From positions 1-33,566 of the forward strand of contig JADZCU010000070.1 in the NCBI GenBank assembly GCA_020851415.1: a DNA stretch of 33,566 nucleotides, read 5' to 3'. The number at the start of each line of letters is the position of its first letter. Position 1 is the first letter of the stretch. Below, piece after piece: positions 1-33,566 of the stretch. The notes under the pieces were generated by a model. It searched no databases. It saw nothing but the letters and a program-made list of their open reading frames with translations, and was not told the origin of the DNA. Source of the DNA: Candidatus Peregrinibacteria bacterium (GTDB taxonomy: Bacteria > Patescibacteriota > Gracilibacteria > UBA1369). A program made the position numbers and the translations under genes.

Positions 1-16
1 GTAAGTAAGATGCACT

Positions 17-682
17 ATGCAACAGACCGAGAGGCAACAATCTGAACTGCAGAGGGAAACTGACAAGATTCCCAGAGTTACGGTTTTTAATCCGCAAACT
101 CTAGCAACTCTGAAACAGCTTGAACAAAGACTACAGGCTGATTTTTCAGAGAATCTGCCAATGTATCAGGATTTGTTGAACGCACTTGCCTCTGTTGATC
201 CCTTTGTTGAAAGGTTTATGGATGTCCGTGATCGATTAAGAGGTGTTACCGGCATTGGACTTTGCAATACTGCGGCCTCGATTATGACAAAAACACTCAG
301 GAAACTTATGCCTGCGCACCATAATAGAATCAGCACAAAAATTGCTGTTCCACTTACACCTGAAGATCGAAAAAGATATACATTTCATGCGGTGTCGACC
401 CTCAACTTTAGCGATGTTGAAGATCTTTATGGAAAAACAGATCCTGAATATACTATGTTTTTAGATTTTGCCCCACTGGATCAAACGAAAACCTATGATT
501 TTGACTTCATGCAGGAATCACATAATTATGGTTTCAAGCCAGTTTATGATGTTTCTGAAGTCGAAGAAGACCCTGAAGACAATTATAAATCCATGCTGGA
601 AGGACTACGACAAATGAAGGGTAATTTAAACCCGTATCAGTTTATACAACTTCTTCACAGCCTTGATCCCCTCAATGATTAA
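17..682 (+). CDS. Hypothetical protein, 221 aa
   Basis: I do not recognise this protein. An in-frame TAA at 2-4 lies just before the ATG, so the frame is complete in the window. There is no signal peptide or membrane segment, so it is probably cytoplasmic. The first 60 residues are Gln/Glu-rich and look helical; the middle (about 75-115) is more basic with an Arg/Lys/His cluster; the C-terminal third is acidic. No Shine-Dalgarno sequence precedes the start. It ends 24 nt before the convergent 117-residue gene, and no clear hairpin terminator is visible in that gap. Confidence 0.8.
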   Translation: MQQTERQQSELQRETDKIPRVTVFNPQTLATLKQLEQRLQADFSENLPMYQDLLNALASVDPFVERFMDVRDRLRGVTGIGLCNTAASIMTKTLRKLMPAHHNRISTKIAVPLTPEDRKRYTFHAVSTLNFSDVEDLYGKTDPEYTMFLDFAPLDQTKTYDFDFMQESHNYGFKPVYDVSEVEEDPEDNYKSMLEGLRQMKGNLNPYQFIQLLHSLDPLND

Positions 683-705
683 TTTCTTTTAGGGGCTCAA
701 AAATA

Positions 706-1059
706 TTATTCTTTTTCGAAGTTGCTCTCCAAAGCAGCACTATCTTTCCAGCTACCGTCTTTGTCGCGAAATTTCACGCTTAATTTGTAGGTGAACTCAT
801 CTGTGCTGCGACTGTAGTGATCTTTTTGACGACCATTTTTTTCGGTTGTGGTTTTTGAAAGGCGATTTTCTTTATCCATAATTACCATTATATCCATATT
901 ATTTTTTGTGAATTCGTATGTTTCACGAATACCAATTTCCTGCTGTTCATTATTTTTGTAATCGAAATAGATAAGTGGTTCTTTAGAAAATTCATAATCT
1001 ACTGATTCTAAAAAATCTCTTTTAATGTCATCCCATTGATCTTCGTTGATGATGATCAT
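706..1059 (-). CDS. Hypothetical protein, 117 aa
   Basis: A small, charged, soluble protein of unknown function, rich in Asp, Glu, Lys and Asn. Alternating hydrophobic and polar stretches (for example around residues 28-35 and 85-98) suggest a mostly beta fold. Its ATG lies one base after the stop codon of the 285-residue membrane protein upstream, so the two are almost certainly co-transcribed and translationally coupled. That pairing suggests a cytoplasmic partner of the membrane protein; this is inference. No catalytic motif or cysteine is visible. Confidence 0.75.
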   Translation of the reverse strand: MIIINEDQWDDIKRDFLESVDYEFSKEPLIYFDYKNNEQQEIGIRETYEFTKNNMDIMVIMDKENRLSKTTTEKNGRQKDHYSRSTDEFTYKLSVKFRDKDGSWKDSAALESNFEKE

Positions 1060-1060
1060 A

Positions 1061-1918
1061 TCAGTTTATGGTTAAAATGAAGTTCATATATTTTTTTAAT
1101 TCATCTTTATCAATGACAAAATCTTGATGATTTAATCTTACATATGTCGGTGCGAAGAGGATTGAATTGAGCCCCGGGAGTTCGTTTAAATCTTTCATAA
1201 ATTTTTCTCCGAGCTCTTTTTTTACTGATTCCGTAAATGTTTTTGGGTCTATCTCTTCTGATGTATCCGTAAGATCCTTGAGATAGTAAATAATCATGTA
1301 GTTTTCATTGAATTCTGCCATACGTTTTTCATCACCACTTGAATAGCTTGAATGTTGTTTTGCTTTTTTGGGGAAAATCATGAATCTGTTTTTACTTTCA
1401 GCCGGTATTTCGAAACAGGTTGTTGGCCGTCCGTAATCTGTAGATAGCGTTCCACCATTCATTAAGCGGTGCTGGCGATCATTGTCATAGGTATGAAAAA
1501 TTTTCAGTTCTTTTTGATTTTGCTGAATTTTTGAAAGTCCAAGTGAGAGTGGCAATACAAATTTTGTCACCGTAAATGGCGCTGTTTGTTCATACCACAA
1601 TTGTGACGGATCCAGTTCAAGCTTTAGTGACTCTACAGACAGTAAATATTTGTCGATCAACTCCTTCATCCATTTGGTGTTTTTTATAACCAGCAGTGGA
1701 ACTGTTATGAAAAAAGCGCTACTTAAAACAAGCAATAATCCAAAAAATATTACTACCGCTGGATTTCTTTCCGATAAATTTGATCCATATTGCATAAACC
1801 AGGAACCAGAGAAATATATCACTGGTAATCCGACCAATATTCCAAGTATCGCAATCAGCATTAAGTTGAATCTGCTTGCGGTCTTTAGCGTGCTTAAAAG
1901 TATTTGTTTTTTATCCAT
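1061..1918 (-). CDS. Two-TM membrane protein of unknown function, 285 aa
   Basis: Two hydrophobic segments lie near the N terminus (about residues 16-38 and 53-78), followed by about 205 soluble residues. The basic residues before TM1 and after TM2 suggest that both termini are cytoplasmic. The layout recalls DUF3137-like proteins, but I cannot assign a family. The soluble part contains aromatic and charged stretches and no recognisable active site. It is the first gene of a two-gene unit with the 117-residue gene and ends in TGA, which shows that TGA is a stop here. It is divergent from the znuA-like gene across a 124-bp gap. Confidence 0.75.
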   Translation of the reverse strand: MDKKQILLSTLKTASRFNLMLIAILGILVGLPVIYFSGSWFMQYGSNLSERNPAVVIFFGLLLVLSSAFFITVPLLVIKNTKWMKELIDKYLLSVESLKLELDPSQLWYEQTAPFTVTKFVLPLSLGLSKIQQNQKELKIFHTYDNDRQHRLMNGGTLSTDYGRPTTCFEIPAESKNRFMIFPKKAKQHSSYSSGDEKRMAEFNENYMIIYYLKDLTDTSEEIDPKTFTESVKKELGEKFMKDLNELPGLNSILFAPTYVRLNHQDFVIDKDELKKYMNFILTIN

Positions 1919-1983
1919 AAATTTGGGGTTTGTATTGTTACTATATCATAATTACTCAAGTGCATCAATTTGTATCTGCTTGT

Positions 1984-2004
1984 TATTGCAATATCATTGC
2001 ATTA
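1984..2004. promoter_or_regulatory. Zur-box-like inverted repeat upstream of znuA
   Basis: A perfect 6-3-6 dyad, TGCAAT-ATC-ATTGCA (1987-2001), extends imperfectly to TA...TA at 1984-2004. It lies about 40 nt before the ATG of the zinc-binding lipoprotein gene, where a repressor site is expected. The pattern TGnnAT-n3-ATnnCA matches the general dyad of Fur/Zur-family boxes, and a Fur-family gene is adjacent. The assignment to Zur is inference; I did not find a matching copy in front of the repressor gene. Confidence 0.45.
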
Positions 2005-2042
2005 CATTGGGTTTGATCTTTTTCATTTAACTGATTTTCAAC

Positions 2043-3035
2043 ATGAAATTTAAAAAACTACTTCCTATTGCTTTTGCCGGATTGTTTTTGGTGTCAGGAT
2101 GCACAAATTTGCCTGACTCAATTGATTCACAAACTAGCCAACAAACTCAAATAACCAATTCTCATGACGCTAAAATTCAGGTCGTCACCAGTTTTTATCC
2201 GTTGGCTGAAATAGCAAATCAGGTTGGTGGTACGTATGTGGAGGTAAAAAACCTGACCCCACCCGGGGCTGAGCCTCACGATTTTGAACCATCACCGAGG
2301 GATGTTTTGTCTTTGAATACCGCTGATCTGGTTATGGTGAATGGAGTTGGATTTGAACCATGGGCGGAGAAAATTTTACCCACGCTTGAAGGAAACAATG
2401 TAAAAGTTTTGGATGTTTCAAAGGTACTTCCTGAGTTGCTACAATCTGTCGAGGAATCTGAGGATGAAGCCAGTGGTGATACTGATGAAGATCATAAGGA
2501 ACAGTTCAAGTTTGATCCTCATTTTTGGCTTGATCCAATTTCATATATCACCCAAGTCGAGTTTGTGAGTACAACACTTTCGGAGATTGATCCTGTGCAT
2601 TCGGATGATTTCACAAAACAGGCTAACGCTTTCGTGGGGCAATTGGAGGGTTTACATAAGGAATTTACAGATGGATTGAGCAGCTGTAAGTTGAGAGTAT
2701 TTGTCACAAATCATGCCGCATTTGGTTATCTGGCTAAGCGCTACGGCCTTACTATGCTTCCAATTAGCGGACTTTCTCCTGATTCAGAACCTAGTGCCAA
2801 AAGACTGGGAGAACTCACCGAGCTGGTAAAGAAAGAAGGAGTAAAAATTGTTTTTTCTGAAAGCCTGATGAGCCCTAAGGTTAGCGAAACATTAGCAAAA
2901 GAGGCCGGAGTTCAGGTTATGGTATTGAATCCGCTTGAAGGTTTGGCTGATAACGAAATCGCTGCTGGAGAAAATTATATCAGTGTGATGAAGAAAAATT
3001 TGCAAAGCCTGCGCACGGCTCTTGAGTGCACTTAG
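2043..3035 (+). CDS. znuA: Zinc/manganese ABC transporter substrate-binding lipoprotein (ZnuA-like)
   Basis: This is a cluster A-I metal-binding protein that captures Zn(II) (or Mn) outside the cytoplasmic membrane for an ABC importer. The N terminus is a lipoprotein signal with lipobox VSGC, giving lipid-modified Cys20. The expected metal-ligand histidines are visible: His79 (GAEPHDFEP), His160 (DPHFWLDP) and His224 (NHAAFGYL). Residues 136-153 form an acidic loop with a single His, placed like the metal-scavenging loop of zinc-specific ZnuA. The usual C-terminal LDPL motif reads LNPL here, so one acidic residue appears replaced by Asn. At 330 residues the length is normal. No permease or ATPase gene lies in the window, so it is either an orphan or works with a distant transporter. 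A neighbouring Fur-type repressor and upstream dyad suggest zinc control. Confidence 0.9.
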   Translation: MKFKKLLPIAFAGLFLVSGCTNLPDSIDSQTSQQTQITNSHDAKIQVVTSFYPLAEIANQVGGTYVEVKNLTPPGAEPHDFEPSPRDVLSLNTADLVMVNGVGFEPWAEKILPTLEGNNVKVLDVSKVLPELLQSVEESEDEASGDTDEDHKEQFKFDPHFWLDPISYITQVEFVSTTLSEIDPVHSDDFTKQANAFVGQLEGLHKEFTDGLSSCKLRVFVTNHAAFGYLAKRYGLTMLPISGLSPDSEPSAKRLGELTELVKKEGVKIVFSESLMSPKVSETLAKEAGVQVMVLNPLEGLADNEIAAGENYISVMKKNLQSLRTALECT

Positions 3036-3069
3036 ATCAAATTACTGTCTGTTATTTATAGGGGGGAAG

Positions 3070-3096
3070 GGGCCGAGCTTACGCTTGGCCCTTTTT
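3070..3096 (+). terminator. Rho-independent terminator after znuA
   Basis: The stem GGGCCGAGC (3070-3078) pairs with GCTTGGCCC (3083-3091), with one G-T wobble and a TTAC loop, followed by TTTTT. It overlaps the last codons of the convergent fur-type gene. No T-run lies on the opposite strand, so it acts in the plus direction only. Confidence 0.8.
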
Positions 3097-3537
3097 CTTT
3101 TTGCAATTTTTGCAAACTCCCATGAATTCTAAATAGTGGGATCTGATTTTGAAACCATAATTTTTTTCAATTTTTTTTTCGAGGTTTGTCAGATCTTCCC
3201 CTTCCACTTCTTCTACACGCTTGCAGCTTTTGCAGAGTAGATAGTGATGGCAGATTTCTTCGAGACTCTTCAGCTCTTCTGTGTGGCACCTGATATATCC
3301 GTTAAAAGCTAAAACTTTGTGAACCAGGGAAAGATTTTCCAGAACTTCAAATACGCGATAGATAGTTACCACATCTGATTTGATCCCCTTTTTTTGGAGT
3401 AAATTTTGAACCTCATATGGAGAAAGGGCTGTGTCGCTGCTTGCCAAAAAATCCACGATCATCTGTCTGGGTTTGGTGATTTTAAGGCCGGCGTCCCGAA
3501 GTTTCTCAAAAGCTATTTGTTGGTATACATCTTTCAT
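3079..3537 (-). CDS. Fur-family metalloregulator, probably Zur
   Basis: This is a Fur superfamily transcriptional repressor that senses a metal ion and binds operator dyads. The N-terminal winged helix (about 12-85) carries the typical recognition segment DVVTIYRVFEVLENL. The C-terminal dimerisation domain has HH at 97-98 and two structural zinc pairs, Cys102/Cys105 and Cys142/Cys145. The length of 152 residues is typical. Facing the znuA-like gene, it is most simply a zinc-uptake repressor. Fur (iron) or Mur roles cannot be excluded from sequence alone, so I give no symbol. A Lys-rich tail follows the last CxxC. The leader holds a GTTATAAC palindrome (about 3546-3553), which is a weak candidate for autoregulation. 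Confidence 0.88.
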   Translation of the reverse strand: MKDVYQQIAFEKLRDAGLKITKPRQMIVDFLASSDTALSPYEVQNLLQKKGIKSDVVTIYRVFEVLENLSLVHKVLAFNGYIRCHTEELKSLEEICHHYLLCKSCKRVEEVEGEDLTNLEKKIEKNYGFKIRSHYLEFMGVCKNCKKKKGQA

Positions 3538-3658
3538 TCAGTTTGCGTTATAACATTATTTTAGCGCTGAGTGAAGGTTAAAAGGTGGCATACGGCTGGC
3601 GGGTCAGCATTTTCATTTTGAAAATTCTATAAATTGACCTCGGCAAGCCAACTGTGTT

Positions 3659-3688
3659 AATTTCACTCCCTGTTATTAACGTGAAATT
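3659..3688 (+). promoter_or_regulatory. Leader hairpin directly before the 667-aa gene
   Basis: AATTTCAC (3659-3666) and GTGAAATT (3681-3688) form a perfect 8-bp stem with a 14-nt loop, ending two bases before the ATG. A plausible promoter lies just upstream (TTGACC at 3634-3639, 17 nt, TTAATT at 3657-3662). The dyad would therefore overlap the -10 box and the transcription start, and may be an operator rather than an RNA hairpin. Confidence 0.4.
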
Positions 3689-3690
3689 TT

Positions 3691-5694
3691 ATGCCACCTA
3701 ACTCAGTATCCAGAGCGCGAACTTTTGCCAGTTTCCCCGATGAAGATCAACTTCGTGCCGATATCCCCGAGCTTAAAAAATATGCCGCCCTAAACCCTGA
3801 ATTTGCTCTGCCTCGCAGCGAACGTGCGGGGAAAATGCTACTGGGCATTTATAAAGAGAAAGGACAACCTGTTACAGAGAGTGAAGCTGACCGTAGACGA
3901 GAAGCTTTTCGCCACAGGTTACTGTCGGTTATTGGCCAGTTGGAGAATAACGATTCCTGGAAAAGCCGTTTGGATCGTGCCAAGGTGAAATTTCCTGAAC
4001 GCACGGTGGATGAACTTCAACAATTGACTTCGGGGCAGGTAGATACACTTATGGGTGTTACCGTAGCGGCAAACGACATTGAGTTTTCGGCTTCCGCGAG
4101 GACGTTTTTAAAAACACTGCAGGAAATTTTGACGGCTCCAACAGAGCGCATTCCTTTTGACAGAGACGATTTAGAAGGGGGTGCCGTTGACCTACAACAT
4201 CTGATTGTTGATCCAGCCTTGATTACGCCGACTTTATTGGAAAATCTGGGACTTAATCAGTTTAAGGCTCCCAAAGGCAGCTCACGAGATGAAAAGGTAC
4301 AAGCATATGCGCAGGCTGTGCCGGCAATTAAAGATATGCTTCGGTCGCTTGAACCTTTCAAACTTACCCGTGAAGGGAACCGCAGTAAACTTCATTATTT
4401 CCGCTTGATGAGAATCGGTGCCGGAGATCATGAGGGGGAACTGCTTGGTACACAAACTATCAACGGTAAAAAAATTCTTTTTCGAACGGATCTACACGGT
4501 GCTTATCGCCGTATTGATCACATTGATGATCAGTACGCCGAGGAAATTGCCCGCCTTCAAGCAATAGTGGATAAGATTCATTATATTGATAAGCAGGTTT
4601 CAACCCGCTGGAATGAGATAAAAGATACTGCCGAACTGGATGAGATCAAGGCGGAACTGGTGGGCATGGTGAATGAACTTCATTTTGTTCAGAATAGTCA
4701 CAAGAAAAAAATTCTGGATTTAATTGATAAATGCACAGGATTTACGGTTCAACAGACTGTTAAAGCTAAATTTGGCCCGGGAGCTGATGGTAAGCGTGTT
4801 ATGAAAGAACCGGCAAAAACCAAAGAAGTTGTGAATCCAGGAGCCATGAGGGCGCAATGGAATGCGGTTCATAAACATGTTGATTCCCGTATTTATGAAA
4901 TCGCTCGAATTCGCAAATATTTGGCTGAGGACCAAACGTATATTCAGAATTACATGGCGTCACAGTCACTGCCTTTTGATCGTTTTTTTGAGACAGTTGA
5001 AAGACTCCATCCGGATCTGAAAATTCTTGACGAGGACAGACCGCTAGGCCAGCAGGATGCTGCTAAAATCCGCATTAATTTGCTCCGATTGAAACAGGAA
5101 TTGGAAGCTTATGAAAAACCAGAATTTAATTTTGGCAGGGGTGTTCAATTTGAGCCGTATCTAACGTTCGCAAGACGTATGGTGCAGCATATAGATGCTA
5201 CTTGTGCACATATTCGGACTGAAGATATTGACTCCGTTGACCGAAAAGCTGCGGCATCTGAATTTATGAAAGTGTATGTTGTCACAAAAATTCAACGTGT
5301 GTACAGTGAACTGCAAAAATTCTTTGATGATAATTTTTCCAGAAATCAGGAACCGAACTTTGCGATGATGGTCAATGAAATTAATAAATTTCATTTGATG
5401 CTGGCAAACAAACGCGTTGATGAAAAATTTGACGGAAAGACTGTAGAAACTCAGGAGTACAACGATCTGTTTGGTGAACTGTATCATCTTTGCCATAGCC
5501 TTCGTAAGAAAGCCAATCAAGGAAAAAACCTGGACGCATCAGCTGAAGATTTTTCTGAATCGAAGAAAAAAATCTATCAGGCAATTCGTGAACAGATTAA
5601 GGGTTTTGATTTTAAAGATCTGATGCATAAATATTTTGGTGATATTCAATCTCCAGACACTGCAAAAAATTCTACACCTGCTGTTGTGGCTTAA
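3691..5694 (+). CDS. Large helical cytoplasmic protein of unknown function, 667 aa
   Basis: I cannot assign this protein to a family. It has no signal peptide or membrane segment. Its composition is rich in Leu, Lys, Glu, Asp and Arg with heptad-like stretches (about residues 285-350 and 400-470), suggesting long helices or coiled coils. The stretch at 545-640 is also strongly helical. A segment around 160-260 looks mixed alpha/beta. No nucleotide-binding, nuclease or protease motif is evident. It is monocistronic, with its own promoter-like sequence and a bidirectional terminator shared with pnp. The short Pro/Ala/Val tail is probably disordered. A structural or scaffold protein is possible; function unknown. 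Confidence 0.85.
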   Translation: MPPNSVSRARTFASFPDEDQLRADIPELKKYAALNPEFALPRSERAGKMLLGIYKEKGQPVTESEADRRREAFRHRLLSVIGQLENNDSWKSRLDRAKVKFPERTVDELQQLTSGQVDTLMGVTVAANDIEFSASARTFLKTLQEILTAPTERIPFDRDDLEGGAVDLQHLIVDPALITPTLLENLGLNQFKAPKGSSRDEKVQAYAQAVPAIKDMLRSLEPFKLTREGNRSKLHYFRLMRIGAGDHEGELLGTQTINGKKILFRTDLHGAYRRIDHIDDQYAEEIARLQAIVDKIHYIDKQVSTRWNEIKDTAELDEIKAELVGMVNELHFVQNSHKKKILDLIDKCTGFTVQQTVKAKFGPGADGKRVMKEPAKTKEVVNPGAMRAQWNAVHKHVDSRIYEIARIRKYLAEDQTYIQNYMASQSLPFDRFFETVERLHPDLKILDEDRPLGQQDAAKIRINLLRLKQELEAYEKPEFNFGRGVQFEPYLTFARRMVQHIDATCAHIRTEDIDSVDRKAAASEFMKVYVVTKIQRVYSELQKFFDDNFSRNQEPNFAMMVNEINKFHLMLANKRVDEKFDGKTVETQEYNDLFGELYHLCHSLRKKANQGKNLDASAEDFSESKKKIYQAIREQIKGFDFKDLMHKYFGDIQSPDTAKNSTPAVVA

Positions 5695-5768
5695 ATGCAG
5701 CATAAATGCCATCCTTTACTGATGTGCCTAAGTGGAATTGGTTTAGTTGTAAAAATCATCAGATAACA

Positions 5769-5800
5769 AAAAGAGTCCCTTAATCAGGGACTCTTTTGTT
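5769..5800. terminator. Bidirectional terminator between the 667-aa gene and pnp
   Basis: AAAAGAGTCCCT (5769-5780) pairs perfectly with AGGGACTCTTTT (5786-5797) around a five-base loop. The A-run and T-run flanks serve as U-tracts on both strands, so it ends both convergent transcripts. Confidence 0.88.
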
Positions 5801-5818
5801 TTCAGTTCATCTGAATAT

Positions 5819-7966
5819 TTATTTCGTATCTGTCGGTGCAGCTGGAGCAGATGTTGGTGCAAGTGTCGCTTTGTGTGAGAGGTTATAACGACCCTGATCA
5901 TCGATCTCGAGAAGTTTTACCTTAAGGGTGTCTCCCACTTTCACCACGTCTTCAACTTTGTTTACCCGAGTTGCTGCGAGCTGTGAGATGTGAACCAATC
6001 CCTCTTTGCCCGGAAGGAACTCTACGAATGCTCCGAATTCCATGATTTTTACAACTTTTGCATCAAAGATTTCTCCGGCTTTTGGAATGTATGTAAGACG
6101 TTTAACCCAATCCAAAGCTTTCTGCCCACTTTCCTGGTCTTTGGCTGTAATTACAACCAGGCCATCTTGTTCGATATCGATCTCAACATCGCATTCTGCT
6201 GTAATCTTTTGAATTGTTTCACCACCTTTACCGATTACCACTTTAATAAGATCAGGGTTGATGACCAAGTTCATGATCATTGGTGCGTATTTGCTGAGCT
6301 GTTTATTTGGCGCGGCGATTGTTTTCTTCATCTCTTCGAGAATGAATACGCGAGCCTGTTTTGCGCGCATCAATGCTTCACGCATAACTTCAACTGTGAG
6401 ACCTTTTACCTTGATATCCATCTGAAGAGCGTTGATACCATCATGTGTACCGGTAACCTTGAAATCCATATCACCGGCGAAATCTTCCATTCCCTGGATA
6501 TCCGTAAGGATTTTGTAACCTTTCGTGATGTCTTTATCGCGGGAGATTAAACCCATGGCGATACCAGCAACCGGCTTTTTAATCGGTACACCGGCGTGCA
6601 TGAGAGAAAGTGTTGATCCACAAACAGAAGCCATTGAACTTGAACCGTTACAACTCATGATTTCTGATACTACCCAGATGGTGTATGGGAACTCTTCTTT
6701 GCTTGGAAGAACTGGAATAAGTGAACGTTCAGCCAAATCACCATGACCAATGTCGCGGCGTGATGGACCACGGAGAGGTTTTACTTCTCCTACTGAGTAT
6801 GGAGGGAAGTTATAGTGATGCATGTAACGCTTGATCACATCTTCATCCATAGTGTCTACGATCTGCGCTGATCCGGGTGAACCGAGTGTAGTGATAGAAA
6901 GAGCCTGCGTTTCACCACGCTGGAAAAGTGCTGAACCGTGCGGACGTGGAAGAATTCCTACTGATGTGCTGATTGGACGTATTTCATCAACTTTGCGTCC
7001 ATCCAGACGTTCTTCTTTCTCCAAAATGTTGTTACGCATGTTCTGCTCAATTGCGTGAAGCAAAGCTCCCTTGAGTGCGCCTGACTTAAATGTTCCAGCT
7101 TCAATCTGTTCTTTATATTTCTCTAAAAGTTTATCTTCAAGAACGTGAATTGTTTCTTTGGTTTCACCTTTCGTTTTACCTTTTACAGTATCCAAATCTG
7201 CCTTAGTAAAAGTTTCGGCAACCGCCTTTTTCACTTCTTCGTTGTCTGCAACGATTGTCATTTCACGATCAGGCTTTTTGTATGCGGCCTTGAAATCTTC
7301 TTGGAGCTGACAGATTTTCTTGATTTCAGCGTGAGCCATATCAAGTGCCTGAAGCATAACTTCTTCAGTTACTTCACTGGCTGCCGCTTCCACCATGGTG
7401 ATAGCTTCCCCAGTACCCGCCACCACTAAATCCAAACGACCGCTTTCTTCCTGTTGGTAAGTTGGATTGATAACCAGTTTTTCCTGGCCGTTTTCATCTT
7501 TCACTAAGCCAACGCGAACCGCACCGATTGGTCCCTGGAAAGGCATACCGGAGATACAGAGCGCTGCTGATGCCGCAATAAGACCTGTTGTAGCAGGGTC
7601 AACTTCCAAATCCGCAGAAAGAACGCTACAGATAATCTGCACGTCATTTACTACACCTTTTGGAAACAATGGGCGGATCGGACGGTCGATCAGACGGGAG
7701 TTTAATACCGCCTTTTCTGAAGGACGACCTTCGCGCTTTACAAAGCGACTGCCTTTAATTTTTCCGGCAGCGTAATATTTTTCTTCGTAGTCGACCATCA
7801 TTGGGAAGAAGTCCGTACCTTCACGTACTCCACCCATCTGGGCGCTGGAAAATACAATTGTATCACCCAGTGATACTGTAACCGCACCGTGCGATTGATT
7901 GGCTAACAGACCTGTCTCAATCGTAAGTTTACGACCGGCAAGATCCATTGAGAATGTTTTATCCAT
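5819..7966 (-). CDS. pnp: Polyribonucleotide nucleotidyltransferase (PNPase)
   Basis: This is the phosphorolytic 3'-5' exoribonuclease of the RNA degradosome. The domain order is canonical: a first RNase PH domain (about 10-220), a helical linker, and a second catalytic RNase PH domain (about 315-530) with the conserved DFAGDMDFKVTGT active-site segment near residue 500. A KH domain (about 555-615) carries the GxxG loop in VIGKGGETIQ, and an S1 domain (about 630-700) follows. The Ala/Pro/Thr-rich tail is probably disordered. At 715 residues the length is normal. It follows rpsO, the classic bacterial order, with a large imperfect hairpin in its leader. Confidence 0.98.
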   Translation of the reverse strand: MDKTFSMDLAGRKLTIETGLLANQSHGAVTVSLGDTIVFSSAQMGGVREGTDFFPMMVDYEEKYYAAGKIKGSRFVKREGRPSEKAVLNSRLIDRPIRPLFPKGVVNDVQIICSVLSADLEVDPATTGLIAASAALCISGMPFQGPIGAVRVGLVKDENGQEKLVINPTYQQEESGRLDLVVAGTGEAITMVEAAASEVTEEVMLQALDMAHAEIKKICQLQEDFKAAYKKPDREMTIVADNEEVKKAVAETFTKADLDTVKGKTKGETKETIHVLEDKLLEKYKEQIEAGTFKSGALKGALLHAIEQNMRNNILEKEERLDGRKVDEIRPISTSVGILPRPHGSALFQRGETQALSITTLGSPGSAQIVDTMDEDVIKRYMHHYNFPPYSVGEVKPLRGPSRRDIGHGDLAERSLIPVLPSKEEFPYTIWVVSEIMSCNGSSSMASVCGSTLSLMHAGVPIKKPVAGIAMGLISRDKDITKGYKILTDIQGMEDFAGDMDFKVTGTHDGINALQMDIKVKGLTVEVMREALMRAKQARVFILEEMKKTIAAPNKQLSKYAPMIMNLVINPDLIKVVIGKGGETIQKITAECDVEIDIEQDGLVVITAKDQESGQKALDWVKRLTYIPKAGEIFDAKVVKIMEFGAFVEFLPGKEGLVHISQLAATRVNKVEDVVKVGDTLKVKLLEIDDQGRYNLSHKATLAPTSAPAAPTDTK

Positions 7967-8001
7967 ATGCTTCTAACAATGGTTAAGATATAATTTCCTT
8001 T

Positions 8002-8103
8002 AACCTTCGAAGCAATGGTCCAAGTGACAAGTTCAAACCTATAACATTATTTATAGATTTAAACCTGTGACTTGTGACGCTGTGCTTTGGTTGGATAAAG
8101 GTT
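8002..8103 (-). promoter_or_regulatory. Long imperfect hairpin in the rpsO-pnp intergenic leader
   Basis: The inner stem CTATAA (8039-8044) pairs with TTATAG (8051-8056); ACAAGT (8027-8032) pairs with ACTTGT (8070-8075); the outer ends ACCTT/AAGGT can also pair. Together they form a roughly 100-nt imperfect stem-loop in the pnp leader. In E. coli a stem-loop in the same intergenic position is cut by RNase III and mediates PNPase autoregulation. A similar role here is inference. Confidence 0.5.
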
Positions 8104-8111
8104 TTTTTAAT

Positions 8112-8375
8112 TTATTTGCGGAGCTGGAGCTTTTCTGTGAGCTCTTCGTAGCTTTCCTTGGAATTCAAACGCAAATATTGGAGTAATTTGCGGCGCTTAC
8201 CTACCATCATCAATAATCCACGACGTGAGTGATTATCTTTTGGATGCTCTTCTAAATGTTTAGAAAGCTGGTTGATTCTCTCTGTGAGAATCGCAACCTG
8301 AACCTGTGGGGATCCGGTGTCTTTTGGGTGTACTGCGTATTTACCAATAAGTGTTTTTTTCTGCGTGCGTTTCAT
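8112..8375 (-). CDS. rpsO: 30S ribosomal protein S15
   Basis: S15 binds the central domain of 16S rRNA during small-subunit assembly. The 87-residue product from the ATG at 8375 (MKRTQKKTL) has the usual length and the conserved core [20 protein letters not shown] followed by LLQYLR. The frame is open further upstream, but that extension is not S15-like, so the internal ATG is preferred. No Shine-Dalgarno sequence precedes it. It is the first gene of the rpsO-pnp unit and divergent from the membrane protein at 8479. Confidence 0.97.
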
Positions 8376-8478
8376 TGCTTTAGGGCTTAAAAAGTTCGAA
8401 CTGGAGTTTATCAAATCTGCTGCCCCTTGGCAAGCCATTCTTTATCATTTATGATGGGCAGAGACCATTTTTTAGAGT

Positions 8479-9408
8479 ATGAATCACCGACAAATTATTG
8501 CCCAGGCTTGGGAGTTTACGCAGAACAATAAAAAAATGATCTATTGGTATGCGTTTTTTCCCTCTCTTTTGACGACTTTGGCAGGTGTGATTTATTTAAT
8601 GTATCAGTATTTTGCGTTTCGCAGCTCGCCACTCTTCGAAAACTGGAGCCAAAGTTTTACTATGGTTGCCCTGCGGACTGTTGTTGACGTGGTGAGTCAA
8701 AATATTTCCAGTACTATTCCACTTCTCGTTATAGCGGTGGTCATTATTATACTTTATTTAATAATCCCATCTTTGTGTGACGGCGCCATCATTCAGTTGA
8801 TTGCACGAAAGAAAAACGGCCAGGATGTACGTACCCGACATGGTATTCGTTATGGAATGATGAGCTTCCTGCCCCTGTTTGAGTATTCCTGGGTTATTCG
8901 TACATTTAGTTTGGTTTCTTTGCTGGGAAACGCTTCTTTTATTATGAGAAACCTGGGTATGACTGCATTTTGGATCGCTTTTCCGGTTTTTGTGATTATT
9001 GCGATTGTTGGGATTATTATGACCGTTCTTTTTACTTACGCTGAGTACTTCATTGTTATTGATGATAGTAAAGTACTTGAGTCCATAGCCAAAAGCTCAA
9101 AACTTGTGGTTGAGCATCTGGAAGAGACTCTTTTGCTTTCAATTCTGATGCTGATTATAAGCGTGAGAATTTTGATTCAGCTTTTGTTTGTTCTGCTTAT
9201 CCCGTTTGCCATTATCGGTTCAATTTACCTGTTTGCTTCTTCTATCCCATGGATTGGCTTTTTGGTTGGTTTTCTTCTGGGATCCGGACTTTTATATTTG
9301 GCTTCATATTTGAGTGCCACTATTCATGTATTTGCGGCTACCGTCTGGACTTTTAGTTTTTTGCATCTGACCAGCGAACCAGTGGTGAGCGCCAGAGAGA
9401 AAATCTAG
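8479..9408 (+). CDS. Polytopic membrane protein, 309 aa
   Basis: A conserved-hypothetical style integral membrane protein. After about 20 hydrophilic residues there are roughly six hydrophobic stretches: about 22-47, 78-106, 140-155 (weak), 161-188, 213-250 and 255-295. Short charged loops include the basic KKNGQDVRTRHG segment near 113-124. The pattern recalls the membrane region of GdpD-type or DUF975-like proteins, but no catalytic motif is visible and I leave it unnamed. It ends 8 bp from the convergent PAS gene, with no terminator visible between them. Confidence 0.85.
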   Translation: MNHRQIIAQAWEFTQNNKKMIYWYAFFPSLLTTLAGVIYLMYQYFAFRSSPLFENWSQSFTMVALRTVVDVVSQNISSTIPLLVIAVVIIILYLIIPSLCDGAIIQLIARKKNGQDVRTRHGIRYGMMSFLPLFEYSWVIRTFSLVSLLGNASFIMRNLGMTAFWIAFPVFVIIAIVGIIMTVLFTYAEYFIVIDDSKVLESIAKSSKLVVEHLEETLLLSILMLIISVRILIQLLFVLLIPFAIIGSIYLFASSIPWIGFLVGFLLGSGLLYLASYLSATIHVFAATVWTFSFLHLTSEPVVSAREKI

Positions 9409-9416
9409 TAAAGGTT

Positions 9417-10394
9417 TTAGAATTTGTCGATGTAGGCCATTTCATCTCCCAATAACCATACCGGTGTCCCCTCTTGATTGCGCAGGGCATCTTCATTTTC
9501 TTTATAACCTTTTAATGTTGGGCCGCTTTGTCCAGATTTTTTCTTTTTTGTATTGGTTTCTGTTTCATGAACTTCTTTGTCTTCAGTCTCGGTTTTTGCT
9601 TCATGCTCAACTGTGCTTTCATGAGACTCGTTTTCAATTTGTACCGACTCAGTTTTTACCGAATCGTGCTCATTTTCACTTTGGGTTTCTGTTGAACTGT
9701 CTGATTGCTTTGCCTGAATGATATCCTCATCGTGATGTGTTTCAGTTTCATTATTCTCTTCTTCATGTTTTACCGTTTTGCTTGTTGTTTTGGTGGATGA
9801 AGGCTTTATTTTTGGCGGCAAAGCTTTTGGCGGTTCGTCTGATGGCTCCAACATTTCCTGTGTGATTTCCTTGGCTGTGATGGCAATACGGGTTACTTTA
9901 TCGTTTTCCTTTAATGGATGGAGAGATGCCATGTTGGCAGTGTAGTCGCCGCCGCTTGTAAGTACTCTATAAGGACCGACCATTGAAGATTCTTCTCCAC
10001 TTTCTATTACGTCTCCAAAAGCGGCAAAAATAGTCGCTAAATCTTCCGGGTGAATATAACTAAAGAAGAGCTGCTCCTCCAGTTCGTCCGGAGGGAGTCC
10101 GGTTATTTTTTCATAATCCCAGCTGGCGAAATTGATTTTTCCATCGATTCCGATAACAACTACGGCGTCATCTTCATTGCCCAGTTCGTCTCTGATAGCT
10201 TTTTCTTCATTGTAGTTTGAGTGAACCATAACTGAATCCAAGACGTTTGCTTTGGTTTCGTGGCTTACTTCTGATGAATGGTTTTGTGTGTTCAGGAAAA
10301 ACATGAGTGATGTCATGCTTACCGTAAAAATTCCGAGCGCGACCACCAGTATGTTTTTATTTGAACGTAAGAATTGCAACATAGGTTTGTACAT
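9417..10394 (-). CDS. Membrane-anchored PAS-domain protein with charged low-complexity tail
   Basis: One N-terminal membrane helix (about 13-33) is followed by a linker and a PAS fold (about 70-175) with recognisable PAS features: VVVIGIDGKINFASWDYEKI, then the ITGLPPDEL and FSYIHPEDL segments. Next comes a 120-residue Glu/Thr/His/Ser-rich low-complexity region (about 195-290) and a short conserved-looking C terminus (about 295-325). There is no kinase, cyclase, GGDEF or HTH output domain. It may act as a sensor or scaffold through partners. The start could be the first Met or Met5; neither has a Shine-Dalgarno sequence. It is divergent from the cyclic-nucleotide-binding gene. Confidence 0.85.
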   Translation of the reverse strand: MYKPMLQFLRSNKNILVVALGIFTVSMTSLMFFLNTQNHSSEVSHETKANVLDSVMVHSNYNEEKAIRDELGNEDDAVVVIGIDGKINFASWDYEKITGLPPDELEEQLFFSYIHPEDLATIFAAFGDVIESGEESSMVGPYRVLTSGGDYTANMASLHPLKENDKVTRIAITAKEITQEMLEPSDEPPKALPPKIKPSSTKTTSKTVKHEEENNETETHHDEDIIQAKQSDSSTETQSENEHDSVKTESVQIENESHESTVEHEAKTETEDKEVHETETNTKKKKSGQSGPTLKGYKENEDALRNQEGTPVWLLGDEMAYIDKF

Positions 10395-10532
10395 TTATAT
10401 ATTTATTTTTATTGCTACGGAGACATTTCAGTAATGTTTTTCACCCCTTTATTTTCGTAGCATCGTACTATAATAAACTATTTCTGCATTTGTGTCAAAT
10501 ATTATTACAGATAATGGCCTGTGGATTGGATA

Positions 10533-10561
10533 TTGGTTTTTTAAGATAATTATGGTAGAAT
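10533..10561 (+). promoter_or_regulatory. Promoter of the CNB gene
   Basis: TTGGTT (10533-10538), a 17-nt spacer and TAGAAT (10556-10561) lie about 35 nt before the ATG at 10596. The spacing fits a sigma70-type promoter. Confidence 0.5.
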
Positions 10562-10595
10562 AATAAATAGAGATTAACTCATAAAAACAAAATAT

Positions 10596-11051
10596 ATGGC
10601 ATTTTCTCCAGATGACATTTCAACAATCACTAAAATTCTTCAGCAATTAGAGCTTTTTAAGAATTTAAATGAACAGGATCACGCAGAAATCATCAAGCAT
10701 ATCACTTTGGAATACTTTCCAAAGGATCATGTAGTTTTCCATGAAGGTGATGCCGGCGACTGCTTCTATATTATCAAGCATGGTATGGCTCGTGTTTTTC
10801 ACGAGGCGCCAAACCAGGTTGAAGAAAAAGAGGTTGCAATGTTCGGTGATGGTGATTTTTTTGGAGAAATGGCTCTTATTTCAGACAAACCGCGAAATGC
10901 TACGGTAAAAACCGTGGAAGAAAGCGAGATTTTTAAACTAAAAAAAGATGACTTTATTCAACTGGTAAGTTCTGACCCTAATATGGCCAGTCGTATCAGT
11001 ACCGAATTTTTGAATCGTCTTAAAACCAACATGCGGGAAGAGCAAAATTAG
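10596..11051 (+). CDS. Cyclic nucleotide-binding (CNB/CRP-type) domain protein
   Basis: This is a stand-alone cNMP-binding beta-barrel domain. The phosphate-binding cassette is well conserved: GDFFGEMALI (about 85-94) followed by PRNATV (about 98-103), with the Glu and Arg that contact cyclic nucleotide. The 151-residue length ends shortly after the barrel's C-terminal helix, so there is no DNA-binding HTH as in CRP and no fused effector. It may regulate a partner protein by binding cAMP. A CHASE2-class III cyclase is encoded at 27962-30010, making cAMP the likely ligand. The gene has its own promoter-like sequence and may be co-transcribed with the following membrane gene. Confidence 0.92.
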   Translation: MAFSPDDISTITKILQQLELFKNLNEQDHAEIIKHITLEYFPKDHVVFHEGDAGDCFYIIKHGMARVFHEAPNQVEEKEVAMFGDGDFFGEMALISDKPRNATVKTVEESEIFKLKKDDFIQLVSSDPNMASRISTEFLNRLKTNMREEQN

Positions 11052-11083
11052 TTTAGAATTGATTTGTTTTGTTAGTGCCGATT

Positions 11084-11665
11084 ATGATTTTTTTAAACTT
11101 ACTTCTTGCTCATCTCCTGGCCGATTTTGTGCTGCAACCGCATAAACTTGTAGCCTGGAAATTTAAAAGCTGGAAAGGGACCGCCGCGCACGCTTCCGTC
11201 CATTTTGCCGCGAACTTACTGGTTTTCCTGCCGTTCCTGAATGACATCAGAGTTTGGCTTGTTTTTGTGGCAGTTTCCGCTACGCACTTTGCCATAGACT
11301 CCATAAAGATTGAAAAGGAAAAACATGGCCGACATTTCTTGGCTTATTTCTGTGCAGATCAAATGGCACACTTGGCTGTCATCAGCCTTGTCGCCGGCTT
11401 GTTCCTTGGTTTTCCACTGGAGTGGAATATTGTGTTTTGGGGTAACAGTCTTGGAGAAACGTTAACTGTTTTGGGTATAAATCTGCTGATTTTACTTACA
11501 TATGTGGTGGAAATATTGATATTCCAGGTAAAGCGAATGAAAAACCGCTCTCTTTTGTTTGAACCAAATTATAAATCGATGCTGAAACGAGCTTTTCTTT
11601 TCAGTGCCTTATATGTAATTTTTCTGGTTTTTGCGGTATACCATGCAGCGGCTCTGGGAGCATAG
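11084..11665 (+). CDS. DUF3307-family membrane protein
   Basis: The N-terminal segment LLAHLLADFVLQPHKL, followed by Trp/Lys-rich and HASVHFAANLL segments, matches the DUF3307 family pattern of small polytopic membrane proteins of unknown function. About five hydrophobic segments are visible (near 2-15, 38-72, 90-112, 120-142 and 165-190). I take the ATG at 11084; an in-frame TTG at 11069 would add five residues. The gene follows the CNB gene by about 30 nt and may share its transcript. Confidence 0.85.
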   Translation: MIFLNLLLAHLLADFVLQPHKLVAWKFKSWKGTAAHASVHFAANLLVFLPFLNDIRVWLVFVAVSATHFAIDSIKIEKEKHGRHFLAYFCADQMAHLAVISLVAGLFLGFPLEWNIVFWGNSLGETLTVLGINLLILLTYVVEILIFQVKRMKNRSLLFEPNYKSMLKRAFLFSALYVIFLVFAVYHAAALGA

Positions 11666-11743
11666 TTTGCTTTGATGACTGTCTGAAGTGAGCTTTTTTG
11701 TTGTGAATCACGACCAAAGGATTATTCAATCGACACCCGTTAC

Positions 11744-11771
11744 TTGTTATTTCTTTGGGCTGTAGTACAAT
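11744..11771 (+). promoter_or_regulatory. Promoter of leuS
   Basis: TTGTTA (11744-11749), a 16-nt spacer and TACAAT (11766-11771) lie 22 nt before the leuS ATG, implying a very short leader. Confidence 0.45.
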
Positions 11772-11793
11772 AAAGCCCGATTTTGACTTTGTT

Positions 11794-14277
11794 ATGCCTT
11801 TATACAACGCCGTAGAAAACGAGAAAAAGTGGCAAAAAATCTGGGAAGATACAAAATTACATCGTACGAATCTGGAAGATTTTTCCAAACCCAAATACTA
11901 TAATTTGGTGATGTTTCCCTATCCTTCGGGAGACAAACTTCATATCGGTCACTGGTACAACTATGCTCCGGCAGACTCCTGGGGAAGGTATATGAAGATG
12001 AAAGGTTTTAATGTTTTTGAACCGCAGGGTTTTGATAGTTTTGGGTTACCGGCTGAGAATTACGCAATTAAAACCGGTGTGCATCCTACTGTGAGTATTT
12101 CGCAGAACGTAGGATATATGCGAGAACAGTTGCATAAAATGGGGACGATGTATGACTGGGACAAGTCTGTGGTAACTTCCGAGCCTGACTATTATCAATG
12201 GACGCAATGGGTGTTTTTGCAGCTCTATAAAAAGGGTTTGGCTTACAGAAAAAATGCTCCGGTGAACTGGTGTCCTTCTTGCCAGACGGTGCTTGCCAAC
12301 GAACAGGTTGTTGACGGACGTTGTGAGCGCTGCAAACATGAAGTTACGAAGCGTGATTTAACACAGTGGTTTTTTAAGATCCGCGATTATGCGGAAAGAC
12401 TTTTGAATTTTGAAGGTTTGGATTGGCCAGAGAGAACGAAGTTGATGCAACAAAACTGGATTGGAAAGAGTACCGGTAGCCAGGTAGTGTTTGAACTTTG
12501 TAATGAAAAAGGTGAAAAATCCGGAGAAAAAGTGACAGTGTTTACCACGAGAATTGATACTTTGTTTGGTGCGACCTATATGGTTCTGGCGCCTGAACAT
12601 GCATTGGTTGAAAAAATCACCACTGATAAGCACAAAAAAAATGTTGCTGAGTATATTGAGAAAACACGCAAGGAAACAGACATTGCTCGAAGTGCCGAGG
12701 ATAGAGAAAAAACCGGTGTAGAGACCGGGGCGTTTGCGATTAATCCCGCCAATGGTGAAATTATTCCGGTCTGGATTGCCGATTATGTTTTGGTGACTTA
12801 TGGGACCGGCGCGGTTATGGCGGTGGCAGCGCATGATGAACGGGACAGCGCTTTTGCAAAGAAGTACGGGTTGCCGATTCAGGAAGTGGTAGCGCCGACG
12901 GGAGGAAGTTTGGGGGCCGTCACCAAAAACGAAGCGACGGGTGGTGGCGCAGAGAAAGCTGATCAGAATCCTCAATCTCAAAGTGATGGTCCGTTTACCG
13001 AGTATGGGATTTTAATAAATTCCGGTGAGTTTACTGGTTTAACTTCAGAAGAAGCGCGAAAAAAAATTACTGAGTGGTTAGAAGAGAAAAAGTCTGCGAA
13101 TTTTACGGTAAATTATAAACTTCGTGATTGGCTGGTGAGCCGTCAGCGTTATTGGGGGGCGCCGATTCCGATTGTTTATTGTGACAAGTGCGGAGAGGTT
13201 GCAGTTCCAGAAAAAGATTTGCCGGTACTGCTTCCGAAGGATGTTGATTTTACGCCGAAAGGTGATGGTAAGTCTCCGTTGAATACTGTGGAATCTTTTG
13301 TTCATACGAAATGCCCGGAATGCGGTGGGGTTGCGAAACGTGAAGTGGATACGATGGATACTTTTGTGGATTCGAGCTGGTACTTTTTGCGTTATCCTTC
13401 CGCTAAAATGAGCGACAGACCTTTTGATACCGGGATGACGAAGAACTGGTTGCCGGTGGATATGTATATCGGCGGCCCTGAGCACGCTTGTATGCATTTG
13501 TTGTATGCCCGCTTTATCAATATGGTTTTGCATGACCTTGGACATATTGATTTTGAGGAACCGTTTAAGCGCTTGATTCACCAGGGTATGATTACCAAGG
13601 ACGGCGCGAAGATGTCGAAGTCTAAAGGAAATGTGGTTTCGCCTGATCAGTTTGTGGAGAAATATGGAAGCGATACGTTCCGTTTGTATTTGATGTTTAT
13701 GGGACCTTTCAGTGAAGGCGGTGATTGGAACGATAAAGGTATTACCGGTATCGCGAGATTTTTGGAGAGATTTTATCAGTTGATCCACGTGAATGAGTTG
13801 GTTGGTGATAAAGCTGCACTGCAGAGATTGCTGCATAAAACCATTAAGAAAGTTACGGCGGATATTGAAGTGTTTCATTTTAATACTGCAATAGCGGCGC
13901 TGATGGAGTTTGTGAATAATGCTCTGAAAATTGGCATGGATGATGAGACCCGAAAGGCGGCTACTTTGTTGATCGCGCCGCTTGCCCCCCATCTGGCTGA
14001 GGAACTTTGGGAGAAAGTTGGCGGCGAAGGTTCTGTGTTTGAAAATTCATGGCCAGTGTTTGATCCGGCTTTAATTGTTGAAGATTCTGTTCAACTTGGT
14101 GTTCAGGTGAACGGTAAGTTGCGAGCGCAGGTTACGGTTGATGTGGGTGCTGATAAAGATACAGTCCTTGCCGCTGCGAAAGCTGAGCCGAATGTTGCCA
14201 AATATTTGGAAGGTAAAAAGTTGGTGAAAGAGATTTATGTTCCGAATAAATTGGTGAGCTTTGTGGTTGCAGTTTAG
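11794..14277 (+). CDS. leuS: Leucyl-tRNA synthetase
   Basis: This class Ia aminoacyl-tRNA synthetase charges tRNA-Leu with leucine. The HIGH motif is exact (residues 50-53, LHIGHWYN) and the KMSKS loop is present (about 606-610, GAKMSKSKGN). A zinc-ribbon-like region (CPSCQ...CERC, about 160-185) and the CP1 editing domain follow, the latter with FTTRIDTLFGATYM and the GTGAVMAVAAHDERD segment carrying the editing Asp. The C-terminal anticodon-binding and LeuRS-specific domains are complete. The frame is open upstream to a TTG at 11755, but the family N terminus and a promoter at 11744-11771 favour the ATG at 11794, giving 827 residues. Confidence 0.98.
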   Translation: MPLYNAVENEKKWQKIWEDTKLHRTNLEDFSKPKYYNLVMFPYPSGDKLHIGHWYNYAPADSWGRYMKMKGFNVFEPQGFDSFGLPAENYAIKTGVHPTVSISQNVGYMREQLHKMGTMYDWDKSVVTSEPDYYQWTQWVFLQLYKKGLAYRKNAPVNWCPSCQTVLANEQVVDGRCERCKHEVTKRDLTQWFFKIRDYAERLLNFEGLDWPERTKLMQQNWIGKSTGSQVVFELCNEKGEKSGEKVTVFTTRIDTLFGATYMVLAPEHALVEKITTDKHKKNVAEYIEKTRKETDIARSAEDREKTGVETGAFAINPANGEIIPVWIADYVLVTYGTGAVMAVAAHDERDSAFAKKYGLPIQEVVAPTGGSLGAVTKNEATGGGAEKADQNPQSQSDGPFTEYGILINSGEFTGLTSEEARKKITEWLEEKKSANFTVNYKLRDWLVSRQRYWGAPIPIVYCDKCGEVAVPEKDLPVLLPKDVDFTPKGDGKSPLNTVESFVHTKCPECGGVAKREVDTMDTFVDSSWYFLRYPSAKMSDRPFDTGMTKNWLPVDMYIGGPEHACMHLLYARFINMVLHDLGHIDFEEPFKRLIHQGMITKDGAKMSKSKGNVVSPDQFVEKYGSDTFRLYLMFMGPFSEGGDWNDKGITGIARFLERFYQLIHVNELVGDKAALQRLLHKTIKKVTADIEVFHFNTAIAALMEFVNNALKIGMDDETRKAATLLIAPLAPHLAEELWEKVGGEGSVFENSWPVFDPALIVEDSVQLGVQVNGKLRAQVTVDVGADKDTVLAAAKAEPNVAKYLEGKKLVKEIYVPNKLVSFVVAV

Positions 14278-14391
14278 AAAACTGAAACTCTCCTCTTACT
14301 TTTGCTTCAATATTCAAACTTGTATTGACCTGCTTTATTCTTTCTTAGCCACTTGAGATAGTGAGCAATGAATAAGGGTCAACACAAACTT

Positions 14392-14413
14392 GGGGCGAGC
14401 TTGAGCTCGCCCC
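14392..14413. repeat. GC-rich perfect hairpin downstream of leuS
   Basis: GGGGCGAGC (14392-14400), TTGA, GCTCGCCCC (14405-14413) is a perfect 9-bp stem with a tetraloop. No T-run follows on either strand, so it is not a standard terminator. It may help end the leuS transcript or protect its 3' end, or be a dispersed palindromic repeat. The rest of 14278-14440 shows nothing else. Confidence 0.6.
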
Positions 14414-14440
14414 AGCCCCAAGAGGAACATAATAAATATT

Positions 14441-14806
14441 TCATTTTACACTCCAGGGTCTCGAAGCAGCTTTTATTGTCTCGTGGGTCACTGTCAAAGA
14501 TTTAATTTCACAATTATTTAAGGAAAAATCTGGTTCAATATTTGAAAATCTACATTCAACAAACTTACATTTGCTAAAGACTATACCAATAAGCTGAGAT
14601 TCTCTGAAAAGCACTCTTTCAAAAATACAATTACTAAAAACTGAGCTGCAAAAATCACCCCCGTAAATCTCACAATCCATAAATTTAATATCTTTTATAT
14701 CCAGATCCATTAGTGTTTCATTTCTCTTACAATGAAATGTCCCATTAATGTTTTTTGAGGATTTTAAAAGATTCAAAAAATCATTCTCATTTTTTTGATT
14801 TTGCAT
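14441..14806 (-). CDS. Pentapeptide-repeat-like small protein, 121 aa
   Basis: From about residue 40 to 95 the sequence shows a five-residue periodicity with Phe/Leu/Ile at the centre and small or Cys residues between (CEIYGGDFCSSVFSNC, then SQLIGIVFSKCKFVECRF). This is typical of pentapeptide-repeat right-handed quadrilateral beta-helices. Those proteins have varied roles, including gyrase protection, but none can be assigned here. The ATG at 14806 is preferred to an upstream in-frame TTG. The region is AT-rich like the adjacent island, whose left edge it borders, so it may belong to the accessory DNA. Confidence 0.65.
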   Translation of the reverse strand: MQNQKNENDFLNLLKSSKNINGTFHCKRNETLMDLDIKDIKFMDCEIYGGDFCSSVFSNCIFERVLFRESQLIGIVFSKCKFVECRFSNIEPDFSLNNCEIKSLTVTHETIKAASRPWSVK

Positions 14807-14876
14807 AAACAAAAAAATCAAAGTTAGAATTGTATTATTACCATGCAGGTATGTGATTCGCAGTATAAAGGTTTTT

Positions 14877-14906
14877 GTGTGCTTTTTAAAGTTTTCAGTA
14901 TATAAT
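14877..14906 (+). repeat. Left copy of 30-bp direct repeat (pilin promoter)
   Basis: This 30-bp stretch is identical at 29 of 30 positions to 19617-19646, in the same orientation. Both contain TTTTCAGTATATAAT; the right copy is the promoter of the intact pilin operon. The two copies bracket the biosynthetic island. Confidence 0.9.
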
Positions 14907-15012
14907 CAAGGATGTTGTTGCCTGCATGGATCCTTGTGATTTTGAAGATGGGAAGAATGTGAAGCTTGCTGAATTTACTCTGGATGATTCGATGAGTCTA
15001 TCTATTTATTAA
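14907..15012 (+). pseudogene. Internally deleted remnant of a pseudopilin gene
   Basis: Directly after the duplicated promoter, 14907-14944 aligns without gaps to 19926-19963 (five mismatches in 38), and 14945-15000 continues as 20114-20169 of the intact pilin gene. Relative to the intact gene, 19647-19925 is missing, including the start codon and prepilin signal. A further 150 bp is missing between two GTGATTTTG copies (19955 and 20105), in frame. The remaining frame still reads DF-EDGKNVKLAEFTLDDSMS, but it lacks a start and a signal, so it is a decayed copy. It ends against the stop codon of the HAD gene. Confidence 0.82.
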
Positions 15013-15652
15013 TTAGATTCATGATCTCCTCTGAATTTATATCTCTCAAAGATGAGATAATTTTTTTAGCTTGGGGAAAATTATAATTACACCCCACGGT
15101 TTTATCCGGGCAGATAACACATATCGCACCGGAACTAACAGCTGCTTTATAGCCACCTACTGAATCTTCAATAATAACTGTTTCCGACGGAGATGCATTC
15201 ATTTTTTTCATGGTTATTAAAAAGATTTCAGGATGAGGTTTTCTTTTTCCCAATTCGGTATCGGATTGCAAAACATCAAAAGTCTGACCAAATAGAATAT
15301 CGACGATAAGCTTTATTGATTCTATTCTTGAAGATGACGCAACAGCCAATTTAAATCCATTTTTCCTTAGTTCTTTGACCAGAGAAATTGCACCGGGCTT
15401 TGCTTTTAAGTTATTTTTAATAAGTTTTTCATAAATTTCTTTTTTTCTGTTTCTTACATGCTCTACGTTGTAATGAAGTTTTTTCAGAGTAGCCCACTCA
15501 TATGCATCTATTGATGATTTTACCCAATATTCTTTCCATTCTTCCCAGCTTAATTTTAGCCCTATCTCGTTAAAAGCTTTTTTGTAAGCCAAAAACTGCA
15601 ATGGTTGTGAATCTACCAATGTACCATCCAAATCAAAAATAACGGACTTCAT
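15002..15652 (-). CDS. HAD-superfamily phosphatase, beta-phosphoglucomutase-like
   Basis: This is a haloacid dehalogenase-type phosphohydrolase or phosphomutase with all four motifs intact: DxDGT with nucleophile Asp7 and Asp9 (FDLDGTLVDS), the Ser of motif II (ASSSR, 105-109), the motif III Lys (GKRKPHPE, 135-142), and motif IV (IIEDSVGG, 160-167). The helical cap between motifs I and II (about 15-85) marks subfamily IA, as in beta-PGM and small-metabolite phosphatases. It is the last gene of the island's minus-strand operon, 12 nt after the SDR gene. It probably dephosphorylates a pathway intermediate or product; the exact substrate is unknown. Confidence 0.9.
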   Translation of the reverse strand: MKSVIFDLDGTLVDSQPLQFLAYKKAFNEIGLKLSWEEWKEYWVKSSIDAYEWATLKKLHYNVEHVRNRKKEIYEKLIKNNLKAKPGAISLVKELRKNGFKLAVASSSRIESIKLIVDILFGQTFDVLQSDTELGKRKPHPEIFLITMKKMNASPSETVIIEDSVGGYKAAVSSGAICVICPDKTVGCNYNFPQAKKIISSLRDINSEEIMNLINK

Positions 15653-15664
15653 AATAATTATTAT

Positions 15665-16369
15665 TTACCAGGTTCGCGACATGCTATCGATACGAATTTC
15701 CTGAAGTTCGATATTCTTATGTGCAGTGATTGCAAACATAACAACTTCTGCTACTTCTTCTGGCATTAATGCACCTATTCTCATGCCTGGTTTCTTATTA
15801 TTGAAATACGTATCAACTCTACCAGGAGATATACATGTAACTCTGACATTGTCTTTTCTAACTGCTAATCCGAAAGCTTTTGACATCATCAGAACTCCTC
15901 CTTTTGTTGCACAATAGGCTGTCGCGTCAGGGAAAGCGACATTATCGCAATCTGAACTAATATTGATTATATTAAGAAAATTTTTCCCATTTTTAATTTT
16001 TATAACTTCCCTACTTAAACTAAACATAGCCTTCACGTTAACATTAAACATTTCGTCTAACATTTCGTCAGATAAATTAGCAGGATCACCAAATCTCCCA
16101 ATGCCTGCCGAATTAACGAGTGCAAAAAGTTCTTTTTTATTCTTTACAGCATCTATAATTTTTTCCTGAATTGAACTGTCTGTGATATCACCGTACACAT
16201 TTATGACTTTAACCTTATGTTCTTTACAAATCTTGGTTGTAGCGTCTAAATTAGCGGAATTTCTTCCGGATAGAATTAAATTGAATCCGTTTTTAGCCGC
16301 TTGAATAGCAATGGCTTTACCAATGCCTGAAGATGCACCCGTGATAATAATGTACTTGTTATTCATCAT
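15665..16369 (-). CDS. Short-chain dehydrogenase/reductase (classical SDR)
   Basis: This is an NAD(P)-dependent oxidoreductase with an intact Rossmann fingerprint TGASSGIG (10-17) and VNSAGIG (85-91). The catalytic residues are complete: Ser138/139, Tyr152 and Lys156 in AYCATK. The NxxxG... SGRN segment after beta2 (34-37) resembles NADP-preferring SDRs, but cofactor choice is uncertain. Its ATG overlaps the stop of the upstream unknown gene in an ATGA arrangement, showing translational coupling. In the island context it would reduce or oxidise an intermediate carrying a carbonyl or hydroxyl group; in the coformycin-type pathways an SDR reduces the ring ketone. Confidence 0.93.
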   Translation of the reverse strand: MMNNKYIIITGASSGIGKAIAIQAAKNGFNLILSGRNSANLDATTKICKEHKVKVINVYGDITDSSIQEKIIDAVKNKKELFALVNSAGIGRFGDPANLSDEMLDEMFNVNVKAMFSLSREVIKIKNGKNFLNIINISSDCDNVAFPDATAYCATKGGVLMMSKAFGLAVRKDNVRVTCISPGRVDTYFNNKKPGMRIGALMPEEVAEVVMFAITAHKNIELQEIRIDSMSRTW

Positions 16370-16986
16370 GTGACTAATTTTAAGGGGACGATTTTATTAA
16401 TTTCATGAATTAATTTTATATTTAAAGGCCTTTTGGTACTATCGCACGATGTGACTAAATTATTATACTCACTTTTGTACTTAGAAATTATTTGTAACCA
16501 ATATTGGTATATATTTTCTTTCAACTGAAGATAATCATTAATATTTTCTGCATTAAGACAATAAGCTCTACCCCATCCATTCAATCTTAATTGCATTACA
16601 TTTGTATCACTATAACCAAATTTTTTTGCTACATTGAAACGGTATGCTAACCCTAGTGTACAAATTATTTCTAAATAGTAAGATTTATCAATATTGTTGA
16701 TATCTTGATATACAATATTTTGCACAAGAAAATTAAATATTGTTCCGTCTCCTAATACATAAATATGTCTTTTAAAACCGGTAATTTCTGTAAATAGTTC
16801 ATCAAAAATATTCATGGCAAACAATATCTTGCGAATTTTTGTGAGTATGAGTTTTTTTGATTCGCTATCGTCTATTTTTATATTAGATAAAGGACATAAG
16901 TCTTTTAGATTCATTTCATCTCCATTGTTTTGCAATAGATCTATTCTTAGCAGTGGACTAGTCTTTGATAATAGTTGAGTTTGCAT
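16366..16986 (-). CDS. Unknown protein of the biosynthetic island, 206 aa
   Basis: I do not recognise this family. It is soluble and appears mostly helical, with a central segment GDGTIFNFLVQNIVYQD (about 76-92) and a segment with Tyr/Trp/Arg/Cys residues (LRLNGWGRAYCLN, about 134-146) that looks like a functional core. There is no signal, membrane span, Walker motif or obvious metal site. It starts one base after the HisG-like stop codon and overlaps the SDR start by four bases, so it is produced with these enzymes and is very likely a pathway component or partner subunit. A HisZ-like regulatory role is conceivable, but I see no histidyl-tRNA synthetase motifs. Confidence 0.85.
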   Translation of the reverse strand: MQTQLLSKTSPLLRIDLLQNNGDEMNLKDLCPLSNIKIDDSESKKLILTKIRKILFAMNIFDELFTEITGFKRHIYVLGDGTIFNFLVQNIVYQDINNIDKSYYLEIICTLGLAYRFNVAKKFGYSDTNVMQLRLNGWGRAYCLNAENINDYLQLKENIYQYWLQIISKYKSEYNNLVTSCDSTKRPLNIKLIHEINKIVPLKLVT

Positions 16987-16987
16987 T

Positions 16988-17596
16988 TTACAGGTCTAGC
17001 TTATTCATTCGCTTCAGATTGAGATTTTTGTCATTTTTTTTAATTAATGACAAAGATAAATTGCAGTGGATAATATCTAGTTCTATCAGGTTGTTGCGAG
17101 CTATTGTTTCTCCAGACTCGACACAATCTATGCCAAATGGGAAAAAACTGGGGATGGTTGCTTCAATTGAACCACTAAGTTTGTAAATATTTCTATTGTT
17201 AGCTGAGCTTTTTTGTTCTAAATAGTTTTGTGTAATAAACGGATAGGATGAGACAATTGTATCATTTTCGCTAATATTCTTCACGGAATCGGTAATTAAA
17301 CTCATTCTTGTATTTATCCAGTTAAATTTTTTCAATTTATCAAAGCTAACTTTGTGTTGCAGTTCATGTTCTAATATCCATTCGTCTGGAACAATACCTA
17401 AATCAACTTTCTCATTGAGAATAAGTGAACAAATATCTGATGGCTTTAAAAGAAAGAAAATATAGTCTTCTGACTCAAAAAATAATTTTCTTTCTTGTTC
17501 AATGTTAAAGACATTATCTTTGACGTTGTTTTTAACAATTGACAGACTATTATTATGAAATCTTCCTTTTGGGAGAGCTATTTTAAGCTTAGACAT
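16988..17596 (-). CDS. HisG-like (ATP phosphoribosyltransferase family) enzyme
   Basis: This protein shows the short-form HisG fold signature: LPKGR near the N terminus, DLGIVPDEW (about 65-73), then GSIEA (142-146) and the PRPP-binding loop ESGETIARNN (160-169), corresponding to the E-T/S-G-x-T-L-x-x-N motif of HisG. The phosphoribosyl-binding loop is intact. It is divergent from true HisG, for example PSFFPFGID where housekeeping HisG has P-GLAD. I see no other his genes, so a pathway-specific phosphoribosyltransferase is more likely than histidine biosynthesis. The preferred ATG at 17596 overlaps the purM stop (ATGTCTAA); an upstream in-frame ATG lies at 17608. HisG homologues PenA/CofA begin coformycin-type nucleoside biosynthesis in actinomycetes. 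Confidence 0.85.
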   Translation of the reverse strand: MSKLKIALPKGRFHNNSLSIVKNNVKDNVFNIEQERKLFFESEDYIFFLLKPSDICSLILNEKVDLGIVPDEWILEHELQHKVSFDKLKKFNWINTRMSLITDSVKNISENDTIVSSYPFITQNYLEQKSSANNRNIYKLSGSIEATIPSFFPFGIDCVESGETIARNNLIELDIIHCNLSLSLIKKNDKNLNLKRMNKLDL

Positions 17597-18770
17597 GCTT
17601 TTTCTCATATTGGAGGATTTTTTTACTCATCGGATCTGTGATTTCAATTTCATTTGTATCTTCCCGCGAAGACCTCTCAACACGTCCTATTACTTTTGCC
17701 TCAATATCAAAACTCGCAGCTATTTTAAGAATATCTTCCACAGCCTCTTTAACACAAGATATTATCAATCTACACCCCATATTAAATGTTTTGTATAATT
17801 CATGAGGTTCAATATCTGAATTCTCGTAAACAAATCTAAAAAAGGCGCCAGGATCAATCATATCATCCATTATATATTTCACATCCTTTCCAAATCTTAT
17901 TGGTTTTGTTAATCCTCCTCCTGTGCAATTAAAAATCCCCTTTATTCCATTTTTATCATTTTCTAATAACTCTTTTATAAGAGGGAGATAAGAACGAGTT
18001 GGGGAGAGCATAGCCGCTCCCAGTGTCATGTCCGTACCGGGAATTTGGGTTTTTAAATTAAATTTGCCTGAATATGCACTGTCTGAAATATTTTTATCAT
18101 AAGTTTCAGGATATTTTTCTTTGTACGAGGAATCAAGCATTGCGTGGGCTAGCAGGGTAAATCCATTACTGCTTACCCCAGAGTTATATTCATTTTCATA
18201 TTTCGTTTTTCCATACGATGCAAATCCTACCAATATGTCTCCGTCCGCTGTTTGACTTGCATCTACTATATCCTCTATTTTCATTCTCGCAGAAGCATCA
18301 GAATTTACAACAATTGTACGAACATTGTTCCCTGTGTCAGCGGTTTCCCCGCCGCACATATCAATTTTCACATAACCAGCAAGTTTCTCTATAGCTTCTT
18401 TGTAACCATCGATAATTTTTGAAATTGCTTCGTCAGAAATAACCATTGGATTTCTATCAATGCTGTTTGTTAATTGAAATCTCTCTGTTGCACCTACGGC
18501 TGCCATATCATCGATATTCATAACAAGGCTATCATGAGCAATGCCTTTCCACACATCAGTGGGAAACCCTTCTTTTGTGGCCATGTATGCTATATTCGCC
18601 TTGCTTCCAGCTCCATCAGTATGTTTTAGATAACAATACTTATCATCATCAGCAATATCAGGAGATATGAAGCAGAAAGCTCCAGGGAAAATTCCTTTAT
18701 CTAATTTTTTAGTTGCTTCATGAACAGCGTCTTTGTCAGCATCGGATCCTAATTCTTTGTAGGTTAGCAT
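17589..18770 (-). CDS. purM: PurM: phosphoribosylformylglycinamidine cyclo-ligase (AIR synthetase), long type
   Basis: This is a PurM-superfamily ATP-dependent cyclase. The N terminus has KGIFPGAFCFISPD and the nucleotide-binding HTDGAGSK (50-57), followed by MNIDDMAAVGA (84-94), CGGETAD (139-145) and, in the C-terminal domain, NCTGGGLTKP. At 393 residues it matches the longer PurM type seen in Bacteroidetes rather than the roughly 345-residue common form. Canonically it closes the imidazole ring of AIR in purine synthesis. Here it is the promoter-proximal gene of a five-gene coupled operon without other pur genes. It may supply AIR or perform a related ring closure on a pathway-specific amide; which one is inference. 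Confidence 0.92.
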   Translation of the reverse strand: MLTYKELGSDADKDAVHEATKKLDKGIFPGAFCFISPDIADDDKYCYLKHTDGAGSKANIAYMATKEGFPTDVWKGIAHDSLVMNIDDMAAVGATERFQLTNSIDRNPMVISDEAISKIIDGYKEAIEKLAGYVKIDMCGGETADTGNNVRTIVVNSDASARMKIEDIVDASQTADGDILVGFASYGKTKYENEYNSGVSSNGFTLLAHAMLDSSYKEKYPETYDKNISDSAYSGKFNLKTQIPGTDMTLGAAMLSPTRSYLPLIKELLENDKNGIKGIFNCTGGGLTKPIRFGKDVKYIMDDMIDPGAFFRFVYENSDIEPHELYKTFNMGCRLIISCVKEAVEDILKIAASFDIEAKVIGRVERSSREDTNEIEITDPMSKKILQYEKKHV

Positions 18771-18817
18771 TTTAAAAATAATTTAAAGTTTATATGGGAA
18801 ATTTAACAATTATTTAC

Positions 18818-18862
18818 TTGAAGAGCCCGTCCAATCTAGGATAGATTAACGTATGTTGTCAA
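18818..18862. promoter_or_regulatory. Divergent overlapping promoters with a shared -10 dyad
   Basis: Toward the kinase gene: TTGAAG (18818-18823), 18 nt, TAGATT (18842-18847). Toward the purM operon on the minus strand: TTGACA (18862-18857), 18 nt, TAGATT (18838-18833). The two -10 boxes lie head to head and form a perfect dyad AATCTA-GGA-TAGATT (18833-18847). A protein bound there would control both transcripts at once. The calls rest on motif match and spacing only. Confidence 0.5.
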
Positions 18863-18884
18863 CGAAACTATGAAGTAATGCCCA

Positions 18885-19517
18885 ATGAGTTTTATTTCTG
18901 AATACTCTGCCTTTGAATGTATCAGTAAAATATGTCTAGATGAATCACCAGATTTACTACTAATAGGTGGGCCAACTGGCAGCGGCAAAAGCACTTTATC
19001 GCTTAGAATATCAAATGAATTGCAAATTTCACGATTATCCCTTGATAATTATTTTAAGGATGAGGGAGAAATGGAGATTGTTTTACCTCAACTTAATTTA
19101 AGACAATGGGATGCTCCGGATTGTTACCACTGGGATCTCCTGATAGAAAATCTGCAGGATATTTTTAGGAAAAAAATAGCAAAAATACCTGTTTTTTCAC
19201 ATGAAAACTCAAGGCAAAATGGCTGGGTTGATTTCACGATTCAAAAAACACCTTTGATTATTGAAGGACTTTACGCTTTGAGTCCAGAAATATTAGGAAT
19301 AGCTGAATCTATGAGGCTTAAAGTTCTTTCTGTTTTTTTAGATATTCCTGAGGAAGTAAGATGGCAGAGGAAATACAATAGGGATGTATTGGAAAGAAAT
19401 GAAAATCCGTCGACTTTGCGAATTTGGTTTGATCATATTATTAAACCTGCTGAAAAAAAGTGGATTAATCAGCAGTCGACAATGGCTGATTTAATAGTAA
19501 CTCATGATTTCAAGTGA
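18885..19517 (+). CDS. Uridine kinase-like P-loop kinase
   Basis: This protein belongs to the uridine kinase/phosphoribulokinase group, which phosphorylates nucleosides or related small molecules with ATP. The Walker A motif GGPTGSGKST (28-37) is intact. The substrate-proximal SLDNYFKDE (52-60) matches the family S-x-D-x-Y/F motif. WDAPDCYHWDLL, IIEGLYAL (125-132) and the Arg-rich lid RDVLERNENP (166-175) follow the Udk order. At 210 residues the size is typical. It is transcribed away from the purM-hisG-like operon and sits inside the same direct-repeat brackets, so it probably serves the same pathway (precursor salvage, product activation or self-protection). The exact substrate is unknown. 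Confidence 0.87.
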   Translation: MSFISEYSAFECISKICLDESPDLLLIGGPTGSGKSTLSLRISNELQISRLSLDNYFKDEGEMEIVLPQLNLRQWDAPDCYHWDLLIENLQDIFRKKIAKIPVFSHENSRQNGWVDFTIQKTPLIIEGLYALSPEILGIAESMRLKVLSVFLDIPEEVRWQRKYNRDVLERNENPSTLRIWFDHIIKPAEKKWINQQSTMADLIVTHDFK

Positions 19518-19616
19518 TTAGGGAACGCGCGTGCATGAGAGGTGTTTGTGTTGTTCCATCATTGAAAAAAGTGTTTGTTCGGAGGATTCGCTCGATGACC
19601 AAAAACATTTATATTG

Positions 19617-19646
19617 GTGTGCTTTTTGAAGTTTTCAGTATATAAT
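19617..19646 (+). repeat. Right copy of 30-bp direct repeat: pilin operon promoter
   Basis: This is the partner of 14877-14906. It ends in TATAAT (19641-19646), 25 nt before the TTG start of the first pilin gene, so it is the likely -10 of the operon. No good -35 hexamer is visible. The stretch between the kinase stop (19517) and this repeat shows nothing else. Confidence 0.8.
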
Positions 19647-19671
19647 ATCCGAAGACTTTAAATTCATAGTC

Positions 19672-20376
19672 TTGAAACGAAAAACGCAAAATAAAATTCA
19701 GCCCGGCTTTTGTTTTTCACATTTTAGATCGGGTTTTACGCTTGCAGAGTTTATAGTGGTTATTGCCATTCTTTTGCTGCTTTTTACGCTTTCGATGCGT
19801 GGGCTGGTGAATTCGCAACGTAGTTTTTTGTTTAATAATACAGCTGAAAGAATTATTCAGATGGTTCGCGAATCCCGCAGTTTGGCTGTTACCGGGAAAG
19901 CTCAACCTGATTATACCGATGCGGACAAGGATGTTGTTGCCTCCACAGATCCGGGTGATTTTGTTACTCCGGCGCATTATGGCGTGCATTTTGATACCGC
20001 TTCAAGTCCGCAAAAACTGGTGATGTTTTTTGATGTGAATTTGGGCGAAAGCTCCGATCAAAATGAGGGTGTGTATGATCCGCCAAGCGCTATTGCCGGG
20101 ATTGGTGATTTTGAAGATGGCAAGGACGTGAAGCTGGCTGAATTTACCCTGGATGATTCGATGAGTTTTATTTTGGCTCCTGCCGGAACGAATACTGTTA
20201 TGTTTAGTCCGATTTTTGCAGATACAAGTTTTGATGCTCCCCTGGCCGGTACAAAAATTTTTATTTTTGGCGTTGAGGATACGGGTGGGACTATTGACCG
20301 CAAGCGTTGTTATAAAATCCACATAGTGGCAGGTGTACCAGAAGTGGCTGACAGTACAGATGATTCGTCATGTTAA
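19672..20376 (+). CDS. GspH/FimT-like type IV pseudopilin
   Basis: This is a minor pilin or pseudopilin of a type IV pilus-like machine. A 20-residue basic leader precedes the prepilin peptidase site SG|FTLAEF, with Glu at +5 and a hydrophobic helix IVVIAILLLLFTLSM, so it is a canonical class III signal. The 210-residue globular part is Asp/Gly-rich and probably beta. The start is a TTG at 19672, preceded by a TATAAT box at 19641-19646; no ATG gives a complete leader. It is the first gene of a four-gene pseudopilin run with 20-42 nt gaps. A truncated relic of the same gene lies at 14907-15012. Confidence 0.88.
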   Translation: MKRKTQNKIQPGFCFSHFRSGFTLAEFIVVIAILLLLFTLSMRGLVNSQRSFLFNNTAERIIQMVRESRSLAVTGKAQPDYTDADKDVVASTDPGDFVTPAHYGVHFDTASSPQKLVMFFDVNLGESSDQNEGVYDPPSAIAGIGDFEDGKDVKLAEFTLDDSMSFILAPAGTNTVMFSPIFADTSFDAPLAGTKIFIFGVEDTGGTIDRKRCYKIHIVAGVPEVADSTDDSSC

Positions 20377-20396
20377 TTTTCTGAAAGTTCCAACGA

Positions 20397-21119
20397 ATGA
20401 AATTTTTTCTATCTACAATCAGACAAAAACTTCTGAAGGGGAAACGCCCCGGAGAAACATTGATTGAAGTTATTATGGCAATCTTTGTGGTTGCTGTTGG
20501 TTCTGCAGCGGCTACCTCTTTGATTGTTACGGCAATTCAGGCTAACAGTTTTAGTCGTGATAATTTGATTGCATTGAATCTGGCCGTTGAGGGTATTGAG
20601 GCGATGCGTAATGTTCGTGATTCAAACTGGTTACGTTTTGGCTTTGATAAGGAAAACTGCTGGAATTTGGATCCTGAACAGACGGCGTGTACTGCGCTCA
20701 CAATCACTACAAGCGCTATAGATGCCGGTGACTATACTGTGGATTTGAATCCGAATACTTTTCAGTGGACGCTGACGAAAATTACTACCGGTGCTTTGAA
20801 TTTGGCTGATGGAACCAGTGACGCGGATTATCAACTGAATTATGTGGATGCAACTGCTGCTGATAGTGATGGGAATGGTGTTCTGACCGATGATCCAGAT
20901 TTGTATGTTTCAAAAAATATTGTGGACGCTTTGACGCTTGTGAGTACCGGTGAAAGTAAATTTTATCGGTCGATTGTTGTTACGTATCCGGCTGTTTGTC
21001 CCAGCCTGAACAAATGTATGGACATTACCTCAACGGTTCAGTGGAAAGTTGGAAATCGCGTGGACAAGGTTCAACTTAAATCTTCTCTGACCAACTACGA
21101 TAAAGTGAAGAAATCTTAA
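20397..21119 (+). CDS. PilV/GspI-like prepilin
   Basis: A type IV prepilin with the cleavage motif RPG|ETLIEV (Glu at +5) after a short basic leader and the helix VIMAIFVVAVGSAAATSLIV. The residue after the cleavage site is Glu rather than the usual Phe/Met. The segment IALNLAVEGIEAMRNVRD is typical of GspI/PilV (LA-x-x-EG-x-E). The C-terminal domain carries Asp/Asn-rich loops and a few Cys residues. It lies 20 nt after the first pilin gene in the same operon and probably forms part of the pseudopilus tip complex. Confidence 0.88.
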   Translation: MKFFLSTIRQKLLKGKRPGETLIEVIMAIFVVAVGSAAATSLIVTAIQANSFSRDNLIALNLAVEGIEAMRNVRDSNWLRFGFDKENCWNLDPEQTACTALTITTSAIDAGDYTVDLNPNTFQWTLTKITTGALNLADGTSDADYQLNYVDATAADSDGNGVLTDDPDLYVSKNIVDALTLVSTGESKFYRSIVVTYPAVCPSLNKCMDITSTVQWKVGNRVDKVQLKSSLTNYDKVKKS

Positions 21120-21142
21120 TCGTCACAGTTTTTTCTTTTTAC

Positions 21143-22282
21143 ATGAAAACTCCAGCACACATTATTCGGAAAATTTTTGGATCGGGCAAAAATGCGCCTG
21201 GTTTTACGCTGGTGGAAATCATTATTGCATCGAGCATATTTACAATCGTGAGTTTGATTGGTGTGACGGTGTTTATTAACGTGACCCGCATTCAACGAAA
21301 AATTGCCCTTGAAAACGCGATTTATGAGGACGGACGTTTTATGATGGAACGCATTGCGCGTGAGATTCGCGCTAATACTGTGGATTATGAAGAGTACTAT
21401 AATAAACTGGTTGAGGGTGGAAAATTTGGCGAAATGTATACCTGTTACGCCTCCAGATTTTATAATCCGGGAACGGGTGGAACGGGGACTGGAAATCTTG
21501 GAGCTTATTGTTCGGATCCTGCTCTGGGTGATCCCGAGAGTAATCCGGGTTGTGTTATTGATAAAACAACTTTGGACGTGAATACAGGGAAAAACCCTTA
21601 TAGTGGAAATATTTTTGCGGCTGATAAAAATCCGGAGGATGCCAATGCGTTTTGTGACCAGCACTTTGGAGGCGCCACCGATTGTGGCGGTGACTTTGAT
21701 TTGCATAATCAGTCTCAACTGTATTTGATCAATTCGAAAGGTACGAAAAAAACTTTTATCACCCGTAAACGTGTGAACGACACACCGGTTGATGAGTACT
21801 CTTTAGCGATGCTGCAGATTGAGGGAATTGATACGAATACGGACTCCATAGTTGATCAGTGGACCGATTTGACTGTCTCTCCTAAAGAGTTTAACTGTGC
21901 GGCAAATTATGATTGTCCGGGCTCCACGCTTTCTGATCTTGAATCGACTTTGAACGGCATTACTTCAGCTACACGATACGTTGGTTTTGTTCCTATTTCT
22001 CCAATGAGAACCACTATTAAGGATTTGAGATTTTATGTTTCTCCTTTGGAAGACCCAAGAAAAGCTTTTGCGGAGACTTCTACCGCTGACGCTATTCAGC
22101 AGCAACCACATATTACGGTTGTTATGGTGTTGCAACCTGCGGCAAGCGAACTTGGAAACTTTGCCAGCGATCCGCCAACTATCACTTTGCAAAACACGAT
22201 TTCGAGTCGTGTTTATAATGAGGTGAAAAGTTATACCGGAGAAGGAACATGTGCTACGAACGGTTATACGCCGACACCTTAA
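21143..22282 (+). CDS. PilW/GspJ-like prepilin, 379 aa
   Basis: A class III signal with APG|FTLVEI (Glu at +5) and the helix IIIASSIFTIVSLIGVTVFI. The segment RFMMERIAREIRANTVDYEEYY after the helix is characteristic of PilW/GspJ proteins (M-x-R-I-x-R-x-I-R). The protein is large for the family, with an extended Asp/Gly/Cys-containing globular domain that may carry an adhesive or calcium-binding surface. It is co-transcribed with its neighbours (23-nt gap upstream, 42-nt gap downstream). Confidence 0.88.
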   Translation: MKTPAHIIRKIFGSGKNAPGFTLVEIIIASSIFTIVSLIGVTVFINVTRIQRKIALENAIYEDGRFMMERIAREIRANTVDYEEYYNKLVEGGKFGEMYTCYASRFYNPGTGGTGTGNLGAYCSDPALGDPESNPGCVIDKTTLDVNTGKNPYSGNIFAADKNPEDANAFCDQHFGGATDCGGDFDLHNQSQLYLINSKGTKKTFITRKRVNDTPVDEYSLAMLQIEGIDTNTDSIVDQWTDLTVSPKEFNCAANYDCPGSTLSDLESTLNGITSATRYVGFVPISPMRTTIKDLRFYVSPLEDPRKAFAETSTADAIQQQPHITVVMVLQPAASELGNFASDPPTITLQNTISSRVYNEVKSYTGEGTCATNGYTPTP

Positions 22283-22324
22283 TTTTTTAAGTTTCGTTTT
22301 TCATTATTCTTTGTTTCACAGGTC

Positions 22325-23647
22325 ATGAAGTACACCAAAAAAAATACGGATCGAAGTTGTCGTTTGGCCAATGAGGGCGCGGTACGTTCGTCGAAATTGT
22401 ATGGAACGAAGCCAGGTGTTTCGCTTCTTATTTCGTTGATTCTTGTTTCGATTTTGGTGATTTTTGGTATTGGTGTCAGTAATTTGGTTATATCTTCTAT
22501 TCGTGAATCTGCAAATGTAAATCAGGCAAATCAGGCCTACTATGCTGCGGAGGGTGGCATGGAGGTGGGGTTACTGGAGAATAAGAATAAGGATGCGGGG
22601 TATGATGCCACGTTGGCTGATGTTTATTATAATGGATCGGGGAAACCGGGTGAGCCAGGTGTTCTTTTGAGTAAGGTAAAAATTCAGGGAACCGTGCCTG
22701 CCAGCTCTCAGATTGGCGGTGAATATGTGATGCCACGCCCGGGGACGGGAACTGCAGGGACGGGTTGTGATCCTTTGGATCCCCCGGTTGATGTTTCTGA
22801 TTCAACAAAAGGAATAGATCATGCCTGTAACTGGAACAAGATTAAGGTTGGAGAGACTGTGGGGATTCCGCTTTATACGACTATGGTAGATCCTGCTGAC
22901 ACCTCAAAAACGATCATTAAAAATCCTGAGGATTTAGATTTGCAAACTTTAAAAGTGAAGGTGAGGACGCCGTGTTTGGAGGGTGCTGCCGGCGGGCCAA
23001 ATAGTTGTACTTCCAGCGGAAGGTATCGGTTGGATGATTATAATGGTGTAGATACTGAGCTAAAATGTACTTCTTCTAAGCCAGATCTTTGTGGGGATAC
23101 GGTGGTTTCCTGGTCAATTGTGGGAAGTAATTTGACCGGGGATAAGGTGTATACTTTGGTGCCATATGATGTGTTTGACTCATCTCTTAAAAAAAGAATC
23201 AAATCTAACTCTGAAACGTACGAGTGGTTGATTAACTCGGTTAGATCTACAGGCAGTCCTTTTAGTGGTTTTTCTTGTGTACCTTATTGTGTCTTGTACG
23301 GGGGCAGATTTGGCGTTGATCCACTTGATGACGCAAACCCAGGTACTGTTCTTGATTTTCTTTTGAATGGGACTGTTGATCCGTGGTTTGTTCGATCTGG
23401 GATGGACAAGATTAATAAACCTGTACTAAAGTTGTCAGTTATTGGCAGTTTAAGTGAATTTTCCTCTGGTGACGCTGTCCCTTATCTTGAGTATCAGATT
23501 GTTTCCAATATTGGTGTTGGTGGTTCTGCTCCTCCTGATTTAGCTCAAACTATTACGGCTGAGGGCTTTTCAGGTCCTTTTAAGCAGGTACTTGAGGTAA
23601 AATTGCCGCAAGAAACCGGATTGCTGGAATATGTTATACAGCAATAA
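22325..23647 (+). CDS. PilX/GspK-like minor pilin, 440 aa
   Basis: A 32-residue leader precedes PG|VSLLIS and the helix LILVSILVIFGIGVSNLV. There is no Glu at +5, as is usual for GspK-type tip pseudopilins. The segment ANQAYYAAEGGMEVGLL matches the PilX/GspK signature (AYYAAEAG-x-E). The roughly 370-residue ectodomain contains several Cys pairs and Gly/Pro/Asp-rich loops. It is last in the four-gene set, so this cluster encodes a complete H/I/J/K-like minor tip complex without a major pilin or motor genes in the window. Confidence 0.87.
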   Translation: MKYTKKNTDRSCRLANEGAVRSSKLYGTKPGVSLLISLILVSILVIFGIGVSNLVISSIRESANVNQANQAYYAAEGGMEVGLLENKNKDAGYDATLADVYYNGSGKPGEPGVLLSKVKIQGTVPASSQIGGEYVMPRPGTGTAGTGCDPLDPPVDVSDSTKGIDHACNWNKIKVGETVGIPLYTTMVDPADTSKTIIKNPEDLDLQTLKVKVRTPCLEGAAGGPNSCTSSGRYRLDDYNGVDTELKCTSSKPDLCGDTVVSWSIVGSNLTGDKVYTLVPYDVFDSSLKKRIKSNSETYEWLINSVRSTGSPFSGFSCVPYCVLYGGRFGVDPLDDANPGTVLDFLLNGTVDPWFVRSGMDKINKPVLKLSVIGSLSEFSSGDAVPYLEYQIVSNIGVGGSAPPDLAQTITAEGFSGPFKQVLEVKLPQETGLLEYVIQQ

Positions 23648-23656
23648 AAATTAGAT

Positions 23657-23712
23657 TTGACAAGTTGAGGTTTTTCATGATATAAAAAGATACTTCACTA
23701 ACAATTATTGTT
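23657..23712 (+). promoter_or_regulatory. Promoter and palindrome before the first surface protein
   Basis: TTGACA (23657-23662), an 18-nt spacer and TATAAA (23681-23686) form a strong promoter match. Downstream, AACAAT-T-ATTGTT (23700-23712) is a perfect 13-bp palindrome ending three bases before the ATG. It is either an operator or a small leader hairpin. Confidence 0.55.
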
Positions 23713-23715
23713 GTC

Positions 23716-25662
23716 ATGAAAAAACAACCTTCTCTTGAACGTGGGGTTTCACATTCAGAAACAAAAGCTGTTCGGCCTGCTCAACCTGTTTCTCCAGGTC
23801 TTTTTGATAAAGTTATCGGCAATCGGAGTGTTATTGCTGCAGCTGCTTTGAGTGGTGTTTTGGCGCAAGGTTGTTTAGAGGAAACACATGAAAGCAATGA
23901 AAAAGTTGGGAGTGTGCAACAGGCTCAATGGAAAGCTACTTCCTTCACTCCTTCTTGGGGACAGGCTCTTGGCAATAATGCTGTTCCAAAAGTTTACTGG
24001 AAGACTCCGACTGATGGGATTGCTGTCTTTGCTTCTGATAAAGGTGGTGGCCTTGATCTGTATATTTCTTCCACTTCTTCCGGACCTACCGGGCCCTGGT
24101 CTCCTGAATCTCTCGTTGATGATTCTGGCTCCGTTATGAAAGTGAATATGCTTGCTCCAACTGACAGTGAACGTGGTGCTGTTATTTGTGTTGGTGGGGC
24201 TTGCACCACTGGCAAACTTATCTTCTCTTCTGATCGTGATGGCTCTGATGATCTTTTCTGGGGTGATTTTGACACCACCACTCTTGCTGTTACTAATGTT
24301 TCAAAGCTTCCTGTTGGCTTAGCTAAAGTGAATAGCAATGCTACGAGTGAAATGTATCCAACCGTTGATTTTTCTGGTAACAAACTCTTTTTTAATCGTG
24401 ATTATAATCTTTATACCGCTGATATTGGAGTTTGGGATAAAACTGCTTTAACCGGCGCTGTTGGTACTCAAAATTTGGGTCCTTCGGTTTATGGTACTTA
24501 TTTAATATCGAGCAATAATTCTGGTTGTGCAAATGTCTCTTCATCTGTTGATGCCTGTCGTTACGATCTTTCAGGTACAACTTTGAGTGTTCCTACCAAT
24601 GCGAATAGTATTCCGGGCACTCTCGCTGCTCCGAATGATGCTCAGGAACAGTTCCATCCGTATGTTGATTCTCAAGGGTATCTTTGGGTCTCTACCGGTA
24701 CTGTTGGCAATCGTGTTATTAAAGCTTTTGAACCCGTTGCTGGAATGGGCGGAACGGGTGGCGCTGGTGGAAGTGGCGGAAGTCCAGATGCAGGAGCTGG
24801 TGGTTCTGAAACTGGTGGTACCGGAGGAACAGGTGGCGCTGGTGGCGCTGAAACTGGTGGTACCGGAGGAATGGGAGGTGCTGGTGGCGCTGAAACTGGT
24901 GGTACCGGAGGAATGGGAGGTGCTGGTGGTTCTGAAACCGGTGGTACGGGAGGCACTGGTGGTTCCGAAACCGGTGGTACCGGTGGCGCTGGTGGAGCTA
25001 TGCCAGTTGATTGCGCAATTAAAGTTGAATCCGGTCCGGGTGAAGTAACTTGTGATGCGAGCGGTTCTTTCATCACTATGAAAATTACCGCTGAAAATCA
25101 GGAGGTCAAATTTGTTGGTCCTAAAGATGGTTGTTACGTTATCGCCACTAAATTACCTTCCGCGGAAGGTGACTCTATCACTTACAACGGAGCGCTCAGC
25201 TTCCCTGCTGGTGTTGCTCATCATGTGAAAAATGTTAACCACTGCTACAGCAAGGGTACTATTGCCGGCCTTGATGCTTTTTATGAAGGTACTGAACCTG
25301 TTGCTTCTTATAAACCTGAATACAATAAGGACGGAAGACTTCATGTTGTGACTATCGCTCTCCCAGAAGGGCAGATTCGTTATGAACATAATGGAAAACC
25401 TATTCAGTCGATCGACTTTTCTGATAAAAAATGTTTAAATGAAAAACCTTGTGAACCCGGGCAACAGCCACAAAATTCAGAAGTTTCCCTCGACTTAGAT
25501 CTGTACGAATCGATTGACCCTGGTGAACTTCCGGTTGTCAAACCTGAAGATCCTAAAGGCTGCGGCTGTGACGTGCCTGGGACTCAAAGTGATACCCACT
25601 CTGGCGTTCTGGCCGTATTGGCCGCCGGTATTGCCTTCACTAGACGTAGAAGAAAAGAGTAA
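23716..25662 (+). CDS. Secreted surface protein A: propeller-like repeats, Gly-rich linker, MYXO-CTERM-like tail
   Basis: A basic N terminus of about 35 residues precedes a hydrophobic stretch ending SGVLAQGC (about 38-53), which may be a noncanonical lipoprotein signal. Residues 75-340 contain PD40/TolB-like beta-propeller motifs (IAVFASDKGGGLDLYIS, LIFSSDRDGSDDLFWGDF, KLFFNRDYNLYTADI). Then comes a Gly/Thr/Glu repeat linker (about 340-430) with 14-residue units, a Cys-containing domain shared with the next gene (about 431-600), and a C terminus KGCGCDVP, a short hydrophobic helix (627-640) and RRRRK. That last arrangement matches the MYXO-CTERM sorting-signal pattern of Cys motif, helix and Arg cluster. 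The protein is probably exported and surface-anchored; ligand unknown. Confidence 0.88.
   Translation: MKKQPSLERGVSHSETKAVRPAQPVSPGLFDKVIGNRSVIAAAALSGVLAQGCLEETHESNEKVGSVQQAQWKATSFTPSWGQALGNNAVPKVYWKTPTDGIAVFASDKGGGLDLYISSTSSGPTGPWSPESLVDDSGSVMKVNMLAPTDSERGAVICVGGACTTGKLIFSSDRDGSDDLFWGDFDTTTLAVTNVSKLPVGLAKVNSNATSEMYPTVDFSGNKLFFNRDYNLYTADIGVWDKTALTGAVGTQNLGPSVYGTYLISSNNSGCANVSSSVDACRYDLSGTTLSVPTNANSIPGTLAAPNDAQEQFHPYVDSQGYLWVSTGTVGNRVIKAFEPVAGMGGTGGAGGSGGSPDAGAGGSETGGTGGTGGAGGAETGGTGGMGGAGGAETGGTGGMGGAGGSETGGTGGTGGSETGGTGGAGGAMPVDCAIKVESGPGEVTCDASGSFITMKITAENQEVKFVGPKDGCYVIATKLPSAEGDSITYNGALSFPAGVAHHVKNVNHCYSKGTIAGLDAFYEGTEPVASYKPEYNKDGRLHVVTIALPEGQIRYEHNGKPIQSIDFSDKKCLNEKPCEPGQQPQNSEVSLDLDLYESIDPGELPVVKPEDPKGCGCDVPGTQSDTHSGVLAVLAAGIAFTRRRRKE
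24757..24995 (+). repeat. Gly-rich tandem repeat in surface protein A
   Basis: In-frame units encode ETGGTGG(M/T)GGAGG(A/S). The clearest nucleotide copies begin at 24847 and 24889 with a 42-bp period (14 codons). Similar Gly-rich linkers are common in secreted proteins of myxobacteria. Copy number may vary by slippage. Confidence 0.85.
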
Positions 25663-25748
25663 CATTTTGGTGAAAACAATGGACGAAAAGCTGGATTTCC
25701 TGCTATTTTTGCAGTATAAAGATTTTCTTTCATTAACTTCTTTATTTT

Positions 25749-27905
25749 ATGTCTGAAAGTGATCCACTATTACCGTTACCGGAAGTTTCATCCAGGGAAC
25801 CAAGTAATTTATCACGGAGAGCTTCCAGATCGTCCGATAGAAGTATTTTTGACGGCCTGCGTAAAAAACTTATGTTTGCTGCCGGGGTTGGCTTAACTAG
25901 CGGTGCTCTTGGTGGAGCTTTTGGAACTCAGGGGTGTCTGCCTGCTGAAAGTGAGACTGACTCACATGAAAGCAATGAAAAAGTTGGAAGTGTGCAACAA
26001 GCTCAATGGAAAGCTACTTCCTTCACCCCTTCCTGGGGACAATCTCTTAGCAATAATTTTGCTCCTAAAGTTTATTGGAAAACTCCTACCGACGGTATTG
26101 CTGTTTTTGAGTCTGATAAAGGTGGAGGATCTGATATTTACATATCTACCACTTCTTCTGGTCCCACTGGACCTTGGTCTCCGGAAACTCTTATTGATGA
26201 TTCTGGTTCTGTTGTGAAAGTAAACATACTTGCCTCAACTGAAAGTGAACGTGGTGCTGTTATTTGTGTTGGTGGGGCTTGCGCCACTGGTAAGCTTATC
26301 TTCTCTTCTGATCGTGATGGCTCTGATGATCTTTTCTGGGGTGATTTTGACACTACCACTCTTGCCGTTACTAATGTTTCTAAGCTTCCGGTTGGCGGAA
26401 CTAAAGTAAATGGAAATTTTACCGGCGAGATGTATCCAACTGTTGATTTTTCAGGGAATAAACTCTTCTTTAATAGGGATAGCATTATCTATTCAGCCGA
26501 TATTGGCGTTTGGGATAAAACTGCTTTGACTGGCGCTGTTGGCGCTCAAAATTATGGGCCTTCTGTCTATGGCACTTATCTTATTTCTTCTAATGATTCT
26601 GGTTGTGCAAATGTTTCTTCTTCTGTTGATGCTTGTCGTTATGATCTTTCCGGTACAACTTTGAGTGTTCCTACCAATGCGAATAGCATTCCGGGTACTC
26701 TCGCTACTCCGAATGATGCTCAAGAACAACATACCCCTTATGTTGATTCCAAAGGTTATCTTTGGGTCTCTTCCGGTACTGATGGTAACCGTACTATTAA
26801 GGCTTTTGAACCCGTTGCTGGCACTCCTGATGCTGGCGCTGATAGTGGCGAGGCAGGAGCAGGAGGAGCTGACTCTGGTACCGACGGTAGTGGTGGTGAA
26901 GGTGGAACGGGTGGAGCCGATGCTGGCACTCCTGATGTAGATGCCGGGATGGATGCAGCTCTAGACGCTGCGGATGATGTTATGGACTCCGGCACTGATG
27001 CTTCTTCTGATGCTGGTGAGGGCGGTACTGATGCCGGCTCAATGGATGCAGGCACTGATGCTTCTTCTGACGCGGGCGAAGTTGACGCTGGTATGGACGC
27101 CTCTACCGATGCGGGCGAGGGCGGTACTGATGCGGGCTCAACGGATGCAGGCACTGACGCTTCTTCTGACGCGGGCGAAGTTGACGCTGGTATGGACGCC
27201 TCTACCGATGCGGGCGAGGGCGGCACTGATGCTGGCAAACCTGCTGACTGCGCCATCAAGGTTGAGTCCGGTCCGGGTGAAGTGACTTGTGATTCGAGCG
27301 GATCTTTCATCACAATGAAAATTACCGCTGAAAATCAGGAGGTTAAGTTTGTCGGCCCTCAAGATGGTTGTTATGTTATTGCTACTAAATTACCTTCCGC
27401 GGAAGGTGACTCTATCACTTACAACGGAGCACTCAGCTTCCCTGCTGGTGTTGCTCATCATGTGAAAAATGTTAACCACTGTTACAGCAAAGGAACCATT
27501 GCTGGCCTTGATGCTTTTTATGAAGGTACTGAACCTGTTGCTTCTTATAAACCTGAATACAATAAGGATGGTGCTAAAGTTGTTACCATTAAACTTGCTG
27601 AAGGACAGATTCGTTATGAACATAAAGGAAAACCTATTCAATCCATTTCTTTCCCGGAGGAAAAATGTTTGGATGGCAAGCCTTGTGAGCCTGGCCAACA
27701 GCCACAAAACACCGAGGTTTCTGTGGATTTGAAACTTTATTCCAAAGCAAAACTGGATGATCTTCCGGTGGTAACGCCTGAGGCTCCGGCTGATGGTGGC
27801 TGTTCTGTAACCAGAACCCCAGAAGAAACAAGCAACGGCATTCTGGCAGCGTTTGCAGCCCTTGGAATTGCCGGACTGATTCGACGTCGCCAAAAGCAGG
27901 ACTAA
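25749..27905 (+). CDS. Secreted surface protein B: paralogue of A with Asp/Ala-rich linker
   Basis: The layout is the same as its neighbour. A hydrophilic basic N terminus (1-36) is followed by a hydrophobic stretch ending GTQGC (about 39-60). Propeller-like repeats (about 88-355) are nearly identical in many places to protein A. The linker (about 357-496) is rich in Asp, Ala, Gly and Ser with 33-residue repeats (DAGTDASSDAGEVDAGMDAS) instead of Gly/Thr units. The shared Cys-containing domain follows (497-670), then a tail DGGCSV, a hydrophobic helix (about 697-712) and RRRQK. The tail has one Cys where protein A has a CGC motif. The gene is a tandem duplicate with its own TATAAA box (25715-25720). 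Confidence 0.88.
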   Translation: MSESDPLLPLPEVSSREPSNLSRRASRSSDRSIFDGLRKKLMFAAGVGLTSGALGGAFGTQGCLPAESETDSHESNEKVGSVQQAQWKATSFTPSWGQSLSNNFAPKVYWKTPTDGIAVFESDKGGGSDIYISTTSSGPTGPWSPETLIDDSGSVVKVNILASTESERGAVICVGGACATGKLIFSSDRDGSDDLFWGDFDTTTLAVTNVSKLPVGGTKVNGNFTGEMYPTVDFSGNKLFFNRDSIIYSADIGVWDKTALTGAVGAQNYGPSVYGTYLISSNDSGCANVSSSVDACRYDLSGTTLSVPTNANSIPGTLATPNDAQEQHTPYVDSKGYLWVSSGTDGNRTIKAFEPVAGTPDAGADSGEAGAGGADSGTDGSGGEGGTGGADAGTPDVDAGMDAALDAADDVMDSGTDASSDAGEGGTDAGSMDAGTDASSDAGEVDAGMDASTDAGEGGTDAGSTDAGTDASSDAGEVDAGMDASTDAGEGGTDAGKPADCAIKVESGPGEVTCDSSGSFITMKITAENQEVKFVGPQDGCYVIATKLPSAEGDSITYNGALSFPAGVAHHVKNVNHCYSKGTIAGLDAFYEGTEPVASYKPEYNKDGAKVVTIKLAEGQIRYEHKGKPIQSISFPEEKCLDGKPCEPGQQPQNTEVSVDLKLYSKAKLDDLPVVTPEAPADGGCSVTRTPEETSNGILAAFAALGIAGLIRRRQKQD
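26940..27238 (+). repeat. 99-bp tandem repeat in surface protein B linker
   Basis: Units beginning at 27048 and 27147 repeat with a 99-bp period (33 codons) at near identity, with a partial, more diverged copy upstream. They encode an acidic Asp/Ala/Gly/Ser spacer. Confidence 0.85.
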
Positions 27906-27907
27906 AC

Positions 27908-27959
27908 TTTTCAATAAGCCAAAAAAGTGCTATAATTAACGGATTATAGCTTTTTGGCT
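27908..27959 (+). promoter_or_regulatory. Overlapping promoter and terminator hairpin before the cyclase gene
   Basis: GCTATAAT (27929-27936) and ATTATAGC (27943-27950) form an 8-bp stem followed by TTTTT, a terminator for surface protein B. It is extended by AGCCAAAAA (27917-27925) pairing with TTTTTGGCT (27951-27959). The left arm is also an extended -10 box (TGCTATAAT) with TTTTCA 17 nt upstream (27908-27913), a promoter for the cyclase gene starting at 27962. Confidence 0.6.
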
Positions 27960-27961
27960 GT

Positions 27962-30010
27962 ATGGATAGAAAAAAACAAAAAATTATTTTTGGAGGATTG
28001 ATCTCTCTGGGGGTCTGTTTGATTTTCGGGCTGCTGCTGTTTTTGAATGCTTTGAATGTCTGGCAAACAAACCTTTCTGATCACTTGTATTCCTTTAATA
28101 CCCATCCAGTTAACAGGAATATAGTCCTGGTAACTGTTGATGACTCTACTTTGGATCCGATAAATGGATTAGGAGATTATCGAGAATGGCAACGTGATGT
28201 TTATGCTCAAGTCCTCAACAACATGAATCAATATAAACCATCTGTAATTGGTCTTGATGTGCTTTTTCGATCACCAAAAGATCCTACCTCAGACCAAATG
28301 TTTATTGAGTCGCTGAGCAAAACCCAAAAACCGATTGTTACTTTCCAACAACAAATAAGAGATCCTAATGGTGATAGCATCACAGATGCAGTTTTTCCAT
28401 TTAATGAAATCCTCCAAATTCCTCAACTTGAATTAGGCTTTGGCGTCGCTACAGACAATAATGAAATTTTCAGAAATTACTCAGGTATTTCACATGACGC
28501 AAATCTCAATAAAGACTTTTTTAGTTTGGGTGTAAGTATTGCTTCCGCCTACACGAAACTCAATAATTTGCCGGTAAATTTACCAAAGAATAGCTTTAAG
28601 TTTCCTTATTTCTCAAACCCTGAGGATAACAGTGATTCCAATAAGTCTTACCCTTTTGTTTCTTTCCTGGAAGTTTACAACAACGATTATATTGCTTTTG
28701 ATCCACAATATTTTAAGGATAAAATCGTTTTAATTGGCGCTTATTCAAGGAGTTTCAAAGATTCTTTTTTCACCCCCCTTTCAAAAACTTACAAAATGTA
28801 CGGTGTGGAAATTCATGCCAATGCGATTCAGGCGATTTTGGAGAACAGGTTTTTACGAGAGATGAGTTTTGCGGAAAAGCTTTTGCTTATTGTGATTCTT
28901 GCGGTTCTTTCGACATTTCTTTTTCTTTATACAAAAGTGCGATGGTCGGTTCTCTACCTGGTTGTGGTACCGGTTGTTTATACTTTGTTGGCGCCCTGGG
29001 CTTTTAATAATTTGAATTTGATTTTTGATCTGGTGCATCCATATCTGGTGGTTATAGTGAGCTTTGCGGCTGTATATATTTATCGTTATGTTACTGAATT
29101 TAAAGAAAAACTGGCCTTGAAGGGTGCGTTTAGTAAGTATGTAAATCCTGAACTGGTGAAACAGATAACTGAGCATCCCGAAAATCTTCATCTTGGTGGA
29201 GAGAAGCGAGCGGTGACTGTTCTTTTTACTGATATTGCTCACTTTACGACTATTTCCGAAGGACTTACTCCTGAGAGTTTAGTCGCACTGCTGAACGAAT
29301 ATTTTGATGCAATGTCTGAGGTTATCATGGCGCAGGGTGGGACTTTGGATAAGTTTGAAGGAGATGCGATTATGGCTTTCTTTGGTGCACCGATTGCCTA
29401 TCCGGATCATGCGCTTCGTGCGGCAAATGCTGCTATTGGCATGCGTTTTAAATTGAATCAGCTTTTACAAAAATGGAAAAATGATCCACCACTGCCGGGA
29501 GGAGAAAAGAAACCTGCGATAGATTTCCGTTGCGGACTTTCTTCCGGTGACGTCATTGTGGGGAATGTCGGCTCTAAGGAACGTTTTGAATATACTGTCA
29601 TGGGAGACATTGTGAATTTAGGTTCTCGCCTTGAAGGTGCCAACAAAAAATACAGCACTAACATTATGGTTTCAGAGGCCACGTATGAACTTATCAAAAA
29701 TAGTTTTGAATGCAGGGAGCTGGATATTATTCGTGTGGTCGGGAAGACTAAACCTATCCGGGTTTACGAAGTTCTTTCCACCAAGGGTCAATTACCTGCA
29801 GAGGCGATGAGTTTACTGCAAAGTTATAATGAAGGAATGTCGCTGTATCATGCTCGAAAGTATGCGGAAGGATTAGAGAAATTCAAACAGCTTTTGCAAA
29901 AATTTCCTCAGGATGGTCCGAGCAAAATGTATTTGCAGCGCTGTGAAGTGTTGAGAGATTTTCCGAAACCCGCTGACTGGGACGAAGTGTTTGAGATGGG
30001 AAGTAAATAA
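27962..30010 (+). CDS. CHASE2-domain class III adenylate cyclase
   Basis: This enzyme makes cAMP from ATP at the membrane under control of an extracellular sensor. An N-terminal TM helix (about 9-30) leads to an extracellular CHASE2 domain (about 35-300) with VLVTVDDSTLDPI and SVIGLDVLFR. Two or three further TM helices (about 305-375) follow. The cyclase domain (about 415-590) has both metal-binding Asp residues (LFTDIAHFT near 421-429, and GDAIMAFFGAP near 467-477), the substrate-selecting Lys in DKFEG, and the transition-state Asn/Arg in GDIVNLGSRLEG. The Lys and Asp pattern favours adenylate over guanylate. The C-terminal roughly 65 residues look like a TPR-type helical pair. A partner CNB protein lies at 10596. 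Confidence 0.95.
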   Translation: MDRKKQKIIFGGLISLGVCLIFGLLLFLNALNVWQTNLSDHLYSFNTHPVNRNIVLVTVDDSTLDPINGLGDYREWQRDVYAQVLNNMNQYKPSVIGLDVLFRSPKDPTSDQMFIESLSKTQKPIVTFQQQIRDPNGDSITDAVFPFNEILQIPQLELGFGVATDNNEIFRNYSGISHDANLNKDFFSLGVSIASAYTKLNNLPVNLPKNSFKFPYFSNPEDNSDSNKSYPFVSFLEVYNNDYIAFDPQYFKDKIVLIGAYSRSFKDSFFTPLSKTYKMYGVEIHANAIQAILENRFLREMSFAEKLLLIVILAVLSTFLFLYTKVRWSVLYLVVVPVVYTLLAPWAFNNLNLIFDLVHPYLVVIVSFAAVYIYRYVTEFKEKLALKGAFSKYVNPELVKQITEHPENLHLGGEKRAVTVLFTDIAHFTTISEGLTPESLVALLNEYFDAMSEVIMAQGGTLDKFEGDAIMAFFGAPIAYPDHALRAANAAIGMRFKLNQLLQKWKNDPPLPGGEKKPAIDFRCGLSSGDVIVGNVGSKERFEYTVMGDIVNLGSRLEGANKKYSTNIMVSEATYELIKNSFECRELDIIRVVGKTKPIRVYEVLSTKGQLPAEAMSLLQSYNEGMSLYHARKYAEGLEKFKQLLQKFPQDGPSKMYLQRCEVLRDFPKPADWDEVFEMGSK

Positions 30011-30043
30011 GATTACAGACTTATTTAAAATTCTCTTAAAAAC

Positions 30044-30075
30044 AAAAAAGAGACCTTCATGAAGGTCTCTTTTTT
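30044..30075. terminator. Bidirectional terminator after the cyclase gene
   Basis: A near-perfect palindrome with the core AGACCTTCATGAAGGTCT (30051-30068), flanked by A-runs and T-runs, terminates the cyclase transcript on the plus strand and the orphan gene at 30092 on the minus strand. Confidence 0.9.
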
Positions 30076-30091
30076 TATTCTAAATGAATTC

Positions 30092-30787
30092 CTACTCCTG
30101 CTTTTTTGTAAAAACTTCGGTTCTGGTTGGCTTTACTCCCTGCATAGAGTGAATCTTTGATGTGCCCACAATCGGTTTTGGACTTTCTGGATTTTGATGG
30201 ATGTAGCTCATCACTTCGCCATAACTTGTGAAGGCGATCTCTTTCCCGTCTAATGTTTTTGGTTTGTATTCAACCTGAGAAGCCGCATGCTCAAATTTAC
30301 CTTTGATATCATACTTACCTTCAGGACTTACCTTTACCGTGATTACAGCTTTTGGGTTTTCAGGAGAAACGACTTCTACAACAAAATCTTGTTCATATGT
30401 ACCAGTCATCTGGTAACTTAAACCGTCTTTGCTCAACATTGGAACTGCAAGATTTTTATAATTTTTTTGTGCCTCTGCTGAACTATCCGGTTTGATTTCA
30501 GTACCGCCGTTTACCGGACCACGCATGGTTGGTGTACTTGCCGCAACAACGCCTCCGATAGCCAGCATGGCAGCAACACCAATTTGAGCACCCAGAGTTT
30601 TGACCCAAGACCTTGAAACCGCGCCATTTTGATCGACGGCACTTGGCTGAGGTGTCACTTCAATCACTGATGGAGTAGCCGGTGTTCTGTCACTATCAAT
30701 AGCATTATCTACTGAATGAACAGCGTCAACCTCCGGCGTAGAAGCCAAATTTTCGTCATCTGCTGGGGGGAAATTTGGATTACCCAT
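30092..30787 (-). CDS. Membrane-anchored orphan protein with acidic N-terminal region, 231 aa
   Basis: I cannot assign a family. A long acidic, Pro/Thr/Ser/Asp-rich N-terminal region (1-60) is followed by SRSWVK, a single hydrophobic helix (about 66-86, AQIGVAAMLAIGGVVAAST) and a soluble beta-rich domain (about 105-220). The N terminus is probably cytoplasmic and the C-terminal domain outside. The long pre-TM region resembles the layout of the two surface proteins upstream. I use the ATG at 30787; a TTG at 30793 is an in-frame alternative. A promoter match on the minus strand (TTGAAA, 17 nt, TATTTT) precedes it. Confidence 0.82.
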   Translation of the reverse strand: MGNPNFPPADDENLASTPEVDAVHSVDNAIDSDRTPATPSVIEVTPQPSAVDQNGAVSRSWVKTLGAQIGVAAMLAIGGVVAASTPTMRGPVNGGTEIKPDSSAEAQKNYKNLAVPMLSKDGLSYQMTGTYEQDFVVEVVSPENPKAVITVKVSPEGKYDIKGKFEHAASQVEYKPKTLDGKEIAFTSYGEVMSYIHQNPESPKPIVGTSKIHSMQGVKPTRTEVFTKKQE

Positions 30788-30831
30788 AAGCAATTTTTTT
30801 ACTTTGCAACCAAAAAATAGCAGGTTGTGTC

Positions 30832-30859
30832 TTGATTTTCAAGCAAAAATAAGTATAAT
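30832..30859 (+). promoter_or_regulatory. Divergent promoter pair around 30.84 kb
   Basis: The plus-strand promoter TTGATT (30832-30837), 16 nt, TATAAT (30854-30859) reads toward the GC-rich gene. The palindrome CTTGATTTTCAAG (30831-30843) supplies the -35 of both this promoter and the minus-strand promoter of the 231-aa orphan. The plus transcript would carry a leader of nearly 200 nt before 31061. Confidence 0.5.
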
Positions 30860-30917
30860 ACCTGACTAGTGTTCTTTGTCAAGTCGGCTTCAAATAGTGC
30901 GGGTTAATGTTAGTGAG

Positions 30918-31019
30918 ATGCCTCTGGCCACGCTGTGTGCCAGCCTGCAGGCAGAGGTAGCTCAGCTACCATTGATCCCCAACCACGGTAGAATGGAGGT
31001 AGAAACTCGGAAAAAGTAG
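30918..31019 (+). CDS. Possible small ORF in the leader of the GC-rich gene, 33 aa
   Basis: This short frame from ATG to TAG (MPLATLCASLQ..., ending RKK) lies inside the long leader and shares the raised GC content of the region. It overlaps a perfect 6-bp hairpin (GGTAGC-TCA-GCTACC, 30956-30970) and contains a GGAGGT at 30995-31000. It could be a leader peptide, the displaced N terminus of the next gene if a frameshift occurred, or chance. The frame is different from the gene at 31061. Confidence 0.25.
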   Translation: MPLATLCASLQAEVAQLPLIPNHGRMEVETRKK

Positions 31020-31060
31020 AAGTCCAGAATCGGGGAACGCCAGCCCGAATCCTCAGGACT

Positions 31061-31690
31061 GTGGTACCTGGCGTCGTGTTGCTCCTGTGCCCCCTGAAGG
31101 CAAATGCCGAAGAAGGGGGCGCGTCCGGCAGTGGTGCCGGGTGCGATGTTGTCCAGGACGGACCGACTCTGACCATCAAAGGGAGCTGCATCACTGCGGC
31201 ACCCTGGATGGAAGGAACCGAGCTTGATCTCGACGGGATCATTCGCGGTGAGCTTGGCTCGGAGACCCTCCATTTGGTCTCGGGCAAAGTGATGGCCCAC
31301 AACCTCGGCAACAAGAGGGCCCTGAAAATCGCGGTAGATGGCAGCGAATATTCGCTTCTGGTAGACCCGCAGGAAGTCGTTGAAGTCCAGATCAAGGACG
31401 TTGACCAAGTGGCCTGTTATTCCCATAGCGGGGAGACGGTCCTGAAGGTCAGCTATCTGACTGAACAGATTCGACTGAAGGCGGGACAGGGACGCACGGT
31501 AGTGCTGTCCCAACCGGAGGGCGAAGTTGCCTGCGGAATCGCCGCGCGGTGGTCGTATCCGCGTATGGAAGTCCCTCAAGAGGAGCTGGTAACCCCGGCT
31601 CAAAACTCGAGTGGATTCATCATCGCTATTCCGACCCTCGTGCTCTTGATGGCTCTGCGACGGCAAAGGAGGCCGATGCGGAGCGCCTGA
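31061..31690 (+). CDS. GC-rich secreted/anchored protein with C-terminal TM and Arg cluster, 209 aa
   Basis: From the GTG at 31061 the product has a hydrophobic signal-like start ending ANA|EE, a Gly/Ser stretch, a beta-rich middle with four Cys (near residues 27, 44, 125 and 159), and a C-terminal helix (about 185-198) followed by RRQRRP. A signal, Cys-containing beta domain and TM-Arg tail resemble the anchored layout of the two surface proteins, although a CxC motif is missing. Base composition is clearly more GC-rich than all neighbours, pointing to horizontal acquisition. The start is doubtful: the GTG has no positive n-region, and in-frame upstream codons (ARILRT) would supply one but offer no ATG. 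I do not recognise the family. Confidence 0.7.
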   Translation: MVPGVVLLLCPLKANAEEGGASGSGAGCDVVQDGPTLTIKGSCITAAPWMEGTELDLDGIIRGELGSETLHLVSGKVMAHNLGNKRALKIAVDGSEYSLLVDPQEVVEVQIKDVDQVACYSHSGETVLKVSYLTEQIRLKAGQGRTVVLSQPEGEVACGIAARWSYPRMEVPQEELVTPAQNSSGFIIAIPTLVLLMALRRQRRPMRSA

Positions 31691-31743
31691 GACCCCTCGC
31701 AATCGGGGAAGAGATTGCAACCCATAGCTTTGCTTTGGGCGAG

Positions 31744-31783
31744 CCCTTCTCGACGTGATGCAGGCACGTTGAGAAGGGTTTTT
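31744..31783 (+). terminator. Terminator after the GC-rich gene
   Basis: CCCTTCTCGACGTG (31744-31757) pairs with CACGTTGAGAAGGG (31765-31778) over 14 bp with one wobble and a 7-nt loop, followed by TTTTT. It is strong and plus-strand only. Confidence 0.88.
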
Positions 31784-31813
31784 CCTATATTTATTTTCAT
31801 AAGCCGGTTGAGT

Positions 31814-32518
31814 TTATCCGGCGACAAAATCTTCAGTATCATGATGATGCTTTCCTTTATTGAAAGCACTTATCATAATTACAAACTCCCCTTTTACACC
31901 TTTTTTGGTGAAATGTTCATGGGCTTGTTTGGCTGTGCCACGGAAATACTCTTCGTGCATTTTGGTGAGTTCGCGCGCCAGCGCAATCGGGCGTTGCCCA
32001 AAGAATTGATCGAGTTCGCCGAGAGTTTTTAACAAACGATGTGGTGATTCGTAAAACACTATGGTTCTGGCTTCCTCCTTGAGGCTGTCTAATATCGTTT
32101 TGCGTCCTTTCTTGAGTGGAAGAAATCCAAGATACACAAATTGATTGGTTGGAAGTCCGGACGCGCACAGGGCCGATATGACTGCCGATGCTCCGGGAAT
32201 TGGGACTACTTTTATTCCTTTTGCCGCAGCTTCACGCACCAATAAAAAGCCTGGATCGGAAATTCCGGGCGTACCTGCGTCGGAAATTAACGCGACATTT
32301 TTTCCATCAACAAGCATTTGAACTAACTGTTCAAGTTTTCGTTCGTCGCTCCAGGCGTGGAAACTGATGGTCGGGGTTTTGATTTCGTATTTATCCAGAA
32401 GGATTTTGGAATGACGGGTGTCCTCTGCCGCGATGTAATCAACAGTTTTCAGAGTTTCTACGGCGCGAAAGGTCATGTCGCCCAGGTTACCGATGGGGGT
32501 TGCCACAATGTAGAGCAT
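31814..32518 (-). CDS. rsmI: 16S rRNA (cytidine1402-2'-O)-methyltransferase RsmI
   Basis: This SAM-dependent tetrapyrrole-methylase-fold enzyme 2'-O-methylates C1402 in the 16S decoding centre. The N-terminal MLYIVATPIGNLGDMTFRA and AAEDTRHSK segments, ALISDAGTPGISDPG, and PIPGASAVISAL are the conserved RsmI motifs in order. A C-terminal REL-TK-HEEYFRG segment is also present. The 234-residue length is slightly shorter than the common form and ends in a His/Lys-rich tail. It lies 55 nt downstream of tsaB and probably shares its transcript. Confidence 0.96.
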   Translation of the reverse strand: MLYIVATPIGNLGDMTFRAVETLKTVDYIAAEDTRHSKILLDKYEIKTPTISFHAWSDERKLEQLVQMLVDGKNVALISDAGTPGISDPGFLLVREAAAKGIKVVPIPGASAVISALCASGLPTNQFVYLGFLPLKKGRKTILDSLKEEARTIVFYESPHRLLKTLGELDQFFGQRPIALARELTKMHEEYFRGTAKQAHEHFTKKGVKGEFVIMISAFNKGKHHHDTEDFVAG

Positions 32519-32573
32519 GGGAAATATTTTAATGAGATGCGTATCCTAATGTTTGTGTGTTTCTGTAACCACT

Positions 32574-33305
32574 TTATACAAAAACAGGCTTTTTACTTTG
32601 CGTAATTTTTGGTGGCAATAAATAACAGGGTGTGACGATATTTTTTTTGGGGCGACGCATTTTCTTCAAATCGACGCTGCGTACAATTTCGGCCAGAGAG
32701 CTGAGTGTTTTTGCATTGTGCCAGTTCACGTTTTTTGCAAATTTCATGGCTTTTTTTTGTGCCGGTGGCACATCACCCGCAATGTATTTTATGGATGAAT
32801 GTTTTTGCAAAAATTTTTGTACTTCATCCTGATGCAATCGGGTTGATGTTTTCTTTTCCGGTAATTTTATTGCTACATATTCTCCGCCTGCGCGAAGTAT
32901 GGTCGCAGTGTTTTTTTGTAATTTTTTGGGCACGGCGAGATGAAAGTATTCCCAGGTATTGATGCTGAAAATTTTTGCGTTGAGGGCGTAAGCAAGTGTG
33001 TTGGCCAATGCAACTCCGATACGCAAAGATGTAAACGGACCAGGACCGTTTATAATGACTATTGTATCGACATGCCGCTTTACTTTTTTTAACGCTGAAT
33101 CGACTACGGGCATAACCTTTTCCATTTCATCGTAGTTGGCAGTCCAGGATTTTGAAACGAGATTTTTCTTACCCTGAATAAGCGCAACCTGGGTTGTGGA
33201 GATGGAGGTATTGATTCCTAAAACGATTTCATCTTTTATAAAAACTTTTTGAAGCTTTGTGACTAAAAGCTTTTTGGGTTGGATTTTTTTTGTGGAATTT
33301 TTCAT
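32574..33305 (-). CDS. tsaB: tRNA t6A37 biosynthesis protein TsaB
   Basis: This is an ASKHA-fold partner of TsaD and TsaE in N6-threonylcarbamoyladenosine synthesis at tRNA position 37. The TsaB hallmark NGPGPFTSLRIGVALANTLA is present, preceded by EIVLGINTSISTTQVALI and the Asp-rich HVDTIVI strand. The frame extends to a GTG at 33338, but that stretch contains a TATAAT box (33330-33335), so the ATG at 33305 is the better start, giving 243 residues with a Lys-rich N terminus. No tsaD or tsaE lies in the window. Confidence 0.93.
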   Translation of the reverse strand: MKNSTKKIQPKKLLVTKLQKVFIKDEIVLGINTSISTTQVALIQGKKNLVSKSWTANYDEMEKVMPVVDSALKKVKRHVDTIVIINGPGPFTSLRIGVALANTLAYALNAKIFSINTWEYFHLAVPKKLQKNTATILRAGGEYVAIKLPEKKTSTRLHQDEVQKFLQKHSSIKYIAGDVPPAQKKAMKFAKNVNWHNAKTLSSLAEIVRSVDLKKMRRPKKNIVTPCYLLPPKITQSKKPVFV

Positions 33306-33329
33306 TGCTGAGGGATTTATTTCCCCCGC

Positions 33330-33335
33330 ATTATA
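33330..33335 (-). promoter_or_regulatory. Possible -10 box of tsaB
   Basis: A TATAAT reads on the minus strand 25 nt before the preferred tsaB ATG. It overlaps the upstream in-frame GTG and supports the later start. No convincing -35 is visible. Confidence 0.35.
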
Positions 33336-33341
33336 CACTAT

Positions 33342-33566
33342 CTATTTTTTCTTTCTTTTATGGTCGATCTGGTGTTTTTTGTGACGTATACGCTGTACCG
33401 TGAGAACCGTACGCTGGAGTGAATGTATGAGCTCGCTCATTTCCTGCTCCGTGGCTTTGCTGCTGTTCTTCATAAAGCGGGCAAGCTTAACGGACACCGT
33501 CTGGAGAATGCCGTTTTCAACTTTAATATCCTGCTGAGCTTTTTGTTGAAATTTAAAGATTTGGGA
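33342..33566 (-). CDS. C-terminal part of an unidentified helical protein (5' end outside window)
   Basis: An open frame enters from the window edge on the minus strand and ends in TAG at 33342, giving 74 residues. The sequence is helical, with Gln/Lys/Glu-rich heptad-like stretches (KFQQKAQQD, MSELIHSLQRTVLTVQRI) and a strongly basic tail ending HKRKKK. A basic tail after amphipathic helices would suit nucleic-acid or ribosome binding, but no family can be named from this part. It lies upstream of tsaB in the same direction. Confidence 0.6.
   Translation of the reverse strand, partial: SQIFKFQQKAQQDIKVENGILQTVSVKLARFMKNSSKATEQEMSELIHSLQRTVLTVQRIRHKKHQIDHKRKKK

Follow-up and report, generated by a model that had tools for sequence, protein, structure and literature searches.

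A laterally acquired gene island in a Peregrinibacteria genome, a probable miniature cluster for a nucleotide-derived metabolite

The window analyzed here, a stretch of 33,566 nucleotides from a Candidatus Peregrinibacteria bacterium, harbors a six-gene island of lateral origin. It is probably a biosynthetic gene cluster in miniature, whose product would be a specialised metabolite derived from nucleotides, and represents an undescribed cluster family present in at least five phyla. Direct support comes from the linkage of the genes, a separate clade of HisG-like proteins, a new protein family termed UNK, the lateral insertion and the absence of a histidine pathway. No description of a cluster combining HisG, MazG and an AIR synthase was found in the open-access literature.

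Layout and insertion of the island

The island consists of five densely packed genes on the minus strand and one divergent kinase gene, enclosed by two copies of a duplicated segment:

14874..14997, left boundary scar: second, directly oriented copy of 19614-20166, decayed and with internal deletions (repeat families D1, D4 and D5, 87-94% identity, and alignment)
15002-15652, minus strand, P0001: HAD-superfamily phosphatase, beta-PGM-like subfamily (Pfam HAD_2 8e-29, TIGR02009 1.6e-30)
15665-16369, minus strand, P0002: short-chain dehydrogenase, SDR (Pfam adh_short 7e-42, alignment)
16366-16986, minus strand, P0003: UNK protein, without a sequence match in Pfam, NCBIfam or PDB (21-member alignment)
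16988-17608, minus strand, P0004: HisG-like phosphoribosyltransferase, short form (Pfam HisG 5.5e-17)
17589-18770, minus strand, P0005: PurM-like enzyme of the AIR-synthase family (Pfam AIRS 1.6e-10, AIRS_C 1.8e-8)
18885-19517, plus strand, P0006: divergent Udk-like P-loop kinase (Pfam PRK/uridine kinase 2.7e-17)
19614..20166, right-hand copy of the target segment, at the right insertion end: pilin promoter/upstream region with the 5' part of the pilin gene

From the HAD to the PurM gene, the minus-strand junctions are a 12 nt gap, a 4 nt overlap, a 1 nt gap and a 20 nt overlap, and 114 nt lie between the divergent PurM-like and Udk-like genes. All six reading frames are intact, and the catalytic motifs can be read directly in the translations: DLDGT in the HAD protein, TGASSGIG with S-YxxxK in the SDR, the PRPP loop CVESGET in the HisG-like protein, HTDGAGSK, NIDDMAAVG and CGGETAD in the PurM-like protein and the P-loop GPTGSGKS in the Udk-like kinase. 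Coordinates, Pfam matches and motifs all agree with the first-pass annotation, which had described five packed minus-strand genes with intact motifs and a divergent Udk-like kinase. The nearest relative, L035, is a shortened version of the island, and its HAD protein is 69% identical to P0001. In comparison to this locus, dN/dS is 0.16 for UNK, 0.08 for the SDR and 0.16 for the HAD gene, which corresponds to purifying selection. Since these three genes are under such selection and four of the island genes recur together in other phyla, the association exceeds chance. Also encoded in the window are a nucleotide cyclase and a cNMP-binding protein.

The island entered the genome by lateral insertion. 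This follows from its low G+C content (33% vs. 43%), the flanking duplicate, the empty site in two genomes of the same family, in which leuS is directly followed by the pilin operon, and the presence of UNK in only one of 353 genomes of the class, namely the island's own; neither the other 58 relatives nor the 352 other class genomes yielded UNK. The gene of the Udk-like P0006 falls inside the inserted segment. A viral origin was considered and rejected, IMG/VR scans with HisG, PurM and UNK giving no relative. Here, a 40% match to PurM in a record labeled 'phage' proved to lie in chromosomal DNA of Bacteroides-like character, surrounded by genes resembling purC, prfA and lpxC.

The island proteins and their relatives in other bacteria

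P0004 is the sole HisG of the genome and lies narrowly above the NCBIfam hisG (TIGR00070) cut-off (79.2 vs. 75.75 bits). It carries PDEW and DCVESG at the positions where housekeeping HisG has GKD and DVVETG. According to the motif table, EW and CVETG-like motifs are found in 15 of 15 cluster HisGs, whereas EW occurs in no housekeeping copy. In the trees these 15 proteins, P0004 included, form one clade with a support of 100/98, composed of cluster copies only and apart from housekeeping HisG. The position relative to housekeeping HisG had been set in advance as one test of the proposed metabolite pathway, and the protein falls outside, so that the proposal is not refuted. The genomes of the other clusters retain a separate housekeeping HisG, and the cluster type is found at high score in only 2 of 296 Streptomyces genomes. 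Within the genome of the island, which is 95% complete, a search for HisI (PF01502) revealed none, and HisA/F (PF00977) gave a sub-threshold match only. Since the sole HisG is thus accompanied by neither HisI nor HisA/F, histidine synthesis does not explain the island.

P0005 scores below the NCBIfam purM cut-off (108.8 vs. 236), is of the Bacteroides AIR-synthase type and represents the second PurM of the genome, with an ordinary PurM (L014) located elsewhere and PurC on contig C30. Because this makes P0005 redundant, purine synthesis, judged from these assignments, probably does not explain the island either. This agrees with the earlier view that ordinary biosynthesis is a poor explanation. 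The PurMs of the clusters fall into three distinct types, and the enzyme may therefore have entered such clusters repeatedly.

Judged by its sequence, the UNK protein P0003 belongs to a new protein family, which is characterized in the 21-member alignment by the motif Y-R-F-x2-A-x-K-F...Q-x-R-x-N-x-W-G-R. It is predicted to be helical with a winged-helix-like core (models with pLDDT 82.7 and 91.7). Two fold searches gave nothing significant, the best Foldseek matches being weak ones to MarR/PadR winged-helix proteins (E 0.14 or higher). From this predicted fold, UNK could be a regulator. The motif PGRVDTYFNNKKPGMR of the SDR P0002 is common to the cluster SDRs of Leptospira, Paenibacillus, Pseudomonas and L035.

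A search based on UNK revealed 17 further loci and three on plasmids, resulting in 21 together with the window, in hosts such as Leptospira, Paenibacillus, Pseudomonas, Streptomyces, Nocardia, Curtobacterium and Chloroflexi. An EW-type HisG adjoins UNK in 15 of the 21 loci, window included, and MazG is present in 16 of the 21; it is absent from the island, and one weak MazG is located elsewhere in the genome. Recurring partners are MazG, PurM, an SDR or aldo/keto reductase (AKR), HAD and a kinase. On plasmids, the gene orders are MazG-FomB-like-GT4-PurM-HisG-SDR-GT8-UNK in Leptospira (identities to the island: PurM 43%, HisG 36%, SDR 43%, UNK 29%), PurM-MazG-HisG-UNK-AKR-APH-HAD in Streptomyces and UNK-MazG-HisG in Nocardia. 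Other clusters also show traits known from antibiotic clusters, among them the FomB-family kinase, MATE and ABC exporters, an aminotransferase, a GMC oxidoreductase, an amino acid:ACP ligase and a carrier protein; the island has no exporter. The conserved core, as deduced from these comparisons, is UNK, HisG and MazG, together with PurM and a reductase. Loss of the linkage of the six genes in relatives had been named as what would refute the proposal. The linkage is conserved across phyla, and the proposal is thus not refuted by this test either, but the exact set is not conserved: the Udk-like kinase is found at the window locus only and lies outside the core, FomB-like or APH kinases being present at other loci.

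Proposed pathway and alternative explanations

In the proposed pathway, the HisG-like enzyme would join the 5-phosphoribosyl group of PRPP to a purine nucleotide, and a MazG-type pyrophosphohydrolase, encoded within the cluster elsewhere and here possibly supplied from another locus, would trim the triphosphate. Short HisG proteins normally require a partner such as HisZ; UNK may fulfill this role or perform the next rearrangement. PurM enzymes activate an amide oxygen by ATP, and the PurM-like enzyme would use this chemistry for a ring closure. The SDR, replaced by the aldo/keto reductase in other lineages, would reduce a ketone, the HAD phosphatase would take off a phosphate, and the kinase would add one, plausibly for self-protection; this kinase is Udk-like in the island and FomB- or APH-like at other loci. 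Counting against this explanation, the island contains neither MazG nor an exporter, and, with HisI and HisA missing, the host has no known enzyme for the exact coformycin-type route through ring opening and an Amadori rearrangement. The three PurM types, the winged-helix-like fold of UNK and the lack of an adjoining HisG at L024, L030 and L033 have also to be counted here.

A true pentostatin/coformycin-type cluster, with HisG as PenA, the SDR as PenB and PurM acting as PenC to give a 1,3-diazepine (ring-expanded purine) nucleoside, appears rather unlikely. The enzyme classes are identical, and the chemistry of PurM would fit the ring closure. Here, a PenA-PenB-PenC-type locus, L067, which was found in this analysis and is parallel to the island, allows a comparison. 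Its PenA-type HisG shares the W of the EW motif, and a joint clade with the cluster HisGs is not rejected (p-AU 0.099, with one PenA-type row). Nevertheless, in the tree with this single PenA-type row it sits outside the cluster HisG clade, its SDR lacks PGRVDTYFNNKKPGMR and is just 21% identical to P0002, and the host possesses neither HisI nor HisA. Furthermore, no SAICAR-synthetase-like PenC was found in the island, and none is annotated in L011 or L018. Also a product that stays inside the cell, such as a cofactor, a signal or a modified nucleotide resembling phosphoribosyl-AMP, would fit some of the data, since HisG and MazG by themselves would yield phosphoribosyl-AMP, the island lacks an exporter, and the nucleotide cyclase and cNMP-binding protein are encoded in the window. 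The patchy lateral distribution, the plasmid location of other clusters and their self-resistance-type kinases and exporters speak against this explanation, as does the lack of a PADLOC defence match for the core, and it is quite improbable. A defence system was rejected, the core having no PADLOC match and the match of the Udk-like protein to mads_8 covering the P-loop stretch only.

That the island is a non-functional import in decay, left over from a cluster after the loss of MazG and exporters, would agree with its reduction relative to other clusters, its decayed left edge and the truncated version L035. Six intact frames with catalytic motifs and purifying selection on three genes leave little room for this. 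Least credible, to the point of being very improbable, are ordinary histidine, purine or nucleoside salvage genes adjacent by accident: every enzyme family is known from primary metabolism and P0004 clears the hisG cut-off, but the histidine pathway is absent, a second PurM exists, HisG falls outside the housekeeping clade and the linkage is kept across phyla.

Returning to the specialised-metabolite cluster, it can be suggested tentatively, and with somewhat less than even confidence, that a new class of purine-derived metabolites is made via EW-type HisG, UNK, MazG, a PurM-type cyclase and an SDR or AKR, by genes moving between phyla on plasmids and islands. The carrier would here be a small-genome, Patescibacteria-like bacterium, and the compound perhaps acts on a host or on competitors. 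To our knowledge, this phylum is rarely credited with making such compounds. If the specialised-metabolite explanation is right, UNK and the EW-type HisG provide a sequence handle for clusters that annotation pipelines file as histidine and purine genes, and due to the clusters in Streptomyces and other culturable bacteria the product would be open to direct search. The island would then allow one to examine how a pathway derived from HisG runs in a host that does not make histidine by the usual route, and how specialised metabolism is accommodated in an ultra-small bacterium.

Comparison with known systems

P0004 resembles the housekeeping short HisG of the HisG-HisZ type in family, length, PRPP loop and passing of TIGR00070. 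In contrast, the cluster HisGs have their own signatures and clade; the island contains no HisZ, HisI or HisA partners, and most other hosts hold both copies. P0005 shares about 40% identity and the conserved ATP-site motifs with the Bacteroides-type AIR synthase, but differs as an extra PurM copy linked to HisG, UNK and SDR. The kinases of the Leptospira and Paenibacillus clusters match the fosfomycin self-resistance kinase FomB (NF000361, E 1e-23 to 1e-24, far below the FomB cut-off), whereas the window kinase is Udk-like instead.

The closest parallel is formed by the pentostatin, coformycin and adechlorin clusters, which comprise PenA-PenB-PenC, CofA-C and AdeC/AdeA, respectively (PMC12648386, PMC13055916). 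Common to these and the island are a non-housekeeping HisG homologue, an SDR and a recruited enzyme of purine biosynthesis. The latter is a SAICAR synthetase in the PenABC clusters and a PurM family member in the island, and PurM in place of PurC for the ring closure is a plausible idea. In contrast to the PenABC clusters, the cluster HisG is short and of its own clade, the SDR is of a different subfamily, and the new family holds UNK and MazG in its core and is spread over several phyla. Of the pentostatin/coformycin-like logic put forward in the first-pass annotation, the separate HisG and the conserved linkage stand, whereas the kinase is not in the core and MazG was missing from the proposed set. 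The best reading is that the island would work like pentostatin/coformycin assembly in outline, as a relative in logic outside the PenABC family.

Gene content of the island and of its host genome

All six genes of the island proposed by the first-pass annotation were found exactly where it placed them, with these coordinates:

15002–15652, minus strand, HAD protein
15665–16369, minus strand, SDR
16366–16986, minus strand, unknown protein of 206 residues (UNK)
16988–17608, minus strand, HisG-like protein
17589–18770, minus strand, PurM-like protein
18885–19517, plus strand, Udk-like kinase

The five minus-strand genes are indeed tightly packed, overlapping or standing 1–12 nt apart, and Pfam and NCBIfam bear out the families named for five of the proteins, HAD, SDR, HisG, AIR synthase (PurM) and uridine-kinase-like, while UNK has no match in either database.

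The host genome comprises 1.42 Mb in 81 contigs and is 95% complete; the relatives listed for the phylum mostly have 0.7–1.5 Mb. Its sole HisG is the one in the island. Here, no HisI was found and HisA/HisF gave a sub-threshold match only, in searches that were positive in 13 and 14 of 14 control genomes. A second, ordinary PurM as well as PurC are encoded elsewhere, therefore AIR synthesis probably does not need the island PurM. Histidine synthesis does not explain the island, and purine synthesis probably does not either, as anticipated from the absence of neighboring his and pur genes. In the window, this very small genome also harbors a CHASE2-nucleotide cyclase (27962–30010) and a cNMP-binding-domain protein (10596–11051), which suggests cyclic-nucleotide signaling in the host.

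A HisG lineage and a core shared between phyla

In all 15 HisGs adjoining UNK (cluster HisGs) an E-W pair occupies the position where housekeeping HisGs carry, e.g., K-D-V or R-D-L, and a C precedes (V/I)ETG or VESG (15/15). They form one clade in the first tree (support 99/98) and with long branches removed (100/98); in the latter the window HisG groups with them, apart from housekeeping HisG, as sister to the HisG of Leptospira (97/94). Judged by sequence, the cluster HisGs are placed as a separate lineage, and most cluster-bearing genomes contain a second, housekeeping HisG.

On a plasmid of Leptospira interrogans, PurM, HisG and SDR stand between two glycosyltransferases, with MazG and a FomB-like kinase on one side and a UNK relative of 193 residues on the other (blastp identity to the window: PurM 43%, HisG 36%, SDR 43%, UNK 29%). 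UNK also adjoins HisG and MazG on plasmids of Streptomyces anulatus and Nocardia, the former additionally encoding PurM, an aldo/keto reductase (AKR), an APH kinase and a HAD protein. The Nocardia cluster (L012, 1173–13232) contains nucleoside hydrolase, FolP, epimerase, UNK, MazG, HisG, FBPase-like protein, aldolase and PurN, and is a divergent version of this pathway family. With the UNK alignment as query, a scan of 84,980 species genomes yielded 17 further loci, distributed over Paenibacillus, Clostridia, Pseudomonas, Streptomyces, Nocardia, Curtobacterium, Chloroflexi and a MAG labeled Cyanobacteria.

Tallied from the profile-search table over the 21 UNK loci, the neighbors are MazG (16/21), HisG (15/21), PurM (15/21), AKR (9/21) and SDR (7/21). 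Six loci have no HisG beside UNK. L021 runs into a contig edge, L035 is a truncated locus, and L019 nearly duplicates the Paenibacillus locus L020 except for its missing HisG; the other three are L030, L033 and L024, the last also with a masked stretch. UNK, HisG and their partners are kept together across phyla, so that the original finding is confirmed and even strengthened. Two points of it are corrected: the conserved core consists of UNK, HisG, MazG, PurM and a reductase, and the Udk kinase is a local member.

Around the core the clusters vary. The motif PGRVDT(Y/F)FNxK(K/R/S)PG(M/D)R is common to the SDRs of the window, Leptospira, L035 (the nearest relative), three Paenibacillus and Pseudomonas, and is missing from the PenB-type SDR of L067 (see below). 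Because an AKR takes the place of the SDR in Streptomyces, Chloroflexi and Curtobacterium, this step is suggested to be a ketone reduction. Three types of PurM occur in the clusters, and the one in the window groups with Bacteroides AIR synthase. The kinase is Udk-like in the window, FomB-like in Leptospira and Paenibacillus and APH in Streptomyces and Chloroflexi, and MATE and ABC exporters accompany clusters elsewhere; together, kinases and exporters look like antibiotic-type self-protection. The product of the Paenibacillus cluster L020 may be aminoacylated, as its further genes (15395–17881) encode an amino acid:ACP ligase and a carrier protein besides a nucleotidyltransferase (NTP_transf_5). 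In the Chloroflexi cluster (L028, 2–4727) PurM is present twice, and genes for a transketolase and a fructose-bisphosphate aldolase adjoin the core.

For UNK, eleven residues are invariant in the 21 members (window numbering: Y76, Y115, F117, K122, F123, Q132, R134, N136, W138, G139, Y174). Structural models (pLDDT 82.7 for the window, 91.7 for Streptomyces) gave no significant match in fold searches, the best weak ones being MarR/PadR-type winged helices; in the models, the conserved motif would be placed on the wing hairpin. We infer that UNK either assists the short HisG as its partner or catalyzes the next step, a regulatory role being the alternative.

Import and maintenance of the island

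The island is imported. Its G+C content is 33%, compared to 43% in the remaining window, and the segment to its left (14874–14997) is a decayed copy of the right-hand segment 19614–20166, which includes the start of a pilin gene. Two genomes of the same family have the empty site: in L116 the leuS match stops at 5625 and that to the pilin gene begins at 5650, with nothing between, and L118 shows the same order. The UNK gene is absent from the 352 other genomes of the class. Three island genes have been maintained, since their dN/dS compared to L035 is 0.08–0.16 (protein identity 69–73%).

Within L035, repeat copies at 838 and 3237 (CATCCTCCATCAT plus flanks) bracket a truncated UNK-SDR-HAD-NUDIX cassette, which hints at cassette-like mobility; this contig may be mis-binned as Cyanobacteria. 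Between leuS and the left scar of the island sits a pentapeptide-repeat protein (14441–14821) with weak likeness to HalA, a Hailong effector (4.8e-8, well under the cut-off).

Comparison with pentostatin/coformycin-type clusters

The key enzymes of pentostatin/coformycin biosynthesis are PenA (HisG homolog), PenB (SDR, last step) and PenC (SAICAR synthetase homolog, role unclear) (PMC12648386). Neither of the HisG homologs from the adechlorin cluster, AdeC and AdeL, complements an E. coli hisG mutant (PMC13055916).

Cluster-type HisG was found at high score in 2 of 296 Streptomyces genomes. This survey also yielded a PenABC-type locus, HisG-SDR-SAICAR synthetase (L067, 178–2566, in the Streptomyces-group genome G649). 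Its HisG reads ADW, sharing the W with the cluster HisGs, yet lies outside their clade. In topology tests, constraining it with the cluster HisGs was not rejected (p-AU 0.099), and constraining it with actinobacterial housekeeping HisGs was rejected (p 0.012).

The pentostatin/coformycin-like logic proposed for the island holds in part. On paper, the UNK-HisG family works in a similar way. Unlike PenABC, however, it has no gene of the PenC type; its HisG clade and SDR subfamily are its own, MazG and UNK belong to it, and it should not be classed as a PenABC cluster.

Follow-up and report, generated by a model that had tools for sequence, protein, structure and literature searches.

The window analyzed here is the whole of a 33,566-nucleotide contig (G000:C70) from a Candidatus Peregrinibacteria genome (1.42 Mb, 95% complete, 81 contigs), and it carries two adjacent paralogous genes whose predicted products end in a Cys motif, a short hydrophobic helix, and a cluster of Arg residues. 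Tails of this type, MYXO-CTERM, have been described as a tag specific to myxobacteria (PMC11980579). Myxobacteria use them to position proteins at the cell surface. The locus raises the question of whether the two genes were acquired from such bacteria or whether this lineage has a similar anchoring system that depends on Cys, and of which enzyme would act on the tails. The host lies outside the Myxococcota, the phylum in which MYXO-CTERM is described, and we infer that its order is Peregrinibacteria/Peribacteria. The closest named relative of the cyclase encoded beside the two genes comes from Candidatus Peregrinibacteria Bin_256 (L088; 51%), and Candidatus Peribacteria ZH-bin-154 (L095) has the same tail as G090, a genome of the window's order, with identity over 50 displayed residues. 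Both observations bear out the claim, made in an earlier sequence-only reading of this DNA, that the genome is CPR-like. CPR bacteria are not known to have a normal outer membrane in their envelope.

The two genes encode putative tagged surface proteins A (23716 to 25662, + strand; 648 aa) and B, its tandem paralogue (25749 to 27905, + strand; 718 aa), which are 74% identical over the alignment and follow the same plan: a hydrophobic N-terminal segment, which ends in QGC, leads into the body, and a low-complexity linker separates this body from a second domain, to which the Cys-helix-Arg tail is joined. A has a long n-region, an export-type segment ending at Cys53, the body, the linker, a Cys-containing C-terminal domain, and the MYXO-CTERM tail. 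The hydrophobic export segments, which were judged by eye, precede Cys53 in A (23833 to 23874, + strand; ending in AQGC) and Cys63 in B (25869 to 25937, + strand; ending in TQGC). AQGC and TQGC are lipobox-like and non-canonical, and the G007 protein has LIGC at a comparable place. The GGTGG- and DAGTDAS-type spacers pointed out from the sequence alone are both present, as the Gly-rich linker of A (GGTGG type; 24745 to 25002, + strand; residues about 344 to 429) and the DAG-rich linker of B (DAGTDASSDAG type; 26817 to 27239, + strand; residues about 357 to 497). The DNA flanking the linkers is 85 to 86% identical between A and B, and the match ends at the linkers; these are wholly different in kind, as though a linker had been swapped between the paralogues. 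For the body, we obtained a weak match to the PD40 beta-propeller (A, 21.1 bits against a cut-off of 20.9; B, 20.0 bits), structure prediction for A from a two-sequence alignment failed (mean pLDDT of 29.2), and the similarity to the G007 body was marginal at best (25% over 230 residues, E 1.0).

In a genome-wide profile search with TIGR03901 (cut-off 20 bits), the tail of A (CGC, helix, and RRRR; 25558 to 25653, + strand; 29.3 bits, E 2.2e-6) and that of B (single Cys, helix, and RRR; 27795 to 27890, + strand; 23.7 bits, E 1.3e-4) were matched and nothing else in the genome was, while whole-protein hmmscan with the same model gave 23.4 bits for A and 17.4 bits, under the cut-off, for B. The tail of A reads ...DPKGCGCDVPGTQSDTHSGVLAVLAAGIAFTRRRRKE and that of B ...PADGGCSVTRTPEETSNGILAAFAALGIAGLIRRRQKQD; in both, a Cys is followed by a hydrophobic helix and an Arg-rich extreme C-terminus, confirming the tails proposed for the two paralogues. 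The LPXTG motif is absent from both tails, and TIGR03901 had zero matches in 14 control genomes. A custom model, A4, scored the tail of A at 50.8 bits, with the row of A itself forming part of the model. The sequence-only reading had looked to MYXO-CTERM and related models, and to further tailed proteins in the genome, for corroboration; MYXO-CTERM model TIGR03901 provided it for A and, in the genome-wide search only, for B, while JDVT-CTERM reached 12.7 bits for B, far under its cut-off of 27. Beyond A and B, neither TIGR03901 nor A4 detected a Cys tail in this genome; it is in the order that the tail recurs.

In a sample of the phylum, TIGR03901 matched 6 of 379 genomes, and all six were among the 17 that belong to the window's order. 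Within the order, 20 of 89 genomes matched, and 25 of the 27 translated matches that were read have a Cys shortly ahead of the helix. The G405 match, which is without Cys, was rejected as a tail; one match in G006 has a distant Cys, and this genome also has a separate, proper tail. A4 was built from 25 related tails picked for having the Cys, which aligned in 25 of 25. Of the 89 genomes of the order, this model called 37 with E ≤ 0.01, a number that falls to 31 with E ≤ 0.001. There is some circularity in this search, since most rows of the model derive from the genomes searched. It brought in 12 further tails, all with the Cys; the open frame in G420 is of 33 residues only. Thirty of the 31 genomes called at E ≤ 0.001 have Cys-bearing tails, the 31st (G363) having been left out of the reading. 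The tails occur in many families of the order and on otherwise dissimilar bodies, with the Cys at a fixed pre-helix position and with varied low-complexity linkers of the DTDSDAD, DAG, GG, or GN type ahead of them. This distribution supports the suggestion that the lineage has a comparable Cys-dependent anchoring system and, as judged from sequence, the tails belong to a lineage-wide system.

The surroundings of the tagged genes are also conserved. In the window, A is preceded by genes for minor pilins, namely, a protein with a prepilin N-terminus (19672 to 20376, + strand; TIGR02532 20.0 bits, cut-off 16.3), a PilV/GspI-like protein (family c2, 8 genomes; 20397 to 21119, + strand; PilV 25.4 bits, under the cut-off of 52.2), a PilW/GspJ-like protein (family c5, 7 genomes; 21143 to 22282, + strand; TIGR02532 20.3 bits, over the cut-off), and, directly upstream of A, a PilX/GspK-like protein (family c1; 22325 to 23647, + strand; PilX_N 18.7 bits and GspK 16.9 bits, both under the cut-off). 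As minor pilins, these are weak model matches; of the last family, 2 of 9 members reach PilX_N at E ≤ 0.05. A gene for a CHASE2-adenylate/guanylate cyclase lies directly downstream of B (27962 to 30010, + strand; CHASE2 140.4 bits, Guanylate_cyc 88.5 bits). We compared the stretches around the TIGR03901 matches of the 20 genomes of the order. A CHASE2-cyclase gene is present in 14 of these stretches. The tagged gene immediately precedes it, in the same orientation, in 11 and lies within about 3.1 kb of it in the remaining three (G076, G189, and G448). The PilX/GspK-like gene adjoins the tagged gene in all nine genomes where it is present, and PilV- and PilW-like genes are usually near. The order of minor pilins, tagged protein with a variable body, and CHASE2-adenylate cyclase is kept in relatives, and the tagged bodies at this conserved place are mostly without a BLAST match to one another. 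Since it was the tail that guided the choice of stretches, the locus counts as a regularity independent of it. The constant position of the tagged gene, between the minor pilin genes and the cyclase gene, suggests that its product works with a type IV pilus/T2SS-like machine. In these comparisons, A3 was made without the cyclases of G408 (in two pieces) and G448, and the greedy ORF caller used for the neighborhoods miscalls some antisense ORFs (e.g., 30962 to 31720). Type IV pili and a T2SS have been reported in an analysis of Peribacteria genomes, together with Cys-rich exported proteins that weakly resemble Myxococcus repeats (PMC4736985).

Several other features of these contigs were observed. 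A gene for a cyclic-nucleotide-binding protein (10596 to 11051) and the CHASE2-cyclase gene share the contig with the pilin genes, which suggests cyclic-nucleotide signaling. The stretch from 15002 to 19517 is low in G+C, with one gene at 0.27, and a 126-aa ORF at 14441 to 14821 gives a partial match of 32.8 bits (cut-off 250) to HalA, the Hailong anti-phage effector. In G006 (contig C14), the tagged gene at L256:9066-10997 adjoins a trpS-looking gene, a few genes from a divergent Lgt gene.

A third ORF of the window (31061 to 31690, + strand), located between the cyclase gene and an rsmI-type 16S rRNA methyltransferase gene, has a signal-like start and is of the export type, and its product has a helix-Arg tail that lacks a Cys shortly ahead of the helix. 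In G006, the corresponding position holds a comparable helix-Arg gene, likewise lacking a near Cys, with distant similarity to the Cys-tailed protein of G305 (E 1e-5). These Cys-less tails argue against strict Cys dependence in the window's family. With a GC of 0.595 and a GC3 of 0.68, the ORF at 31061 to 31690 ranks highest among the 21 window genes measured.

In M. xanthus, MYXO-CTERM is cleaved by MrtX, a CPBP glutamic intramembrane protease, and the Cys is required (PMC11980579). With the CPBP model PF02517 (E ≤ 0.1), we obtained no match in the window's genome, against 12 of the 14 control genomes. An order-wide search matched 59 of 89 genomes and was again negative for the window's genome. 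With tails called at E ≤ 0.001 and the window's family set aside, 21 of 24 tail-bearing genomes have CPBP, as do 35 of the other 52 (Fisher p 0.09); that CPBP tracks tails across the order is therefore statistically unconfirmed. Within the window's family, CPBP is present in one of seven tail-bearing genomes (p 0.0007 versus the 21 of 24 outside); PF02517 was undetected in the other six, including G008 (98% complete, 6 contigs), and three members of the family do match it. The main CPBP family of the order (27 sequences; A2, made without L059 and the partial L069 and L079) retains the EE...R and H..NN residues, and 24 of its 27 members match the NCBIfam model Mrt_core at E ≤ 0.001 (best E 1.5e-9). 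The member whose scores were tabulated reaches 37.9 bits with Mrt_core against a cut-off of 100 and is under every myxosortase cut-off; ABC_perm_CPBP, which matched all 27 members, gave this member its best score. Hence, "myxosortase" is a proposal even elsewhere in the order.

Other known types of processing enzyme gave a similar picture in the window's genome. Rhomboid searches gave one weak match among the 89 genomes of the order and none over the cut-off, and exosortase had no match in the window's genome and was present in 12 of 89 genomes; these 12 are scattered over several families. The candidate processing enzyme anticipated for this genome was thus not found with CPBP, rhomboid, or exosortase models. 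With no match here to the enzyme known to cut the tag, a different one may act on the tails. PrsW, a distant relative of the CPBP proteases (PMC6588880, PMC3482391), has matches nearly throughout the order (88 of 89 genomes), versus 4 of 14 control genomes. The window's genome has PrsW-type protease genes at G000:C53:9541-10173 and G000:C44:13913-14560 (NCBIfam PrsW 43.2 and 43.4 bits, cut-off 225). PrsW is near-universal, so that its occurrence cannot link it to the tails, and the two genes lie in surroundings that by eye are housekeeping, which makes them candidates by superfamily only and not by place. Two polytopic proteins encoded in the window were considered as the enzyme and rejected, i.e., a 309-aa protein (family c8; 8479 to 9408) and a DUF3307 protein (family c12; 11069 to 11665); their families are present in few of the neighborhoods compared (four and three genomes, respectively), and no CPBP-type motif was seen in either alignment. 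Sortase A has been reported in Peribacteria (PMC4736985).

For the lipid that MYXO-CTERM proteins would receive on the Cys, Lgt has been proposed as the leading candidate acyltransferase (PMC11980579), and at least four Lgt copies have been reported in Peribacteria (PMC4736985). Within the order, Lgt matched 87 of the 89 genomes, mostly as two kinds scoring about 200 bits and about 115 to 140 bits; being near-universal in the order, it is not tied to the tails. The window's genome has three Lgt matches: the weaker kind is whole (on C45), and the stronger kind is split into a piece at an end of C41 and another at an end of C50, which share a sequence stretch. In an alignment from which three canonical Lgt sequences were left out, the canonical HGG and GNF were replaced in five of five weaker copies. 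Some of the HGG and GNF residues of Lgt are catalytic. This divergent Lgt-like kind is widespread in the order (L255:5220-6011, with relatives in L256, L257, L261, and L262). A gene beside the divergent Lgt gene looked by eye like PilC/GspF, an assignment that we rejected since there was no such Pfam match.

We favor, with a probability of roughly 0.68, the reading that the last ~35 residues of A and B are a Cys-dependent C-terminal sorting or anchoring signal of the MYXO-CTERM type that is native to the order and is carried by pilus-linked, exported surface proteins. On this reading, A and B would be exported via Sec until the C-terminal helix arrests export, leaving the Arg cluster in the cytoplasm. 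A lipid would then be joined to the invariant Cys, with an Lgt-type enzyme as a candidate, and an intramembrane protease would take off the helix, so that the protein would be held outside by its lipid. In most of the order, the cutter could be a CPBP protease; in the window's family, the helix would either remain uncut or be acted on by a different enzyme, for which the PrsW-type glutamic proteases are candidates through their superfamily alone. As cargo or as a surface adhesin, the tagged protein may work with the type IV pilus/T2SS-like machine, its body having probably been replaced or having diverged between genomes. More tentatively, and as an extension that we hold to be possible yet doubtful, the tags in the window's family are matured by a previously undescribed non-CPBP enzyme, e.g., of the PrsW type after Lgt-type lipidation, and serve a pilus-made surface protein; this would be a separate CPR sortase system in which the myxosortase has been replaced.

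The sequence-only reading had also considered that the genes came from myxobacteria. In its strongest form, both genes, tail and linkers included, would be a recent horizontal acquisition that is idle or non-functional in the host, and in its favor the tail model that matches is the myxobacterial one and the linkers have been read as myxobacteria-like. Myxobacterial DNA is GC-rich, and the GC3 of the two tagged genes (0.287 and 0.314) is below that of most neighbors, the opposite of what such a donor would leave. Moreover, no relatives of the A and B bodies were found in the collections viral_contigs and genome_contigs, which were scanned with two to six short patterns, or in 12 other genomes of the family. 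The low GC3 and the lack of body relatives in these searches make a recent transfer unlikely, and with the tails spread over 20 of 89 genomes of the order by TIGR03901 and the locus conserved, we regard this explanation as very improbable and the claim of acquisition as unsupported. An ancient transfer of the tag may have occurred.

The other alternatives concern the enzyme. That the window's family does have a CPBP-type myxosortase, missed through assembly gaps or divergence beyond PF02517, would fit a genome that is 95% complete in 81 contigs, and the A2 profile search is uninformative within the family, where it missed even the three PF02517-positive genomes. PF02517, however, does match those three genomes and went undetected in six of seven tail-bearing genomes, among them the near-complete G008; we consider an overlooked myxosortase unlikely. 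A comparably low likelihood applies to a plain, uncut membrane anchor. Helix and Arg residues would then fix the protein in the cytoplasmic membrane, the Cys would be neutral or at most carry a palmitoyl group or a disulfide bond, and the family would have no sorting enzyme. Such an anchor would be consistent with the negative CPBP, rhomboid, and exosortase searches in the window's genome and with the helix-Arg tails that are kept without a near Cys at 31061 to 31690 and in its G006 counterpart. However, a plain anchor needs no Cys, whereas the tails have one fixed before the helix on dissimilar bodies across many families, and they are recognized by TIGR03901, a curated sorting-signal model.

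A sorting signal of the MYXO-CTERM type is best compared with TraA and MrtX of Myxococcus xanthus, with which A and B share a GCGC-type Cys motif, a short helix, an extreme C-terminal Arg cluster, an invariant Cys, and the position of the tail after a low-complexity linker in a large, putatively exported protein. They differ in the phylum, in the number of Cys tails (two versus dozens), in that no CPBP protease was detected in the genome, and in the pilus-linked locus. JDVT-CTERM proteins likewise have a Cys-helix-Arg tail, and in these systems one target is paired with an adjacent MrtJ protease (PMC11980579), an arrangement not seen at this locus. GlyGly-CTERM/rhombosortase and PEP-CTERM/exosortase systems are similar in their tripartite C-terminal tails but differ in signature motif and in enzyme, no rhomboid having scored over the cut-off in the 89 genomes and no exosortase having matched in the window's genome. 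PilY1-type surface proteins are large exported proteins encoded after the minor pilins in an operon. A and B resemble them in gene position, in size and putative export, and in the weak PD40 beta-propeller match in the body; here, however, the propeller match is weak and on the N-terminal side, and neither A nor B matched PilY1 in Pfam or NCBIfam.

Our literature search found no paper that joins MYXO-CTERM with Patescibacteria or Peregrinibacteria. A MYXO-CTERM-type tag spread across one CPR order, linked to pili and present in a family in which the known enzyme was not detected, would broaden the scope of C-terminal sorting, and the window's family would be a natural case in which to find the enzyme that acylates the Cys or removes the helix. 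The tagged proteins are candidates for the surface proteins by which these uncultured, ultra-small Peregrinibacteria-type bacteria may touch their hosts.
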